From Solirubrobacter phytolaccae (GTDB lineage: Bacteria; Actinomycetota; Thermoleophilia; Solirubrobacterales; Solirubrobacteraceae): a DNA stretch of 64,000 nt. The notes beneath the pieces were generated by a model, which had not been told where the DNA came from, did not search any database, and saw nothing but the letters and a program-made list of their open reading frames with translations. The position numbers and the translations under genes were made by a program. Numbering within the stretch: the first letter of the stretch is position 1; each line of letters opens with the position of its first letter. This document shows, piece by piece, positions 1 to 64,000 of this stretch. The stretch lies in NCBI RefSeq assembly GCF_027587195.1, contig NZ_JAPDDP010000034.1, positions 1 to 64,000 of the forward strand, in the 5' to 3' direction.

Positions 1-3000
1 GGCCTCCGACTTGCCCGCGCCGCCCGCGCCGCCCGCGCCGCCCGCGCCGCCCGCGATCGTGCCGATCGTCTCCCCCCCGCGCGTCACCGTCCCGCTCGCG
101 GTCCAGGCCGCGGCGCCCTTGCGCGGCGCGTCCAGCGTCGTCTCCGCGCGCACGCGCAGCACGTCGCCCGCGGCCAGCGGAGCGGTCAGCGAGAGCCAGG
201 GCTGCTCGGTCAGGAAGTCGGCGTCACCGGCCTCGCGGAGCGTCAGCTCGACGTCGTGGTGGTCGTGCCGGCGGAGCGAGAAGGTCGTGGCGGCGGCGTC
301 GCCGAGGATCGCGAGCTCTGCCTCGACCGTCGCGACGAGGCCGCGTGAGGACTCGACGCGGGCGCGGCAGCGCAGCCGTGTCGGTGAGCCGATCGGGTCG
401 TCCAGCTCGACGAGCCACGCGGACGCTTCACCCGTCTCTCCCGTGAGTGGCGGCCAGGCCGGGCCGGGCGTGACGGCGTGCGTCGCGTGGACGAGCTCGT
501 GGAAGCGGGCGGCCAGCTCGGGCGTCGCGAGCAGTGCGCAGACCGCCGGCCAGGCGAGCGTCCACGCCAGGTCCAAGGGCACGCCGTCGTGGGCCGCGCC
601 CGTCGCGGCGCGGTAGGCCCGCGGCAACGACTTCGGGCACGTCCAGGTGGTGCCCGGGTCCAGCGCCGAGATCGCGAACGCCGCGCGCGCGGCGCCGCCC
701 TCGACCTCGAACACCGCACCGTCGCGCACCGCGTACCGCAGCGACAAGGCGCCCGCGGTGACGAGCACGTCCGCGCCCGCCGGCTCGATGACGACGCTCT
801 CGAACGGCGCGTGTGCAGGCCGGACGGTGATCACGTCGCCGAGCTGGTCGATCGCGTCGCCGGGCGCCATCAGGCGCCACAGCGGGTTCGGCCACGTCCG
901 GCCGCCCTCGCCCACGACGCACTGCGCGGCGAGCAGCTCGCCGACGGCACCGCCCGCGCGCAACGACGCCAGTGGCTCGGGCGTCGGGCCGGGTTCGGCC
1001 AGCCGCGGGCGGTCGACCGAAGCGGAGGCCACCCGCGCGACGGCCTCGGCCTCGAAACGCGCCAGCAGCTCCGCCACCGGCTCGTCCGCGCGGGTGATTC
1101 CCGCGACCGCTTCCGGCCCGGGGATGACGAACACCTCGTCGACGGCGAGCCGGTCGTCCTGCGCCTGCCAGAGCCCGTCGGCCATGTACCAGCGGCGCAC
1201 CTCGCCGTCGAGCACGGGCACGAACGGCACCGGCTTCCCGCTGCGATCGCAGACCTCGAGGAAGAACTGCGCGTCGGCGGGATGCAGCAGCGTGGTCGCG
1301 GCGACCGCCTCGTCGATCTCCTCCGCGACCGGTCCGGCCTCGACGGAAGACAACCGCGCCGCGAAGCGCCGGTGCAGCGCCTCGTACCGCGCGCGCCAGG
1401 AGGGATGGCCCCATTCGCCGTCGTCGTAGCGGCGTCCGCGCCCGATCGCGCACAGCTCCCGGAAGCGCGCGAGCACTTCGCCGTAGGTCATTGCGGCCAC
1501 GTCGCCGAAGTACGGCTTCGCGGTTCGCGACAGCGCATCGATGATCTCGTCGCGCCGTGCGGCCACCGCTGCCGGATCTCCCGCCACGGACTCGAGCAGG
1601 TGCCCGGCACGCGACGCCGCGTTGTCCAGCAGGTGGATGTCGGCGTTCAGGTTCGACCGGGCCGACGTCACGCCGCCCTCGACACCCCGCCGCGGCACCC
1701 ACGCGTCGGAGCCCGATGCCGCCACCAGCGCCGCCTTGACCTGCGGGGACGCCGCCGCCTCGGCCACCGCCATCGCCGCCGTACCGATCAGCACCGCGTC
1801 GACCGGCATCGGCGCGACGCCGTGGCGCACCGCCCACGTCCCGTGCAACAGGTCGGCGGCCCGTGCCGGAGTGCCGATGCCACCACCCGCGCAGACGAGG
1901 ACGTTCGGCCGCCGGCGCAGCTCGTGGTAGGTGTCGAGCAGCAGCTCTTCGAGGTCCTCCCACGAGTGATGCCCGCCCGCGCGGCCGCCTTCGAGGTGCG
2001 CGGCGATCGTGTGGTGCGGAGCGGCGTCGGCGATCGCCAGCAGCTGGCGCACCTGCTCGGCTGTCCCGGGCTTGAACGCGTTCACGCGCATGCCCTCCGC
2101 GGCCAGGGAGTCGAGCAGCGCGATCGCCTCGTCGACGTCCGGGATGCCCGCCGACACGGTCAGCCCCGCGAACGGCGCGCCCGCCCGTCGCGCGCCGAGC
2201 AGCAGCGCGTCCTTCTCGACGTGCAGGTCCCACAGGTGCCGGTCGAGCAGCAGCGTGTTGAAGACGACTTCGCGGCCCGGCTCGAGCAGCCCGGCCAGCT
2301 CCTCGACGCGCAGCGAGAACGTGCGCCGGTCGGGCTGCCCGCCGCCCGCGAGCTCGGCCATGTAGCCGGCGTTCGCGGCCGCGGCGACGATCGGCGCGTC
2401 GACCGTCGTCGGCGTCATCCCCGCGAGGATCACCGGCGGCCGCCCCGTCGCCCGCGTGTACTTCGTGTCGAGATGCCCTTGCACCACGCCCGGCGCGAAC
2501 GCCGCGTAGGTGACGTCGCGGCCCGTGGGCGCCGCGCCCGGGGAGGTCAGCACGCGCCGCCCCTCGGGCGACGCCAGGGCCAGCACCCGCACGCCGGTGC
2601 CACGCAGGTTCTCGCCGGTGAGCCGCGCCACCGCGGTGCCCGGCCCGAAGTCCAGCACCCAGTCGGCGCCGGCCGCCACGATCGCGTCGGCCACCGCGTC
2701 CCAGCGCACCGGGTCCACGAACTGCGCCCGCGCGAGATCGTCACCGACGCCGAGCAGCGGCGCCCAGCGCGGCCCCGCCGGCGCGGCCTCGAAGCGCTCG
2801 AGCGCCTCCGCCAGCGCGTTCGAGTGGAACGGCACGTCGACCGGCAACGCGGTCCACGCGAACCGCAGCGGTGCACCGCCGCGCTGCCCTGCCCGCCGCG
2901 CGTCGGCCTCCTCGGCCGCGCACGCCGCGAGCCGCGCGCGGAGCCGATCGAGCCGCGCCGGCGGCCCGGCCACGACGATCCGCGTACGTGAGTTCACGAG

Positions 3001-3816
3001 CGCGACGGTGAGCCCGGAGCCGGCGGCCGCGGCCGGCGAGACGGCGACCGGCGAGCCCGCGGCGGCGCCCGTCTCGGCGTTCACGGCCGGCGAGGCGTCG
3101 ACCGGCGAATCCGCGGCGGCGCCCGTCTCGGCGTTCACGGCCGGCGAGGCGTCGACCGGCGAGCCCGCGGCGGCGCCCGTCTCGGCGTTCACGGCCGCGA
3201 TCAGCGGCTCGAGCCGCTCCAGCGTCACGCCCTCGATCGCGGCCATCGGCGAGCGGCCGGTCGCGGCCGAGGCCATCTCCAGCCCCTGCAGCGCCGCCTG
3301 GCGCAGGTGCCGTGCGAGCAGCGCGTCGTCGACGACGCCGCCCGGTGCCTCCGCGACCAGCGCCGCCGCGAGTAGGCCTTGCGAGTGCCCCGCGAAGCCG
3401 ACGACCGAGCCGATCGCCGGCCCGAGCGCGTCCGCGTGCACGACCCGCCACAGCAGCGCCTGCGCCAGCAGGGAGAGCGGGTACGCGATCGCCGCGCCGC
3501 GCAGGTACGCCAGCGGCGGCGCCCCGTCCGGGTCCATCACCCATGCGGCCACATCCGTCCCGTGGCGGTACGCACCGCTCGAGAGTCCGCGATCGGACCC
3601 CGCGACCTCGGCGAGGACGTCGCTCGCGAGCTGCGCGCCCGCCAGCAGCTCCGGCCGCTGCGCCACCAGCGCCGCGAGCTCGTCCAGCACGTCCACGCCC
3701 TGGCCCGCGAACGTCACCACGGCGCGCAGCTCGCCTGACGCCAGGCGTGCGGCGAGGCTGGCAATGGGCGCACCATTGGCAGAGGAAGACGTATAAGGGG
3801 ACGCGATCAGAGACAT
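1..3816 (-). CDS. fas: Type I fatty acid synthase, N-terminal part (runs off left edge)
   Basis: Multifunctional cytosolic synthase making fatty acyl-CoA from acetyl- and malonyl-CoA. The frame is open for 1,272 codons from an ATG at 3816 to the window edge. An acyltransferase domain comes first (VTFAGQG near residue 38, nucleophile motif GHSQG at 143-147). The flavin-dependent enoyl reductase follows (ILAGMTPTTVD near 463-473, GGRAGGHHSWED near 610, then AKPYFGDVA). The visible part ends in a hot-dog dehydratase-like stretch and a Gly/Ala linker. Order and motifs match mycobacterial FAS-I, which is about 3,000 residues, so ketoreductase, ketosynthase and carrier parts should lie beyond position 1. 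An Ala/Pro/Ser-rich triple repeat interrupts the acyltransferase (residues 209-262). Confident call; long antisense open frames here are GC artefacts. Confidence 0.95.
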   Translation of the reverse strand, partial: MSLIASPYTSSSANGAPIASLAARLASGELRAVVTFAGQGVDVLDELAALVAQRPELLAGAQLASDVLAEVAGSDRGLSSGAYRHGTDVAAWVMDPDGAPPLAYLRGAAIAYPLSLLAQALLWRVVHADALGPAIGSVVGFAGHSQGLLAAALVAEAPGGVVDDALLARHLRQAALQGLEMASAATGRSPMAAIEGVTLERLEPLIAAVNAETGAAAGSPVDASPAVNAETGAAADSPVDASPAVNAETGAAAGSPVAVSPAAAAGSGLTVALVNSRTRIVVAGPPARLDRLRARLAACAAEEADARRAGQRGGAPLRFAWTALPVDVPFHSNALAEALERFEAAPAGPRWAPLLGVGDDLARAQFVDPVRWDAVADAIVAAGADWVLDFGPGTAVARLTGENLRGTGVRVLALASPEGRRVLTSPGAAPTGRDVTYAAFAPGVVQGHLDTKYTRATGRPPVILAGMTPTTVDAPIVAAAANAGYMAELAGGGQPDRRTFSLRVEELAGLLEPGREVVFNTLLLDRHLWDLHVEKDALLLGARRAGAPFAGLTVSAGIPDVDEAIALLDSLAAEGMRVNAFKPGTAEQVRQLLAIADAAPHHTIAAHLEGGRAGGHHSWEDLEELLLDTYHELRRRPNVLVCAGGGIGTPARAADLLHGTWAVRHGVAPMPVDAVLIGTAAMAVAEAAASPQVKAALVAASGSDAWVPRRGVEGGVTSARSNLNADIHLLDNAASRAGHLLESVAGDPAAVAARRDEIIDALSRTAKPYFGDVAAMTYGEVLARFRELCAIGRGRRYDDGEWGHPSWRARYEALHRRFAARLSSVEAGPVAEEIDEAVAATTLLHPADAQFFLEVCDRSGKPVPFVPVLDGEVRRWYMADGLWQAQDDRLAVDEVFVIPGPEAVAGITRADEPVAELLARFEAEAVARVASASVDRPRLAEPGPTPEPLASLRAGGAVGELLAAQCVVGEGGRTWPNPLWRLMAPGDAIDQLGDVITVRPAHAPFESVVIEPAGADVLVTAGALSLRYAVRDGAVFEVEGGAARAAFAISALDPGTTWTCPKSLPRAYRAATGAAHDGVPLDLAWTLAWPAVCALLATPELAARFHELVHATHAVTPGPAWPPLTGETGEASAWLVELDDPIGSPTRLRCRARVESSRGLVATVEAELAILGDAAATTFSLRRHDHHDVELTLREAGDADFLTEQPWLSLTAPLAAGDVLRVRAETTLDAPRKGAAAWTASGTVTRGGETIGTIAGGAGGAGGAGGAGKSEA
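14..55. repeat. 9-bp tandem repeat encoding a Gly/Ala linker in fas
   Basis: Unit CCCGCGCCG repeats about 4.7 times. On the minus strand it reads as Gly-Gly-Ala repeats in the fas frame, after a stretch that looks like the end of a hot-dog domain, so it is probably a flexible interdomain linker. It is prone to length change by slippage. Confidence 0.8.
3031..3192. repeat. Three tandem 54-bp units inside fas
   Basis: Units start at 3031, 3085 and 3139 and are nearly identical. Being 54 bp, each adds 18 residues in frame (Ala/Ser/Pro/Val-rich, containing SPAVNAETGAA) at residues 209-262 of the synthase. The segment sits inside the acyltransferase region, upstream of the sequence NSRTRIVVAG. 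Near-identity of the units points to recent duplication. Confidence 0.9.
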
Positions 3817-3871
3817 GTCAAATGGCCTTGCCGCCGTTCGGCAGGCGACCAGTCGACGCACATCTAAGCGT

Positions 3872-3894
3872 AATCCGATCCCAGGCGTCGGATT
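3872..3894. promoter_or_regulatory. Inverted repeat upstream of fas, candidate operator
   Basis: AATCCGA (3872-3878), a 9-nt spacer, then TCGGATT (3888-3894): a perfect 7-bp dyad 56-78 bp before the fas ATG, in the divergent region between fas and the next gene. It is AT-richer than its surroundings. Position fits a repressor or activator site for fas; no binding protein can be named from the sequence. Confidence 0.45.
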
Positions 3895-3897
3895 TTG

Positions 3898-3933
3898 TTA
3901 GGGTCCCCTAAGAGCAGCCCTCGTCCCGAGGGC
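3898..3933. promoter_or_regulatory. Second dyad and a hairpin in the fas divergent region
   Basis: TTAGGG-TC-CCCTAA (3898-3911) is a perfect 6-bp dyad. Next to it, GCCCTCG-TCC-CGAGGGC (3917-3933) forms a 7-bp stem with a 3-nt loop, lying in the likely 5' leader of the plus-strand gene starting at 3962. With the dyad at 3872 the 145-bp spacer holds three symmetric elements. Function is inferred only. Confidence 0.35.
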
Positions 3934-3961
3934 GAGAGAGTATCCCGGAGGGCGGGTCAAC

Positions 3962-4618
3962 GTGAGCTTCAGCGACAGGAACACGGCTGTGCGGAAGGCG
4001 GGAGCACTCCCCTTCCGGCTGCACGCGTCGGTGACGTGCCCGCCGCCCGCGAACCTCGCGGCCTCGCTCGCGTGGGAGCTGGGCGACCTCGACGCCGAGC
4101 GCGTCGAACGCGCCTACGACGCGCTGATCGCGGCCACGCCGGTCGAGGTCGAGCGCACCGCCGAGGGCCAGCTGCGCGCGCTCGGCGAGGCCCCGCTGCG
4201 CGCCACGCGCGGCGGCACCGCCGACGCCCTGCTGCTGGACCGCGCGCTCGAGCGCGGTCACGGCCACCCGATCCTCGTCGCGACGATCCTGGCCGAGGTC
4301 GGCCGCCGCGCCGGCCTGCCGGTCGGCGTCGTCGCCGGCGCCGCCGGGCACTTCGTCGCGCATCAGCGCCTGACGGAAGCCCTCGTGCTCGATCCGTACA
4401 CGGGTCAGCTCACGGACGCCGACGAGCTCGGCGTGCTCCAGTGGCGCTGCGGGCACCAGGTCGCCGCGGAGCTCCTGGACGAGCTGCAGCCGCGCTACGA
4501 GCGCGTCGGCGACCTCGCCCGCGCCCTGCACGTCGCGCGCATGCGGACCACGCTGCCGTTCGAGGACACCCAGGACGCCGAGCTGCGCCTGCGCACGCTC
4601 GCCGCGCGCCTGAACTAA
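3962..4618 (+). CDS. SirB1/transglutaminase-like domain protein
   Basis: 218 residues from a GTG at 3962 preceded by GGAGGGCGGG. Residues near 95-135 (HGHPILVATILAEVGRR, GLPVGVV, GHFVAH) match the Transglut_core2 pattern found in SirB1-type proteins (typically PIxLxxxYLxxARRLGLP and GHFLV). The family is poorly understood and no catalytic cysteine is evident at the usual place, so enzyme activity is uncertain. It is followed 1 nt later by an FhuF-like gene and is probably cotranscribed with it. Divergent from fas. The domain call is fairly sure; the cellular role is unknown. Confidence 0.7.
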   Translation: MSFSDRNTAVRKAGALPFRLHASVTCPPPANLAASLAWELGDLDAERVERAYDALIAATPVEVERTAEGQLRALGEAPLRATRGGTADALLLDRALERGHGHPILVATILAEVGRRAGLPVGVVAGAAGHFVAHQRLTEALVLDPYTGQLTDADELGVLQWRCGHQVAAELLDELQPRYERVGDLARALHVARMRTTLPFEDTQDAELRLRTLAARLN

Positions 4619-4619
4619 C

Positions 4620-5285
4620 TTGGCCCAAGGGCTGCACGTCGGCGCGCGCGCCGAGGCCGGCTGGACGACGTCGGCGGACCTCGCCGGCGCGGGGCTCGAA
4701 CGCGCGCTCGCGATCGTCGGCCGCCAGCTCAACACCGACCGGCTCGACATCCAGGGCCAGCGGATCGTGGAAGTCGTCGCGTGGTGGCTCGGCCTGCCGG
4801 CGGCACACGCCCTCCTCGACGACGACCGCCTCCCGGACCTGAGCCCCGAGAACACCCGCGTGTGGGTGCATGAGGACGAGGCTCCGGACGGCATCGGCAC
4901 GCTTGTACTCGAGGAGCGTTACCAGCCCGCTTCGCTGTCACAGCTCGACGCGTACGTCGAGGCGCACGTGGGCGAGCTCATCGACGCGGTGTGCGCACAC
5001 ACCAAGCGGCCGGCGAAGGCACTCCGGCGCGGCGTCGCGGACCGGGTGGCCGGCGCGCTGATCTGGGCGGCGCAGACACGCGGCGACGAGCCGCGCGGGT
5101 GTGCGCTCGCCAAGCGCGCCTACGAGGACATCGACCTACGCACGCTCGAGCTGCCCGGCTACGCGCTCACGGTGCACGTGCGGTCGGGCTGCTGCCTGTA
5201 CTACCGCATCCCCGACAAGCCGAAGTGCTGGGGGTGCCCGCTGCTCACCGATGATGAGCGGCGGGCACTGACCAGCAACGCCTAA
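4620..5285 (+). CDS. FhuF-like (2Fe-2S) protein
   Basis: 221 residues from a TTG start one base after the preceding stop. The C-terminus carries a Cys-Cys pair (SGCCLYYRIPDKPKCWGCPL, about residues 186-205) with a C-C-x10-C-x2-C spacing, the iron-sulfur signature of FhuF-type ferric-siderophore reductases. In that family the cluster reduces Fe(III) in imported siderophores. No siderophore transport or synthesis gene is nearby, so a ferric reductase role is only inferred from the motif. The N-terminal 180 residues are not recognised in detail. Its TAA shares the sequence CTAA with the stop of the convergent gene. Confidence 0.72.
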   Translation: MAQGLHVGARAEAGWTTSADLAGAGLERALAIVGRQLNTDRLDIQGQRIVEVVAWWLGLPAAHALLDDDRLPDLSPENTRVWVHEDEAPDGIGTLVLEERYQPASLSQLDAYVEAHVGELIDAVCAHTKRPAKALRRGVADRVAGALIWAAQTRGDEPRGCALAKRAYEDIDLRTLELPGYALTVHVRSGCCLYYRIPDKPKCWGCPLLTDDERRALTSNA

Positions 5286-6889
5286 CGCGTCAGCGTCAGC
5301 TTCTTCGTGACCGTCTTGCCCGAGGCGGGCTTGACGTCGAGCGCGACGGCGACGCGCTTCTTGCCGCGCAGATGCTTCTTGCCCGCGCTCGACAGCGACA
5401 GGCGGACCGTCGCCGTCTTGCCGGCGGCGACCGTGTACTTGACGGCCTTCGTGAGCGTCACGTACCGCTTCTTCACCTTCGCCGTCGTGCGCAGCGTCAC
5501 CGTGCCCCTGCAGGCGGCGGTCCCGGTGCACTTCAGCGACGTCGACACACGGTTCGCGCTCACCTTGAGCTTCGTCGAGCGCACCGTGACCTTCGGGGCC
5601 GCGGCCGGCGTCGGAGTCGGGCTCGGGGCCGGGACCGGGACCGCCGTCGGCGTGGGCGTCGGCGTGACCACCGGCGGCCGGACGATCGGCGTCGGGTTCG
5701 CCCCCGGGCGCAGGATGCGCGCGAACGGGTACGGGTCCCCCGCGCTGATGCGGGTCAACGTGAGGGTCTTGGTGACACCGCCGGCCGTGGCGTCGAGCGT
5801 CACCGTGGCAGAGCCGCGGATGTCGATGCCGTCCCCCGTGGTTGCGCTCCAGGTCGTGTCCGGCAGCCGCAACGTCACCGTCACCGGCCCGTCGGCGGCC
5901 ACGGCGACCACTTGGTCGACATCGACTTCCTGGGTCACCTCCGAGCTGCGGTCGCCCGTGAGGCCGACCGTGCCGGAGAACGCGACGCTGGTCGCGTTGC
6001 CGAACCAGGCGTCACGCTGCGCGTCGGTCAACCGCAGGCGCAACGAGCTCGACGTCAGCGTCGCGGACGTTCCCTGCGCGGCGCGCGGCGGTCCCGCGGA
6101 GATCTGGAGGTCCACGTCGACCGGATCGGTCACCGGCGCCGCGTCGACCGCCCCCGTGAAGCCGGGGACACTGAAGGCCCCGACCGTGCCGGGGATCGCG
6201 TCCGTGTGGGTCTCGCCCTGGCGGACCTGCTCACCCTGCAGGCAGTCGAGGTACAGGTGGAACAGCTCACCCGACGGGAACGTGAGCTTCGCGTCCACGA
6301 ACAGGCTGCCGCGAACGCGAGCCGTGCTTCCGTCCTCGCGGATCGGGAGCGGCGGCAGGCTTTCCGCAAACGCCTGGCGGACGAGCAGCTCGCCACCGGT
6401 CGCCGTCCAGCTCTGCGTCGGGACCGGCGCCTCCTCGACGATCACGGAGGACCGCTCCTCGTCGACGACCCCACCCGGGGTCAGCACCACATGCGTGCGG
6501 GCAACGGTGTCCAGCGGGATGCCGGCCTTGATGCCCTCGGCGGTGTTGGTCGCCTCGAGGGAGAGCCACGCCTTGACCGGGAGCTGGCCGTCGCCGAGCG
6601 GGATCATCCCTGCCTCATAGGCGAAGGTGGTGATCCACGACGGCAGGACTGCGGACACGGTGCCACCCTCCAGGCGCACCGTGTCCCCGACCGAAAGCTG
6701 CGCTCCCGGCGTCAGCTCCACCCCGGAGCCGTTCGTCAACCGTCCCCCGAACACGATCGGAACCGGGCGCCAGTAGCGGTCGTAGCTGTACTGGCACTGG
6801 TTCTCGAAGACCGAGTCCGGGAACGCGGCGGCACTCGCCGGCGCCACGAGGGCGCCGGCGAGGCAAAGGAGCGCAACTGCCCAGCGCAT
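5282..6889 (-). CDS. Secreted protein of unknown function, paralogue of the upstream gene
   Basis: 535 residues from ATG 6889, chosen because it gives a clean signal peptide (MRWAVALLCLAGALVAPASA); a longer frame would run into the upstream gene and read Arg/Ser junk. The mature N-terminus (DSVFENQCQYSYDRYW) is followed by a beta-rich body with AWLSLEATNTAEGI near residue 125, a Pro/Thr-rich linker with PTPTPT (about 430-460) and a C-terminal Lys/Thr/Val beta domain ending KKLTLTR. It lies 4 nt behind the related gene 6894-8465 and is probably cotranscribed. No enzymatic motif is visible. Exported, perhaps surface-attached, role unknown. Confidence 0.75.
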   Translation of the reverse strand: MRWAVALLCLAGALVAPASAAAFPDSVFENQCQYSYDRYWRPVPIVFGGRLTNGSGVELTPGAQLSVGDTVRLEGGTVSAVLPSWITTFAYEAGMIPLGDGQLPVKAWLSLEATNTAEGIKAGIPLDTVARTHVVLTPGGVVDEERSSVIVEEAPVPTQSWTATGGELLVRQAFAESLPPLPIREDGSTARVRGSLFVDAKLTFPSGELFHLYLDCLQGEQVRQGETHTDAIPGTVGAFSVPGFTGAVDAAPVTDPVDVDLQISAGPPRAAQGTSATLTSSSLRLRLTDAQRDAWFGNATSVAFSGTVGLTGDRSSEVTQEVDVDQVVAVAADGPVTVTLRLPDTTWSATTGDGIDIRGSATVTLDATAGGVTKTLTLTRISAGDPYPFARILRPGANPTPIVRPPVVTPTPTPTAVPVPAPSPTPTPAAAPKVTVRSTKLKVSANRVSTSLKCTGTAACRGTVTLRTTAKVKKRYVTLTKAVKYTVAAGKTATVRLSLSSAGKKHLRGKKRVAVALDVKPASGKTVTKKLTLTR

Positions 6890-6893
6890 ACGA

Positions 6894-8465
6894 CTAGGCG
6901 CGCTTGAGCGTGATCGTCTTCGTGATGGCCGCGCCGCCGCTGGTGGGCGTGAGCGTGACCTTGACCTTGAGCGACTTCTGCTTCTTGAGCAGCGCCTTGC
7001 CCGTCGCACTCAGCGAGAGGTTGACGTTCGAGGCACCCGGGTTGAGCGCCACCGTCTTGGTGGCGGCCACCGTGACGACCTTCTTCGTCTTGCTCTTGCC
7101 GGTCGCGTACTTGCTGACCGTCTTGGCCGACACCTTGTAGCTCGCGGCGGCGGCGTTCGGGTTCGTCAGCGCGAGCTTCACGGCGCCCGTCTTGGACGCC
7201 TTGATGCTGCTGGCGGAGCCGAACGTGGCCGGCTTCGGGGCCGGCGCGGGCGCCGGGACCGGGACCGGGGCGACCGGGAGCGGCGCGGTGGCGATCGCGG
7301 GCAGCGCCGTGAACGCCAGCGCGAAGCGACCACGCGAGCCGACGGCGTTCGACTGCCCGTTCTGCGTGTAGTACTTGCCCGGGGTCGACGGATCGCCGAG
7401 CGCGGGGTCCGGAACCGTCGGGTCGGCGTCACCGAACAGCAGGTTCTGCTGGCCGCTGGCGATCCCGCCGTTGGCGAGCGAGATCTGGCCCGGGATGCAG
7501 TCGTTGCTGGCGCCGTAGGCCTCCGTCTGGGCGCGGACGTAGACGCTGCCGTACGGGCGGATGTTCAGTGGCGTGTTGTAACCCACGCGGTCGTAGCCCT
7601 TGGACTCGACCTGGATGATGCCGAGCTTGCCCGGCTGCGCGATCGTGAACTCGACCGGGCCGGCGCCGGTCGGCGTCCAGCGGCTGGTCGGGAGGTTCAG
7701 CACGACGGGCGGAACCGTCGCCACCACATCGTCGTTCGCGTAGAGCGACGGGTTCGCCGGCGTGCCGGGCGTCGCGTCCTTGATGTTGATCGTCCAGTTG
7801 CCCTTGACCGGCAGCGTCTGCACGCCCTCGACCGTGTTCGACGCGGCAACCGTCACCCACGCGTCGATCGGGAACTGGCTGTTGCCGGTGTGCGACAGGT
7901 AGCGGTGCCCGAGGCTCACGTTCGGCGTCGCGTACGTCCACGTCGTGTTCGCGTCGGCGTCGGCGAGACGGACGCGCGGCGGCTGGCCGGCGTTCACGAT
8001 CTCCTGCGCGTAGACCCAGTTCGGGGCCGCGTTGGTGCCGGTGTTGTAGGACCAGTAGTTCTTCTGGTCCGCCGGGTTCACGCGGTTGGAGAAGCTGCGC
8101 GAGTTGTCCTCGGTCTGGCCGACCGGGATGCCGCTGTAGCTGTAGGAGATGCCGCCCGTGCGCTTGTACATCTGCTCGGCCGGGCGCGTGTCCTTGAACT
8201 CGAGCCGCAGCTGCAGGTCCTGCAGCGGGAGCGCCTGCCCCGCGACGGCCGTCAGCGGCGTCGCGAGCGTGCGCGTGACGTCGATGGCCAGCGAGTCCAG
8301 GATGTGGTTCAGCGCGGGCGGATCATCCTGGTACGTGCCGTTCGTGTAGTTCGCGAACGGGCTGATGCACGACCAGCCGTTCCCCTCTGCTGCGGATGCC
8401 GGGTTCGCGGCGACGATCGCGGCCATGGCCGCGATCGGCAGAAGAACCAAATTGCGTCGTCTCAT
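6894..8465 (-). CDS. Secreted protein of unknown function
   Basis: 523 residues with a signal peptide (MRRRNLVLLPIAAMAAIVAANPASAA). The mature part opens with GWSCISPFANYTNGTY, then a beta-rich body containing AWVTVAASNTVEGV, which aligns with AWLSLEATNTAEGI of the downstream paralogue. A Pro/Ala linker (VPVPAPAPAPKPA) leads to a C-terminal domain of alternating Lys/Thr/Val strands ending TKTITLKRA. Such short C-terminal beta domains recur in secreted proteins across this window. First gene of a two-gene unit with 5282-6889. No known family recognised; export is well supported, function is not. Confidence 0.78.
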   Translation of the reverse strand: MRRRNLVLLPIAAMAAIVAANPASAAEGNGWSCISPFANYTNGTYQDDPPALNHILDSLAIDVTRTLATPLTAVAGQALPLQDLQLRLEFKDTRPAEQMYKRTGGISYSYSGIPVGQTEDNSRSFSNRVNPADQKNYWSYNTGTNAAPNWVYAQEIVNAGQPPRVRLADADANTTWTYATPNVSLGHRYLSHTGNSQFPIDAWVTVAASNTVEGVQTLPVKGNWTINIKDATPGTPANPSLYANDDVVATVPPVVLNLPTSRWTPTGAGPVEFTIAQPGKLGIIQVESKGYDRVGYNTPLNIRPYGSVYVRAQTEAYGASNDCIPGQISLANGGIASGQQNLLFGDADPTVPDPALGDPSTPGKYYTQNGQSNAVGSRGRFALAFTALPAIATAPLPVAPVPVPAPAPAPKPATFGSASSIKASKTGAVKLALTNPNAAAASYKVSAKTVSKYATGKSKTKKVVTVAATKTVALNPGASNVNLSLSATGKALLKKQKSLKVKVTLTPTSGGAAITKTITLKRA

Positions 8466-8569
8466 TCACTGCTCCAACTCGGGGGCCCGGAACAGGCCCT
8501 AGGACTTTGTGGGAACAGGAGTCAACGCCCGCGGTGCCAGGCGCCCTTCCCCCTCGTTGTCAAGCATCC

Positions 8570-8597
8570 TTGCCAACTGACGCGCGTAGTCTAATAC
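8570..8597 (+). promoter_or_regulatory. Possible promoter of the phosphopantetheinyl transferase gene
   Basis: TTGCCA (8570-8575) and TAATAC (8592-8597) are spaced 16 nt apart in the AT-richer divergent spacer 8466-8614. This would start transcription only a few bases before the GTG at 8615. The -35-like box is good, the -10-like box poor. Offered as a weak candidate only. Confidence 0.25.
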
Positions 8598-8614
8598 ACC
8601 TGCCCAGGGTCGAG

Positions 8615-9196
8615 GTGTGGGAAGTTGAATTGGTGCAGGACGAGCCGCTGCTTCGGCGGCTGCGGACGCTCCTTCCTCAAAGCGACCTCGCGCGCGCGGA
8701 CCGGTTCAAGCGGTCAGGGGCCGCGGAACGGTGGATCGTGGCGCGCGCGGCGCTGCGGATCCTGCTCTGCACGCGACTGGAGTGCATCCCGGAGGACGTC
8801 GTGATCGAGGTCGCCGAGCACGGCAAGCCGTACCTACCCGGCTCCAGCCTCCAGTTCAACGTGAGCCACTCTGGCGACCGTGCGCTGATCGTGCTGTCCG
8901 ACCAGCTCGAGGTCGGCGTGGACATCGAGCGGCCGGGACGCAACGCCGGGGCGGTCGGGCGCGCGCTGTCGGAGGCCGAGCGCGCGGGCGGCGACGACCT
9001 CCTGCAGCTCTGGTGCCGCAAGGAAGCGTGGGCCAAGGCGCTCGGCGGCGGGCTGGGCTGGGCGCCCGAGCGCTTCGACACCACGCGCGTCGAGGGCTAC
9101 GCGCTGACCGACCTGACGCTCGGCGAGGGCTACCGCGGCGCGCTGGCCGTCGAGGGCGCCAGCGCCGACCACGCGTTCTGCAAGCTCTCGCTCTGA
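8615..9196 (+). CDS. 4'-phosphopantetheinyl transferase, Sfp/AcpT family
   Basis: Transfers phosphopantetheine from CoA to a serine of acyl or peptidyl carrier domains. About 193 residues from GTG 8615. Hallmarks are present: FNVSHSGD, then VGVDIER (Mg/CoA-binding acidic residues), then WCRKEAWAKALGGGL (the WxxKEAxxKxxGxGL motif). The frame is open further upstream, but that would overlap the start region of the divergent secreted gene; TTG 8570 is an alternative start. The fas gene about 5 kb away encodes a synthase that needs such an enzyme, so FAS-I may be its target. Its 3' end overlaps the convergent GH127 gene by 67 bp. Confidence 0.88.
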   Translation: MWEVELVQDEPLLRRLRTLLPQSDLARADRFKRSGAAERWIVARAALRILLCTRLECIPEDVVIEVAEHGKPYLPGSSLQFNVSHSGDRALIVLSDQLEVGVDIERPGRNAGAVGRALSEAERAGGDDLLQLWCRKEAWAKALGGGLGWAPERFDTTRVEGYALTDLTLGEGYRGALAVEGASADHAFCKLSL

Positions 9197-10665
9197 GGCA
9201 GCCACACGCGGATCGGCTCGGCGCCGCGGTTGAAGGCGTACGGGACGAGCGCGCCGCCCTCCTCGCAGTAGACGAGCGGGCCGCGTTCGAGGGCGACGCA
9301 GCCGCGGATGGGCTCCACGCGAGAGTCGGGGTGCGTTACCCTCGGGCTGACGTCGAGATCCAGGGTCGTGTCCCCCGGGCCGGTGTCCACGTAGCCGGGA
9401 CCGACGGGGCGGCCGTCGAGCTGCGCGGTGGTCGACCAGGCGGGCACGCGGAGCCGCACGGGACGCTCGGCCTGGATGTGTACGCGCCCACTCCACGGAT
9501 AGTCGGTTCGAACGCGGACGTCGCCGCCGATCGTGCCGGTCGCGTAGTGGTGGATCGTCAGCCCGCGCTCGTCGTCGGTCGCGAGGTAGCGGTGCAGTGA
9601 CGCGAGCAGGCGCATCACGTTCGGCGGGCAGCACGCGCAGTCGAACCACGGCCGCCGGCGCGTGGTGCCGTGGAGGGTGTTGGCGTAGGCGTACTCGGAG
9701 CGGTCGCGGGCGACGCCGACGAGCACGCCGTTGTAGAGCGTGCGCTCCATCAGGTCGGCGAAGCGCGCCTCGCCCGTGGCCTGCAGCAGGCGCCAGCTCC
9801 ACAGAAAGGAGGCGATCGCGGCGCACGTCTCGGCGTACGCGGTCTCCGGGTTCAGGTCCCAGGACGCCCCGAACGCCTCCTGTGAGGCGTCCGCGCCGAC
9901 GCCGCCCGTGATGTAGGTCTTGCCCTCGACCATGTCCTGCCACTGGACGAGCATCGCGTCGAGCTCGCCGAGGTCGGTCGCGGCGCAGTTCAGGTACAGC
10001 GCGCGCACGGCGTGGCCTTCGATCTGGGTCTGCTCGCGCACGGGCACGCGGTCGACGAGGTAGGTCGAGCCGCCGAAGCGCTCCGGCAGCCGGCGGTGAC
10101 CGCGGCGGTCGACGAACGCGCGTGCCAGGTCCAGGTACGCGCGTTCCCCGGTCGCGCGGTGCAGCTTGATCAGCGCCAGCTCGGCCTCCGGATGGCCGCA
10201 GAAGCCGTCCTCGCTGAAGGTGGCGACGAGATGGTCGGCGACCCGCCGCGCCACGGGCAGCAGCGGTGCGTGCGCGAGGCCGGCCTCGATCAGGTGGCCC
10301 ATGCAGTAGATCTCGTGCTCGTCGGCGAGGTTGCGGTAGCGCTCGCGGCCGGTGACCTGGAAGGCCGTGTCGAGGTACCCGTCCGGCGCCTGGGCGGCGG
10401 TCAGCAGTGCGGTCACCTCGTCCGCCATGCGCTGCAGCTCGGCGGACGGCGCGTTCTGGAGCTCCCACCCGAGCGCCTCGACCCACTTGTGCAGGTCGGA
10501 GTCCTGGTAGACGAGGCCGCGGTGGTCGCCGGTGCCGCTCGCGGCCGCGCGCAGGTTGTCGAAGTTCCCGGCTTCCTTCAGGCGCCGCTCGCCGTCGGGG
10601 ATCAGCACCTCGCGGTTGAACCGCCGCCGCTCGGCCCAGAAGCCGCCGTCGATCGTCGCCTTCAT
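9130..10665 (-). CDS. GH127 (DUF1680) glycosidase, beta-L-arabinofuranosidase-like
   Basis: 511 residues from ATG 10665, whose ATGA overlaps the stop of the upstream ion-channel gene, so translation is probably coupled. MKATIDGGFWAERR is a typical family start. YITGGVGADASQEAFG, the ETCA motif (YAETCAAIA) and the CACCPPN motif are the conserved positions; in characterised GH127 enzymes a Glu and three Cys bind zinc and one Cys is the nucleophile. No signal peptide is seen, so it probably acts in the cytosol on imported arabinosides. It is shorter than many members, which have C-terminal beta domains. The exact sugar is not determinable here. Confidence 0.87.
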   Translation of the reverse strand: MKATIDGGFWAERRRFNREVLIPDGERRLKEAGNFDNLRAAASGTGDHRGLVYQDSDLHKWVEALGWELQNAPSAELQRMADEVTALLTAAQAPDGYLDTAFQVTGRERYRNLADEHEIYCMGHLIEAGLAHAPLLPVARRVADHLVATFSEDGFCGHPEAELALIKLHRATGERAYLDLARAFVDRRGHRRLPERFGGSTYLVDRVPVREQTQIEGHAVRALYLNCAATDLGELDAMLVQWQDMVEGKTYITGGVGADASQEAFGASWDLNPETAYAETCAAIASFLWSWRLLQATGEARFADLMERTLYNGVLVGVARDRSEYAYANTLHGTTRRRPWFDCACCPPNVMRLLASLHRYLATDDERGLTIHHYATGTIGGDVRVRTDYPWSGRVHIQAERPVRLRVPAWSTTAQLDGRPVGPGYVDTGPGDTTLDLDVSPRVTHPDSRVEPIRGCVALERGPLVYCEEGGALVPYAFNRGAEPIRVWLPQSESLQNAWSALAPSTASAPR

Positions 10666-11324
10666 CGCGGCGCGCGCGGGATCGTCAGCGCGACGAGCCG
10701 CGAGACCACGACCGCGATGTAGGCCACGCCCACGAGCTGCTCGATCATCACCAGGGAGCGGGCGAACGGGTCGATCGGGACGACGTCGCTCAGCCCGGTG
10801 CTCGACAGCGTCGTGAAGCTCAGGAACAGCAGCTCGACCCACGAGCGCTGCGCCTCGGGGTCGATGGCGGCGATGAAGCTCCCGGGCTCGATCGCCTGCC
10901 AGACGACGAACACGTACGCGAAGCCCCAGGCCACGAGCGTGAACGTCGCGCCGACCGCGAACAGCTCGTCGCGGGTGATCACGTGGTCGGCGAGCATGTA
11001 CCGGATCAGGCCGTACGTGGCGTAGAAGTACAGGATCGCTTCGAGCCCGGCGCTGTACGGGAACAGGTCGTCCGAGTTCGTGATCGCCTGGATGATCAGC
11101 AGGATCGTGGCGGGCACGCCCAGCATCAGGCCGACCCACGTCCACGTCGGCGACGCGCGCACCGCGAGCACCACCAGCGCCAGCACGACGATCCCGAACG
11201 CGCTGAAGAGCGCGCGGCTCACGCCGTCGCCCTCCATGAACGGGTACAGCAGCAGGCCGGCGAGTTGGACGGCGAGCAGGATCGCGGACGGTTCCCGCTT
11301 GATGAAGGGCAGCACGGTCGGCAC
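10662..11324 (-). CDS. Two-TM ion-channel-type membrane protein with a non-canonical pore
   Basis: About 220 residues from GTG 11324, chosen for AGGCGG 4 nt upstream and because longer starts run into the divergent SET gene. Several hydrophobic helices precede a C-terminal pore module: a helix, a pore loop SFTTLSSTGLSDVVP, then a helix (MIEQLVGVAYIAVVVSRLV). It has the layout of bacterial two-TM K+ channels, whose filter is TxGYGD. Here the positions read STGLSD, so K+ selectivity cannot be assumed. No cytosolic RCK domain. It is translationally coupled to the GH127 gene, an unusual partner. Confidence 0.72.
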   Translation of the reverse strand: MPTVLPFIKREPSAILLAVQLAGLLLYPFMEGDGVSRALFSAFGIVVLALVVLAVRASPTWTWVGLMLGVPATILLIIQAITNSDDLFPYSAGLEAILYFYATYGLIRYMLADHVITRDELFAVGATFTLVAWGFAYVFVVWQAIEPGSFIAAIDPEAQRSWVELLFLSFTTLSSTGLSDVVPIDPFARSLVMIEQLVGVAYIAVVVSRLVALTIPRAPR

Positions 11325-11355
11325 CGTACCGCCTGAGCTAAGGTCACCCGCCGAC

Positions 11356-11712
11356 ATGCCAGAGGGTCTTGAGATCAAGGAAGGGCCGTACGGGCGCGGC
11401 GTCTACGCCACGCGCGCGTTCGCGGCCGGCGAGGCCGTGGAGCACTGCCCCACGCTCGAGCTCCCCGGCGACGAGGTCGTCGGCCAGCTCGGCGACTACG
11501 TCTTCGGCTCCAACGAGAACGAGGACGACGTGATCCTCCTGCTCGGCTACGGCATGCTCTACAACCACTCTTCCGAGGCCAACTGCGAGTACGTGCAGGA
11601 GGCGCCGCGGGTGATCATGTTCCAGACGCTACGGGCCGTCGAGCCCGGCGAGGAGCTGTTCATCGACTACGGCGAAGAATGGTGGTCCACCCGCAACCGG
11701 AAGCCCGACTGA
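11356..11712 (+). CDS. Small SET-domain protein
   Basis: 118 residues from ATG 11356 with TAAGGT upstream. It is essentially a bare SET domain: GRGVYATRAFAAGE near the start, the cofactor/substrate motif YGMLYNHSSEANCEY (NHSxxxN-like) and the C-terminal AVEPGEELFIDYGEEWW (ELxxDYG). SET proteins use S-adenosylmethionine to methylate lysines. Bacterial targets are mostly unknown and no pre/post-SET zinc sites are present. Its TGA overlaps the next gene's ATG by one base, so the two form a unit. Divergent from the ion-channel gene. Confidence 0.88.
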   Translation: MPEGLEIKEGPYGRGVYATRAFAAGEAVEHCPTLELPGDEVVGQLGDYVFGSNENEDDVILLLGYGMLYNHSSEANCEYVQEAPRVIMFQTLRAVEPGEELFIDYGEEWWSTRNRKPD

Positions 11713-12164
11713 TGAGCGACGCCGACGCACGCCAAGACCTCCTGGACGCCCTCGCCGAAGGGATCGAGGAGCTTGCGCTGGCGCTCGCCACGTTCGGTGA
11801 GGCCTACGAGCTGCTGGACGAGAACAGCCAGGACCGCCTCGAAGAGCAGCTCTTCGGCCCGGTCCAGAAGGCCTACGGTCGCGCCCAGCGCACCTACACC
11901 GCCTTCGCCGAGCGCCGCGGCCTCCCGAGCCGCACCTTCACCGAGCACTCCCCCGGCGTCCACGCGCGTGACCCGCGCGTCTACCTGGATCGCGCGATCG
12001 AGGCCGTCAACGAGGCCGAAGAGCGCCTGATCGAGCTCCAGGACTCGATGATGCCCGTCACCTACGGTGACCCCGAGCTCCGCGCCGGCCTGGCCGACGT
12101 CCGCGAGTTCGTCGCCTCCGCGCGCGAGCGCTCGGGCGACTTCATGCGCACGCTCGGCCGCTAG
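11712..12164 (+). CDS. Hypothetical helical protein, coupled to the SET gene
   Basis: 150 residues from ATG 11712, overlapping the SET gene stop by one base. Sequence is acidic, Glu/Ala/Leu-rich and predicted almost wholly alpha-helical (LLDALAEGIEELALALATF, AIEAVNEAEERLIELQDSM). No signal peptide, TM segment, cysteine or recognised catalytic motif. Coupled translation suggests a partner or substrate of the SET protein, but this is inference. I do not recognise the family. Confidence 0.7.
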   Translation: MSDADARQDLLDALAEGIEELALALATFGEAYELLDENSQDRLEEQLFGPVQKAYGRAQRTYTAFAERRGLPSRTFTEHSPGVHARDPRVYLDRAIEAVNEAEERLIELQDSMMPVTYGDPELRAGLADVREFVASARERSGDFMRTLGR

Positions 12165-12169
12165 GCACG

Positions 12170-12214
12170 CGAGCGTCGAGTTTCTCGGCTCCAGCACGAA
12201 AAAGTCGACGCTCG
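12170..12214. terminator. Inverted repeat after the SET unit
   Basis: CGAGCGTCGA (12170-12179) and TCGACGCTCG (12205-12214) form a perfect 10-bp dyad with a 25-nt, relatively AT-rich loop. It begins 6 nt after the stop of the 11712-12164 gene, so it may end or stabilise that transcript. No T-run follows. Confidence 0.4.
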
Positions 12215-12285
12215 AGTGGCAGACGGCGGTGGTCGTTTTGCATCGCGGAACGAGCCCGAGCAAATCGCCGGTGTGCTCGCCGTAA

Positions 12286-12313
12286 CCGTGGCGGGCCCGA
12301 AGGCCCGCCACGG
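12286..12313. terminator. Strong hairpin between convergent genes
   Basis: A perfect 12-bp stem (CCGTGGCGGGCC with GGCCCGCCACGG) closed by a CGAA tetraloop lies 11 bp before the stop of the convergent metalloprotease gene. It is symmetric, so it can fold in both transcripts, the usual design of a bidirectional terminator. A T-run is lacking, as is common in high-GC actinobacteria. Confidence 0.6.
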
Positions 12314-12324
12314 AAGACCAACCT

Positions 12325-14829
12325 TTACGGCGTCGTCGTGCTCAGCGTGAACGTCAGCGTCTTCGCGTACGAGCCCGTGCGCAGCGGCTCGCTGGCGAGG
12401 ATCGTCTGCGAGTAGCCGATGGTCACGGTGTCGTTGGACACCGGGCCGGTCCAGGACGCCAGCGTCAAAGGCGTGCCGGAGAGGGCCGCGAACGCGCCCG
12501 CCGGGCCAGTGGCCGGCGAGGACGCCTGCGCCTTCAGGGCCTGGTTGAGCGAGAACGTGCCGTTGACGAGCTTGCCCGGCGCGGTCGTGGACGGGTCGAC
12601 GACCGAGAGGGCCGCGTCGCCGGCGGTGGAGATGACCGTCGCCTTGGAGGTGCCGGTGTACTCCTTGCCGACGCCCGGGATGAACGGGCCGAGCACGGCC
12701 GGGGCGTCCAGGCTCAGCGACAGCGTCGCCGGGACGGTGCCGCCGACGTCACCGTCGGACAGGCCGCACACGGCGGTCTGGGTGGCGTTGGGGTCGCTCT
12801 CGGACGTGGCCGTGAGGCGGACGGTGCCGTTGGCGGCCGCGCCGGCGCCCTTGGTCACGTAGACAGGGACCTTGACCGTCTCGCCGAACTTCGCGGCGGT
12901 GAGGGCGTTGGTGATCTTCGCCGTCCAGCCCGTGCCGGTGGCCGTCGCCGACAACCGGTAGATGTCGCTCGTGAGGAACGCGCTCGAGTCCTGCGGGTGG
13001 ACGCCCGCCGGGATGGTCGCCGCGGCGCCCGTGTTCTTGAGCGTGAACGTGCAGGTCGACCACGAGCCGGCCTGGACCTGCTCGGCCGCGCCGGAGGTCA
13101 GCGCCACACCGCGCGTCTGCGGGCCGGCACCGTCCAGCGACTTGACGGCGACCTTGTAGTGCAGGACGCCCTGCGCGTCGGTCGACTTGTCGACGACGTA
13201 GAAGTGCAGGCGGTTCTTCTCGTCCGTCCACTCGTAGGAGGAGCCGGAGTCCAGGCCCGCGTTGAACGACGCGTCGTTGAGCTGGCGCTCGTCGCCCAGG
13301 GTCGCCAGCTTCGGCGTGCCGTCCGGGCGGACGAAGTCGACGTGGTTGATGTCCTCCGGGTGCGAGTCGATGATCCACGCCCAGCAGTTGACGCCCGCGC
13401 CGCAGCTGTCGCGCTCGTTCGTCTTGGTCTTGGTGATCAGGACGCCGTGGCCCGGATCGAAGGAGTCCGAGCCGATCTGCTGCACGACTTCCATCGTGAA
13501 CGCGTTGTACTTGCCGCTGATGGTGCCGTTGGCGGCCTGACGGACGCCGTCGCAGCGCCAGTCGGCGGAGGTGCACGGCGTGGAGTTGTCACCCGTGCCG
13601 TCGAGCTGGACCTGCACGCCCGCGACCTCACCGGCCGTGTGCGGCACCTCGCGCGCGGTGACGTCCGCGACCGCGACGCCGGACTGCGCGAGCCCGTTGC
13701 GGTTGAGGTTCATCAGGTCCGCGTCACCCACGAAGTTCAGCTTGCGCTTGTTGCGGATGTTGTGCTGGGAGCCGAGCGAGGAGCCCTGCGTCGGCGGGAT
13801 CAGGAAGCGCGTGTGCGGACCACCCGGGCCGTTGAACGTGCCGCGGCTCATCATGTCCCACATGCCGGTGAACCCGCGCTGCTGCGGGGTGCCGTACGGG
13901 TTGCCGTAGTTGTCGAGGATGCCGAGGTTGTGCGACAGCTCGTGGGCGTACGTCGACATGCCCGAGCTCTCGCCCTCGATCGAGTTGTTGCCCGAGGCGC
14001 TCGGCCAGATCGAGGCCGCCGAAGCCCACGAGGTCCAGTCGACGTAGCGGGTGAAGGCCCAGTTCGTCTGCGTCAGGTCGCCGTACTGCGCCTTGGGGCC
14101 GAACGCGTCCGGAACCTCTTCCTTCGTGTTCCACTTCATCTCGCCGAACTCCTGCCAGGTCGCGGATTCGTCCTGACCCGCGGCGAGGTAGAAGATGTTG
14201 TCGTACTCGGCGATTTTCGCGGCGCCGACGTCGGCCTGCCAGGCGGCGCGCGCGTCCGTGCGGAAGTTCTTGTTGCAGGTGAAGTTCGCCAGGTCCGGGC
14301 AGTGCTGGTAGTTCGCCGGCTGGCCGTTGACGGTGCCACCGAACTCCGTCATGAAGTACTGGTACGAGCGGCCCGGCAGCTGGTACGGGCCGAAGGCGTC
14401 GAGCTGGACGCCGTAGCGGCCGAAGGAGTCCTCCATCCAGTACCGGTTCATGGTCTGGAAGTGGTTCTCGGCGGACGGCGTGTTGAGCCAGTCGCGGTAG
14501 AACGTCGCGACCTGGGCGCGCGGGATGTTGTTCGCGGCGCTGGTCGGCGTGCCGAAGACCGTGCCGCCCTCGGGCTTGGTGATCGTGAACGTCTTGTCCG
14601 GGAAGTCGAGCGCGACCAGCGCGACCTTCCACTTCTTGACCGTCGGCTGGATGCTCGGATCGGAGTAGTCCGGACCCGGCACCGGCTTGTAGTCGTTCCA
14701 GCCGAGGTTGTCCTGCCACGACCAGTTCTGGGGATCGATCGGCGCGGGCGCACCGTCCGCGGCCGTGGCCACGGCCGGCGCGGACAGCGCCAGCAGCGCC
14801 GCAATCCCTGCGGCGTGAAGCACCTTCAT
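12325..14829 (-). CDS. Secreted M6-type metalloprotease
   Basis: 834 residues from ATG 14829 (AGAGAGGG upstream), with signal peptide MKVLHAAGIAALLALSAPAVATAA. The catalytic zinc motif HELSH is at about 296-300 within STYAHELSHNLGILDNYG, followed by the downstream element WDMMSRG acting as Met-turn. A region near 60-75 (WKVALVALDFPD) matches the start of M6 peptidase domains. The C-terminal 300 residues are beta-rich and may be CARDB/Ig-like. It likely degrades extracellular protein. The peptidase call is sure; the substrate is unknown. A second ATG 45 bp upstream would add residues before the signal peptide and is rejected. Confidence 0.88.
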   Translation of the reverse strand: MKVLHAAGIAALLALSAPAVATAADGAPAPIDPQNWSWQDNLGWNDYKPVPGPDYSDPSIQPTVKKWKVALVALDFPDKTFTITKPEGGTVFGTPTSAANNIPRAQVATFYRDWLNTPSAENHFQTMNRYWMEDSFGRYGVQLDAFGPYQLPGRSYQYFMTEFGGTVNGQPANYQHCPDLANFTCNKNFRTDARAAWQADVGAAKIAEYDNIFYLAAGQDESATWQEFGEMKWNTKEEVPDAFGPKAQYGDLTQTNWAFTRYVDWTSWASAASIWPSASGNNSIEGESSGMSTYAHELSHNLGILDNYGNPYGTPQQRGFTGMWDMMSRGTFNGPGGPHTRFLIPPTQGSSLGSQHNIRNKRKLNFVGDADLMNLNRNGLAQSGVAVADVTAREVPHTAGEVAGVQVQLDGTGDNSTPCTSADWRCDGVRQAANGTISGKYNAFTMEVVQQIGSDSFDPGHGVLITKTKTNERDSCGAGVNCWAWIIDSHPEDINHVDFVRPDGTPKLATLGDERQLNDASFNAGLDSGSSYEWTDEKNRLHFYVVDKSTDAQGVLHYKVAVKSLDGAGPQTRGVALTSGAAEQVQAGSWSTCTFTLKNTGAAATIPAGVHPQDSSAFLTSDIYRLSATATGTGWTAKITNALTAAKFGETVKVPVYVTKGAGAAANGTVRLTATSESDPNATQTAVCGLSDGDVGGTVPATLSLSLDAPAVLGPFIPGVGKEYTGTSKATVISTAGDAALSVVDPSTTAPGKLVNGTFSLNQALKAQASSPATGPAGAFAALSGTPLTLASWTGPVSNDTVTIGYSQTILASEPLRTGSYAKTLTFTLSTTTP

Positions 14830-14854
14830 CTGATGAAACCCTCTCTTTAGACCC

Positions 14855-14875
14855 GGTGCGGCACCCAACCGCACC
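14855..14875 (-). terminator. Candidate terminator of the glycogen operon
   Basis: GGTGCGG (14855-14861), a 7-nt loop, CCGCACC (14869-14875): a perfect 7-bp stem 24 nt past the glgA stop on the minus strand, just before the metalloprotease gene. On the minus strand it is followed by GGGTCTAAAG rather than a T-run. Confidence 0.4.
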
Positions 14876-14898
14876 CGATCACCTAGTTACCGGACCCC

Positions 14899-16083
14899 TC
14901 AGGAGGGGACGATGAGAGGGCGGTAGAGCCTCGACGTCTGTTCAGCGATGGCTGGCCAAGCGAAGGAAGCGACGGCCCGCTTGCGGCCCGCGACCCCCAT
15001 CGCCTTCGCGCGGGCCGGGTCCGCGATCAGCTCGTTGACGCGCGCCGCGAGGTCGCTCGCGAACTTGGCGGGGTCGCGCGGGGCGCCCGTGCCGTCGTCG
15101 CCCGGCTCGATCGGCACGAGGAACCCGGTCTCCTCGTCGACCACGACCTCGACGATGCCGCCCGTCGCCGTGGCCACGACCGCCGCCTCGCAGGCCATCG
15201 CCTCGAGGTTGACGATGCCGAGCGGCTCGTAGATCGACGGGCACGCGAACACGGTCGCGTGGCTGAGCAGCTGGATGACCTCGGGCTTGGGGATCATCTC
15301 CTCGATCCAGAACACGCCCTCGCGCGTCGCCTTCAGGTCCTCCACACGCTGCGCGATCTCCGCGCCGAGCTCGGGCGTGTCGGGCGAGCCCGCGCACAGG
15401 ACGAGCTGCGCGTCGGGCGCGAACTGCTTGACCGCTTCCAGCAGGTAGACCACGCCCTTCTGGCGCGTGATCCGGCCGACGAACACGACCGACGGCTTGT
15501 TCGGATCGATGCCGTACTTCTCCAGCACCTCGGTCCCGAGGTCCGGCTTGTACTCGTCCGTGTCGATCCCGTTGTAGATCACGTGGACGCGGTCGGGGTC
15601 GATGTCCGGGTAGACGCGGAGGATGTCGCCCTTGGTGCCGTTGGAGACCGCGACGACGGCGTCGGCGTGCTCGAGCGCCGTCTTCTCGGCGTAGGACGAC
15701 AGGCGGTAGCCGCCGCGCAGCTGCTCTTCCTTCCACGGCCGCAGCGGCTCCAACGAGTGCACGGTCGCGACGTGCGGGATGCCCCACACGAGCTTGGCGA
15801 GATGCCCGCCGTACTGCGCGTACCACGTGTGTGTGTGCACGAGGTCGGCGTCCTGCGCGCCCGCGGCCATCGTCAGGTCGATCGAGAGCGACCGCAGCGC
15901 GGCGAGCTCCGGCGCGTCCCCGGACAGCGCATCCCACGCCGTGTGCGGGACATCGCCCACACCCCACGCGTGCACGGTGACGTCCTCGAACGCGCGCAGC
16001 TCGCGCGCCAGGTACTCGACGTGCACGCCCGCCCCGCCATAGACCTCCGGCGGGTACTCGCGGGTGAAGAGCGCGACCTTCAT
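14899..16083 (-). CDS. glgA: Glycogen synthase / glycosyltransferase, actinobacterial GlgA (GlgM-like)
   Basis: 394 residues, GT4-type fold. [30 protein letters not shown] is the donor-side start typical of actinobacterial GlgA (TIGR02149). [10 protein letters not shown], then [16 protein letters not shown] supplies the C-terminal E-x7-E nucleotide-sugar site. In mycobacteria this branch makes maltose-1-phosphate from ADP-glucose and glucose-1-phosphate, or extends alpha-1,4 glucan. Its ATG overlaps the glgC stop (ATGA). It completes pgm-glgC-glgA, which takes glucose-6-phosphate to ADP-glucose and glucan. Whether this protein is a glucan synthase or a maltose-phosphate synthase cannot be decided here. 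Confidence 0.92.
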
Positions 16084-17309
16084 TCAGTCACCCGCATGCC
16101 CTTGGGGATGACGACGATGCCGCCCTCCGAGACGTGGAAGCGCTCGCGGTCCTTCTCGGGGTCGACGCCGATCTCGACGCCCTCCCCCACGTAGACGTTC
16201 TTGTCGAGGATCGCCTTGCGCACGACCGCGCTGCGGTCCACCTCGACGTCGTGCATGAGGATCGAGTCCTCCACGAGCGAGTACGAGTGCACGTGCGCGA
16301 GCGGCGACAGGATCGACCGGCGGACGGTGCCGCCGGAGATGACCACGCCGGCGCACACCATCGAGTCCAGCGCCTGGCCGCGGCGGCCGTCCTCGTCGAA
16401 CACGAACTTGGCCGGCTGCGTGATCCCGGGCCACGTGTGGATCGGCCAGTCGTGGTTGTACATGTTGAAGATCGGGTGGACCGAGATGAGGTCCATGTGC
16501 GCGTCGTAGTACGCGTCGAGCGTGCCGACGTCGCGCCAGTAGCCGCGGTCGCGGTCGGTGGCGCCCGGCACCTCGTTGGTCGAGAAGTCGTAGACCTGCG
16601 CGTCGCCCTGCGCCACGAGCGCCGGGATGATGTTGCCGCCGAGGTCGTGCTTGGACGTCTCGTCGTTCGCGTCGGCCGAGACCGTGCTGATCAGCGCCTC
16701 GGTGGAGAACACGTAGTTGCCCATCGAGGCGAACACCTCGTTGGGCGAGTCCGGCAACCCGACGGCGTCCGTGGGCTTCTCGCGGAAGCGGGAGATGTCA
16801 CGGCCGTTCGGCGCGGTCTCGATCACGCCGAACTGGTCGGCCTGCTCGATCGGCGCGCGCAGCGCCGCGACCGTCACGCCCTTGCCGGAGGCGATGTGCT
16901 GCTCGACCATCTGCCGCGGGTCCATGCGGTAGATGTGGTCGGCGCCGAAGACGATGATGTGCTCCGGCCGCTCGTCCGCGATCAGGTTGTAGTTCTGGTA
17001 GATGGCGTCCGCGGAACCGACGAACCAGCGCGGCCCGAGCCGCATCTGCGCGGGCACCGGCGTGACGTAGTTGCCGAGCAGCGGGCTCAGGCGCCAGGTG
17101 GTGGTCACGTGGCGGTCGAGCGAGTGGCTCTTGTACTGCGTCAGCACCACGATCTGGTGGTAGTTCGCGTTGACGAGGTTCGAGAGCGCGAAGTCGATCA
17201 GCCGGTAGTTGCCGCCGAACGGCACGGCCGGCTTGGCGCGGTCGGCGGTCAGCGGGGCGAGGCGCTTGCCTTCGCCGCCGGCCAACACCATGGTCAGGAC
17301 TTTGCTCAT
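16080..17309 (-). CDS. glgC: Glucose-1-phosphate adenylyltransferase
   Basis: 409 residues. Makes ADP-glucose from glucose-1-phosphate and ATP, the committed step of glycogen synthesis. The N-terminal nucleotidyltransferase motif [44 protein letters not shown] and [22 protein letters not shown] are all present, followed by a C-terminal left-handed beta-helix ([20 protein letters not shown]). Length matches the family. ATG 17309 overlaps the pgm stop and its own stop overlaps glgA, so three genes are translationally linked. Allosteric control by glycolytic intermediates is usual for the family. Confidence 0.97.
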
Positions 17310-18868
17310 CCGAGGATCTCCCGTGCCTCATCGATGATCTGGTGCAGATGCTCTTCGCCCTTGAGGCTCTCCGCGTAGAGCTTGTAGATGTCTTCCGTAC
17401 CCGAAGGGCGGGCGGCGAACCATCCGCTGTCGGTGACGACCTTCACGCCGCCGATCGGCGCGTCGTTGCCGGGCGCCTTCGTGAGCACCGCCGTGATCTC
17501 GTCGCCGGCGAGGGTCGTGGCCGTGATGTCGTCCGGCTCGAGCTCGAGCAGCTTCTGCTTGCGCTCGGCGTCGATCGGCGAGTCCACGCGCTTGTAGGCG
17601 GGCGCGCCGTGGCGCGCGGTCAGCTCCTCGTAGTAGGCGCCCGGGTCCTTGCCCGTCTTGGCCGTGATCTCCGCGGCCAGCAGCGCGAGCAGGATGCCGT
17701 CCTTGTCGGTCGACCAGGGCGAGCCGTCCTTGCGCAGGAAGGACGCGCCCGCGCTCTCCTCCCCGCCGAAGCCGAGCGTGCCGTCGATCAGGCCGTCGAC
17801 GAACCACTTGAAGCCGACCGGCACCTCGACCAGGCGGCGCCCGAGATCCCGCGCGACGAGGTCGATCATGGTGCTTGACACGAGGGTCTTGCCGATGCCG
17901 ACGTCCTGCCCCCAGTCCCGCGCGCCGCCGAACAGGTAGTGGATGGCGACCGCCAGGTAGTGGTTCGGGTTCATCAGGCCGGAGGTCGGCGTGACGATGC
18001 CGTGGCGGTCGGCGTCCGGGTCACAGGCGACGGCGACGTCGAACCGGTCGCGGTACTCGATCAGGCCGCTCATCACGTACGGGCTCGAGCAGTCCATCCG
18101 GATCTTGCCGTCGTGGTCGAGCGGGACGAAGCGGAACGTCGGATCGACCTCGTCGGAGACCACCTCGAGGTTGAGCTTGTGCCGCTCGGCGATCGCCTTG
18201 AAGTACGCGACCGACGCGCCGCCGAGCGGGTGCGCGCCGATGTGCACGTTGGCCTCGCGGATGGCGTCGAGGTCGATGACGTTGGCGAGGTCGTCGACGT
18301 AGGCGCTGACGTAGTCGTGCGGGGTCGTCTGCGCGTCCGCGGTCGCGATGCTGCCCGCATCCTCCAGCAGCTCGTTCGCGACCGCCTCGACCTGCTTGGT
18401 GATGTCCGTCCCCGCCGGGCCGCCCGACGGCGGGTTGTACTTGTAGCCGCCGTCCTCGGGCGGGTTGTGCGAGGGCGTGAGCACGATGCCGTCGGAGCCG
18501 GGGTGCGTGAGGATCGCGTGGCTGAGCGCGGGCGTCGGCGTGTAGCCGTTCTCCGCGTCGATCCGGACGTCGATCCCGTGCGCGCTGAAGACGCTGATCG
18601 CGGTGTGGAACGCGGGCTCCGACAGCGCGTGCGTGTCGCGCGCGACGAACAGCGGGCCGGTGATGCCCTGCTCGGAGCGGTGGCGGGCGATCGCCTCGCT
18701 GATCGCCAATACGTGGGCTTCGGTGAACGTGCCCTTGAGCGAGGTGCCGCGATGGCCGGACGTCCCGAACGAGACGGGGCCGGTCGGTGGACGGTGATAC
18801 GCAGCGTGCAGCTCGTCGAGATCGACGAGCTGGGACGGGTCTGGACGGGTGCCGGCAGTGGGACTCAC
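17306..18868 (-). CDS. pgm: Phosphoglucomutase, alpha-D-glucose-specific
   Basis: 520 residues from GTG 18868. Interconverts glucose-6- and glucose-1-phosphate, feeding glgC directly downstream. [10 protein letters not shown] at the N-terminus, the catalytic phosphoserine loop [14 protein letters not shown], a metal site DPDADRHG, the sugar loop [10 protein letters not shown] and the C-terminal phosphate loop [10 protein letters not shown] are all present. An earlier in-frame ATG at 18958 lies inside the divergent acyltransferase gene and is unlikely. A good SD (GGAGGT) sits 15 nt before the GTG but 4 nt before a 4-codon mini-ORF whose TGA overlaps this GTG. Confidence 0.95.
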
Positions 18869-18879
18869 GCGGCGAACAT
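18865..18879 (-). promoter_or_regulatory. Four-codon leader mini-ORF coupled to pgm
   Basis: On the minus strand, GGAGGTGACA is followed by ATG TTC GCC GCG TGA (Met-Phe-Ala-Ala-stop). Its TGA overlaps the pgm GTG as GTGA. The SD is well spaced for this ATG (4 nt) and too far for the pgm GTG (15 nt), so ribosomes may load on the mini-ORF and re-initiate at pgm. The sequence is direct; the coupling role is inference. Confidence 0.4.
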
Positions 18880-18906
18880 TGTCACCTCCGGCGATAGGGT
18901 GCGCGC

Positions 18907-20331
18907 ATGCGGCAGCTGACTTCCCTCGACGCGCAGTTCCTCGCGCTGGAGAACCCACGCCAGACCGGGCACGTGGGAAGCCTCGCGATGCTCGACGCGA
19001 CGACCGCGCCCGACGGCGCGTTCGGCTGCCAGGAGGTGACGCGGCTGCTATCCGAGCGCGGTACCCAGCTCCCGCCGCTGCGCTGGCGACTGGCGAACGT
19101 GCCGCTCGGGCTCGACCATCCGTACTGGGTCGAGGAGGCCGAGATCGACCTCGGCTACCACGTGCGCGAGATGGCGCTCGCCTCGCCCGGCACGGACGCG
19201 CAGCTCGCCGACCAGGTCGCGCGGATCATGGCCCGGCCGCTCGACCGGGCGCGGCCGCTGTGGGAGATCTACGTCATCGAGGGGCACGAGTCCGGGCTCG
19301 TGGCGGTGCTGACGAAGATCCACCACGCCGTGATCGACGGCCTGTCGGGCGCGGAGATCATGGCCCTGCTGCTCGACCTCACGCCGGAGGGGCGCGAGAT
19401 CGAGCCGGTCGACCCGGACGACGACCTCGCCGACCCTTCGCCCTCGACGCTGCAGATGCTCGGGCTCGGGCTGGCCGGGCTGCCGCGCTACCCGCTGCGG
19501 ATGCTGCGCGGGCTCCCGAAGGCGCTCCCGAACCTCGACCAGACCGCGTTCGGCGTCTTCCCGGGCATGGGCACGGTCTCGCGCGTGGCCGCCAAGCTCG
19601 TGCGTGACGGCGTGGACCGCCCGGACCTCGTCGCGCCCAAGACGAAGTTCTCCGGCCGGATCTCCCCGCACCGGCGCTTCGCCTTCGGGCAGGTGCCGCT
19701 GGACGAGTTCAAGGCCGCGAAGAACAAGCACGGCACGACGGTCAACGACGTCGTGGTCAGCGCGTGCGCGGGCGCGGTGCGGCGGTGGCTGATCGAGCAC
19801 GACGACCTGCCGGACGTGCCGCTCGTCGCGCAGGTCCCGGTGTCCGTGCGCACGGGCGACCAGTTCGGCACCTACGGCAACCGGATCCTGCTGATGGCGG
19901 CGCCGCTGTACACCGACGTCGAGGACCCCGTCGAGCGGCTGATGAAGACGCACGAGGCGCTCTCGGACATGAAGGAGCGCCGTGGCGCGCTGCCCGCGAT
20001 GCTGCTCCAGGACGCGAACAACTTCATCCCGCCGGCCGTCTTCGCGCGCGCCGCGCGGCTGACGTTCGGGTACTCGACCTCGCGCGCCGGCCGGTCGGCG
20101 TGGAACCTCGTGATCTCCAACGTCCCCGGCCCGCAGTTCCCGCTCTACATGGCGGGCGCGAAGCTCGTGGCCAACTACCCCGTGTCCGTGATCCTCGACG
20201 GCATGGGGCTCAACATCACGGTCATGAGCTACATGGGCCACATGGACTTCGGGATCGTCGCCGACCGCGACCAGATGCCGGACGTGGACGTCCTGCTCGG
20301 CTACATGCGCGAGGAGCTGGCGGCGCTGTGA
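18907..20331 (+). CDS. Wax ester synthase / diacylglycerol acyltransferase (WS/DGAT)
   Basis: 474 residues. Membrane-associated acyltransferase that esterifies fatty alcohols or diacylglycerol with acyl-CoA to make storage lipid. The catalytic HHxxxDG motif is at residues 139-145 (HHAVIDG), with [15 protein letters not shown] at the start and [19 protein letters not shown] plus [20 protein letters not shown] in the C-terminal half, all typical of the family. Only 38 bp separate it from the divergent pgm gene. Its TGA overlaps the next GTG, so it is coupled to tryptophan dioxygenase, a metabolically unrelated partner. Together with FAS-I upstream it suggests lipid storage. Confidence 0.95.
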
Positions 20332-21176
20332 GCGACAACCTGCGTGACGTCGAGGAAGGCGTCACCCGCGACCTGCGCGACCGCCAGACCTACGCCGGCT
20401 ACCTCGCCCTGGACCGGCTGCTCGACGCCCAGCACCCGCTGAGCGAGCCCGAGCACCACGACGAGCTGCTGTTCATCATCCAGCACCAGACGAGCGAGCT
20501 GTGGATGCGGCTGATCATCCACGAGCTGGACGCGGTGCTGTCCTCCCTCTCGCTCGACGACCTCGGCCCCGCGCAGAAGGGCCTGGCGCGCGTCAAGCAG
20601 ATCCAGCGCCAGCTGTTCGAGCAGTGGGGCGTGCTCGCGACGCTGACGCCGTCCGAGTACGTGAAGTTCCGCGGCGTGCTCGGCGACGCGAGCGGCTTCC
20701 AGTCGCTGCAGTACCGGATCATCGAGTTCCAGCTCGGCAACAAGAACCGCCAGATGCTCGACGTGTTCGCGCATTCGCCGGCGGACCAGGAACGGCTCCG
20801 GACCGTGCTCGAGGCGCCGTCGCTGTACGACGAGTTCCTCCGCTACCTGGCCCGGCGCGACTACCAGGTCCCCACGGACCTGCTGGAGCGCGACGTCTCC
20901 GAGCCGCACCGCCGCCGCGAGGACCTCGTCCCGGTCTTCAAGGCCATCTACGACGCCCCCAAGCGCGACTGGGAGGCCTACGAGATGTGCGAGGGGCTCG
21001 TCGACGTCGAGGAGAGCTTCCAGCTCTGGCGCTTCCGGCACATGAAGACCGTCCAGCGGATCATCGGCTACAAGCGCGGCACCGGTGGCTCGTCCGGCGT
21101 CGGCTTCCTCCGCGCCGCGCTGGACCTCACGTTCTTCCCCGAGCTGCTCGACGTCCGCACCGAGATCGGCGCCTAG
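20328..21176 (+). CDS. kynA: Tryptophan 2,3-dioxygenase
   Basis: 282 residues from GTG 20328, coupled by GTGA to the upstream gene; the frame open further 5' is antisense-like noise inside WS/DGAT. Haem enzyme opening the indole ring of tryptophan to N-formylkynurenine. [20 protein letters not shown] holds the substrate-side residues, [20 protein letters not shown] the haem-ligand His and the GTGGSSG loop, and [17 protein letters not shown] is a typical C-terminus. No kynurenine formamidase or kynureninase is in the window. The anthranilate-CoA operon at 28.7-35.3 kb could use its product. Its stop forms a shared CTAG with the convergent gene. Confidence 0.97.
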
Positions 21177-22300
21177 CCCTTCAACCGCGCGATCGCGGGG
21201 TGCGGGGCGCTGAAGGCCCCCGCTGCGCCGGCGACGACGATCCGCTCGCGGGCGTCGACGAGGATGTGCTCCACGCTCCACGCCTTCGGCCTCGACGCGG
21301 GCGAGAGCAGCTTCGCCCCGTCCCTGCCGAAGGCGGTGTCCGGTCGGCCGCGCCCGGAGAAGCGCAGCACCGCGCCCTTGGACCGGTTGCGGGCCTCGTA
21401 GTACGCGCCGCCCAGCAGCAGACGTCCGTGCCGGTCGCGGATCAACGACTCCACCGTGAGGCGGTCCAGCACGGGCGAGCCCGTCACGTAACCGCGGATT
21501 CCGAAGCGCCGGTCCGGTCGACCGTCGCTCGCGATCCGCGCGACGAACGCGTTGTCGTCGACGCCGTCGCCGGCGATCAGCACCGTGTCCCCCGGGCCGT
21601 CGGCCACCGTGGCGACGGAGCCCGGGTCGAGCGCACGCGGCCAGACGATCGATCGCTCGTAGGCGGCGATGGGGGCGCCACTCGCGTCCAGCGCCATCTG
21701 CGTCTCCTCGCCGAAGACGAACGCGCGACCGTCGCGCTTGACGACCGCGTCGGCGAAGCCCGCGACCCCTGAGAGCTCCGCGACGCCACCGGTCGCGTAG
21801 GTCGTGTCGAGCGCACCGTCGGGCAGGAACCGGATCGCTAGGGCGCGTCCACCGCGTTCGCTTCCGAACACGACCGCGCGACCGGCCCCGTCGACGCCGA
21901 AGTCATGCAGGTCGAACGGCGTGGACGCGGGCACCGTGAGCACCACGGGCGCACCGCCGATCGGCGCGAGCGCGAGGCGGCCGTCGCCCGCTTCAGCCAG
22001 GGTGTGGCCGTCGGCGACGCGCGGCGCTCTGGTCACCGGCGCTGGGAACCGGGTGCGGTCGGCGACCTGCCCGGCCGCGGTGAGGCCGACCGCAAGGGGC
22101 GCGGGCCGCGCGCCGGGCGGTTGGACGCTCAGCCACAGGCGCCGTCCGTCGGGCAGTGCCGCCCCGGCCACGTGGCCGGTCGTCGTGAGCGTGAGCCGTC
22201 CATGGTCGCCGAACGTGCGGTCGAGGTCACCCGGCCCGGCATGGGCGGGAGCGGCGAGTACGAGCAGGGCGACGAGCGTCGTGCCGAGGCGGCGGAGCAC
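21173..22300 (-). CDS. Secreted delta-60 repeat protein
   Basis: 375 residues from GTG 22300, which starts one base after the stop of the upstream paralogue. Signal peptide [21 protein letters not shown], mature start [41 protein letters not shown] and PDTAFGRDG are spaced roughly as delta-60 repeats, which are thought to form a beta-propeller-like array. No catalytic residues. It is exported and may be a surface or binding protein. Converges on kynA with a 4-bp stop-stop overlap (CTAG). Confidence 0.82.
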
Positions 22301-22301
22301 G

Positions 22302-23501
22302 CTAACCCCGCAGCCGCGCGATGCCGGGATACGGCGTGCCGAGGTCCTCGCGCAGCACGGCGTCGTCGTCGAAGACGGTGCCGGCGACGACGATCCGGCC
22401 GCGGCGGTCGACCGCCACCTGGGTCACCGCGGAGGCGATGATGTCGACGCCAGGGATGTCGCCGAGGCCGACGAACTTGCGTCCGCCGGTCGCGAACGAG
22501 CGATCGACACGGCCAAGTGAAGAGAGCCGGACCACGGTCGCCTGCCAGGGGAACTCGGTCTCGATCCGTGATCCGCCGAGCACGATCCGCCCGCGCCGGT
22601 CGCGCGTGATCGAAGCGATGTCGACCTGCGTTAGCGCCTGCGGGCTGCGCAGCACGCGGCGCTTGTCGCGCCGGCCCGTGACCCAGCCGTGCTTGCCGAA
22701 GCGCCGGTCGGGCCGGCCGTCCGCGTGCAGGCGCCCGACCCACGCGTCCCGGAAGCGGTCGGGCCCCGCGACGAGCACCGTGCCGCCCGGGCCCTCCGCG
22801 AACGCTGAGACACCCGGGAGGGGCACGCCGGGAACCGTGACCTTGCCACGGTTCAGACGCCGCAGGATCCGGCCTCGCGTGTCGAGCCCGACGATGCGGC
22901 GTCCGCCGCTGGCGTAGACGCGGCCGTCCCGCCGGACCAGCGCCGCGACGACCCGTTCGAGCTTGGCGTCGGTGAGCTTTGCAATGCCGCCCTCGCCGTA
23001 GCCGAGGTCACGCCGCCCGTCGGGCAGGAAGCGCTCCGCCTGTTTGGAGCTGACGACGGTCACGCGGCCCCGGCGGTCGACGCCGAACGCCTTGGGCGAC
23101 TGCGCCGGGAGCGCCACCGAGTGCGAGGACCCGATGCGCGTGAGCACCTGGACCTCCTGCCCCGCAACCAGTGAGAGCACGTCGGGCGTCAGCGAGTAGC
23201 CGTCGGCGAGCAGCGGCGGGTCGTACTCCGCGTGCGGCACGTCCGTCGTGGCCAGGAGTCGCCCTCGGCCGCTGAACCGAAGCAGCGCCGGGGCGTAGTC
23301 GCCGGCGCGGTCGGCGTAGACGCTCAGGAGCGGACGGACGCCGTCCACCAGCGCCAGCGAGCGCGTCGATCCACCACTGTCCCACGGGATCACCGCGAGG
23401 CGCCCACCCTTCCCGAACGTGCGGTCCAGGTCACCGGGCCGGGCCTGGGCCGGAGCGGCGGCGAGCAAGCCGAGCAGCGCGGCGAGCGCGGGAACTCTCA
23501 T
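22302..23501 (-). CDS. Secreted delta-60 repeat protein, paralogue of the next gene
   Basis: 399 residues from ATG 23501, which gives the signal peptide MRVPALAALLGLLAAAPAQA; a TTG nine codons upstream is less likely. Mature start [15 protein letters not shown]. Similar repeats follow (RRDLGYGEGG, PDRRFGKHG, VDRSFATGG), with RDRRGRIVLGG and VDRRGRIVVAG beta-blade segments. It shares the full layout with 21173-22300, so the pair arose by duplication and is probably cotranscribed. No enzymatic motif; exported, function unknown. Confidence 0.82.
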   Translation of the reverse strand: MRVPALAALLGLLAAAPAQARPGDLDRTFGKGGRLAVIPWDSGGSTRSLALVDGVRPLLSVYADRAGDYAPALLRFSGRGRLLATTDVPHAEYDPPLLADGYSLTPDVLSLVAGQEVQVLTRIGSSHSVALPAQSPKAFGVDRRGRVTVVSSKQAERFLPDGRRDLGYGEGGIAKLTDAKLERVVAALVRRDGRVYASGGRRIVGLDTRGRILRRLNRGKVTVPGVPLPGVSAFAEGPGGTVLVAGPDRFRDAWVGRLHADGRPDRRFGKHGWVTGRRDKRRVLRSPQALTQVDIASITRDRRGRIVLGGSRIETEFPWQATVVRLSSLGRVDRSFATGGRKFVGLGDIPGVDIIASAVTQVAVDRRGRIVVAGTVFDDDAVLREDLGTPYPGIARLRG

Positions 23502-23521
23502 GCGCTTGGAAACGGGGGATT

Positions 23522-23538
23522 CGCGCAATGGATGCGCG
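23522..23538. terminator. Small hairpin downstream of the giant secreted protein gene
   Basis: CGCGCA-ATGGA-TGCGCG, a perfect 6-bp stem in the 52-bp gap after the stop at 23554 (minus strand). It could end the giant gene's transcript. Weak stem and no T-run, so low confidence. Confidence 0.25.
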
Positions 23539-23553
23539 GATCCCTCGCAATCG

Positions 23554-26500
23554 CTACTTCAGGGTCAGCTTGCGCACGCTCGTGACCGAGCCGGCCTTGA
23601 GCGTCGCGGTCGCGCTGACCGCGCCCTTGTGCTTCTTCAGCGCCTTCTTCACGGCGGCCGACGGCTTGACGGTGACGGAGAACTTGCCGGACGCGCAGCG
23701 GCCGGTGCCCGTGCCGAGCGACGTGCCCTTGAGCTTGAGCTTCTTCGCGACCGCCTTGGTGACCGAGAGCGTGACCGTGCCCGAGCTGAGCGACGCGCAC
23801 GGGCCGGTGAGCTTCAGGCCGCTCTTGAGGTAGGTCGCGAGCTTGGGCTTGGAGGGCGCGTCGAGGCTCGCGGACGGCTTCGGCGGTGGCGCCGGCGATG
23901 GCGTGGGCGCCACGGTCGGCGCGGGCGTGGCCGAGAACGTCGGCACCGGCGTGGGCGTCGCCGTGACCGTCGGCTGCGGCGCCGCCGTGACCTCGACGGT
24001 GCCGGTCATCGTCGCCGGGTGGATCTCGCACAGGAACGTGTACGTGCCGGGCGCGGCGAAGCTGCAGGTCCCCTCCCACGGGCCGGGCTTGATGCCCGGG
24101 AGGTCGCAGCTCGCCGGCTTGAGCGCCGAGTTCTTGAAGCTGACGTTGTGGAACTGCGGCGCGCCGGCCGCGGGCGGCACCGCCCGGAAGCGCACGGTCT
24201 CGCCGGCGGTGATGCTGACGGTGGAGTCGGCGGCGCTGCTCTGCGAAGCGTCCTGGAACCAGTTGGCGTTGCCCGTGCCGTCGTCGCGGGCGTCGATCGT
24301 GCCCGCCATCGGTGCCGGCGCGGCCTGCAGCGTGAACGCGCGCGTCGCCGGGGTCGCGTCGACGTTGCCGGCGGTGTCCAGCGCGCGGACCCGGAACGTG
24401 TAGGCGCCCAGCGCGGTCACGTCGTACGCGCGCGGTGCGGTGCAGGCAGAGAACGCGCCCGCCCCGGACGGGGTGTCGAGTCGGCACTCGAACGTCGCGC
24501 CCGCCTCCCCCGTGAACGTGAACGACTGCGTCGTGCCGGTGACGATCCCCGAGGAGCCGCCGGTGATCGTCGTGTCGGGGGCGGTCGTGTCGACCGTGAA
24601 CGTCCGGCTCGCGGGCGTCAGGTCGAGGTTGCCCGCGCCGTCCTTCGCGCGCACGCGGAGCGTGTACGCGCCGTCGGCCAGCGTGGTGAGCGTGCGCGGC
24701 GACGTGCACTGGGCGTAGGCGCCGGTCGCGCCGCCGGGACCGTCGAGCCGGCACTCGAACGTCGAGCCCTGCTCGTTCGACGAGAAGGTGAACGACGGCG
24801 AGGCCGTCGCGATGGACCCGCTCGGCCCGGTGTCGATCGTCGTGTCGGGCGCCGCCGCGTCGACCGTGAACGTCCGGGAGGCCGGCGTGGCGTCGACGTT
24901 GCCCGCCGCGTCCTTGGCCCGCACGAGGAACGTGTACGCGCCGTCGGCCAGCGAGCCGAGCACGCGCGGCGAGCTGCACGAGGCGTACGTGCCGGCCGTG
25001 GCGCCCGGACCGTCGAGCCGGCACTCGAAGGTGGCGCCGGCCTCGCTCGAGAAGCTGAAGGACGGTGACGCCGTGGTGACGGTCCCGCTCGGACCCGAGT
25101 CGATCGCCGTGTCCGGAGCCGTCGTGTCGACGGTGAAGGACCGTGACGCGGCCGTGGCGTCCACGTTGCCCGCCGCGTCCTTGGCCCGCACGCGGAACGT
25201 GTACGTGCCGTCCGCCGGCGGGCTGAGCGTGCGCGGCGACGTGCACGCGGCGAAGGTGCCGGTCGCGCCGCCGGGACCGTCGAGCTGGCACTCGAACGTC
25301 GAGCCCGACTCGCTTGCGGAGAACGTGAACGTCGGCGACGACGCCGCGCCGCTCGGGCCCGTGTCGATCGTGGTGTCCGGCGCCGTCGCGTCGACCGTGA
25401 AGGTGCGCGAGGCGGGCGTCGGATCGACGTTGTTGGCGACGTCGGTCGCGCGGACGAGGAACGTGTACGTGCCGTCGGCCAGCGACCCGAGCACGCGCGG
25501 CGAGGTGCAGAGGCCGTAGCTGCCGGTCGCGCCGCCCGGCCCGTCGAGGCGGCACTCGAGCTTCGCGCCCGCCTCGCTCGAGAAGCTGAAGCTGGGTGAC
25601 GACGTGGTCACGGTCCCGCTCGGCCCCGCGTCGATCGCCGTGTCCGGCGCCACCGTGTCGACCGTGAACGACTGCGACGCGGGCGTGGCGTCCAGGTTGC
25701 CCGCCGCGTCCTTGGCGCGCACGAGGAACGTGTAGGCGCCGTTGGCGGTGGTCGTGTACGTCTGCGGCGACGTGCACGCCGTGAATGTCCCGGCACCGCT
25801 CGGCGTGTCCAGGCGGCACTCGAACGTCGAGCCCGCCTTGGTCGAGGTGAACGCGAACGACGGCGAAGTGCCGTTGGTCGGCCCCGACGGGCCGGCGGTG
25901 ATGCCCGTGTCCGGCAGGCTCGTCTCGACGCTGAACGTGCGGGTCGCGGGCGTGGCGTCGACGTTGCCGGCGGCGTCGGTCGCGCGCACCGAGAACGTGT
26001 ACGCGCCGTCGACCAGCGGGCCGACGGTCCGCGGCGACGTGCACAGCGCGTAGGTCCCGGTGGCCGCTCCCGGCCCGTCGAGCCGGCACTCGAAGCTCGA
26101 GCCGGTTTCACTCGACGAGAAGCCCAGCGCCGGCGTGGCGGTGTTGACCGTGCCCGTCGGACCGGAGTCGATGATCGTGTTGGGCGCCGCCGTGTCGACC
26201 GTGAACATGCGCGAGGCCGGCGACGGATCGAGGTTGCCGACCGCGTCCTTCGCACGCACGGAGAACGTGTGCGCCCCGTCGCTCAGCCCGGTGAGCGCCC
26301 GCGGCGACGAGCACACCTCGTACGCGCCCGTGTCCAGGCGGCACTCGAAGGTCACGCCGACCTCGGTCCCGGAGAACTGGAAGCTCGGCGAGGTCGTGTT
26401 GACCGTGCCGCTCGGCCCGTCGTTGATCGTCGTGTCCGGCGCCGTCGTGTCGACCGTGAACGCCCGGGACGCCGGCGACGGATCGACGTTGCCGACCGCA

Positions 26501-28098
26501 TCCTTCGCACGCACGTACAACGTGTGCGCCCCGTCCGCCAGCCCGCTCAGCACGCGCGGCGAAGTGCACGCCACGTACTCGCCGGCGTCGAGCCGGCACT
26601 CGAAGGTCGCGTTCGCCTCGCTCGAGAACCCGAAGGACGCCGAGCTCGAGCTCGTCGGCCCGGACGGACCGCTGGTGATCGTCGTGTCGGGCGCGATCGT
26701 GTCGACGGTGAAGGCGCGCGAGGCCGGCGTCGGGTCCACGTTGCCGGCGAGATCGGTCGCGCGGACGGAGAACGTGTGCGCTCCGTCGGCCAGCGCGCTG
26801 AAGGCGCGCGGCGATGTGCAGGGCGCGTAGACGGCCGAATCCAGGCTGCACTCGAACGTCACGCCGAGCTCGGTCCCGGAGAACGGGAAGGACGCCGACG
26901 CGGTGTTGACCGTGCCGCTCGGGCCGCCGTTGATGGTCGTGTCGGGTGGCCCGGTGTCCACCGTGAACACCCGTGTGGCGGGCGTCGGATCGGGGTTGCC
27001 GGCCGGGTAGACCGCGCGCACCGAGAACGTGTACGCGCCGTCGGTCAGCGCGCTGCGCGACCACGGCGACGTGCACGGGCCGTAGCTGCCGGCGCCCGAC
27101 GGCGTGTCCAGCTTGCACTCGAACGCGGCCGCGGACTGCGGAGACGTGAACGTGACGCTCGCCGTGGTCTGGTTCGTCTGCGGCGCCGGCCCGCTCGTGA
27201 TCGTCGTGTCCGGTGGGTCCGGTGGCGGCTCGACGACCACCGAGCCCGTCATCGACAGGTGCGCCGAGCACAGGAACGTGTAGGTGCCCGCCGTGTTGAA
27301 CGTGCACTCACCCGACCAGCCCGGCCCTTCGACGCCCTGCGGAAGCGGCGGCGCAGGCCGGACGTTGCCGGTCCTCTGCACGCACGACGACGGGTTGGTG
27401 TCGAACTTCACGTTGTGGACGTTGAACCCCGTCGGGTACGCGAAATCGACCTTCTCGCCCACCTTGATGGTCACCGAGTTGTCGTCCGGGTTGCTGCTGG
27501 ACGCGTCCTGGAACCAGTACGGCTGCGCGCCGCCGTCCTTGGCGACGATGAGCGGCCGCCCGGTCGGCGTCGGCGTCGCCGTGGCCGTGACCGTGGGCGT
27601 CGCGGTCGGCGTGAACGTGACGGTCGGCGTCGGGGTCGGGGTGGGCGCCGTGCCCTCCACCTCGACGAAGCCCTCCATGCCGGAGTGCGCCTGGCAGTAG
27701 AAGCGGTAGCTGCCGGGCGTGTTGAACGTGCACACGCCGTTCCAGGTCGGGAACTCGGGCCCCCGCGGCAGCGGCGCCGCCACGAGCGTCGGGTCCTCGT
27801 CCTGGCTGCATGAGCTCGGCTGCTGGTTGGGGAAGGCCACGTTGTGCGGGGCGCCACCTTCCTCGAACGAGAACTGGACCGTCCCACCGGCGGCGATCGT
27901 GACGCTGTTGTCCGCGGTGTCGGGGCTTGCGCCGTCCTGGAACCACAGGTACGGCGCGTCGGACGTGGAGTCGTGGGCGACGATGCGCGCGTCCGCGGAC
28001 GGCCGCGGCTCAGCGTTCGCGCGCGCGAACGTCGGGCCGACGATGACCAACACCATCGCGCACACCAACCACGGCAGCGCACTTCTCCAGCGATGCAA
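23554..28098 (-). CDS. Giant secreted protein: three cupredoxin domains and eleven Ig-like repeats
   Basis: 1,514 residues from TTG 28098, chosen because GGAGGA lies 9 nt upstream; an ATG 39 nt earlier is possible. Signal sequence WRSALPWLVCAMVLVIVG. Two cupredoxin domains come first, with HNVAF then YRFYCQAHSGM, and HNVKF then YTFLCSAHLSM: the His, Cys, His, Met ligands of type 1 copper. After eleven repeats of 84-90 residues comes a third cupredoxin (HNVSF then TFLCEIHPATM), a Pro/Thr linker and a Lys/Thr beta domain ending SVRKLTLK. It is probably a cell-surface or matrix copper protein. Redox partner and role are unknown. Domain calls are firm. Confidence 0.88.
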   Translation of the reverse strand: MHRWRSALPWLVCAMVLVIVGPTFARANAEPRPSADARIVAHDSTSDAPYLWFQDGASPDTADNSVTIAAGGTVQFSFEEGGAPHNVAFPNQQPSSCSQDEDPTLVAAPLPRGPEFPTWNGVCTFNTPGSYRFYCQAHSGMEGFVEVEGTAPTPTPTPTVTFTPTATPTVTATATPTPTGRPLIVAKDGGAQPYWFQDASSSNPDDNSVTIKVGEKVDFAYPTGFNVHNVKFDTNPSSCVQRTGNVRPAPPLPQGVEGPGWSGECTFNTAGTYTFLCSAHLSMTGSVVVEPPPDPPDTTITSGPAPQTNQTTASVTFTSPQSAAAFECKLDTPSGAGSYGPCTSPWSRSALTDGAYTFSVRAVYPAGNPDPTPATRVFTVDTGPPDTTINGGPSGTVNTASASFPFSGTELGVTFECSLDSAVYAPCTSPRAFSALADGAHTFSVRATDLAGNVDPTPASRAFTVDTIAPDTTITSGPSGPTSSSSASFGFSSEANATFECRLDAGEYVACTSPRVLSGLADGAHTLYVRAKDAVGNVDPSPASRAFTVDTTAPDTTINDGPSGTVNTTSPSFQFSGTEVGVTFECRLDTGAYEVCSSPRALTGLSDGAHTFSVRAKDAVGNLDPSPASRMFTVDTAAPNTIIDSGPTGTVNTATPALGFSSSETGSSFECRLDGPGAATGTYALCTSPRTVGPLVDGAYTFSVRATDAAGNVDATPATRTFSVETSLPDTGITAGPSGPTNGTSPSFAFTSTKAGSTFECRLDTPSGAGTFTACTSPQTYTTTANGAYTFLVRAKDAAGNLDATPASQSFTVDTVAPDTAIDAGPSGTVTTSSPSFSFSSEAGAKLECRLDGPGGATGSYGLCTSPRVLGSLADGTYTFLVRATDVANNVDPTPASRTFTVDATAPDTTIDTGPSGAASSPTFTFSASESGSTFECQLDGPGGATGTFAACTSPRTLSPPADGTYTFRVRAKDAAGNVDATAASRSFTVDTTAPDTAIDSGPSGTVTTASPSFSFSSEAGATFECRLDGPGATAGTYASCSSPRVLGSLADGAYTFLVRAKDAAGNVDATPASRTFTVDAAAPDTTIDTGPSGSIATASPSFTFSSNEQGSTFECRLDGPGGATGAYAQCTSPRTLTTLADGAYTLRVRAKDGAGNLDLTPASRTFTVDTTAPDTTITGGSSGIVTGTTQSFTFTGEAGATFECRLDTPSGAGAFSACTAPRAYDVTALGAYTFRVRALDTAGNVDATPATRAFTLQAAPAPMAGTIDARDDGTGNANWFQDASQSSAADSTVSITAGETVRFRAVPPAAGAPQFHNVSFKNSALKPASCDLPGIKPGPWEGTCSFAAPGTYTFLCEIHPATMTGTVEVTAAPQPTVTATPTPVPTFSATPAPTVAPTPSPAPPPKPSASLDAPSKPKLATYLKSGLKLTGPCASLSSGTVTLSVTKAVAKKLKLKGTSLGTGTGRCASGKFSVTVKPSAAVKKALKKHKGAVSATATLKAGSVTSVRKLTLK
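24315..27215 (-). repeat. Eleven tandem Ig-like repeat units in the giant gene
   Basis: Units of 84-90 residues begin PDTTI or a variant, run through GPSGTV, then FECRLD, CTSPR, LADGAYTFSVRAKDAAGNVD and end PASRTFTVDTTA. Each holds two Cys (FEC and CTS) that could form one disulfide. DNA identity between neighbouring units is high, so copy number may vary between strains and assemblies may collapse here. Confidence 0.9.
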
Positions 28099-28178
28099 CG
28101 GGCTCTCTCCTCCTACCAACCGGACCGAGGCGACCATACAGGACGCTCGTGGGAGCCCTTCTCATCTTCTGTACAGGC

Positions 28179-28685
28179 TCAGCTGTCCTCGGCGGTGGAC
28201 GACTGCCGGAGCGGGATGCGGGTCGTGCCCGTCGAGGACACGAGCTCGATCACGGTGCGGCCACGGACCCGGATGCGTGTGTCGGGCGCGAGCCGCAGCT
28301 GCCGGTGGCCGGACCGCGCGTAACGGGTCTGACCGTCCCAGGAGACGACATCGATCCGGGTCGTGATCGCCACCCGCGCCCGGTTGTGCAAGCGCCGCCC
28401 GGCGAGCTTGCGCACCCCGCCGTCCAGCCGCAGCGCCTCGGGCGAGCCGCCGAAGGAGCCGAACACCAGGCCCGGCCGCGGAATCGGCTGCAGCCGTCGC
28501 GCCTCGGGCACGGAGACGAGCCCGTTGTCCGCCCAGGCCTTCACCAGACGCGGCACGCACAGCTGCAGGACGGTCCGGCCCGGCTCGGGGCCCGGGCGGT
28601 GCGCCGTGCACGTGGCGAGATCGTCGGCCGGGTCCTGAGCCGGCGCTGCGAACGTGAGGGCGATGGCCGCCGCTGCGAGGTTCAT
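28179..28685 (-). CDS. Small secreted protein of unknown function
   Basis: 168 residues from ATG 28685, preferred over the ATG at 28706 because GGGAGGA lies between them. Signal peptide MNLAAAAIALTFAAPAQ. Mature part has two Cys (LATCTAH, LQLCVPR) and a beta-rich C-terminal half (RVAITTRIDVVSWDG, TRIRVRGRTVIELVSS). No known domain recognised. It lies 81 bp upstream of the giant cupredoxin gene on the same strand and may be transcribed with it. Real gene likely from its signal peptide and SD; role unknown. Confidence 0.65.
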   Translation of the reverse strand: MNLAAAAIALTFAAPAQDPADDLATCTAHRPGPEPGRTVLQLCVPRLVKAWADNGLVSVPEARRLQPIPRPGLVFGSFGGSPEALRLDGGVRKLAGRRLHNRARVAITTRIDVVSWDGQTRYARSGHRQLRLAPDTRIRVRGRTVIELVSSTGTTRIPLRQSSTAEDS

Positions 28686-28706
28686 CGCCTGAGGTCCTCC
28701 CCACAT

Positions 28707-29093
28707 CTAGTGCACAGCAGTCGCCTCGATCTCCACCTTTGCGAACTTCTCCACCAACGCGCTGACCTCGACCACGGACATGACCGGGAAGTGGCGGCCC
28801 ATCACGGCGCGGTAGGCCACGCCGATCTCCTTCACCGACGTGAGGTACTCGTCACGGCTCGTCACGAACCAGGTCAGGCGGACGACGTGCTCGGGCCCGG
28901 CGCCCGCCTCGGCGAGCACGGCGACGATGTTGCGCAGCGCCTGCTCGACCTGCGCGGCGAGCGCGTCGGAGACGAACGCGCCCGTCTCGTCCCAGCCGAT
29001 CTGGCCGGCGACGAACACGAGCCGCCCGCTCGCCTCGATCCCGTTGGCGTAGCCCTTCGGCGGCGGCCAGCCGGGTGGCTGCAGGCGCCTCAC
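28707..29093 (-). CDS. RidA-family protein in the anthranilate-CoA operon
   Basis: 128 residues from GTG 29093, overlapping the ligase stop as GTGA. Rid fold: GYANGIEASGRLVFVAGQIGWD, VRLTWFVTSRDEY and the C-terminal KVEIEATAV. RidA proteins hydrolyse enamines and imines to ketones and ammonia. The active-site Arg usually found in a PARS-type segment is replaced here (FPVMSVVEV), so classical deaminase chemistry is uncertain. In this operon the monooxygenase/reductase product is a cyclic enamine-type CoA ester, so release of the amino group is an attractive role. That role is inference from context. Confidence 0.82.
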   Translation of the reverse strand: MRRLQPPGWPPPKGYANGIEASGRLVFVAGQIGWDETGAFVSDALAAQVEQALRNIVAVLAEAGAGPEHVVRLTWFVTSRDEYLTSVKEIGVAYRAVMGRHFPVMSVVEVSALVEKFAKVEIEATAVH

Positions 29094-30536
29094 CCGCGGT
29101 CTCGCAGGACGTTGCGCTGGACCTTGCCCGTGGGCGTGCGCGGGAGCGCGTCCACGAACTCGACGCGGCGCGGGTACTTGTAGGGCGCGATCCGGGCCTT
29201 CACGAAGTCCTGCAGCGCCTTCGCCTCCACGGGCTCGGTCGCGACCACCCACGCCTTGACGACGTGGCCGCGCTCGGCGTCGTCGACTGCGACGACCGCG
29301 CACTCGGCCACGAGCGGGTGCTCGAGCAGCGCGGCCTCGACCTCGAAGCCGGAGATGTTGTAGCCGGCGCTGATGATCATGTCGTCCGTCCGCGCCTGGA
29401 ACCAGAAGTAGCCGTCGGTGTCGACCGAGAACGCGTCGCCGGTGAGGTTCCAGCCCTCGCGCACGTACGTGGTCTGGCGCTCGTCGTCGAGGTAGCGGCA
29501 GCCCGTCGGGCCGCGCACGGCGAGCCGGCCCACCTCGCCCGCGCCGAGCGTCTCCATGTCCGGTCCCACGATCCGCGCCTCATAGCCGGGTACGGGTCGC
29601 CCACACGAGCCGGCCTTCGCCTCGTCGGCCCGTGACGCGATGAAGATGTGCAGCATCTCGGTCGAGCCGATCCCGTCCACGATCCGGATGCCGGTCTTCT
29701 CCAGCCACGCGTCGGACACGCCCGCGGGCAGCGGCTCGCCCGCCGACACGCACGTGTGCAACGAGTCCGGCAGCTCCTCACGCAGCAGCGCGCGGTAGGC
29801 GGTCGGCGCGGTGAACAGCGTCGTCACGCGCTTGGCGTGCAGCGTCTCCAGCAGCTGCGGCGGCGAGGTCGGCGCGGTGGCCGCGCCGAAACGCAGCGGG
29901 AACAGCAGCGAGGCGCCGAGCCCGAACGTGAACGCGATCGGCGGCGAGCCGGAGAACACGTCGGTCGGCTGTGGCCGGAGGATCTCGCGCGCGAACGTGT
30001 CGCAGCTCGCCAGCAGGTCGCGATGGAAGTGCACGCAGCCCTTCGGCACGCCGGTCGTGCCGCTCGTGAAGGCGATGATCGCGACGTCGTCCGCGGCCGT
30101 GTCGCAGGCGTCGAACCAGCCGCGGGTCGGCAGGTCCTCGATCACCAGCATGTCCAGCACGTCGACCTCGCCCGTCAGGTCGCGTGCGACGAGCGCCTTG
30201 GTCACGTTCGCCTTGGCCACGACCTTGTCGATCTCGCCCCGCCGCAGCAGCGGCATCGTCGCCACGACGACGCCGCCCGCGAGCAGGATCCCGAGCCAGC
30301 ACGCGATCGCCTCCGGCGTGTTGGGCGAGTGCAGCAGCACGCGCTCGCCCGGCTCGATGTTCAGCGCCCCGGCCACGGCGTCGGCGCGCTCGGCCAGCTC
30401 GGCGTAGGACCACCCGTTCGCGATCGCCGTCCCCTCGTTCTTGAGCAGCTCCTCGGCCACGTTCAGCCGCGCCGGGTAGTCGAGCAGCAGCAGATCGGGC
30501 CACTGCTCGCGCGGCGGCAACCCGTCGCGCGTGAAG

Positions 30537-30544
<8 letters not shown>
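29090..30544 (-). CDS. 2-aminobenzoate (benzoate-type)-CoA ligase
   Basis: 484 residues of the ANL adenylating superfamily. [16 protein letters not shown] is the ATP loop, [15 protein letters not shown] the A5 motif, GWNLTGDAF and [19 protein letters not shown] the hinge region, and [14 protein letters not shown] holds the C-terminal catalytic Lys. The sequence resembles benzoate/aminobenzoate-CoA ligases. With the aminobenzoyl-CoA monooxygenase/reductase in the same operon, anthranilate is the most likely substrate. Overlaps the acyl-CoA dehydrogenase end by 8 bp and is coupled to RidA by GTGA. Ligase call sure, substrate inferred from context. Confidence 0.88.
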
Positions 30545-31595
<1,051 letters not shown>

Positions 31596-32378
31596 CTAGT
31601 CGCCCTCGAAGACCGGCCGCTCCTTGGCCAGGAAGGCGCGGTACGCCCGCTCGAAGTCCGCCGTCTGCATGCAGATGGCCTGGGCCTGCGCCTCGGCCTC
31701 GATCGCCGCCGGCAGCGACATGTCCCACTCCTGGTCGAGCATCGTCTTGGTCATGGCGTGCGCGAAGTTCGGGCCGGACGCGAGCGAGGCCGCCAGCTCC
31801 GCCGCCTCGCCCTCCACGTCCAGGACGACGGAGTTGAAGAACCCCCAGCGCTCGCCTTCCTCGGCGCCCATCGAGCGCCCCGTGTAGAGCAGCTCGGCGG
31901 CGCGGCCCTGGCCGACGATCCGCGGCAGCATCGCGCACGCGCCCATGTCGCAGCCCGCGAGCCCCACGCGCGTGAACAGGAACGCGACCTTCGCGCGCGG
32001 GGAGCCGAGCCGCAGGTCCGAGGCCGTCGCGATCATCGCCCCCGCGCCCACGCAGACGCCGTCGACCGCCGCGATCACCGGCTTGCCGCAGCCCTTGATC
32101 GCCTTCACCAGATCGCCCGTCATGCGCGTGAAGCGCAGCAGCTCCGGCATCGTCATCTCGGTCAGCGGGCCGATGATGTCGCGCACGTCGCCGCCGCTGC
32201 AGAAGTTGCCGCCCTCGCCCGCGATCACGACCGCGTCGACCGTGTCGTCGTACGTGAGCGCGCGGAAGTGATCGCGCAGCGCCGCGTAGGACGCGAACGT
32301 CAGCGGGTTCTTGCGCTCCGCCCCGATCAGCCGGACGAAGCCGACGCCGTCGCGGACCTCCCACCGAAAACCGCTCAC
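31596..32378 (-). CDS. Enoyl-CoA hydratase/isomerase family protein
   Basis: 260 residues from GTG 32378, crotonase fold. [18 protein letters not shown] forms the first oxyanion-hole segment and [22 protein letters not shown] the second. [24 protein letters not shown] places Cys-Asp where hydratases have a catalytic Glu, so ring-hydrolase or isomerase chemistry is possible. Its SD is GGAGG just after the 60-nt intercistronic element (32398-32457). Likely acts on alicyclic CoA esters of the anthranilate route. Confidence 0.85.
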
Positions 32379-32397
32379 GCCGAACCCTCCGGACGCT

Positions 32398-32457
32398 CGA
32401 GGGCGAGCCCCTGGGGCGAGCCCTCGTCGCGACGCGAGCCGCTAGGCGAGTGTCGCC
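32398..32457 (-). repeat. Intercistronic structured element, copy A
   Basis: Read on the minus strand it begins GGCGACACTCGCC two nt after the SDR stop codon. The first 29 nt match copy B (48454-48514) at 28 positions. A 29-nt hairpin follows: stem CGAGGGC/GCCCTCG, a TC/TC internal loop, inner stem GCCCC/GGGGC. It ends about 5 nt before the SD of the enoyl-CoA hydratase gene. Between copies, two stem pairs change from G-C to T-A and A-T on both arms. It is in sense orientation with the operon. Confidence 0.8.
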
Positions 32458-32459
32458 TT

Positions 32460-33131
32460 TCAGCCATGGACGCCTCCGCCGTCGATCAGGAGCGTCTGGC
32501 CGTTGATCGCGCCCGCCTCGTCCGCCGCGAAGAACCGCACCGCGAACGCGACCTCCTCCGGCTCGATCAGCCGCCCCAAAGGCGTCATCCCGACCAGCGC
32601 CGCCTCACCGTCCTTGCCCGTGCGGGACTCGATGTTGGCGATCGTCGTGTCGGTCATGTCGGAGCGCACGTAGCCCGGGCAGACGCAGTTCGCGGTCACG
32701 CCCGTGCCGGCGAGTTCGGTCGCGAGCGCGCGCGTGAAGCCGAGCACCGCGTGCTTGGAGGCGGTGTAGCCGCTCGTGTAGCGCGAGCCGTGCACGGACG
32801 CGACGCTCGCCACGGTCACGATCCGGCCGCGGTTGCGCTCCCGCATCCCCGGCAGCACCGCACGCGTGGCCAGGAAGGCGCCCGTCGCGTTCACGCGGAT
32901 CTGGCGCTCCCACTCCTCCAGCGAGGTGCGATGGACGGGCGCGCTGGACGACACGCCGGCGTTGTTGACGAGCACGTCGACCTCCAGCTCACCGAGCACG
33001 CGCGCCACGGCCGCCTCGTCGGTCACGTCCATGTCCGCGCTCCCCAAGGCGAGCACCTCGTCGCCGGAGAACGCCGCGGTGATCGCCGCCCCGATCCCGC
33101 GCTTGCCGCCCGTGACCACGACCCGCCTCAC
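32460..33131 (-). CDS. Short-chain dehydrogenase/reductase (operon member)
   Basis: 223 residues from GTG 33131, GTGA overlap with the upstream bifunctional gene. NAD(P) motif [15 protein letters not shown] at [13 protein letters not shown], catalytic Ser in VTVASVAS and YTASK (Tyr-x3-Lys). The C-terminal [12 protein letters not shown] is typical of FabG-type proteins. Likely oxidises the 3-hydroxyacyl-CoA formed from the hydroaromatic ring in the anthranilate-CoA pathway. Family sure, substrate inferred. Confidence 0.9.
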
Positions 33132-35269
33132 GCCGGGACCTGCGTGTCGAAGCGCCGGAGCGGCATCCGCCGCACGTCCTTACCGGTCTGCGGCTCACGC
33201 GCGCCGGACCGGTACTGCGGGATCCATTCCATGTCCACTCCTTGGTCGGCGGCGGCGTGCAGGGTCCAGTGCGGGTCCCACAGGTGCGGGCGCGCCAGCG
33301 CGCACAGGTCCGCGCGGCCCGCGAGGATGATCGTGTTGACGTCGTCGTAGGACGAGATCGCGCCCACCGCGATCACCGGGATCTCGGCCTCGTGGCGGAT
33401 GCGGTCGGCGTACGGCGTCTGGAAGGAGCGCCCGTACGCCGGCTGCTGGTCGGGCGAGACCTGGCCGGTGGAGACGTCGACGATGTCGCAACCCGCGTCG
33501 CGCAGCCGGTGCGCGAACGCGACCGCGTCGTCGCCGTCGAAGCCGCCGTCCACCCAGTCCGTGGCGCTGATGCGCACCGACATCGGCTTCTCGGCCGGCC
33601 ACACGGCGCGGCAGGCGCTGAAGACCTCGAGCGGGAACTTCGCGCGGTCCGCTCCGTACGCGTCGTCGCGCACGTTCGTCAGCGGCGACAGGAACGACGA
33701 CAGCAGGTAGCCGTGCGCCATGTGGATCTCCAGCAGGTCGAACCCGCAGGCGGCGGCGCGCTCCGTGGCGGCCACGAACTGCCCGACGACGTCGTCGAGG
33801 TCCGCGCGGGTCATCTCCCGCGGCGTCTGGTGCGCATCCGACCACGGCACCGGCGACGGCGCGATCAGCGGCCAGCCACCGTCGTCGAGCGGCTCGTTGT
33901 CGCCCTCCCACATCAGCTTCGTCGCACCCTTGCGGCCCGCATGCCCGAGCTGCGCGCCGATCGCCGACCGCGAGTGCGCGTGCACGAAGTCGACGATCCG
34001 CTGCCACGCGTCCACGTGCTCGTCGCGGTAGAGGCCGCCGCAGCCGGGCGTGATCCGCCCCTCCGCCGACGTGCAGATCATCTCCGTCATGACGAGCCCG
34101 GCGCCACCGATCGCCCGCGCGCCGAGGTGCACGAGATGGAAGTCGCCCGGCGTTCCCTCGACCGACGTGTACATGTCCATCGGCGAGACGACGACGCGGT
34201 TGCGGAGCTCCAGCCCGCGCAGCGTGAGCGGCGTGAACATCGGCGGCGCCCCTTCCACGAACTCCGGGTCGCGCATGCGCAGCTCGCCGAACGTGATCCG
34301 GCGCGACCGCGTGAGCAGGTTGAACGCGAACTGCCGCGGCTCCTGGCGCACGTAGCGACCGATGCCCTCGAACCACTCCAGCGACCCCTGCGCGGCGCGT
34401 TGCGTGGACTCCACGATCGGCCGCCGCTCGGCCTCGTACGCGTCCAGATCGCCCTCACGCACCGCCCAGGCGAGCGAGATCGCGTCCTCCATCGCCAGCT
34501 TCGTCCCGCTGCCGATCGAGAAGTGCGCGGTGTGCGCGGCGTCCCCGAGCAGGACGACGTTCCCGCGCCGCCAGACCGGATTGCGGACCGTGACGAAGTT
34601 GATCCAGCGCGTGCGGTTCTCGATCAGCCGGTAGCCGAACAGGTCCTCGCACTGCGCGCGGTCCAGCTGCACGCCCGTGCTCTCGACGATGAACGTGGAT
34701 CGAACATCGCTGTACGGATACGCGTGCACCTGCACGACCCCGCCGGGCGTCTCGGCGATGATGAACGTGAAGGCGTCGAAGACGTGGTCGGTGCCGAACC
34801 ACGCGTAGGTCGCGCGCCGCCGGTCGAGCGACGGCTCGAAGCCGTAGCGCGCCCGCAGCGTGCTGTTGACGCCATCGGCCGCCACCACGAGATCGCCCTC
34901 CAGCTCCGACACCTCGGAGCCGAACCGCAGGTCGACGCCCAACGCCGCCGCCCGCCGCTGGAGGATCCCCAGCAGCGCCTTCCGGCCCATCGCCGAGAAG
35001 CCGTGGCCGCCGCTCGTGACGACCTCGCCGCGGTAGTGCACGTCGATCTCGCTCCAGCGCACGAACGAAGCCGCGATCTCCGCGTAGGACTCCGGGTCCG
35101 CCGCCTCGAACGCGGCCAGCGTCTCGTCGCTGAACACCACGCCGAACCCGAACGTGTCGTCCGGCGCGTTGCGCTCGTGGACGACGACCTCGTGCGCCGG
35201 ATCCAGGCGCTTCAACAGGATCGAGAGATACAGCCCGCCGGGTCCTCCACCCGCGATGGCGATCCGCAT
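33128..35269 (-). CDS. Bifunctional 2-aminobenzoyl-CoA monooxygenase/reductase-type flavoprotein
   Basis: 713 residues from ATG 35269; the upstream open frame is antisense to the isomerase gene. Residues 1-340 are an FAD hydroxylase: [20 protein letters not shown] and [20 protein letters not shown] (GD motif). From about 350 an old-yellow-enzyme barrel follows ([43 protein letters not shown]). This fusion is known for 2-aminobenzoyl-CoA monooxygenase/reductase and salicylyl-CoA 5-hydroxylase, which hydroxylate and, in the first case, also reduce the ring. The CoA ligase and beta-oxidation genes downstream support the anthranilate version; salicylate is the alternative. First gene of the operon. 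Confidence 0.88.
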
Positions 35270-35308
35270 GTCCTGACAGTACTGCGGCTCCATATCCTGA
35301 GGCCGCAC

Positions 35309-36307
35309 ATGGCTAGACCCGTCACTTTGATCAGCGGCCAGTGGGCCGACCTGCCGTTCGAGACGCTCGCCGAGAAGCTCGGCGGCTGGGGCTTCGACGG
35401 CATCGAGATCGCCTGCTGGGGCGACCACTTCGACGTCGACCAGGCGCTCGCCGACGACAGCTACGTCAAGGGCCGTCGCGAGATCCTCGAGCGCAACGGC
35501 CTCAACGTCTGGGCGATCGCCAACCACCTGCTCGGCCAGGCGATCTCCGATCCGATCGACGCCCGCCACCAGGCGATCGTGCCGCCCGACGTGTGGGGCG
35601 ACGGCGACCCCAAGGGCGTCCAGCAGCGCGCCGCCGAGAAGATGAAGGACACCGCGCGCGCCGCCGCCAAGCTGGGCGTCACCACGGTCACCGGCTTCAC
35701 CGGCTCGCCGATCTGGCACATGCTCTACTCGTTCCCGCCGAACGACTTCGCGGAGATCGAGCGCGGCTACGAGCAGTTCGCCGAGCAGTGGAGCCCGATC
35801 ATCGACGTGTTCGACGCCGAGGGCGTCAAGTTCGCGCTCGAGGTCCACCCGACCGAGATCGCCTACGACTTCGTCACCACGCGCAAGACGCTCGACGCGC
35901 TCGACAACCGGCCCGGGTTCGGCATCAACTTCGACCCGAGCCACTTCGCGCACCAGTTCCTCGACAGCGCCGAGTTCGTGAGCGAGTTCGCCGACCGCAT
36001 CTACCACGTGCACGTCAAGGACTCGATCAAGCGCCTCAACGGCCGCCGCTCGATCCTCGGCAGCCACATCAACTTCGGCGAGGCCGAGCGCGGCTGGGAC
36101 TTCGTCTCCCCCGGCCACGGCGACGTCGACTTCGAGGACCTCTTCCGCGCGTTGAACCGGATCGGCTACCAGGGTCCGCTCTCGATCGAGTGGGAGGACT
36201 CCGGGATGGACCGCGACTGGGGTGCCCCCGACGCGCTCGCCTTCGTGCGCCGGACGGACTTCTCGCCGTCCGACGTCGCGTTCGACGCCGCCTTCGAGCG
36301 CAAGTAG
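35309..36307 (+). CDS. Sugar phosphate isomerase/epimerase-type TIM-barrel protein
   Basis: 332 residues from ATG 35309, 39 bp from the divergent flavoprotein start. AP-endonuclease-2/xylose-isomerase-like barrel: [71 protein letters not shown] and [16 protein letters not shown] place metal-binding Glu, Asp, His and Glu on successive strands. Such proteins isomerise or dehydrate ketoses and inositols. The dehydrogenase 6 nt downstream suggests a two-step sugar or polyol route. Substrate not determinable. Confidence 0.85.
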
Positions 36308-36313
36308 CCCGCG

Positions 36314-37117
36314 GTGCGGGTCGCGATCACGGGCGGGGCCGGCGGCGTCGGATCGGCGCTGGCCTACACGCTCGTGACGCGGCCCGAGCCGTTCGACGTC
36401 GTCCTGATCGACCGCGGGCTCGAGCGGGTGACCTCCCACGTGATGGACCTCGAGCTACTGCTCGAGGCCGGCGGCGTCCGCGCCGGCAGCTGCCCCGACG
36501 TCACGGACGGCGACGTGCTCGTGATCTGCGCGTCCGCCTCGCCGACGCGCGCGGCCGACAACGCGCCGATCATCGACGAGATCGCCGGCCGGCTCAGCGG
36601 CTGGGACGGTGCCGTGCTCGTGGTCACCAACCCCGTCGACGCGCTCACCGCCCGGCTCGCGCGCACGCTCGGCGACCGCCGCCGCGTGCTCGGCTACACG
36701 CTCAACGACACGCTCCGGCTCCGCGCCGCGCTGCCGGGCGGGAAGGACGTGTGGGTGCTGGGCGAGCACGGCGACGCCGCCGTGCCGATCTTCAGCCGCG
36801 TCCACCCGCCCGTCGACGAAGCGCGGCGCACCGACGCGCGCGCGTTCGTCCGTGGCTGGTACCGCCGCCACGTCGCGCTCGACGCCGGCCGCTCCTCAAC
36901 CTGGACGAGCGCCACCGGGATCGCCCGCATGCTCGCCGCCATGGCCCGCGACGACGGCGAGCAGTGGGTCGCGAGCGTCCTGCTCGACGGCGAGTACGGG
37001 CTGCGGGACGTCGCCACCGGCGTGCCGGTGACGATCGGCCCGCGCGGGCTCGTCGCGATCCAGGAGTGGGAGCTCGCGCCGGACGAGCTCGCCGCGCTTC
37101 AGACGTCGCCGCGCTGA
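36314..37117 (+). CDS. Lactate/malate dehydrogenase-family protein
   Basis: 267 residues from GTG 36314. NAD-binding [18 protein letters not shown], then [22 protein letters not shown] (catalytic Asp and Arg positions) and [14 protein letters not shown] (catalytic His). It is shorter than the usual 310-330 residues and the mobile loop ([13 protein letters not shown]) differs from that of lactate and malate enzymes, so a different 2-hydroxy acid is plausible. It is 6 nt behind the isomerase gene and overlaps the convergent FadR gene by 19 bp. Confidence 0.82.
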
Positions 37118-37833
37118 ATCCGCATCAGGTACTCGATGTGCGCGCGCATCGCCTTCTCGGCGGCCGCGGGCTGCTTGCGGCGCACCGCGCGCTGGATGTC
37201 GCGGTGCTGGCGCAGGATCTCGTCGGCGTCGGTGATCGCGCCGATCTCCTCGATCAGCCGCGGCTGCAGCACCTCGAGGATCCAGTCGGTGAACGCCGTC
37301 AGCAGCTGGTTGTCCGCCGCCCGGGCGAGCGTCTGGTGGAAGCGCGTGTCGGCGTCGCTGAACGACGGCGTGCCGGACTCGTGCCCGGTGGCGTCGTCGA
37401 TCGCCGCCTGCAGCTCGGCCGCGGTCTCGTCGGTGGCGTTGAGCGCCGCCAGCCCGGCCAGCGGCACCTCCAGGAACATCCGCGCGTCGAGCAGCTCGCC
37501 GAGCGAGACGCTCTCCGTGGCGAGCATCATCGAGATCGACTCGCTGACGTTGCGGCTCATCCCCTCACCCGCCGTGCGGGCGACGAAGATGCCGCCCGCG
37601 CGCCCGCGGCCGACGCGGATCAGGTGGGAGGAGGCGAGCAGCCGCAGCCCTTCGCGCAGCGTCGGACGGCTGACGCCGAACTCGGCGGCGAGCTCCTGCT
37701 CGGTGCCGATCCGGTCGCCCGGGCGCAGGCCCTCGCGCTCCAGGTAGCGGCGGATCTCGAGCGCGATCTGATGGCTGGCGTCGACGCTGGCGGGGGCGAA
37801 TCGGGGCTCAGGGAGCTCTGACGCGGACGACAT
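37099..37833 (-). CDS. FadR/GntR-family transcriptional regulator
   Basis: 244 residues from ATG 37833. Winged helix near residues 25-85 (IRRYLEREGLRPGDRIGTEQELAAEFGVSRPTLREGLRLL), then a helical FCD ligand domain with the metal-type residues DTRFHQTLARAADN and QHRDIQRAVRRKQPAAAEKAMRAHIEYL. FCD proteins sense carboxylic acids or acyl-CoA. The neighbouring isomerase/dehydrogenase pair is a plausible target. It lies 14 bp after the TetR gene on the same strand. Confidence 0.9.
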   Translation of the reverse strand: MSSASELPEPRFAPASVDASHQIALEIRRYLEREGLRPGDRIGTEQELAAEFGVSRPTLREGLRLLASSHLIRVGRGRAGGIFVARTAGEGMSRNVSESISMMLATESVSLGELLDARMFLEVPLAGLAALNATDETAAELQAAIDDATGHESGTPSFSDADTRFHQTLARAADNQLLTAFTDWILEVLQPRLIEEIGAITDADEILRQHRDIQRAVRRKQPAAAEKAMRAHIEYLMRIQRGDV

Positions 37834-37847
37834 CTGGGGCGGCAATC

Positions 37848-38477
37848 CTAGGTCTCGAAGGCGGACAAGCCCTCGCGCAGGAACGCGAGAGCGGTTTCGA
37901 AGGCGTCGGTGGCCGCGGCGTGATCGCGCGCGGCGTACGCGTTGACGGCCAGCAGCGCGCTCACGACCGATTCGGCGATGAGCTGCGCGGGCAAGGAGTC
38001 GGGCTGTTTGTCGAGGTCCTGGGCGATGCCGCGGGCGACGTGGCGCTTCATCGGCCGCATGTAGCGCCGCTGCAGGCCCCACAGGTCCTCGTCGCTGGCG
38101 ATCGCGGCCTCGCGCAGGCGCGGGAAATCGCCCTCGTCCTCGGCGCCCGGGTGCACGAGCCCGGCGTCGGCCCCGAGCTGGATCGACTCCTCGTCGCGGA
38201 GCCAGGCGCGCAGCACGTCGAACGTCTTCTCGTCGGGCGAGCGCTCCTCCAGCCGCAGCGCGAAGCGGTCGATCGCCGCCTGGTAGACGTCGAAGACGAT
38301 CCCTTCCTTGCTGGGGAAGTAGGTCGAGACCGTGCGCGGCGAGACCTCGGCCGCCTCGGCGATCGCCGGGAGCGTGGTGGCCGCGAAGCCGTCCCGGGCG
38401 AACAGGTCCAGAGCCACCCGGGTGATCGTCGCCCGGGTGCGTTCCTTCTTGCGCTCACGCAAGTTCGAAGTGGCCAC
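37848..38477 (-). CDS. TetR-family transcriptional regulator
   Basis: 209 residues from GTG 38477. N-terminal helix-turn-helix: RERKKERTRATITRVALDLF, GFAATTLPAIAEAAEVSPRTVSTYFPSKEGIVF, typical TetR. The C-terminal ligand domain is helical (ESVVSALLAVNAYAARDH). The divergent HD-GYP/HTH gene and an inverted repeat at 38501-38532 share its promoter region, suggesting autoregulation. Ligand unknown. Confidence 0.92.
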   Translation of the reverse strand: MATSNLRERKKERTRATITRVALDLFARDGFAATTLPAIAEAAEVSPRTVSTYFPSKEGIVFDVYQAAIDRFALRLEERSPDEKTFDVLRAWLRDEESIQLGADAGLVHPGAEDEGDFPRLREAAIASDEDLWGLQRRYMRPMKRHVARGIAQDLDKQPDSLPAQLIAESVVSALLAVNAYAARDHAAATDAFETALAFLREGLSAFET

Positions 38478-38500
38478 ACGCCAACCATACCCCTACTGAG

Positions 38501-38532
38501 TGCAATTCAACGCAAATCTGCGCCCAATTGCA
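38501..38532. promoter_or_regulatory. Inverted repeat in the TetR divergent region
   Basis: TGCAATT (38501-38507) and AATTGCA (38526-38532), 18 nt apart, in the unusually AT-rich 167-bp spacer between the TetR gene and the HD-GYP gene. Placed 24-55 bp before the TetR start, it is a candidate operator. The rest of the spacer (38533-38644) shows no further clear signal except GGGGAG before GTG 38645. Confidence 0.4.
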
Positions 38533-38644
38533 ACTTTGCGATGGCTTGCAGCGTTATGCTGGTGGCACCCGCTCCCGATCCGATGACCAGATTGAAATGC
38601 TTGAGCTTGATCCCACCCGACATCACCCATCTTTGGGGAGTAGC

Positions 38645-39811
38645 GTGACCGGGGAAGGTCGTCGGGGCATGGTGATCAGCTCGCACCTGCAGCGCTTGAG
38701 CGCCTACAGCGCGCTTCTCGCCGAGGCACTGGACGTCGAAGCCGACGGCGTGCGCGTGGCGAGCCGGCTGCACGACGTCGGGATGGCGGGAACGGCCGAC
38801 GCCGCCCTGACGAAGTCGGGCCCGCTCACGCGCGAGGAGCGGACCGAGATGCAGGAGCACACCGAGCTCGGATACGCCATGTTGGCGGGCTCCGGCGTCG
38901 ACGTGCTGGAGATCGCCGCGGAGATCGCCCTGACGCACCACGAGCGCTGGGACGGGACGGGCTACCCGCGCCGGCTCGAGGGCGACGACATCCCGATCAG
39001 CGGCCGGATCGTCGCGGTCGCCGACGCCTTCGACGCGCTCACCACCGACCGCGCCTACCGCACCGCCGGGTCCGTCGAAGACGCCGTCGAGGTGCTCCGC
39101 GCCGAGCGCAACCGGCAGTTCGACGCGCGCGTGGTCGACGCGTTCCTCGAGCACCTGGACGACGTGCGCGCGATCCTCGCGGAGTTCCCGGCGCCGGTCG
39201 AGGTCGTCGACCCCGCCCGCGACGGCGACGGCGCGCCGATGACGCTGCAGGCCGCCGCCGCGACGCTCGCGATCTCCCCCTCACGCCTGCGCCGCTGGGC
39301 CGACGAGGGCCGGATCTCCGCCGTCCGCACGGCGGGTGGGCACCGGCGCTTCCCGCTCGAGGCCGTGCGCAAGCTCGCGGCCGAGCGCGGTGTGCGACCG
39401 AACGTCCGCCCGGTCGAGCCGCCCGAGGAGCCGCTGCCGATCCTCGCGCAGCAGCTGCGTGGCTTCGGGGCGCAGATGGTGTCCGCGGCGGCCGCGGCCG
39501 TGTACCGCGAAGGCCCGCACGGCTGGTTCGCCTCCGAGCTGGCGCGCGAGGACCTCCGAGAGTGGATGAGCACGCTCGAGACGGCGTGCGAGCGGGGCGT
39601 CTACCCGCCCGTGCTGCAGGCCTCCGACGCGCTGATGAAGCACGCGCACTCACACGCGGCGAGCCTGCTCGAGCGCCACGCGTTCCTGGAGCGCTTCGGC
39701 CAGGTCGCGGTGCGGGCGCTCGTCCGTGCCGGCGCCGCGCGGACCGAGATCGCGTACACGCGGCGGCTGTTCACCGCGCTCCAGCAGGGTCTGCTGGAGA
39801 AACGCGGCTGA
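38645..39811 (+). CDS. HD-GYP domain protein fused to a MerR/excisionase-type HTH
   Basis: 388 residues from GTG 38645, selected for GGGGAG 5 nt upstream; a longer frame starts at 38528. The N-terminal HD-GYP domain has RLHDVGM (HD at 43-44), then HHERWDGTGYPRRLEG near 98-113 and ADAFDALTTDRAYR, so it may hydrolyse cyclic di-GMP. Residues about 200-250 form a DNA-binding helix-turn-helix (LAISPSRLRRWADEGRI, TAGGHRRFP). The last 130 residues are helical (QASDALMKHAHSHAASLLER). Fusion of a phosphodiesterase directly to a DNA-binding domain is unusual; targets unknown. Confidence 0.85.
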   Translation: MTGEGRRGMVISSHLQRLSAYSALLAEALDVEADGVRVASRLHDVGMAGTADAALTKSGPLTREERTEMQEHTELGYAMLAGSGVDVLEIAAEIALTHHERWDGTGYPRRLEGDDIPISGRIVAVADAFDALTTDRAYRTAGSVEDAVEVLRAERNRQFDARVVDAFLEHLDDVRAILAEFPAPVEVVDPARDGDGAPMTLQAAAATLAISPSRLRRWADEGRISAVRTAGGHRRFPLEAVRKLAAERGVRPNVRPVEPPEEPLPILAQQLRGFGAQMVSAAAAAVYREGPHGWFASELAREDLREWMSTLETACERGVYPPVLQASDALMKHAHSHAASLLERHAFLERFGQVAVRALVRAGAARTEIAYTRRLFTALQQGLLEKRG

Positions 39812-39812
39812 A

Positions 39813-40664
39813 TTACATGTGGTCGCCTTGCCCTGCCTCGAGCGGGGTCGGGCCGGCCATCGTCGCGCCGCCCTCCTGCCCGTCGGAGCTCGCGCGCGCC
39901 GGGCCGTAGTAGCGCCGCAGCCACGCGGCAAGCCCGTCGAGCCCGGGCATCAGCACGCGCTCGGTGATGTTCGCCTGGTCGAGGCGCTCGCGGATCTCGG
40001 CCTTCGCGTCGGGCGTGAGCAGCCACGCGTGCCACACGCCGGGGTTCGCGGCGAGCCACTGGTCCATGCCGGTGTTCGGGTCCGACATCGTCGACAGCAC
40101 GGCGGACTGGTTGACGATCCGGTCGTCCAGCGACGGCGGCTCGAAGAACAGCACGAACGGCTCGCCCTCGCCGAAGCGGTCGAGCACGTCCAGCGACGGC
40201 GCGTGCGCGGCGAGCAGCTCGGTCGTGAACACGGTCGCGCCCTCCGAGCCCAGCGCGGTCTTGAGCCCGAGCGGGAGCAGCTCGTGGGCGGCGGCGCAGT
40301 CCACCGCCCACACCACGGCCTCGTCCTCCGGGTGCGAGGCGGTTGCGAAGTGCGCGGCCACGAACGGCGAGAACGTCCAGTCGAGCAGGCGTGTCGGCAG
40401 GCCGTGGTGCTGCGCGAGTGACAACCAGTCCCACAGCGTCGGGCCCGGCCGCTCCCGGTGCGCGTACTTGCGGAAGTTGCGGATCAGGTGCCGCTCCAGC
40501 CGCGACGAGTCCTCCCCCAGTCGCGCGAGGCTGGGCACGTTCGAGTAGCTCGAACGCGCCAACCCGCGGAACACGAGCGACGAGTGCACGCGCTCGTCGG
40601 AGCCCGCCGCGCCCGCCGTGGCCACCGCGTCGTCGAACTCCCGCCAGGACGTGATCCGTTCCAC
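39813..40664 (-). CDS. FRG-domain protein
   Basis: 283 residues from GTG 40664. FRG signature SLVFRGLARSSYSNVPSLAR at about 29-48 and LAQHHGLPTRLLDWTFSPFVAAHFA near 85-109. The domain is widespread and named for its Phe-Arg-Gly; it is often found near mobile or defence genes, but no such genes are seen here. Activity is unknown. The C-terminus is charged and Gly-rich, probably disordered. Its stop lies 1 bp past the stop of the convergent HD-GYP gene. Confidence 0.85.
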   Translation of the reverse strand: MERITSWREFDDAVATAGAAGSDERVHSSLVFRGLARSSYSNVPSLARLGEDSSRLERHLIRNFRKYAHRERPGPTLWDWLSLAQHHGLPTRLLDWTFSPFVAAHFATASHPEDEAVVWAVDCAAAHELLPLGLKTALGSEGATVFTTELLAAHAPSLDVLDRFGEGEPFVLFFEPPSLDDRIVNQSAVLSTMSDPNTGMDQWLAANPGVWHAWLLTPDAKAEIRERLDQANITERVLMPGLDGLAAWLRRYYGPARASSDGQEGGATMAGPTPLEAGQGDHM

Positions 40665-40693
40665 CCCATCAACGTATTGGGTAGAGCCAAGAC

Positions 40694-41137
40694 ATGGCGA
40701 GAAACGAGCGCTTCATGTCGGCATCCCCCGAAGCGGTGTGGGCGGTGCTCGCCGATCCTCCCTCGTATGGGCACTGGGTCGTCGGCTCCAAGTACATCCG
40801 CGGCGCCGACGACACGTTCCCGGCGGCGGGAACCAAGCTCCACCACACGATCGGCGTCGGCCCGCTGACGCTCGACGACCACACCGAGGTGCTCGAGTCC
40901 GACCCGCCCCGGCGCCTGAAGCTGCGCGCGAAGGGCCGCCCGCTCGGCACGGCGTCCGTCGTGCTCGAGCTCGAGCCGCTCGACGGCGGCACCCAGGTCA
41001 CGATGCTCGAGGATCCCGACCAGCTCTGGACCCCGCTGAAGTACCTCCCGCCGGTGCAGATCGCGACCCGCATCCGCAACACGGAGTCACTGAAGCGACT
41101 CGAGGAGCTCGCCGTCGCGAAACCTAAAGCAACCTAA
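40694..41137 (+). CDS. SRPBCC (polyketide cyclase/dehydrase-like) family protein
   Basis: 147 residues from ATG 40694. START-like fold: ERFMSASPEAVWAVLADPPSYGHWVVGSK at the N-terminus, RRLKLRAKGRP, VVLELEPLDGGTQVTMLED in the central strands and a long C-terminal helix (TRIRNTESLKRLEELA). Such proteins bind hydrophobic ligands; no specific one can be named. The last five codons (KPKAT) and stop lie inside the AT-rich palindrome 41125-41165, so the native C-terminus may have been changed by insertion of that element. Confidence 0.85.
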   Translation: MARNERFMSASPEAVWAVLADPPSYGHWVVGSKYIRGADDTFPAAGTKLHHTIGVGPLTLDDHTEVLESDPPRRLKLRAKGRPLGTASVVLELEPLDGGTQVTMLEDPDQLWTPLKYLPPVQIATRIRNTESLKRLEELAVAKPKAT

Positions 41138-41165
41138 AAGGGTCAGACCCCTTTAGGTTGCTTTA
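41125..41165. repeat. 41-bp AT-rich near-perfect palindrome
   Basis: Two 20-nt arms with one mismatch around a central A: left arm begins TAAAGCAACCTAAA, core GGGTC-A-GACCC, right arm ends TTTAGGTTGCTTTA. It is far AT-richer than its surroundings. It overlaps the last codons and stop of the SRPBCC gene and ends 40 bp before the PhoX-like gene. The T-rich right arm makes it a good terminator. The symmetric core also resembles REP-type palindromes, a possibility I cannot test. Confidence 0.7.
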
Positions 41166-41205
41166 TCTTCTCGAGGGTCCTGCACGACCCTTGGGAGGGA
41201 GCGGC

Positions 41206-42717
41206 ATGGAGACAGGGTTCGATCGGCGTACGTTCCTCGTGCGCACCGGCGGCGGGCTGATGAGCCTGGGCGCGCTCGAGCGACTGGTGGCGCGCGACGC
41301 TCGCGCGCAGGAGGGCCGCGGCGGCGGCGCGCAGCCGTACGGTCCGCTGCGCCGGACGCGCGACCAGCGGGGCGTCGAGGTGCTCGCGCTGCCCGCGGGC
41401 TTCACGTACGTCACGTTCAGCCACAGCGGCTCGAAGATGGCCGACGGCAACCCGACGCCGCTGGCGCTCGACGGGATGGGCTCGTTCCCGGGCGGTCGGC
41501 GGCGCGGCCATCACGGCACCGACCTCGTGCGGCTCGTCCGCAACAGCGAGGACCGCAACCCCGCGGGCACAGTCGGCGGGCTGCTCGGCGACCGCACGAA
41601 GGCTTACGACCCGACGGGCTACGGAGGGACGAGCACGCTGGTCTACGACGAGCGCCGGCGCGTGCTCGTCGAGGACTTCGTCAGCCTCAACGGCACGATC
41701 GTCAACTGCGCCGGCGGCATCTCCTACCGCGGCAAGTACTGGCTCACGGGCGAGGAGTCGGTCGGCGGCCCGGAGGCGTCCGACGCCACGCAGCGCTTCG
41801 CCAAGCGCCACGGCTACCTGTTCCAGACCCCGGTCGACCGCGACCCGGGCGAGCTCCGGCCGGGGGTGCCGATCAAGGCCGCCGGCCGCTTCTCGCACGA
41901 GGCCGCGGCCGTCGACCAGCGCACCGGCATCGTCTACGAGACCGAGGACCCGGGCTCCGGCGTCGGCGGGGGCTTCTACCGCTACACGCCCAAGCGCCCC
42001 GACGACCTGGCCGCGGGCGGCACGCTGGACATGCTCGCCATCCAGGGACGCCCGCAGATCGACCTGCGCCAGGGCCGTCGCCGCGGTGAGCGGCTGCCGG
42101 TCAGCTGGGTGCGGATCGAGGACCCGGACCCCGCCGTCATGGGCATCGCCGACCCCAGGAGCACGTTCAACCAGGGCTGGGCGAAGGGCGGCGCGAAGTT
42201 CAACCGGCTCGAGGGCTGCTGGGAGGACGACAGCACGATCTTCTTCGTCTCCACCAGCGGGGGCGACGCCAAGAACGGCGACGTCAACACCGACGGCTAC
42301 GCGGAGGGCTTTGGGCAGGTGTGGGCGTACCGGGCCGAGCACCGGGGCGGCGGCACGCTGACGCTCGTGTACGAGTCGCCGTCCGGCGCCGAGTGCGACT
42401 CGCCCGACAACCTCACCGTCACGCCGCGCGGCGGGCTCATCGCGTGCGAGGACGATGCGTCGTCCGCGCTCGTGGACACGCACCCGCTCGCCCCGGGGAT
42501 CGAGCACGTCAACCGCCTGATCGGGATCACGCCGCGCGGGCAGGCGTTCGAGCTCGCGGTCAACGTCCTCAACGGCTCCGAGCTGGCGGGCGTGAGCTTC
42601 AGCCCGAGCGGCCGGACGCTGTTCTTCAACCTGTTCGGCCGGGCCCGGTTCGACGAGGACCCGGTGGAGGGAATGACCTGCGCGGTGACCGGGCCGTGGC
42701 ACCGCGGCCCCCTATAG
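41206..42717 (+). CDS. PhoX-like (DUF839) secreted phosphatase family protein
   Basis: 503 residues from ATG 41206 with GGGAGGGA upstream. N-terminus DRRTFLVRTGGGLMSLGALERL fits a twin-arginine signal. The body has the DUF839 pattern: YGGTSTLVYDERRRVLVED, SLNGTIVNCAGG, WLTGEESVGG, FSHEAAAVDQRTGIVYETED, GGGFYRYTP and GLIACEDDASSA. PhoX enzymes are iron/calcium alkaline phosphatases exported folded by Tat, which fits this signal. Metal ligands cannot be verified without alignment, so it may be a non-phosphatase homologue. Confidence 0.82.
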   Translation: METGFDRRTFLVRTGGGLMSLGALERLVARDARAQEGRGGGAQPYGPLRRTRDQRGVEVLALPAGFTYVTFSHSGSKMADGNPTPLALDGMGSFPGGRRRGHHGTDLVRLVRNSEDRNPAGTVGGLLGDRTKAYDPTGYGGTSTLVYDERRRVLVEDFVSLNGTIVNCAGGISYRGKYWLTGEESVGGPEASDATQRFAKRHGYLFQTPVDRDPGELRPGVPIKAAGRFSHEAAAVDQRTGIVYETEDPGSGVGGGFYRYTPKRPDDLAAGGTLDMLAIQGRPQIDLRQGRRRGERLPVSWVRIEDPDPAVMGIADPRSTFNQGWAKGGAKFNRLEGCWEDDSTIFFVSTSGGDAKNGDVNTDGYAEGFGQVWAYRAEHRGGGTLTLVYESPSGAECDSPDNLTVTPRGGLIACEDDASSALVDTHPLAPGIEHVNRLIGITPRGQAFELAVNVLNGSELAGVSFSPSGRTLFFNLFGRARFDEDPVEGMTCAVTGPWHRGPL

Positions 42718-42776
42718 GACAAGCGGCTGCGCGCCTTTGCGTCATGAGCAAGCAATAGGTGGGTAAGCCGTTCCGT

Positions 42777-43490
42777 ATGACAGAACCGGACCGACCATTG
42801 GCGGTCGTGACCGGCGCCTCCAGCGGCATAGGGCTGGAGTTGGCTCGCCAGTTCTCCAAGCACGGCTTCGACCTCGTCGTCGCGGCTCGCGCACCCGCCG
42901 TCCATGCCGTCGCCGTCGACCTCGACGCCGAGTCCGTCGAGGTCGACCTCGCGACCCCTGAGGGCGTCCTCGCGCTGCACGAGCGCCTCCGGCACCGCCC
43001 GGTCACCGCCCTCGCGCTGAACGCCGGCGTCACCGCCCGCAGCGACGACCTCGACCGCGAGCTGGAGCTCGTCGACCTCGACGTCCGCTCGCTCGTGCAC
43101 CTCGCGCGCCTGCTCACCGGCGAGATGGCGGCGCGCGGACGCGGACGCGTGCTGGTGACGGCCTCGATCGGCGAGGCCTTCCCCGGCCGATACCAGGCGG
43201 CGTACACCGCGAGCAAGGCGTTCGCCCGCGCGTTCGGGATCGGCCTGCGCCACGAGCTGCGCGACCACGGCGTCAGCGTCACCGTGCTCGAGCCGGACGC
43301 GCCCGCCGAGAGCGCGGCCCCGACCGACGCTCCCTCCCACGTCGCCTCGCAGGCCTTCGAGGCGCTGATGGCCGGCCGCGAGACGGTGGTCGCGCCGTCG
43401 ATCACGAAGCAGGCCACGCACTTCGTCAGCCGCGTGCTGCCGGCCGCCGTGACGGCGCGCGTGAGCGGCCTGCTCAGCCGGCCCCGCTAG
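42777..43490 (+). CDS. Short-chain dehydrogenase/reductase
   Basis: 237 residues from ATG 42777 (AGGTGG upstream); GTG 42759 is an alternative. VVTGASSGIGLELARQF binds NAD(P), LALNAGV replaces NNAG, VLVTASIGE supplies Ser and YTASKAFARAF the Tyr-x3-Lys pair. It resembles DltE-type oxidoreductases. Substrate unknown. It converges on the PaaI gene with shared CTAG stops. Confidence 0.88.
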   Translation: MTEPDRPLAVVTGASSGIGLELARQFSKHGFDLVVAARAPAVHAVAVDLDAESVEVDLATPEGVLALHERLRHRPVTALALNAGVTARSDDLDRELELVDLDVRSLVHLARLLTGEMAARGRGRVLVTASIGEAFPGRYQAAYTASKAFARAFGIGLRHELRDHGVSVTVLEPDAPAESAAPTDAPSHVASQAFEALMAGRETVVAPSITKQATHFVSRVLPAAVTARVSGLLSRPR

Positions 43491-43891
43491 CGCGGCCGCA
43501 CCGCGATCGTCACGCGGCTCACCGCGACGACCCGCCCCTCGCCGTCCGTGTGGTCGACGTCCCAGACCCAGGTCGTGCGCCCGCGGTGGCGTGCCCGGGC
43601 GCGCGCGGTGATCCAGTCGCCGCGCGCGGGCTTGAGGAAGCTCGTCTCGTTCGAGGAGCCCATCGCCGCGAAGCCGTCCGGATGCACGACCGCCACCGTC
43701 GCCTCGGTGGCAATCATCTCGGCCAGCGCCGCGTACGCGCCGCCGTGCACGAGCCCGAAGCGCTGGCGCACGCGGTCGGCGACCGGGAAGCGCGCCTCCG
43801 CCTCCCCGTCGCCGATCGACACCACCTGAAAGCCGAGGACGCCGTCGAGGCAGTCCTCCTCCCCGACGACCTCGCCGCCGACCTTGGGCAT
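43487..43891 (-). CDS. PaaI-type hotdog thioesterase
   Basis: 134 residues. Hotdog fold with RFGLVHGGAYAALAEMIATEATVA (the HGG motif and the acidic Glu/Thr helix) and GSSNETSFLKPARGDWITARARARHRGRTTWVWDV. Hydrolyses acyl- or aryl-CoA; in phenylacetate systems it removes dead-end CoA esters. It begins 2 bp after the feruloyl-CoA synthetase stop on the same strand, so it may release CoA from cinnamoyl- or benzoyl-type thioesters made by that enzyme. Confidence 0.9.
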   Translation of the reverse strand: MPKVGGEVVGEEDCLDGVLGFQVVSIGDGEAEARFPVADRVRQRFGLVHGGAYAALAEMIATEATVAVVHPDGFAAMGSSNETSFLKPARGDWITARARARHRGRTTWVWDVDHTDGEGRVVAVSRVTIAVRPR

Positions 43892-43893
43892 CC

Positions 43894-45714
43894 CTACGGG
43901 CAGATGATCACCTCCGCGCTCGGCCGCTCGGAGAACAGCGCGTCGACGAACGCGCCCCGCCGCTGCAGCGCCGCGCGCTGGTTGACGTAGCCCTTGTCGG
44001 TGATCTCGTTCGCGTCCAGCGACGGCGGCTCCGCCAGCAGCACGACGCGCTCCACGCGGGTCGAGGAGCCGGGGTGCTCGCGGTTGTAGGCCTGCAGCCG
44101 CTCACGCACGAACGCGTGGATCTTCGGCGAGGAGATCAGCGTCTCCATCTCCGCGTCCGCCGCCTCGCCGATCTCGCGCGCCGCACCCGGGTTCATCCAC
44201 GCCAGCAGCCCCACGTAGTCGCGGTCGTGGCCGCAGACCACGGCGTCCATCAGCAGCGGCGAAGCGGCCGCGAGCGCTTTCACGCGCAGGGTCCCCACGG
44301 ACACGAACGTACCGGTGAGCAGCTTGAAGTCCTCGACGACCCGACCGTCGAACACGACGCCCTGGTTGGGGTCATCGGGGTCCTCGAGCTTGCCCGCGTC
44401 CCCCGTCCGGTACCAGCCGTCCTCGTCGAACGCCTTCGCGGTGAGGTCGGGCTGGCCGAGGTAGCCGGGCGTGACGTTCGGGCCCTTCACGCGCATCTCG
44501 AGCTTGCCCTCGACCGGCACGAGCTTGAGCTCCACGCCCGGCACGGGCACGCCGATCACGCCCGCGCGGTCGATCGGGAAGTGGGCCGCGGTGGCCAGCG
44601 GCGACGTCTCGGTCAGGCCCCACGAGGAGGTCATCATCACCGGCTCGCCGCGCGCCTCGCGAGCGACCGCCTCCAGCCGCGTCCACAGGTCCTGCGGGAG
44701 CGCGGCGGCGGCGTAGAAGATCAGGTCCAGGCGCTCGAAGAACTTCGCGCGCAGCGCCTCGTCGCGCTCGAGGAACGGCAGCAGCGCGCCGTAGCCCGCG
44801 GGCACGTTGAAGTAGATCGTCGGCGCGACCTCCGTCAGGTTCTTGACCGTGATCGGCATCAGCGGCGGCGCCGGGCGGCCGGCGTCGATGTAGAGCGTGC
44901 CGCCGCGCTTGAGGATCAGGTTGAAGTTGTGGTTGCCGCCGAACGTGTGGTTCCACGGCAGCCAGTCCACGAGCACGGGCGGCGTGCCGGCCGTGAACGG
45001 CCAGATCTGCGCGAGCGACTGCTGGTTGGCGCCCAGCATCCCGTGCGTGTTGATCACGCCCTTGGGCATCGCCGTCGAGCCCGACGTGAACAGGATCTTG
45101 GCCACGCTGTCGGGACCGACGGACTCGAGCGCGTCCTCGACGTCCATCGACGGCCGCGTCTCCAGCAGCTCGCCGAAGTGCGTCGCGCCGGTGCCGCTGG
45201 AGAGGACGAGCTCGGCGCCGCCGAAGTCCACCGCGGACAGCACGCCGCTGAACGGCCCGGCGTCCGACGCGTACACGAGGCCGGGCTTCACGAGCGCCGC
45301 GATGTGCTTGACCTTGCTGTAGGTCTGGCTCATCAGCGAGTACGCCGGCGAGACCGGCGCGACGGGCACGCCGGCGAGGAACGCCCCTAAGGTCAGCAGC
45401 GCGTGGTCGATCGCGTTGCCCGACAGGATCAGCAGCGGGCGCTGGGGACCAAGGCCGCGGTCGAGCAGCGCCTGCGCGACGCTGTTCGCCTTGCGCCCGG
45501 CCTCACCCCACGTGAGCTCGATCCAGTCTCCCTCCGGACCGCGCTCGGCGAGGAACAGCCGGTCGGGAGCCTCGCGCGCCCAGTGGCGCAGCAGCAGGCC
45601 AAGGCTCGCCTCATAGGGCTCGAGCTCCACCTCCGACCGCAGGATCAGGCTGCCGTCGGGCGCGCCCGAGGCGACGATCCGGGGCGCCGCCAGCGCAGGC
45701 TGGACAACCGTCAT
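43894..45714 (-). CDS. fcs: Feruloyl-CoA synthetase-type ligase
   Basis: 606 residues from ATG 45714 (GGAGGAGGGAGAG upstream). ANL superfamily: KILFTSGSTAMPKGVINTH is the ATP loop, DWLPWNHTFGGNHNFN is characteristic of the feruloyl-CoA synthetase branch, SSWGLTETSP, GWYRTGDAG and VFDGRVVEDFKLLTGTFVS (hinge) follow. Activates hydroxycinnamates to CoA esters. Downstream lies a PaaI thioesterase, upstream an aldehyde dehydrogenase that could oxidise the aldehyde released from such CoA esters, but no feruloyl-CoA hydratase/lyase is adjacent. Confidence 0.88.
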   Translation of the reverse strand: MTVVQPALAAPRIVASGAPDGSLILRSEVELEPYEASLGLLLRHWAREAPDRLFLAERGPEGDWIELTWGEAGRKANSVAQALLDRGLGPQRPLLILSGNAIDHALLTLGAFLAGVPVAPVSPAYSLMSQTYSKVKHIAALVKPGLVYASDAGPFSGVLSAVDFGGAELVLSSGTGATHFGELLETRPSMDVEDALESVGPDSVAKILFTSGSTAMPKGVINTHGMLGANQQSLAQIWPFTAGTPPVLVDWLPWNHTFGGNHNFNLILKRGGTLYIDAGRPAPPLMPITVKNLTEVAPTIYFNVPAGYGALLPFLERDEALRAKFFERLDLIFYAAAALPQDLWTRLEAVAREARGEPVMMTSSWGLTETSPLATAAHFPIDRAGVIGVPVPGVELKLVPVEGKLEMRVKGPNVTPGYLGQPDLTAKAFDEDGWYRTGDAGKLEDPDDPNQGVVFDGRVVEDFKLLTGTFVSVGTLRVKALAAASPLLMDAVVCGHDRDYVGLLAWMNPGAAREIGEAADAEMETLISSPKIHAFVRERLQAYNREHPGSSTRVERVVLLAEPPSLDANEITDKGYVNQRAALQRRGAFVDALFSERPSAEVIICP

Positions 45715-45764
45715 CTCTCTCCCTCCTCCAATGAGCCTCTCTCAGGGCTCGAACATACAGCCAC

Positions 45765-47141
45765 CTACGCCCGGCGAACCACCACTGACTTCTGGTCCGT
45801 GTAGTAGTCGAGGGCTTCCGACCCGTGCTCCTTGCCGTAGCCGGACGCCTTGAGTCCACCGAAGGGGAGCTCGTCGTAGACCTTGGTGCGCGAGTTGATC
45901 CACGTGTAGCCGCAGTCGAGCTCCGCGGCGGCGCGCTCGGCGCGGCGCAGGTCGCTCGTCCACACACTCGATCCCAGCCCGAACGGCGACGCGTTCGCCA
46001 GCTCGAGCGCCTCGTCCATGTCCGCCACGCGCCAGATCGGCAGCGCCGGCCCGAACACCTCTTCGACGGCCATCGGCGAGTCCTTGCCCGGCTCGACGAC
46101 CACGGTCGGCTCGTGGAACCAGCCGCTCTCCAAGCCGTCCGGACGGCCGCCGCCCGCGACGATCTCGCCCCCGCTCTCGGCGATCTGGCGCTCGAGCTGG
46201 GCACGTTGGCGCTCACTGTGGAGCGGGCCCATCTGGCTGTCGGGGTCATCGCCGAGACCGAGGCGCAGCCGCTTGGCCTTGGCCGTGACCGCCTCGATGA
46301 TCTCGTCCGCGACCGCGTCGAACACGTACAGGCGCTTGATCGCCAGGCACGCCTGGCCGCAGTTGTAGAAGCGGCCCATGGCGGCGGCGGACGCGGCGGC
46401 CTTCAGGTCGGCGTCGTCGCAGATGATCATCGGGTCGCTGCCGCCGAGCTCCAGCGTCACCCGCTTGGAGCCGACCGCCGCGAGCGCCGCGACGCGCTCG
46501 CCCACGGGCGTGGAGCCGGTGAAGGCGACCTTGCGCACGAGCGGGTGGCGGACGAGCGCCTCACCGGCCTCGGCCCCCGTGCCGGGCAGCACGGTGAACA
46601 CGCCCTCGGGCACGCCGGCCTCGGCGATGATCTCGGCCAGCCGCAGCGTCGTGAGCGGCGTCGAGTCGGCGGGCTTGGCCACGACCGTGTTCCCGCACAG
46701 CAGCGCGGGCCCGAGCTTGTTGCACAGCAGCGTCGTCGGGAAGTTCCAGGGCACGATCGCGGCGACGACGCCGAGGGGGCGACGCAGCACCCGCGCGTCC
46801 ACGTCCGTGTCGATGTTGTGCACCGAGATCGCCCGGACCTGGCGGGAGAGCCCCGCGTAGTGCTCGAGCGTGTCGGCCGCCTTGCGCAGCTCGATCTTGG
46901 CCTCGCGGATCGTCTTGCCCTGCTCGGCGACAAGGATCGGCGTGAGCTCGTCCACGTGGGCCTCGAAGGCCTTCGCCATCGCGTGCAGGACCTTGCCGCG
47001 CGCCTCGTAGCTGAGCCCGCCCCAGCCCTTCTGCGCGTGGAACGCGGCCTGCACCGCGCGGTCGACGTCCTCGGGCGTTGCCGCGGGCACGGACGCGACC
47101 GATTCACCCGTACCCGGGTTGACGATTTCAAGACTGGTCAT
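45765..47141 (-). CDS. NAD(P)-dependent aldehyde dehydrogenase
   Basis: 458 residues. VVAAIVPWNFPTTLLCNKLGPALLCGNTVV, KVAFTGSTPVGERVAA, VTLELGGSDPMI (Glu) and FYNCGQACLAIKRLYV (nucleophile Cys) are all present, with EVFGPALPIW and LPFGGLKASGYGKEHG near the C-terminus. Closest in style to succinate-semialdehyde and vanillin-type dehydrogenases. Placed before feruloyl-CoA synthetase on the same strand (50-bp gap) and divergent from paaA, an aromatic aldehyde is a reasonable substrate, but this is inference. Confidence 0.92.
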   Translation of the reverse strand: MTSLEIVNPGTGESVASVPAATPEDVDRAVQAAFHAQKGWGGLSYEARGKVLHAMAKAFEAHVDELTPILVAEQGKTIREAKIELRKAADTLEHYAGLSRQVRAISVHNIDTDVDARVLRRPLGVVAAIVPWNFPTTLLCNKLGPALLCGNTVVAKPADSTPLTTLRLAEIIAEAGVPEGVFTVLPGTGAEAGEALVRHPLVRKVAFTGSTPVGERVAALAAVGSKRVTLELGGSDPMIICDDADLKAAASAAAMGRFYNCGQACLAIKRLYVFDAVADEIIEAVTAKAKRLRLGLGDDPDSQMGPLHSERQRAQLERQIAESGGEIVAGGGRPDGLESGWFHEPTVVVEPGKDSPMAVEEVFGPALPIWRVADMDEALELANASPFGLGSSVWTSDLRRAERAAAELDCGYTWINSRTKVYDELPFGGLKASGYGKEHGSEALDYYTDQKSVVVRRA

Positions 47142-47178
47142 TGACCCCGCTCAAGTTAGACGATACGCTCCCGCTCGT

Positions 47179-47188
47179 CAACATGTTG
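47179..47188. promoter_or_regulatory. Palindrome in the paa divergent promoter region
   Basis: CAACATGTTG is a perfect 10-bp palindrome 21-30 bp before the paaA ATG, in the 67-bp space between paaA and the divergent aldehyde dehydrogenase gene. A regulator bound here could control both directions. Short, so moderate to low confidence. Confidence 0.35.
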
Positions 47189-47208
47189 TCTCACGTTGGA
47201 GGAGAGCG

Positions 47209-48138
47209 ATGACGGCGGTGGAGGAGCTCGCGCCCCGTAGCGAGGACGAGGTGCGCGCCCATCTGGCCGCCGGCAAGCTGGTCGAAGGGCTCCAGCACAT
47301 GTCCCCGGAGTACCTGAAGGGGATCCGCCGCATCCTCACCGTCTCGGCCGACACCGAGCTCGTCTCCGCCCCCGCGTACCTGCGCGCCGCGGCGCACGCG
47401 CCCGCGCTGAACAACTTCGGCTCCGCGGTCTCGATCATCCAGGACGAGCTCGCGCACGCGCACATCGGGTACCGGCTGCTCGGGGACCTCGGCGTGGACA
47501 TGCCCGCGCTGATCTACGAGCGCGAGGCGCGCGCGTTCAAGTACCCGTACGCCTTCGACGTGCCGCTGGACTCCTGGTACGAGCTCGTGCTGGCCAACGC
47601 GCTGTACGACCAGGCCGGGTTCGTGCTGCTCAGCGATGTGCACCAGTCGTCGACGTTCGGGCCGTGGAAGCGCGCGCTCGCGAAGGTGGACAAGGAGGAG
47701 ACGTTCCACCTGCGGCACGGGCGCACGTGGGTGAAGAAGTTCGCCGCCGACGCGGACCACAAGCGCAAGCTGCAGTCCTCGCTGGACTGGATGTTCATCC
47801 TCACGCTCGAGTGGTTCGGGCTCCCGGACGCGCAGAAGAAGCACGGCATCCAGCTCGAGTACGGCTTCAAGGGCAAGACCAACGACGAGCTGCGCCAGGA
47901 CTGGATGGGCCACGTGGTCCCGTTCATGGACGAGGTCGGGCTCAACGTGCCCGCGCACTTCGACGAGGAGACCCAGCGCTACGTCATCGACTGCCCGTTC
48001 CCGCAGGCCTTCGACTCCGAGAAGAAGGAGTGGGGCGGCGTCGAGATCGGCTGGGACGAGGTCATGGTGCGCTGGAAGGGCCGCGGGCCGATGAACGAGA
48101 CCTACGTCGCCAAGCTGCAGAAGGGCTACCGCGGATGA
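47209..48138 (+). CDS. paaA: Phenylacetyl-CoA epoxidase subunit A
   Basis: 309 residues from ATG 47209 (GGAGGAGAG upstream). Catalytic di-iron subunit of the complex that epoxidises phenylacetyl-CoA. Iron-ligand helices are visible: AVSIIQDELAHAHIGYRLL (ExxH), the Glu in SWYELVLANALYDQAGF, and KVDKEETFHLRHGRTWV (EExxH). The C-terminal ETYVAKLQKGYRG is typical. First gene of the operon; its TGA overlaps the paaD-like gene as ATGA. Substrate and role follow established knowledge of the Paa pathway. Confidence 0.95.
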   Translation: MTAVEELAPRSEDEVRAHLAAGKLVEGLQHMSPEYLKGIRRILTVSADTELVSAPAYLRAAAHAPALNNFGSAVSIIQDELAHAHIGYRLLGDLGVDMPALIYEREARAFKYPYAFDVPLDSWYELVLANALYDQAGFVLLSDVHQSSTFGPWKRALAKVDKEETFHLRHGRTWVKKFAADADHKRKLQSSLDWMFILTLEWFGLPDAQKKHGIQLEYGFKGKTNDELRQDWMGHVVPFMDEVGLNVPAHFDEETQRYVIDCPFPQAFDSEKKEWGGVEIGWDEVMVRWKGRGPMNETYVAKLQKGYRG

Positions 48139-48452
48139 GCGCCGCCGTCGAGGCCCGGTTGTGGGAGGCGCTGACCGAGGTCGAGGACCCCGAGATCCCG
48201 ATCTCCGTCGTGCACATGGGGCTGATCGTGGCGATCGCGTATGCCGACGGCGTCGTCGACCTCAAGCTCACGTTCACGGCCATGGGCTGCCCGGCGATGG
48301 AGTTCATCCAGGACGACATCCGCGAGCGGCTGCTCGCCGAGCCGGACGTGGACGAGGTCCGGATCGAGATCGTCTGGGACCCGGTGTGGACGCGCAAGAT
48401 GATCCGCGAAGAGGCGCGCGAGACGATGCGCGGCCTGGGGATCGTCGCGTGA
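48135..48452 (+). CDS. paaD: PaaD N-terminal (MIP18/DUF59) domain protein
   Basis: 105 residues. EVEDPEIPISVVHMGLIVAIAYADGVVDLKLTFTAMGCPA is the MIP18/DUF59 fold with the reactive Cys in GCPA, then VRIEIVWDPVWTRKMI. PaaD assists iron-sulfur cluster insertion in the epoxidase system. Usual PaaD proteins are about 160 residues with a C-terminal zinc ribbon; here the ribbon is missing and a separate Cys4 protein is encoded at 49370-49549. Located second in the operon, before paaB, not in the usual A-B-C-D order. Confidence 0.9.
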   Translation: MSAAVEARLWEALTEVEDPEIPISVVHMGLIVAIAYADGVVDLKLTFTAMGCPAMEFIQDDIRERLLAEPDVDEVRIEIVWDPVWTRKMIREEARETMRGLGIVA

Positions 48453-48453
48453 T

Positions 48454-48514
48454 GGCGACACTCGCCTGGCGGCTCGCGTCGCTGTCGAGTACTCGCCCCG
48501 GGGGCTCGTACTCG
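48454..48514 (+). repeat. Intercistronic structured element, copy B
   Basis: Begins GGCGACACTCGCC one nt after the paaD-like stop. The first 29 nt match copy A (32398-32457) at 28 positions. The 29-nt hairpin (48486-48514) has outer stem CGAGTAC/GTACTCG, a TC/TC internal loop and inner stem GCCCC/GGGGC. It ends just before the GGGAGGTGGAGGT ribosome-binding stretch of paaB. Compared with copy A, pairs 5-25 and 6-24 of the hairpin change on both sides. Same orientation relative to transcription as copy A. Confidence 0.8.
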
Positions 48515-48528
48515 CGGGAGGTGGAGGT

Positions 48529-48711
48529 ATGACCGTTTGGGAGGTCTTCGCCCGCAAGGCCTACGAGGATCCGCTCCACCACGTGGGGACGGTGACCGAG
48601 TCCGACGTGGACCTCGCGCTCGTGTCCGCGCGCTCGATCTACGACGAGCAGCCGTGGATCCACATGATCATCGTGCCGCGCGACTCGATCCGGGAGGCGA
48701 TCAAGCCATGA
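48529..48711 (+). CDS. paaB: Phenylacetyl-CoA epoxidase subunit B, short form
   Basis: 60 residues with a strong SD (GGAGGTGGAGGT). VWEVFARKAYEDPLHHVGTV and LALVSARSIYDEQPWIHMIIVPRDSI follow the PaaB pattern (EVFxR, HVGxxxAxD, ALxxARDxYxRR, WVVP). Usual PaaB proteins have about 95 residues; this one is a minimal version. PaaB bridges the A-C complexes in the epoxidase. ATGA overlap with paaC. Confidence 0.85.
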   Translation: MTVWEVFARKAYEDPLHHVGTVTESDVDLALVSARSIYDEQPWIHMIIVPRDSIREAIKP

Positions 48712-49373
48712 AGACGCTCCTCGCCTCGCTGGCCGACAACAAGGCGGCGCTCGGCCGCCGCTACGCCGAGTGGGCCGTGTCCGCGCCGACACTCGAGTCC
48801 GCCGTCGCCGCCGCCGCGATGGCGCAGGACGAGCTCGGCCACGCGCGCTCCACCTACCCCGTGCTCAAGGGCCTGGGCGTCGAGGCCAACGAGGACGGCT
48901 TCGGCGGCGACAAGCGCTTCGCCCTGCTCGACGAGGAGCTGCCCGACTGGAACGCGTTCATCGCCGCGAACCTGGTCGTGGACGGCGTGCTCACCACGTT
49001 CGTCGCCTCGTGCGTGGACTCGTCGCTGACCCCCATGGCCCAGCGCGCGAAGAAGATCCTCCAGGAAGAGGGCTCGCACCGGGCACACGGCGAGGCCTGG
49101 GCCCGGCGACTGCTCCGCGGCGAGCAGCGCGACCCGTTCGTCGCGCGCGTGCTGGAGACGTGGGAGCACGCGAGCCGCTGGGTCGGTCCGGACGACGACG
49201 CCGAGCTGGCCGCCGCGGTCGAGGCCGGCGAGGTCTCACGCACCGCCGCCGAGCAGCGCGAGCTGATGCGCTCGTGGCTGACCGACCTGCTGGCCGCCGA
49301 GGGCGTGACCATCACCCTGCCCGAGCCGACATTCGGCGGTTGGGACGCCGAACGCCGCCGGTGGCAGCCATGA
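48708..49373 (+). CDS. paaC: Phenylacetyl-CoA epoxidase subunit C
   Basis: 221 residues. Structural ferritin-like partner of PaaA: AAAAMAQDELGHARSTYPVLKGLG and AKKILQEEGSHRAHGEAWARRLL correspond to the helices of the non-catalytic subunit, which holds the CoA substrate with PaaA. Length is a little under the usual 240-250. Coupled by ATGA at both ends. Confidence 0.92.
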   Translation: MKTLLASLADNKAALGRRYAEWAVSAPTLESAVAAAAMAQDELGHARSTYPVLKGLGVEANEDGFGGDKRFALLDEELPDWNAFIAANLVVDGVLTTFVASCVDSSLTPMAQRAKKILQEEGSHRAHGEAWARRLLRGEQRDPFVARVLETWEHASRWVGPDDDAELAAAVEAGEVSRTAAEQRELMRSWLTDLLAAEGVTITLPEPTFGGWDAERRRWQP

Positions 49374-49549
49374 CCTGTCCCTTCTGCGACTCCCCCGAAA
49401 TCGAGCGCATCGCCCAGTGGGGCGGCCAAATCATCACGTCTCAGTGGCGCTGTAAAACTTGCGCCAGCTATTTCGAGGCGGTCAGGGAGGACTTTGACAA
49501 TGAACTGGAAAGCGGACCTGGAGGAGGTCGAGCGGCAGTACGCGGCTGA
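49370..49549 (+). CDS. Stand-alone zinc ribbon, the missing PaaD C-terminal half
   Basis: 59 residues, ATGA overlap with paaC. CPFCDSPEIER, then RCKTCASYFEAV: two CxxC pairs about 25 residues apart, matching the zinc ribbon that normally ends PaaD (CPxCxS to C..C...F). Together with 48135-48452 it reconstitutes PaaD from two genes. Its 3' end overlaps the next gene's start (49500) by 50 bp, so its last residues are uncertain or unconstrained. Confidence 0.75.
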   Translation: MTCPFCDSPEIERIAQWGGQIITSQWRCKTCASYFEAVREDFDNELESGPGGGRAAVRG

Positions 49550-51269
49550 GCCCGCGGAGCCGCCCCTCGCGGCGCGCGTCCAGCCGTTCGACCCGGCGCT
49601 GCTGCCGGTGCCGCTCGTCGCGCACGACCAGGTGCCCGAGCACCCGGGCGAGATGTGCTTCGACGACGCCGGCCGGCCGATCTCCGCCACGTCGGGGATC
49701 GCGAGCTACACGTGGGAGTGGCGCGAGGACGGGTCGGTGCTCGAGCGGGCGATGACGGCGCTCGGCCCGCGCGCGACGCTGATCCGCCGCGACACCGTGG
49801 TGAGCATCGACATGCTCTCGCGCGTGAGCGTGCAGCGGCTCACCTGGGACGGCGACGTCGCCGTGCGCTCGGACGAGGCGCTGCGATTCGCGACCGGCGG
49901 CCGGGTCGGCGTCGACATCGCGCGCGAGGCCGACCATGCGCCGGACGGCGCGGTGCGGCACGTGCGCCGCGCGCAGGCCGAGGCCGACGGCAGCGTCGAG
50001 GCGGGCCTCCAGCGGGCGACCCAGCTCGCGCCGACCGAGGTCCACTGGACGGCGAAGGAACTCGTCGTCTGGCCCGGCGCCGAGGCCGCGCGGGCGCTCG
50101 TCGAGCCGCTCGCCCAGGCGCTCGACGCCGCGCTGCGCGGAGCCGTCGCCGACAGCGGGATCGCGGACCCGTTCCTCCTGCACGTCGTCACGCCTCACAG
50201 CGCCCCGGCGCTCCCCCCGAAGGCCTGGCTGGCGGGCGCCGCGTGGCGCGAGCACGTGCGCTCGACCGACCTCACGGACGGCGCCGCGGCGACGTGGCTG
50301 CACCGCGGCGTGGACCGTGGCCTCGTCGCCCAGCTCGAGGTCGGCGACCGGCTGGACGCGGACGCGCTGCGCGCCTGCGCGCTGCTCTCCACCACGCACC
50401 CCGAGGCCTGGGACGCGCTGCACGCCCTGCAGGAGCGGCTCGCGACGCGGCTCAACGCGGGCGCGGCGTGGCTCGCGGCGGTCGACCCGAGCGACGGCAC
50501 CGACGCGCTCCGCAACACCTACACGGGCGGAGCGGACGTCGAGGCGTTCCGCGCCTCGCTCAGCTCGACCGCGTCACCCGACGCGCTGGCCGCCGCGCTG
50601 CGGGACCGTGGCGCGCTGGAGGCGCTCATCTGCGCGGCCGGACTCGAGTCGCACGCCCACCGGCTCGCGCACGCGGTCGCGCTGGAGTCGCTCGTGCTCG
50701 TGCCCGGCGACGGGCGCTCGCACCTCGGCGGCCCGGCGCTGCTCCCGCCCGGCGAGGCGTGGCCGGAGGGGCACACGTTCCTCGCCGCGATCGACCGCGC
50801 GGAGGTCGGCCTCGGCACGGGCTGGCTGCTGTTCTTCGCCGACCTGGACGAGCTCACGTGGGAGGAGGTCAACGCCCCGGGCTCCCCCATCCGCCTGTTC
50901 GCGACCGACGCGCCGGTGCCCGCGGACGGTCCGGCGCTCACGCCGCGCCCCGTGCGGTTCCAGCCGCGGCTGACGCTGCCGGAGTGGTCCGACGCGGGCG
51001 AGGACCTCGGGCTCAGCGCCGCCGAGTCGGAGGCGTGGTCGGAGCTCATCGGGAACTTCGTGGAGGAGCAGCACCGCTTCGGCGGCTACGCCAGCGGCGT
51101 GCAGGGTGAGCGGCCGGAGCCCGGGACGGTGCTCCTGCTGCACCTGGACTGGGACGAGGAGCTCGGCTTCGAGTACGGCGACGGCGGGACGCTTCAGTTC
51201 CGCATCCCGGAGGACGCGCTCGCCGCGGAGGACTGGTCGCGCGTGATCACGATGGCGGACTCGGGCTGA
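49500..51269 (+). CDS. DUF1963 (YwqG-like) protein with an extra uncharacterised domain
   Basis: 589 residues from ATG 49500 (AGGGAGG 8-9 nt upstream). The C-terminal part from about 395 has the YwqG pattern: SHLGGPALLPPGEAWPEG, LGTGWLLFFADLDEL, and LLLHLDWDEELGFEYGDGGTLQFRIPED. Residues about 200-350 (VADSGIADPFLLHVV, PPKAWLAGAAWREHVRS, GLVAQLEVGDRLD, GGADVEAFRASL) match the separate gene 53454-53930 closely. Function of neither domain is known. The 3' end overlaps the convergent GGDEF-EAL gene by 76 bp. Confidence 0.78.
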   Translation: MNWKADLEEVERQYAAEPAEPPLAARVQPFDPALLPVPLVAHDQVPEHPGEMCFDDAGRPISATSGIASYTWEWREDGSVLERAMTALGPRATLIRRDTVVSIDMLSRVSVQRLTWDGDVAVRSDEALRFATGGRVGVDIAREADHAPDGAVRHVRRAQAEADGSVEAGLQRATQLAPTEVHWTAKELVVWPGAEAARALVEPLAQALDAALRGAVADSGIADPFLLHVVTPHSAPALPPKAWLAGAAWREHVRSTDLTDGAAATWLHRGVDRGLVAQLEVGDRLDADALRACALLSTTHPEAWDALHALQERLATRLNAGAAWLAAVDPSDGTDALRNTYTGGADVEAFRASLSSTASPDALAAALRDRGALEALICAAGLESHAHRLAHAVALESLVLVPGDGRSHLGGPALLPPGEAWPEGHTFLAAIDRAEVGLGTGWLLFFADLDELTWEEVNAPGSPIRLFATDAPVPADGPALTPRPVRFQPRLTLPEWSDAGEDLGLSAAESEAWSELIGNFVEEQHRFGGYASGVQGERPEPGTVLLLHLDWDEELGFEYGDGGTLQFRIPEDALAAEDWSRVITMADSG

Positions 51270-53356
51270 GCCAGGCCCGCGACGCCGACCTCGAGCAGCC
51301 CGGTCAGCTCGGTGGCCGGGACCGGGCGGGAGAAGTGGAAGCCCTGGGCGGTGTCGCAGCGCTGCGACGCGAGCAGGTCCAGGGCGGCCTCGGTCTCCAC
51401 GCCCTCGGCGACGACGCGGATGCCGAGCGCGTGCCCGAGCTCGATCGTCATCCGCACGATCGAGGCGTCCTCGTCACCGGCGTCGATCCCCATCACGAAC
51501 GAGCGGTCGATCTTGAGCTCCTGCACGGGCAGCCGGCGCAGGCGGGCGAGTGAGGACAGGCCAGTGCCGAAGTCGTCCAGCGCGAGCTCGACGCCACGGT
51601 CGCGCAGCCGTGCGAGGACGGCGACGATGTGGTCCTCGTCGGTCATGGCGACGTCCTCGGTGATCTCGAGCACGAGCCGGTGCGCGGGCAGCCCGGAGCG
51701 CGCGAGCGCGGCGTCGACGACGGCCGGCAGCTCCGGATCGAGCAGGTCGGCCAGCGCGAGGTTCACGGCGACGGAGAGGTCGTGCCCCGAGGCACGCCAC
51801 GTCGCGGCCTGGTCGACGGCGGTCTGCAGGACGTGGCGCGTGAGGTCGCGCACGATCCCGAGATCCTCCGCCAGGGAGATGAACGTGTCGGGGAACAGGA
51901 GCCCGCGCTCGGGGTGGCGCCAGCGCACGAGCGCCTCGACGCCGACCATCCGGCGGCGCGCGATGTCGGTCTGCGGCTGGTAGTGGACCTCGAGCTCGCC
52001 GGCCGCGATGCCGCGCCGCAGCTCCTCCCCGAGCGCCAGCCGGTCGCGTGACGGCCCTTCGCCGTTGGGGCGGTACAGCCGGAAGCCGAGGTTCGCGCGC
52101 TTGGCGTCGTACATCGCGCTGTCGGCGCGCTGGAGCAGCTCGACGGGCGTGGCCGCGTGCTCGGGGGCGAGCGCGCCGCCGAGGCTTGCGCCCATGTGCA
52201 GCTCCAGCCCGTCGAGGACGAACGGCTCGCTGAGCGCGGCCTCGATCCGTGCCGCGGCGGCCTCGATCCCGCCGTCGGTGAGCACGGCGAACTCGTCACC
52301 GCCGATGCGCGCGACCAGCCGCGCGTCAGGCAGCGCCGCGGTGAGGCGCCGGCCGAAGTCGACCAGCAGCCGGTCGCCGACGTGGTGGCCGAGCCCGTCG
52401 TTGAGGGCCTTGAAGCGGTTGAGGTCGATCACCAGCAGGCCGAAGGGCTCGTCCGCCGCGAACGCCGTGGCGAGATGCTGGTTGAAGCGGCGCCGGTTCG
52501 CGAGGCCGGTGAGCTCGTCGGTGACCGCCTGGCGGCGGCTCTCGAGCAGCGTCAAGGTGTGCCGGAACGTCACGCCGGTGCGCACCATGCCGAGCAGGAT
52601 GCCGGAGGCGGGCAGGATCGCCAGCACCGGCGGCACGTCGGCCACGAGCACCGCCAGGTTGACCGGCGCGGCCAGCAGCGGAACGAGGAACAGGGTCCAG
52701 TCGGCGCGCTGGTGCGCGTCCGGCGGCGGCGAGTCGTCGCGCGCGCCGGTCGCGAGCAGCAGCATCCCGAGCACCCAGAAGGCGCCGATCCAGAGGATCG
52801 TCTGGCCGTACTCCGGCAGCGCGATCGTGTACGCCACGTCGGCAAAGGCGAACATCACCAGCGCGACCGTGATGCGCCCGAGCCGCCGCAGGCCCGTGAC
52901 CGCGATCACGGACGCGAGGAACGCGAGCAGCACCGTGTCGCCGACCGGGTACGCGAGGTTCACCAGCGCCGTATCACGCGCCCGCTCGCTCACCGAGCTG
53001 AGCACCTCCGGGATCACGAACGCGACCGCTACGCCCGCGACCGTGACCAGTGCGGTCGCGCCGTCGAGCAAAAGGCTGCGCGTCAGGTGGCGCAGCCGGG
53101 CGCGGGTGATCAGGACGAGCCCGATCGCCGCTCCCGGATAGAACGACAGGTAGAGCACGTCGGCCACCGACGGCTGCGGGCGCACGACGGGGTAGAAGAT
53201 CGCGCGCACCAGGTCGCCGAGCGTCCAGGCCAGGATCCCGAGCCCGAACGCGATCCACGCCCCGCGGTCGTGCTCGCCGCGCAGCCCGCGGTGCAGGCAG
53301 GCGAACACGGCCGCGAGCAGCAGGGTCGTCGACACCATCGGCTGGACTACGGCCAT
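51194..53356 (-). CDS. Membrane GGDEF-EAL protein (cyclic di-GMP turnover)
   Basis: 720 residues. Seven to nine predicted N-terminal TM helices (about 1-280), then GGDEF from 285 (VTDELTGLANRRRFNQHL, intact RIGGDEFAVL) and EAL from about 430 (VGVEALVRWRHPERGLLFP, VLEITED, LDDFGTGLSSLARL, KIDRSFV, VAEGVET). Both active-site motifs are intact, so it could make or break cyclic di-GMP. The N-terminus may sense a membrane signal. It shares the second messenger with the HD-GYP fusion at 38645. Confidence 0.95.
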   Translation of the reverse strand: MAVVQPMVSTTLLLAAVFACLHRGLRGEHDRGAWIAFGLGILAWTLGDLVRAIFYPVVRPQPSVADVLYLSFYPGAAIGLVLITRARLRHLTRSLLLDGATALVTVAGVAVAFVIPEVLSSVSERARDTALVNLAYPVGDTVLLAFLASVIAVTGLRRLGRITVALVMFAFADVAYTIALPEYGQTILWIGAFWVLGMLLLATGARDDSPPPDAHQRADWTLFLVPLLAAPVNLAVLVADVPPVLAILPASGILLGMVRTGVTFRHTLTLLESRRQAVTDELTGLANRRRFNQHLATAFAADEPFGLLVIDLNRFKALNDGLGHHVGDRLLVDFGRRLTAALPDARLVARIGGDEFAVLTDGGIEAAAARIEAALSEPFVLDGLELHMGASLGGALAPEHAATPVELLQRADSAMYDAKRANLGFRLYRPNGEGPSRDRLALGEELRRGIAAGELEVHYQPQTDIARRRMVGVEALVRWRHPERGLLFPDTFISLAEDLGIVRDLTRHVLQTAVDQAATWRASGHDLSVAVNLALADLLDPELPAVVDAALARSGLPAHRLVLEITEDVAMTDEDHIVAVLARLRDRGVELALDDFGTGLSSLARLRRLPVQELKIDRSFVMGIDAGDEDASIVRMTIELGHALGIRVVAEGVETEAALDLLASQRCDTAQGFHFSRPVPATELTGLLEVGVAGLAQPESAIVITRDQSSAASASSGMRN

Positions 53357-53453
53357 CGCTCTCGGTAATCGACGCGCGGGGTGTCCGATGGAGTCAAGAC
53401 ACCGTCAAGCTGTGCCAGCGAATGGCAAAGGCCAGCCAGGGAGGACCTCGGGG

Positions 53454-53930
53454 ATGACTGAGGACGTGGAGAAGCTGGACGCGCTCGCCGACGCGCTGGC
53501 GGGGGCGCTGCGCGCGGCGGTCGCGGAGAGCGCGATCGCGGAGCCCTTCCTGCTGCTGGTCGGGGCGGCGCGCAACCGCCTCGAGCTCCCGCCGACGGGC
53601 TGGCTCGCCGGCGCGGAGTGGCGCGAGCACGTCCGTGCCGGGCAGCGCGGGGAGCGCGTGACGATGGACGATCTGCGTGACGGCGTGCCGCGCGGGCTGG
53701 TCCAGCGGCTCGAGCTTGGCGACCGGCTCGACTCGGAATCCGTCGGCATGTGCCGTGCGACCGCGTCTCAGCCTGCGCGCCTCGGGCACGTCCGCACGCA
53801 GCTCTCGCTGCTCCTGCGCGAGCACCTGGACTGCTTCGTCGCGGTCGACACGGGCCACGGCGACGACACGCTCACGCACAAGCTCGTGGCCGGCACGGAC
53901 GTCGAGGCGTTCCGCCGCGCGGTCGCCTGA
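53454..53930 (+). CDS. Stand-alone copy of the DUF1963-protein middle domain
   Basis: 158 residues from ATG 53454 (GGGAGGACC upstream). AVAESAIAEPFLLLVGAAR, PPTGWLAGAEWREHVRA, GLVQRLELGDRLDSE and AGTDVEAFRRAV align with residues 200-350 of the protein 49500-51269, separated from it by the GGDEF-EAL gene. No motif of known function. Likely a duplicated domain. Real gene supported by the homology. Confidence 0.75.
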   Translation: MTEDVEKLDALADALAGALRAAVAESAIAEPFLLLVGAARNRLELPPTGWLAGAEWREHVRAGQRGERVTMDDLRDGVPRGLVQRLELGDRLDSESVGMCRATASQPARLGHVRTQLSLLLREHLDCFVAVDTGHGDDTLTHKLVAGTDVEAFRRAVA

Positions 53931-53951
53931 GGGCCCCGCCGAGGTGGCGTC

Positions 53952-54248
53952 CTAGCCCGCGGCGGCCAGGACCGCGATCACGATCGCGAGGCCGACGGGA
54001 ACGGCCAACAGCCAGCGCCAGCCGGGGAGGCGGCCGTTGAGCGCATACCCGCCGCAGCCCACCACGCCGGCGACCGCCGCCCCCAGGACGAGGCCGAACC
54101 CGAGGCCGAGCGCGACCGCCTCCCCCGTGCTCGCCGGATCGGCGGGATCGGCCGCGTCCGCGCCGACGAAGATGCCGAGGATCGCGACGAACAGCCCGGC
54201 GACGGCGATCGCGCCGGCGGCGACTCCGGCTGCGATCCGCCCCGTCAT
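53952..54248 (-). CDS. Small membrane protein
   Basis: 98 residues with three predicted TM segments (AAGVAAGAIAVAGLFVAILGIFV, LGLGFGLVLGAAVAGVVGCGGYAL, WLLAVPVGLAIVIAVLAA) and a short acidic loop DAADPADPA. No family recognised. It lies 10 bp after the citrate synthase gene on the same strand and may be cotranscribed. Confidence 0.6.
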   Translation of the reverse strand: MTGRIAAGVAAGAIAVAGLFVAILGIFVGADAADPADPASTGEAVALGLGFGLVLGAAVAGVVGCGGYALNGRLPGWRWLLAVPVGLAIVIAVLAAAG

Positions 54249-54258
54249 CTGCAGGTTC

Positions 54259-55329
54259 CTACCCCGCGGCGAGCGCCTCCAGGCTCCGCGGCGGCTCGCC
54301 GGTGTAGAGCGCGGTCGGGCGGATCAGGCGGCCCTCGTGCTTCTGCTCGAGCACGTGCGCCGACCAGCCCGCCGTGCGCGCGCACACGAACAGCGGCGTG
54401 AACAGCTCCGGCGGGACGGCCGCGCAGTCCAGCACGACCGCCGACCAGAACTCGACGTTGGTGGCGAGCACCCGGTCCGGCTTGCGCTCGGCGAGCGCGG
54501 TCAGCGCCGCGGCCTCGAGCGCCTCGGCGGCCGCGAACCGCGGGGCGTGCAGCTCGCGCGCGGTCCGGCGCAGCACGCGCGCCCGCGGGTCCTCGGCGCG
54601 GTAGATGCGGTGGCCGAAGCCCATCAGCCGCTCGCCGGCGTCGAGCGCGTCGTTGACCCAGCCGGTCGCGTCGCCGCTGCGCTCGACGGCGTCGAGCATC
54701 TTCAGCACGCGGCTCGGCGCGCCGCCGTGCAGCGGGCCCGACAGCGCACCGATCCCGGCCGAGATCGCGGCGGCGGCGTCCGCGCCGGTCGAGGCGACGA
54801 CGCGCGCGGTGAACGTGGACGCGTTCATCCCGTGCTCGGCGGCGGAGACCCAGTAGGCGTCGATCGCCTTCGCGTGCGTGGGGTCGGCTTCGCCGCGCCA
54901 GCGGGTGAGGAAGCGCTCGGCCAGCGTGCCGTCGGCGGGGAAGGGGACCTCCGGGAGATCCGCGCCGCGCGCCGACTGCGCGACGAAGTCGAGCGTGAGG
55001 GCCGAGATCCGCGCGAGCTCGTCGCGTACCTGCCCGGCGTCGACGTCGATCAGCGGTGCAAGCTCAGCGCCCAGCGCGGCGACCGCGGCCTGCACGTCGG
55101 CGCGCGTGTCCCCGCTGCGCAGCGGCAGCTCGCGCGGCTCGGCCGGCGCCAGGCCCGGTGCGGGCTCGCCGTCCACCAGCAGGCCCCAGACGTGCTCGAA
55201 CGGCACGCGGCCCGCGAGCTCCTCCAGGTCCACGCCGCGATAGCGCAGCGCGCCACCCTCGCGGTCGGGCTCGGCGATCTGCGTGGCGAAGGCGACGACG
55301 CCCTCGAGTCCCGATTGCACTGCGCTCAT
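54259..55329 (-). CDS. Citrate synthase family protein
   Basis: 356 residues from ATG 55329, overlapping the CGNR gene stop as ATGA; the longer frame is noise. LRYRGVDLEELAG, SAAEHGMNASTFTARV (active His), GIGALSGPLHGGAPSRV (second His), GFGHRIYRAEDPRA, and the C-terminal VCARTAGWSAHVLEQ are present. Condenses acetyl- or propionyl-CoA with oxaloacetate. It belongs to the short type II/methylcitrate-like branch; the exact acyl-CoA cannot be fixed here. Coupling to a CGNR regulator is noteworthy. Confidence 0.92.
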   Translation of the reverse strand: MSAVQSGLEGVVAFATQIAEPDREGGALRYRGVDLEELAGRVPFEHVWGLLVDGEPAPGLAPAEPRELPLRSGDTRADVQAAVAALGAELAPLIDVDAGQVRDELARISALTLDFVAQSARGADLPEVPFPADGTLAERFLTRWRGEADPTHAKAIDAYWVSAAEHGMNASTFTARVVASTGADAAAAISAGIGALSGPLHGGAPSRVLKMLDAVERSGDATGWVNDALDAGERLMGFGHRIYRAEDPRARVLRRTARELHAPRFAAAEALEAAALTALAERKPDRVLATNVEFWSAVVLDCAAVPPELFTPLFVCARTAGWSAHVLEQKHEGRLIRPTALYTGEPPRSLEALAAG

Positions 55330-55934
55330 TGCGGTGTCTCCTTCTGCCGCCGCCGGTGACGGCGGGCCTTTTCCACGTTGCCGCAGCCGCGGCTCGAGCA
55401 CCAGCGGCGCCCGGCCGCGGGTGAGCGGTCGAAGAAGCGCGCGCTGCACGTGTCCGACGCGCAGACGCGGATGCGCTCGGCGGCGCCGAACATCTCGGCC
55501 GCGTCGCGCGCGAGCAGGCCGAGGCCGTGCACGGCGGGCGCGGCGGGTTCCGCGAGCACCACGGCGACGCCGCCGTCCTCCGTGCGCGTGAGCGTCTCCG
55601 GCCGTGTGGCGTGCGGGAGCTCGCGCGCGAGGGCGATCAGCGTCGCGTCCGGCACGGGCTGCCCGGCGAGACTCGCGACGACGCCGGCGTCGATCGCCTC
55701 GCGCAGCGTGCGCGCCCGCTCGAGCACGTCGTCCGTCACGGCCGGCGTCGCGGGCAGCAGCTCCGCCGCTACGAGCCACTCCCCCAGGTCCTCGCCGCAC
55801 ACGAGCGTCTCGACGCGCCGGTTCCAGCGCTCGCGCAACGTGTTCGTGAAGTCCAGTGCCGGCCGGCCAGCCAGCCAGTACCACCACGGCGCGCCACGCT
55901 CGAGCGGCAGCGGCAGATGCGCGGGCAGGTCCAT
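55326..55934 (-). CDS. CGNR zinc-finger regulator
   Basis: 202 residues from ATG 55934. N-terminal helical ABATE domain (LAGRPALDFTNTLRERW), C-terminal zinc finger RVCASDTCSARFFDRSPAAGRRWCSSRGCGNVEKARRHRRR. The name-giving CGNR is CGNV here. Probably DNA-binding and divergent from the SDR gene with only 18 bp between starts. Translationally linked to citrate synthase. Confidence 0.88.
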   Translation of the reverse strand: MDLPAHLPLPLERGAPWWYWLAGRPALDFTNTLRERWNRRVETLVCGEDLGEWLVAAELLPATPAVTDDVLERARTLREAIDAGVVASLAGQPVPDATLIALARELPHATRPETLTRTEDGGVAVVLAEPAAPAVHGLGLLARDAAEMFGAAERIRVCASDTCSARFFDRSPAAGRRWCSSRGCGNVEKARRHRRRQKETPQ

Positions 55935-55952
55935 AACCGTATGATTGCCGAT

Positions 55953-56684
55953 ATGGGGGTTACGCACAAGATCACGGTGGTCACCGGCGGCGGGCGCGGC
56001 ATCGGCGCCGCGATCTGCACACGCCTGGCCGCCGAGGGCCACGCCGTCGTGATCGGGTACCGCTCCGACGCCGCCCGCGCGGAAGCCGTCGCGGAGCAGG
56101 TGCGCGCCGCCGGTGCGCGCGCGATCACGGTCGCGGGCGACACCGCCGACCCCGACGACGTCGACCGGCTCTTCGACGCGGCCGCCGAGCTCGGCCCGAT
56201 CACCGGGCTGGTCAACAACGCGGGGATCGTCGGCCCGGTCGGACGGCTCGTGGACATCGACGTCTCCGAGCTTCCCCGCGTGTACGCCGTGAACGTGATC
56301 GGCGTGCTGCTGTGCGCGCGCCGGGCCGCACGCGAGCTGCTCGGGCGCGGCGGCGCGATCGTGAACCTCTCCTCCGGTGCGGCGACCCTCGGCTCCCCCA
56401 ACGAGTACGTGCACTACGCGGGCGCGAAGGCCGCCGTCGACGCGATCACGATCGGGCTCGCGAAGGAGCTCGGCCCGGACGGCATCCGCGTCAACGCGGT
56501 CGCGCCCGGCGTCGTCTGGACCGAGATCCACGAAGACCCGGAACGGCCCGCGAAGCTCGCGCCGCAGATCCCGCTCGGGCGCGCCGGCCAGCCCGAGGAG
56601 GTCGCCGGCGCGGTCGCGTGGCTGCTCAGCGACGACGCGAGCTACACGACCGGGGCGATCCTGCGCGTGGCCGGAGGTCGCTAG
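55953..56684 (+). CDS. Short-chain dehydrogenase/reductase, FabG-like
   Basis: 243 residues from ATG 55953; ATG 55941 adds four residues and is possible. KITVVTGGGRGIGAAICTRLA, LVNNAGIVGP, IVNLSSGAATLG, YVHYAGAKAAVDAIT (Tyr-x4-Lys spacing as written, YAGAK) and SYTTGAILRVAGG. No SD is visible, so the transcript may be near-leaderless. Divergent from the CGNR gene, a likely regulator. Ends with a CTAG shared with the epimerase gene. Confidence 0.9.
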   Translation: MGVTHKITVVTGGGRGIGAAICTRLAAEGHAVVIGYRSDAARAEAVAEQVRAAGARAITVAGDTADPDDVDRLFDAAAELGPITGLVNNAGIVGPVGRLVDIDVSELPRVYAVNVIGVLLCARRAARELLGRGGAIVNLSSGAATLGSPNEYVHYAGAKAAVDAITIGLAKELGPDGIRVNAVAPGVVWTEIHEDPERPAKLAPQIPLGRAGQPEEVAGAVAWLLSDDASYTTGAILRVAGGR

Positions 56685-57562
56685 CTGCCACGCGTGTAGG
56701 CGCCGGCGTCCAGGTCCTCGAGCAGGGTCGGGTGCGTCGGCTCCCAGCCGAAGCGCTCGCGGGTGATGGCGCTCGACGCGGGCACGTCGGCCGCGAAGAA
56801 CGAGCCGAGCCAGCCCAGCGTCTCGGGCGCGACGGACTCCGTCGGCAGCCCGAGCCCGCGACCGATGGCCTCGGCGATCGCCTTGGCCGGGACGCCCTCC
56901 TCGGCGACCGCGTGCACGATCGTGCCGGCCGGGGCGCCCTCGAGCGCAAGCCGGACCACCTTGGCCGCGTCGAGCCGGTGGACGGCGGGCCAGCGGTTGC
57001 TGCCGTCGCCGACGTAGCCCGAGACGCCGTTCTCACGCGCGAAGCCGACGAGCGCGGCCACGAAGCCGTGGTCGCCCGGACCGTGCACGGTCGGCGGGAA
57101 GCGCAGGACGACCGGGCGCACGCCGCGGTCGGCCAGCGCGAGCGCGGCGTGCGCGTTCGCGATCCGCGGGTGCGCGGCGGCGTCGGCGTCGTCCTCCTCG
57201 GTTGCGGGCCGGCCGACGGCAAGCCCGAGCGTGCCGGACGCCATCAGCAGCGGCTTGCCCGAGTGCTCGAGCGCCGCCCCGAACGTGTCGATCGCGGCGC
57301 GGTCGAGCTGCGCCGCCTCAGCCATCTGCGAGAAGTCGTGGTGGTAGCCGAGGTGGATGACGCCGTCGGCCGCGGCGGCGCCGGCGGCGAGGCTGTCGAG
57401 GTCGTCGAGGTCGCCGCGATGGACGTCGGCCCCCAGCGCGGCGACGCGCTCGGCGGACGCGTCGGAGCGGGCGAGGCCGAGCACCGTGTGGCCGTTGGCG
57501 AGCAGCTCGGACGTGACGGCTGAGCCGATCCAGCCTGACGCTCCGGTGATGAAGACGCGCAT
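56681..57562 (-). CDS. NAD-dependent epimerase/dehydratase family protein
   Basis: 293 residues. Extended SDR: MRVFITGASGWIGSAVTSELL, then VIHLGYHHDFSQM, HPRIANAHAALAL, VVLRFPPTVHGPGDHGFVAAL and RWPAVHRLDAAKVVRLALE. The usual YxxxK motif is not seen in the standard place, so it may be an atypical oxidoreductase. Divergent from a TetR gene with two operators between them, the common arrangement where the regulator controls the enzyme. Confidence 0.85.
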   Translation of the reverse strand: MRVFITGASGWIGSAVTSELLANGHTVLGLARSDASAERVAALGADVHRGDLDDLDSLAAGAAAADGVIHLGYHHDFSQMAEAAQLDRAAIDTFGAALEHSGKPLLMASGTLGLAVGRPATEEDDADAAAHPRIANAHAALALADRGVRPVVLRFPPTVHGPGDHGFVAALVGFARENGVSGYVGDGSNRWPAVHRLDAAKVVRLALEGAPAGTIVHAVAEEGVPAKAIAEAIGRGLGLPTESVAPETLGWLGSFFAADVPASSAITRERFGWEPTHPTLLEDLDAGAYTRGS

Positions 57563-57584
57563 GTCGAGACCTCCAAAGTCAAAG

Positions 57585-57605
57585 TGATGTCACAGCGCGA
57601 CATCA
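57585..57605. promoter_or_regulatory. TetR operator 1
   Basis: TGATGTC, 7-nt spacer, GACATCA: a perfect 7-bp dyad of 21 nt between the epimerase and TetR starts. Its half-site is repeated 31 bp downstream (operator 2). Three helical turns apart suggests cooperative binding. Confidence 0.7.
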
Positions 57606-57615
57606 ACGTAGCACG

Positions 57616-57636
57616 TGATGTCACACCGTGTCATTA
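57616..57636. promoter_or_regulatory. TetR operator 2
   Basis: TGATGTCAC-ACC-GTGTCATTA, an imperfect dyad (7 of 9 positions) with the same left half as operator 1. It lies 11 bp before the TetR ATG at 57648, placed for autorepression. Confidence 0.65.
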
Positions 57637-57647
57637 GAATCTCCGGC

Positions 57648-58211
57648 ATGGCGCGATGGGAGCCCAATGCGAGCGGCCGGCTGCGGGAAGCGGCGATGGC
57701 GCTCTACACCGAGCGCGGCTACGAGCAGACGACGGTCGGCGACATCGCGGAGCGCGCCGGGCTGACCGCCCGCACGTTCTTCCGCTACTTCGCCGACAAG
57801 CGCGAGGTGCTGTTCGCGGGCTCCGAGGCGCTCGAGGGCGCGCTGCGCTCCGCGGTCGACGAAGCGCCGGAGGACGCGTCACCGATGCAGGTCGTGGCCG
57901 CCGTGCTGGACGGGATCGCGGCGCTCATCGGCCGCGACCGCGACTACTCGCGTCAGCGCCAGGTCGTGATCGACGCGACTCCCGAGTTGCAGGAGCGCGA
58001 GCTGATCAAGCTCGCCCGCCTGGCGCTCGTCCTGCGCGACGCGCTCCGGGCGCGCGGTGTGAGCGACCCCGAGGCGGGCCTGGCGGCGGAGACGGCGCTG
58101 GCGATCGTGCGCGTCGGCTTCGACCGCTGGATCAACACCGACGACGAACGCGAGCTCGCCGACGTCCTGCGCGAGTCGCTCGCCCGGCTCGAGACGCTCG
58201 TCGCGCCCTAA
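57648..58211 (+). CDS. TetR-family regulator, divergent from the epimerase gene
   Basis: 187 residues from ATG 57648; an ATG at 57615 would put the start inside operator 2. HTH: LREAAMALYTERGYEQTTVGDIAERAGLTARTFFRYFADKREVLF. The C-terminal domain matches the common TetR_C type (DDERELADVLRESLARLETL). Likely represses itself and the epimerase. Its stop shares CTAA with the convergent receiver gene. Confidence 0.93.
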   Translation: MARWEPNASGRLREAAMALYTERGYEQTTVGDIAERAGLTARTFFRYFADKREVLFAGSEALEGALRSAVDEAPEDASPMQVVAAVLDGIAALIGRDRDYSRQRQVVIDATPELQERELIKLARLALVLRDALRARGVSDPEAGLAAETALAIVRVGFDRWINTDDERELADVLRESLARLETLVAP

Positions 58212-58570
58212 GCGGCCTGCAGCAGCTCGTCGACTACGCCGACGAGCTCGTTGCCGAAGAACGGCTTGGGCCGGAACGCGTCACGCCCGGGCCGCAGCCG
58301 CTCGAGCTGCTCCGGCTCGGGCTTGGTGCCGCTGAACATCAGCACCGGCACGTCGCTCAGATCGCGCAGACGCTCGAGCGTCTCCCAGCCGTCGAGCTCC
58401 GGCATCCGCACGTCCAGCACGACGAGATCCGGCCGCGTCTCGTAGAACGTGCGCAGGCCGCGGCGCCCGTTGTCGGCGGTCACGACCTCGTGCCCCGCGC
58501 GCTCGAGCAGCATGCGCACGACCGTGGACAGGTCGGGCTTGTCGTCGATCACGAGGATTCGGTACGGCAT
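58208..58570 (-). CDS. Single-domain response regulator receiver
   Basis: 120 residues from ATG 58570 (ATG 58579 possible). CheY-like: ILVIDDKPDLSTVV (acidic pair), phosphoacceptor Asp in LVVLDVRMPELDGWE, Ser/Thr in VLMFSGT and Lys in FRPKPF. No output domain, so it must act on a partner protein. No histidine kinase gene is nearby. Confidence 0.92.
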   Translation of the reverse strand: MPYRILVIDDKPDLSTVVRMLLERAGHEVVTADNGRRGLRTFYETRPDLVVLDVRMPELDGWETLERLRDLSDVPVLMFSGTKPEPEQLERLRPGRDAFRPKPFFGNELVGVVDELLQAA

Positions 58571-58674
58571 GCAGTCCATATTGGGACCGAGCGGTCCGGC
58601 TGCAACCAGACCTTCGTCCAGTCGGCCGACGCATGGACGTAATCCCCAGCCGGATGCCGGACACTGACGGGACG

Positions 58675-59697
58675 ATGATCGGCCCCGCGCTTCTTGCCTC
58701 CGCGTCCATCTTCCACGGCACGCCCGTCCCGCCCGAGCAGGCGCCGTGGCTCGTCACGCTCACCACGCGGAGCGTCGTCTGCGGCGGCGCGCTGATCGCG
58801 CCCGACCGCGTGCTCACCGCCGCCCACTGCGTCCAAGGCGCCGATCCTGGCCGGCTGAGCGTGCGCCTCGCCGGCGAGCGGCGCGCCTGGGAAGGCGCGG
58901 TGTTCCCCACGACCTACCGCGAGATCCCCTCGCCCGTGCGGCCCGAGGACCCGGGCGCGTCGGCGACGGTCGACGACATCGCGGTCATCCGGCTCAAGAC
59001 ACCGGTGCGGAACGTTTCGCCGGTCCCGCTCGCCGACCCGCCGCCGGTCGCGGGCGAGCCCTCACTTACGCTCGGGCACGGCCGCACCGGCCCGCTGCCC
59101 GCGGGGCCGTCGCGGGACGCGCTCGGCGCCGCGCAGCAGGTGAGCGACGACTGCGCGGCCGCGTACGGCCCGACGCTCTTCCACCCCGCGCGGCACCTGT
59201 GCACGCTGGACACGACGCCCACCGCCGCGCAGGCGTGCAAGGGCGACAGCGGCGGGCCGGTGCTCGTGCAGCGCGGCGGCGGGTGGGCGCTCGCGGGCGT
59301 CGTCACCTGGGGCGGCGAGACCTACGGCCTGGACTGCGGCGAGGGCATGCCGGACGTGTCCGAGCGCGTGGACGCCCACCGGGCGCTGCTCAGCGGCGAC
59401 GGACCCGTGGCTCCGTGGGCAGAGCGCCGGGTGCGTGTCCGTCGCACGGGCAAGGTGCGCCGGTGCGTAGTCGGCACGTGGCACCCGGCCTCCGCCACGT
59501 TCAAGGTCAGCTGGTGGCGCGAGGGCAAGCCGCGGACCGAGCAGACCCCTGAGGGCACGGCGATCCTCCCCGGCAAGCGCACCTACCTGAAGGGCGGCGG
59601 CCGAACCCGGACCCTGACCTCCGGGCGCGTCGGCTGCTCCGTCACGGCGAGGACCGCCGGCGGCTGGGCCACCGAGGACTCCTACAACCAGCTCTAG
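58675..59697 (+). CDS. Trypsin-like serine protease, secreted
   Basis: 340 residues from ATG 58675 (ATG 58633 or 58654 possible). MIGPALLASASIFHGTPVPPEQAPWLVTL: a short signal-like start, then a chymotrypsin-type N-terminus. Catalytic triad visible: VLTAAHC (His), DDIAVIRLKTP (Asp) and ACKGDSGGPVLV (Ser). VVTWGGETYGLDCGEGMPDVSERVDAH follows. The last 80 residues form a small extra domain with two Cys (VRRCVVGTWHPA, GRVGCSVTA). Probably an extracellular protease. Confidence 0.88.
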   Translation: MIGPALLASASIFHGTPVPPEQAPWLVTLTTRSVVCGGALIAPDRVLTAAHCVQGADPGRLSVRLAGERRAWEGAVFPTTYREIPSPVRPEDPGASATVDDIAVIRLKTPVRNVSPVPLADPPPVAGEPSLTLGHGRTGPLPAGPSRDALGAAQQVSDDCAAAYGPTLFHPARHLCTLDTTPTAAQACKGDSGGPVLVQRGGGWALAGVVTWGGETYGLDCGEGMPDVSERVDAHRALLSGDGPVAPWAERRVRVRRTGKVRRCVVGTWHPASATFKVSWWREGKPRTEQTPEGTAILPGKRTYLKGGGRTRTLTSGRVGCSVTARTAGGWATEDSYNQL

Positions 59698-59966
59698 GCC
59701 TGGTAGTCCCGCAATCCGCGTGACGGCGGGCCGAGCTGCCGATCCAGCCGCAGGCTGCCGACCGCCACCGCGACCAGCATCAGCACGTACCCCGCCCAGC
59801 CGCCGACCGTGCGGCTGATGGCAAGCATCAGGATCAATGCGGCGAGCCAGACCAATGGCCGCCACGGGATGGCCGGCAGCGCGAACGAGAAGCGCCTCGG
59901 CCGTTGTGGATTGTCGTCGGGCAGCCCCCACCCAGGCCCGGGATCTTTGACCAGACCAACGAACAT
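59694..59966 (-). CDS. Small membrane protein
   Basis: 90 residues from ATG 59966. N-terminal soluble part MFVGLVKDPGPGWGLPDD, then two close TM segments (PLVWLAALILMLAISRTV, GYVLMLVAVAVGSLRL). No family recognised. Its stop forms a shared CTAG with the protease gene. Confidence 0.55.
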   Translation of the reverse strand: MFVGLVKDPGPGWGLPDDNPQRPRRFSFALPAIPWRPLVWLAALILMLAISRTVGGWAGYVLMLVAVAVGSLRLDRQLGPPSRGLRDYQA

Positions 59967-60139
59967 GGGATCCAGGCTACCCCGCGCCGGACGCCGGGAT
60001 GTCCGCCCGCGCGCCAAGTGCGTGACAGACCGCACACGGTGATCAAGTTGCGTACTGACAAACGCTTGCGTCTGCACATTCGTGGTCAGAACGCCCAACT
60101 TTGTTGCACGGTTCGTCCAGCGAGGTACCGTTGCGAGAA
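59967..60139 (+). promoter_or_regulatory. Upstream region of the ammonia-lyase gene
   Basis: 173 bp without a gene. It is AT-richer from 60040 onward and holds two direct copies of TTGCGT 25 bp apart, the second inside ACGC-TT-GCGT. No clear -10/-35 pair and no strong terminator are visible. Probably the promoter of the downstream gene and of the small membrane protein gene. Confidence 0.3.
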
Positions 60140-61735
60140 ATGACGGATCTGCTGCACCAGGACACGGGCGTCCACGTCGATCTCGACGGCGGCTCGCTCA
60201 CGATCGCCGACGCCGTGCGGCTCGCTCGTCACGGTGGGACCGCCACGCTCTCCTCCGTGGCGGCCCGCCGTGTCGAGGCGGCGCGGGCGCTGAAGCTCGA
60301 CCTGATCGCCAACGAGATCCCGATCTATGGCGTCACCACCGGGTTCGGGGACAGCGCGCACCGCCAGATCGCGCCCGAGAAGGCCGCGGCCCTGCAGCAG
60401 AACATGCTGCGCTTCCTGGGCGCCGGCACCGGCCAGATCGCGAACCCCGAGGTGACGCGGCTGACGATGCTGTTCCGCGCCAACTGCTTGGCGAAGGGCA
60501 ACAGCGGTGTCCGCCTCGAGGTGATCGAGCAGCTGCTGACGCTGCTCAACCACGACATCCTGCCGCTGATCCCCGAGCGTGGGTCGTGCGGTGCGTCGGG
60601 TGACCTCGTGCCGCTGTCGTACGTCGGCCGCGCGCTCGTCGGCGAGACCGAGGTGCTCTACGACGGCGACGTCCGCGAGGCGATCGACGTGCTTGTCGAC
60701 CTCGGCATCAAGCCGCTCGAGCTCGAGGCCAAGGAAGGGCTCGCGCTCACCAACGGCACGTCGTTCATGTCCGGCTTCTCCGTGCTCGCCGCGCACGACG
60801 CGCGGGAGCTCGCGTTCGTGGTCGAGCTGTGCACGGCGATGGCCTCACAGGCGCTGCTCGGCAACCACGGGCACTTCAACGCGTTCCTGTTCGAGGCCAA
60901 GCCGCACCCGGGCATCATCGAGAGCGCGGCGAACGTGCGCATGCTGCTCGACGAGTCCCAGCTCACGCACGACGCGGAGGAGATCGTCCCGCTCGAAGGC
61001 GCCGGCTTCCGCGAGCTCACGCGCTCGGTCCAGGACAAGTACTCGGTCCGCTGCGCGCCGCACATCGTCGGCGCCCTGCGCGACACGCTCGAGTGGGTGG
61101 ACCGCTGGATCGAGATCGAGATCAACTCGTCCGACGACAACCCGCTCTTCGACGTCCCGGGCGGCCGCGCGCAGAGCGGCGGCAACTTCTACGGCAGCCA
61201 CATGGCGCAGGGCATGGACGCGCTGAAGATCGCGCTGGCCAACCTCTGCGACCTGATGGACCGGCAGCTCGAGCTGGTCGTGGACGAGAAGTTCAACGCC
61301 GGCCTGACGCCCAACCTGATCCCGTACTTCGCCCCCGACGACTTCGAGGCCGGTCTCCATCACGGCTTCAAGGGGATGCAGCTCTCGTGCTCGGCCCTCA
61401 CTGCCGAAGCCTTGAAGCTGTGCAACCCGGCGAGCATCCATTCGCGCTCGACCGAGGCCCATAACCAGGACAAGGTCTCCATGGGGACGATCAGCGCTCG
61501 TGACGCGCGCTCGATCGTGGAGATCGCTCAGCACATCGCCGCGATTCACCTGATCGCGCTCGCGCAGGCCCTGGACCTGCGCGGGGTCGAACAGGCCAGC
61601 CCGAAGGTCCGTGAGGCGCACGCGCTCATCCGTGCGCGCGTCGCCCCGCTGGACCGCGACCGACGGATGGACCGTGACATCGCCTCCGTCGTCGAGCTGA
61701 TCCGGTCCGGCGAGCTGAGTCACGTCTTGGCGTAG
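60140..61735 (+). CDS. MIO aromatic amino acid ammonia-lyase, phenylalanine-type selectivity
   Basis: 531 residues from ATG 60140. Removes ammonia from an aromatic amino acid using the MIO group formed from Ala-Ser-Gly (residues 152-154 in GSCGASGDLVPLSY). IYGVTTGFGDS has the catalytic Tyr. The selectivity pair in QQNMLRFLGAG is Phe92-Leu93; characterised histidine lyases have Ser-His, tyrosine lyases His-Leu, phenylalanine lyases Phe-Leu. It would therefore favour phenylalanine, giving cinnamate. The region IHSRSTEAHNQDKVSMGT is histidine-lyase-like. No hut genes are nearby. An annotation as hutH would be unsafe; aminomutase activity is another option. Confidence 0.9.
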   Translation: MTDLLHQDTGVHVDLDGGSLTIADAVRLARHGGTATLSSVAARRVEAARALKLDLIANEIPIYGVTTGFGDSAHRQIAPEKAAALQQNMLRFLGAGTGQIANPEVTRLTMLFRANCLAKGNSGVRLEVIEQLLTLLNHDILPLIPERGSCGASGDLVPLSYVGRALVGETEVLYDGDVREAIDVLVDLGIKPLELEAKEGLALTNGTSFMSGFSVLAAHDARELAFVVELCTAMASQALLGNHGHFNAFLFEAKPHPGIIESAANVRMLLDESQLTHDAEEIVPLEGAGFRELTRSVQDKYSVRCAPHIVGALRDTLEWVDRWIEIEINSSDDNPLFDVPGGRAQSGGNFYGSHMAQGMDALKIALANLCDLMDRQLELVVDEKFNAGLTPNLIPYFAPDDFEAGLHHGFKGMQLSCSALTAEALKLCNPASIHSRSTEAHNQDKVSMGTISARDARSIVEIAQHIAAIHLIALAQALDLRGVEQASPKVREAHALIRARVAPLDRDRRMDRDIASVVELIRSGELSHVLA

Positions 61736-61777
61736 GAGGGGTTGCGCGGGGCGGCCCTCGTCTGGGAGGGTCGCCCT

Positions 61778-63403
61778 GTGCGCTACGTCGTCTGTGCCGC
61801 GCTCGTCTTCTTCGCCCTGACGAGCCGTGCCGCGGCCGCGCCGTTCGTCGTCGGGTCGGGCGACCAGCCCGCGGTCGCCGTGGACGCGGCGGGCACCGCG
61901 TACGTCGCCTGGAACGGCCCGGACGCGCAGGACACACCGCAGTACTGCCGGCTGCCGCGCGGGGCGACCGCCTGCGACGTGTCGCTGGCCCTGCCGATCA
62001 CTGCCGGGACAGGCTCGACGACCCGGCCGTACGTGTCGCTGAACGGCGGGCGCGTCTCGATCCTCGTGCACCGCTTCGGCCAGGCCACGGGGATCACCCA
62101 GTACGTCTCGACGGACGGCGGCGCGACGTTCTCCTCCCGTGTCGCGGGCGGGAACGTTCTCATCTACGAGGCGGCGGACGGGCCCGGCGACAGCGTCTCG
62201 GTCGTGACGAGCGCGGACGGCCGCGGCGGGCTCTTCCAGAACCTCTCGCTGACCGGTCCCGCGCCGGCGGGCTTCGCGCTGCTCGACGCGGCGCGGCTGT
62301 ACTACGGCTCGGTCGGCCTGGACGGCGCCAACCCGGTGGTGACCTTCAGCACCGCCGGCGAGCTCGCCGCGTTCCGCCGCTACTCCGGGGCTGGCGACCT
62401 CAACGACGCCGCCAGCTGGTCGCCGCCCGTCGAGCTCGGCTTCATGCAGTACCCGCGACAGGCGAACGGCGCACCGGGCCTGTTCCTGCTCGCGGGCGAC
62501 GCCGCCGGGACGATGGTCGTGCGGCGCTGGACCGGCTCGACGTTCGGCACGCCGGTTGCGGTCGGCCCCGGGGACGCGAGCGAGTCGCACCTGTCCATCG
62601 ACGCGGGCGGACGGCTGCACGCGGTCTTCCCCGCGCTCGACGCCGCCGGCTACCACGCGCGGCACGCCGTCTCCGACGACGGCGTGACCTGGACCACGAC
62701 GACGCTCGCGAGCGCGCCCTTCGTCCAGCAGGCCGGGATGCGAGTGGCGGCCGCGGCGGATCATGTGGGCGTCGCCGTGTGGGGCGCGAGCGGGCAGATC
62801 GAGGTGTCGGCGATCCCGGTCGCGACGCCCGCGCCTCCCCCACCACCGCAGCCGCCACCGGCGATCCCGGTGCCCGAGCCGGTGGCCGGCAGGACCGTCG
62901 TCGTCCAGCCGAGCGGGACCGTGCGGCTGCGGCTCGCCGGCCGCTCGCGCTTCGTGGCGCTGACGGCGCTCGACGACGTGCCGATGGGCGCGACGATCGA
63001 CACCAAACGCGGCGCGGTCGTGCTGCACGCCCGCAACACGCGCACGGGCGCGGTCGAGACCGTGCGGCTCTCCGACGGCTGGTTCAAGGTCAGCCAGAGC
63101 GGGCGCGTCGTGAACTTCACGCTCAACGAGCCGCTCGCGCGCTGCCCGAGGCGCGGTGGCGCGGCGCAGCAGAAGAAGCCGAAGTCACGCAAGCTGTGGG
63201 GTGACGGCAAGGGCGCGTTCCGCACCTCGGGCAAGTACAGCGCGGCGACGGTCCGCGGCACCCGCTGGCTCGTGCAGGACACGTGCGCGGGCACGACCAC
63301 GCGCGTCACGCAGGGCGCGGTCACCGTGACGCCGAAGCTCCGGCGCGGCCCGGCCGTGGTCGTGCGCGCCGGGAAGCAGTACACCGTGCGCGCTCGTCGC
63401 TGA
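61778..63403 (+). CDS. Secreted protein, beta-propeller-like with a C-terminal FecR-like domain
   Basis: 541 residues from GTG 61778 (GGGAGGGTCG upstream). Signal peptide MRYVVCAALVFFALTSRAAA. The N-terminal 350 residues are blade-like (AVDAAGTAYVAWNGPD, ILVHRFGQATGITQYVSTDGG, SHLSIDAGGRLHAVFPALD). After a Pro linker (PAPPPPPQPPPAIP) a C-terminal domain has RLSDGWFKVSQSG, LWGDGKGAFRTSGKYSAATVRGT and RAGKQYTVRARR, resembling FecR-like domains of secreted proteins. Role unknown. Confidence 0.75.
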   Translation: MRYVVCAALVFFALTSRAAAAPFVVGSGDQPAVAVDAAGTAYVAWNGPDAQDTPQYCRLPRGATACDVSLALPITAGTGSTTRPYVSLNGGRVSILVHRFGQATGITQYVSTDGGATFSSRVAGGNVLIYEAADGPGDSVSVVTSADGRGGLFQNLSLTGPAPAGFALLDAARLYYGSVGLDGANPVVTFSTAGELAAFRRYSGAGDLNDAASWSPPVELGFMQYPRQANGAPGLFLLAGDAAGTMVVRRWTGSTFGTPVAVGPGDASESHLSIDAGGRLHAVFPALDAAGYHARHAVSDDGVTWTTTTLASAPFVQQAGMRVAAAADHVGVAVWGASGQIEVSAIPVATPAPPPPPQPPPAIPVPEPVAGRTVVVQPSGTVRLRLAGRSRFVALTALDDVPMGATIDTKRGAVVLHARNTRTGAVETVRLSDGWFKVSQSGRVVNFTLNEPLARCPRRGGAAQQKKPKSRKLWGDGKGAFRTSGKYSAATVRGTRWLVQDTCAGTTTRVTQGAVTVTPKLRRGPAVVVRAGKQYTVRARR

Positions 63404-63419
63404 AGCTACCTTGCGCGTC

Positions 63420-64000
63420 GTGCGCGCCACGTTGCTCGCCGTCGTGCTGGTCCTGATGGGTGCCGTCGAGGCCCGCGCGGACGCCTGGGTACCGATTGAG
63501 CACGCGCAGCTCGACCCGGTGCTCCGCGCCGCCGACGGCACGCAGGTCACCGTCTACTCGGGCGCGACGGATCGCCCGGCGCTCGAGATCGAGCGGCCCG
63601 GCGCGGCACCGCGCCGCGTCTACCTCAGCCGGGAGTGGGCGCAGGACATCGACGTCGCCGTCGCGCCCGGCGGCTGGGTCGCGGCGATCTGGGCCGAGGA
63701 GCTCGGCGGCCGGCTCGGGGCCGCGATCATCCGGCCGGACGGGCGCATGGTGCGACGCGACGGCCTTCCCGCCCGCTCCGTGACCTCCCCGAAGGCGGCG
63801 ATCGACGCCAAGGGCCACGCGACGTTCGCGTGGGTGGGGACGGACGGGCTGCGCACAGCCGGCTCGTCGCTGCGCCCGACCCGGGTCCGGCGCGGCGTGA
63901 CGGCGGCCGACGTCGCCGTGAGCCCGAACGGCCGGCGCGTGCTCGTGTGGACGACCAAGACCGGCGTGCACGCGCGATTGGACGGTGGGCGCGAACGGCG
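63420..64000 (+). CDS. Secreted protein, N-terminal part (runs off right edge)
   Basis: 193 codons visible from GTG 63420; TTG 63411 is an alternative. Signal peptide MRATLLAVVLVLMGAVEARA. Mature part has blade-like repeats (WAQDIDVAVAPGGWVAAIWAEE, PKAAIDAKGHATFAWVGTDG, AADVAVSPNGRRVLVWTTK), similar in style to the preceding gene. Starts 16 bp after it and is likely cotranscribed. Incomplete, function unknown. Confidence 0.7.
   Translation, partial: MRATLLAVVLVLMGAVEARADAWVPIEHAQLDPVLRAADGTQVTVYSGATDRPALEIERPGAAPRRVYLSREWAQDIDVAVAPGGWVAAIWAEELGGRLGAAIIRPDGRMVRRDGLPARSVTSPKAAIDAKGHATFAWVGTDGLRTAGSSLRPTRVRRGVTAADVAVSPNGRRVLVWTTKTGVHARLDGGRER

What the first reader, a model, noticed from the sequence alone, without database searches (positions are those of the whole stretch)
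60140..61735. Ammonia-lyase likely to be misannotated as histidine lyase
The selectivity pair Phe92-Leu93 matches phenylalanine lyases, while overall sequence looks histidine-lyase-like and there are no hut neighbours. Bacterial phenylalanine lyases are rare. Cinnamate made by it could be used by the feruloyl-CoA synthetase-type ligase at 43894 or serve secondary metabolism.
Basis: partly seen in the sequence, partly recalled or inferred. Interest (0 to 1): 0.5.

Follow-up and report, generated by a model that had tools for sequence, protein, structure and literature searches.

The report
Phenylalanine ammonia-lyase feeding aromatic acyl-CoA breakdown
A soil bacterium's gene that resembles a histidine-degrading enzyme most likely removes ammonia from phenylalanine instead, and in the related genomes that have it, it travels with a CoA ligase and an unusual ring-oxidising enzyme set, which suggests a little-known way of using phenylalanine.

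Summary
The 531-residue lyase at 60140-61735 is intact and has Phe92-Leu93 at the selectivity pair. It is not the histidine lyase: the genome has a separate HutH that passes its cut-off and precedes hutU, and the window protein has Gln443 where 20 of 20 HutH-type rows have Glu. Its nearest model is BagA. PMC5651878 reports that Tyr-His goes with strict tyrosine activity in BagA, and that two BagA-like Phe-Leu enzymes (SrPAL, BlPAL) act on phenylalanine only and were misannotated. So the enzyme is a new member of a known kind.

In 61 genomes (own included), the lyase, the ligase (43894-45714) and a divergent PaaA-like subunit (47209-48138) occur in the same 9. In a class sample of 299, all 5 lyase genomes have both partners, and each partner occurs once more without it. 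Lyase and ligase lie 0.2-30 kb apart in all 10 lyase genomes. I propose phenylalanine to cinnamate to cinnamoyl-CoA, then ring epoxidation, perhaps of benzoyl-CoA. All reactions are inferred. Two relatives have Asp-Leu at the pair, against a uniform substrate.

The parts
60140..61735 (+). MIO-type aromatic amino acid ammonia-lyase, 531 aa, predicted phenylalanine ammonia-lyase
60413..60418 (+). selectivity pair Phe92-Leu93
   Evidence: meaning of FL versus YH from PMC5651878
60593..60601 (+). Ala152-Ser153-Gly154, precursor of the MIO group
   Evidence: co-occurrence; adjacency
43487..43891 (-). hotdog thioesterase (4HBT), PaaI-like by position
   Evidence: kept beside the ligase in L119, L135, L137
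45765..47141 (-). aldehyde dehydrogenase, 458 aa, kept beside the PaaA-like set
47209..48138 (+). divergent PaaA-like catalytic subunit (diiron positions kept; TIGR02156 107 bits, cut-off 280)
48135..48452 (+). PaaD-like FeS_assembly_P protein
48529..48711 (+). PaaB-like protein (PF06243)
48708..49373 (+). PaaC-like subunit (PF05138)
49370..49549 (+). 59-aa zinc-ribbon protein, like the detached zinc-ribbon domain of PaaD (PF23451, 36.7 bits, cut-off 27)
   Evidence: orthologue in L135

Best explanation
The gene encodes a phenylalanine ammonia-lyase that turns L-phenylalanine into trans-cinnamate and ammonia by the usual MIO chemistry (about 0.8). The cinnamate is activated by the ligase at 43894-45714 to cinnamoyl-CoA (about 0.65). 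The side chain is then shortened, by beta-oxidation or by hydration and retro-aldol plus an aldehyde dehydrogenase, to benzoyl-CoA or benzoate. The divergent PaaA/D/B/C-like complex epoxidises the ring of an aryl-CoA, and a crotonase and aldehyde dehydrogenases open it (about 0.35 for benzoyl-CoA as the substrate). Shown here: gene integrity, active-site residues, family placement, co-occurrence and gene order. Inferred: every substrate and every reaction.
For: Lyase: FL pair and catalytic residues. It stands apart from 20 HutH-type rows at SH-aLRT 100. The genome has its own HutH-hutU. Two published BagA-like FL enzymes are exclusive PALs. Coupling: lyase, ligase and PaaA-like in the same 9 of 61 genomes. 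In the class sample of 299, lyase is in 5 and each partner in 6, all 5 shared; by genus 3 against 4 of 114 with 3 shared, p about 2e-5. Lyase and ligase are 193 bp to 29.6 kb apart in the 10 lyase genomes. Of the 80 loci, the ligase lies beside the lyase, or one gene away, in 8 of 16 FL/FM loci and in 0 of 64 others. Downstream: a benzoate-CoA-ligase-family gene over cut-off in all 11 PaaA-like genomes and not in G128; no BoxB match in 12 of 12 (no Box organism is among its controls). Phenylalanine hydroxylase is not found in the window's own genome.
Against: The orthologues in G052 and L035 carry Asp-Leu, and those in L034 and L036 Phe-Met, although they keep partners of the set where these could be seen, so the substrate may not be the same throughout. 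In the window the lyase is 14 kb from the ligase with unrelated genes between. In G003 the PaaA-like set is about 110 kb from the lyase; in G028 and G236 it is on another contig. G199 has the PaaA-like set without the lyase, and G128 the ligase without the lyase. The general PAL model is not met (368 of 519 bits). The structural match does not decide the substrate. No enoyl-CoA hydratase or thiolase was assigned to the side-chain steps in the window. Seven of the ten lyase genomes are one genus, and G001 and G006 are nearly the same.
Confidence: 0.6

Rival explanations
1. A phenylalanine lyase that makes cinnamate or cinnamoyl-CoA for a secondary metabolite, and is not part of a catabolic route.
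For: Actinomycete relatives with the same lyase-ligase pair lie among polyketide-type genes: ketosynthase, acyltransferase and carrier protein in L042, ketosynthase-acyltransferase in L043. PAL also serves natural products in enterocin biosynthesis (PMC8773403 passages).
Against: By eye, no polyketide or peptide synthase stood near the window lyase or in the fetched neighbourhoods of the Thermoleophilia relatives. The steady partner there is a PaaA-like ring-oxidation set, and genomes with it have a benzoate-CoA-ligase-family gene.
Confidence: 0.2
2. A tyrosine or broad phenylalanine/tyrosine lyase that makes p-coumarate, like its BagA relatives.
For: Best NCBIfam model is the tyrosine lyase BagA. 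The ligase family is known (recalled) for feruloyl-type substrates. Two orthologues have Asp-Leu, which could bind a phenol.
Against: BagA-type YH is absent; the purified FL enzymes SrPAL and BlPAL showed no significant Tyr activity (PMC5651878). The ligase was found in FL/FM loci only and in none of the 60 YH or FH loci within their flanks.
Confidence: 0.13
3. A second histidine ammonia-lyase.
For: HutH models still hit at 451-459 bits, and automated annotation might name it so.
Against: Below both cut-offs; Ser-His pair replaced; Gln443 for the Glu of HutH types; a HutH-hutU pair is elsewhere.
Confidence: 0.02
4. An aromatic aminomutase that makes a beta-amino acid.
For: The best sequence matches in the PDB are a tyrosine aminomutase; lyases and mutases share the fold.
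Against: All three aminomutase models are far below cut-off (385 of 501, 345 of 800, 258 of 1250). The coupled gene is a CoA ligase.
Confidence: 0.05

Closest known systems
BagA-like phenylalanine ammonia-lyases (SrPAL, BlPAL; also RxPAL of Rubrobacter)
   Same: BagA-like sequence with Phe-Leu at the selectivity pair; misnamed in databases (PMC5651878 section 4 parts 1-2; PMC3903478 passages)
   Different: PMC5651878 links such PALs to fatty acid and polyketide operons; the window enzyme goes with a ligase and a PaaA-like ring-oxidation set. The published sequences were not aligned here.
BagA, tyrosine ammonia-lyase of bagremycin/ferroverdin clusters (FevV in PMC6692506, passages)
   Same: Best-scoring family model (679 bits)
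   Different: Below its strict cut-off of 1000 (as is the YH relative L037 at 881); Phe-Leu instead of Tyr-His
EncP route of enterocin biosynthesis (Phe to cinnamate to cinnamoyl-CoA to benzoyl-CoA)
   Same: Proposed order of reactions, with a benzoate-CoA ligase as side entry (PMC8773403 passages)
   Different: EncP serves a polyketide starter; here the proposed end is ring epoxidation. EncP itself was not compared.
Phenylacetyl-CoA epoxidase PaaABCE
   Same: PaaA, B, C and D-like parts (Pfam families met), diiron positions, fold, PaaX-like and PaaY-like neighbours in some relatives
   Different: About 26% identity to PaaA structures; below the TIGR cut-offs for PaaA, B, C and D; the positions of E. 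coli E49 and K68 are Tyr and Ile in 9 of 9 rows; PaaD split; no PaaE-like gene recognised in the set (the genome was not searched for one)
Box pathway (BoxAB, benzoyl-CoA epoxidase)
   Same: Proposed substrate and the logic of ligase, epoxidase, crotonase, aldehyde dehydrogenase
   Different: No BoxB match in 12 of 12 genomes

Membership tests
Phenylalanine ammonia-lyase (PAL) | Phe-Leu at the selectivity pair | tested here: met
   Phe92-Leu93
Phenylalanine ammonia-lyase (PAL) | MIO tripeptide and catalytic residues | tested here: met
   which residues are catalytic is recalled and from PMC5651878
Phenylalanine ammonia-lyase (PAL) | 19-residue active-site motif of PMC5651878, threshold 18 of 19 | not testable with these tools
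   The residue list is in a figure that is not held; only some of the columns were inspected
Phenylalanine ammonia-lyase (PAL) | TIGR01226 PAL model over cut-off | tested here: not met
   367.6 of 519.15 bits. The model spans 680 positions, longer than this protein.
Phenylalanine ammonia-lyase (PAL) | converts Phe to cinnamate | not testable with these tools
   needs an assay
Aromatic amino acid lyase superfamily PF00221 | over the gathering score | tested here: met
   557.8 bits, cut-off 27.3
Histidine ammonia-lyase | TIGR01225 and PRK09367 over cut-off | tested here: not met
   450.9 of 539 and 458.8 of 524 bits; the HutH on C137 gives 605 and 656
Histidine ammonia-lyase | Ser-His pair and active-site Glu (QED) | tested here: not met
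   Phe-Leu and NQD; 20 of 20 SH rows have Ser, His and Glu. The role of the Glu is recalled.
Histidine ammonia-lyase | hut neighbours | tested here: not met
   none among the neighbours scanned or called
BagA tyrosine ammonia-lyase | NF041222 over cut-off | tested here: not met
   678.9 of 1000 bits; five other BagA-side lyases tested, L037 with YH among them, also fail it
BagA tyrosine ammonia-lyase | Tyr-His pair | tested here: not met
Acyl-CoA synthetase NF009232 (43894-45714) | model over cut-off | tested here: met
   800.5 of 777 bits
Phenylacetyl-CoA epoxidase PaaA (47209-48138) | TIGR02156 over cut-off | tested here: not met
   106.9 of 280 bits; 0 of 61 genomes over cut-off
Phenylacetyl-CoA epoxidase PaaA (47209-48138) | diiron positions and PaaA fold | tested here: met
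   E50, D79-E80, H83, D134, E163-E164, H167 kept in 10 of 10 rows (ligand roles recalled); best structures are PaaA
Phenylacetyl-CoA epoxidase PaaA (47209-48138) | E49 and K68 (E. coli numbering) near the diiron centre | tested here: not met
   Tyr57 and Ile76 in 9 of 9 divergent rows; Glu and Lys in the PaaA-like row L136
Benzoyl-CoA epoxidase BoxB | TIGR03225 match in the genome | tested here: not met
   0 of 12 genomes; the control genomes hold no match over cut-off either

The most novel reading that the evidence does not exclude
Solirubrobacter and a few other Thermoleophilia degrade phenylalanine through cinnamate and cinnamoyl-CoA to benzoyl-CoA, and open the ring with a third kind of aerobic aryl-CoA epoxidase: built from Paa-type parts but acting on benzoyl-CoA, with an altered electron path and another reductase, in organisms in which no Box enzyme and (G028 aside) no usual Paa enzyme was found.
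Probability: 0.3. Interest if true: 0.7.

Novelty: new variant of a known kind. Interest (0 to 1): 0.45.

Why it matters
As an enzyme it is one more bacterial phenylalanine lyase hidden under a histidine-lyase-like sequence, of use for biocatalysis and for correcting annotation. If the linked set works as proposed, it is a catabolic use of such a lyase in bacteria (the bacterial examples I met or recall mostly serve natural products), and it joins the phenylpropanoid entry to a ring-opening system whose catalytic subunit differs from PaaA at two positions near the metal site. It makes a concrete question testable: can a Paa-type epoxidase work on benzoyl-CoA? The known PaaABCE does not (PMC4498308 passage).

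Tried and rejected
Histidine lyase: rejected on cut-offs, residues, and the presence of a real HutH-hutU. Plain BagA tyrosine lyase: rejected as a name on the pair; the cut-off also fails, but it is strict and fails for the YH relative L037 too. Aminomutase: far below cut-offs. Promoter and terminator scan near the gene: no promoter-like site, one terminator-like site on the other strand against 0.5 expected, not used. The 19-residue motif test could not be run because the list is in a figure. Box pathway as the ring-opening system: no BoxB match. Homogentisate route: HPPD is over cut-off in 8 of 12 genomes, so tyrosine breakdown by that route is likely there; phenylalanine hydroxylase was found only in G003, G004 and G005 of 12, so in those three the lyase is not the only possible route.

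Papers: PMC5651878 section 4 parts 1 and 2 (of 3) and passages were read. PMC3903478, PMC6692506, PMC8773403, PMC13186573 and PMC4498308 were seen as passages only; all others as search listings. Ten searches were made. Judged by titles and abstract starts of the rows listed (5 to 20 rows a search, of up to 4,906 hits), none describes this linkage; in PMC13186573 the words Solirubro- and cinnam- do not occur. The library is partial and the lists were cut, so this is not proof that none exists.

Full report
What was checked. The ORF at 60140-61735 is intact (531 aa) and has Phe92-Leu93 at the place of the Ser-His of HutH-type enzymes and of the tyrosine aminomutase. The catalytic residues examined are present.

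What it is not. NCBIfam ranks BagA first at 679 bits (cut-off 1000), then PRK09367 459 (524), HutH 451 (539), tyrosine aminomutase 385 (501) and PAL 368 (519); three further models score lower, and no cut-off is met. As a control, the second PF00221 gene of the genome, on contig C137, passes the HutH cut-off with 605 bits and is followed by hutU with 744 bits. The BagA cut-off is strict: of five other BagA-side lyases tested, among them the Tyr-His relative L037 (881 bits), none meets it, so failing it says little. At column 443 the window has Gln where 20 of 20 SH rows have Glu, and Phe-Leu where they have Ser-His. I conclude that it is not the histidine lyase.

Family and residue evidence. 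A tree of 107 rows puts 20 SH rows on one side and 87 other rows, the window among them, on the other (SH-aLRT 100; quick method, selectivity columns included). The window falls in a clade of 11 Thermoleophilia rows (SH-aLRT 100). The selectivity pair changes at least 15 times on this tree. Between the 20 FL rows and 13 YH rows (12 actinomycete and one Propionivibrio), only columns 92, 93 and 204 separate fully. PMC5651878 (section 4 parts 1-2) reports that His at the second position goes with strict tyrosine activity in BagA, that the BagA-related FL enzymes SrPAL and BlPAL gave no significant activity with Tyr or His, that the four purified enzymes had been misannotated as HAL or TAL, and that FL, YH and FH are interspersed. 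PMC3903478 (passages) used the same Phe-Leu against Ser-His criterion to find the Rubrobacter PAL. The AlphaFold2 model (mean pLDDT 91.6) matches RsTAL His89Phe with cinnamate best by E-value, but wild-type RsTAL, tyrosine aminomutase (higher TM-score), AvPAL and HAL are close behind; this fits the family and does not decide the substrate. The reading as a phenylalanine lyase therefore rests on residues and on published relatives, not on an assay.

Against a uniform substrate: the orthologues in G052 and L035 have Asp-Leu, and those in L034 and L036 Phe-Met.

Where it occurs. The genus is Solirubrobacter by the named relative L039, S. deserti, 92%. In 61 genomes (60 relatives and the window's own), 19 have a match at E of 1e-40 or better. 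Nine of these (G000-G006, G028, G052) have this lyase at 72-100% identity; the other matches are at most 41% identical. The ligase 43894-45714 (E 1e-60 or better) is in the same 9 of 61. The PaaA-like protein 47209-48138 (E 1e-20 or better) is in the same 9 of 61. In a class sample of 299 genomes, overlapping with the first, the lyase (E 1e-110) is in 5 (G000, G001, G002, G052, G236), the PaaA-like (E 1e-60) in these 5 plus G199, and the ligase (E 1e-110) in these 5 plus G128. Counted by genus: 3 of 114 with the lyase, 4 with each partner, 3 shared, p about 1.7e-5. The p-values assume independent genera. Seven of the ten lyase genomes are one genus. G001 and G006 have identical HutH rows and the same lyase neighbourhood in the part both stretches cover, and G001's contig has the length of the S. 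deserti record, so the independent cases are about four genera.

Gene order. The gap between lyase and ligase is 193 bp (G003), 438 bp (G028), 621 bp (G236), 9.1 kb (G001, G006), 10.7 kb (G002), 12.3 kb (G052), 12.9 kb (G004), 14.4 kb (window) and 29.6 kb (G005). In L034 and L144 (L144 and L036 hold the same gene order) an Lrp/AsnC-type gene lies between lyase and ligase; in L120 and L035 such a gene stands next to the lyase (Pfam). Among the 80 named loci, a tblastn with the ligase finds it in 8, all FL or FM: 8 of 16 against 0 of 64, p 4e-7. Restricted to 26 actinomycete loci it is 6 of 12 FL against 0 of 14, p 0.004. Flanks are at most 8 kb and often shorter, so absence means absence there; in G001, which matches L039, the ligase lies just beyond L039's flank. 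The co-occurrence and the FL-linked adjacency together make the ligase the likely user of the lyase product.

The PaaA-like set. The set 47209-49549 encodes PaaA-, PaaD-, PaaB- and PaaC-like proteins and a detached PaaD-type zinc ribbon. The Pfam cut-offs are met, the TIGR subunit cut-offs are not: PaaA 107 of 280, PaaD 70 of 108, PaaB 23.5 of 85, PaaC 67 of 133. A scan with the PaaA model finds 9 of 61 genomes, none over cut-off; G028 has an additional protein at 275 bits, nearly canonical. The model (pLDDT 82.3) matches PaaA structures best. The diiron positions (roles recalled) are kept in 10 of 10 aligned rows, but the equivalents of E. coli PaaA E49 and K68 are Tyr and Ile in 9 of 9 divergent rows, and Glu and Lys in the G028 protein. 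PMC4498308 (passage) describes a lysine bridge near the diiron centre thought to take part in electron transfer; that the changed positions mean another reductase is my inference.

What stands with it. In G052, G028, G236 and G199 the PaaA-like set lies with one or two aldehyde dehydrogenases and a crotonase, and, differing by genome, with a benzoate-CoA-ligase-family gene (whole or in part), a PaaX-like repressor, a PaaY-like protein or an esterase-like protein (some contigs end inside the set). The ligase in L132 scores 537 bits (cut-off 375) and its PaaX-like neighbour 175 (cut-off 265, not met). In the window's own genome a second locus, G000:C80 (L146), holds counterparts: PaaX-like, a benzoate-CoA-ligase-family gene at 528 bits, aldehyde dehydrogenase, crotonase, a ferredoxin-reductase-like flavoprotein and a PaaY-like protein. 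Such a ligase over cut-off is in 11 of 12 genomes tested, that is, in all 11 with the PaaA-like gene and not in G128. BoxB gives no match in 12 of 12; no Box organism is among the controls of that search. This points to benzoyl-CoA, not cinnamoyl-CoA, as the ring substrate, with the lyase and the first ligase as a feeder; G199, which has the set without the lyase, fits that. It is an inference: TIGR02262 is a subfamily model for a 'benzoate-CoA ligase family', and the known PaaABCE does not use benzoyl-CoA (PMC4498308 passage).

Rivals and limits. Secondary metabolism is the main rival: of the actinomycete loci with the same pair, L042 and L043 hold polyketide-type genes. A Tyr or mixed activity cannot be excluded. 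Gene calls outside the window come from a simple codon-position script, which gave no genes for L038, and start sites may be off; names not backed by an HMM call were read by eye.

Verdict. The lyase is a new member of a known kind, a PAL hidden among HutH-like and BagA-like sequences. The pathway around it, if right, is a new variant of the known aerobic CoA-dependent routes. I score interest at 0.45.

Noticed in passing
window 28707-35293: A second aryl-CoA catabolic set: RidA-like and acyl-CoA-dehydrogenase-like proteins (by eye), a benzoate-CoA-ligase-like protein (303 bits, cut-off 375), enoyl-CoA hydratase PRK08258 (over cut-off) and a salicylyl-CoA 5-hydroxylase-like protein (1043 of 1078 bits). 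Homologues of three of these stand near the YH-type lyase of Streptomyces anandii (L037).
   Followed up: partly
G000:C80, L146:7519-19490: PaaX-like repressor, benzoate-CoA-ligase-family gene, aldehyde dehydrogenase, crotonase, ferredoxin reductase-like and PaaY-like genes in one locus of the window's genome.
   Followed up: partly
L012 (G052) and L035, selectivity pair: Lyase orthologues with Asp-Leu (RDLGCG) at the selectivity pair, a combination not seen in the other 105 rows of the tree set.
   Followed up: no
L062 and L064: Lyases of the non-HutH side with Lys-Asn and Leu-Asn at the selectivity pair (Actinomycetes and Chloroflexi MAGs); substrate unknown.
   Followed up: no
window 61778-63998 and contig onward to about 66394: A run of genes after the lyase, some related to each other, whose number varies between species; the first two have no Pfam hit.
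   Followed up: no
window 59694-60098 (-): Small ORF divergent from the lyase, without Pfam hit, with similar ORFs at the same place in L114 and L117 by eye.
   Followed up: no
L028 (G003): G003's second match is an SH-type protein that groups with one of another family (L017, G060) and away from the HutH of the rest of its genus in the tree.
   Followed up: no
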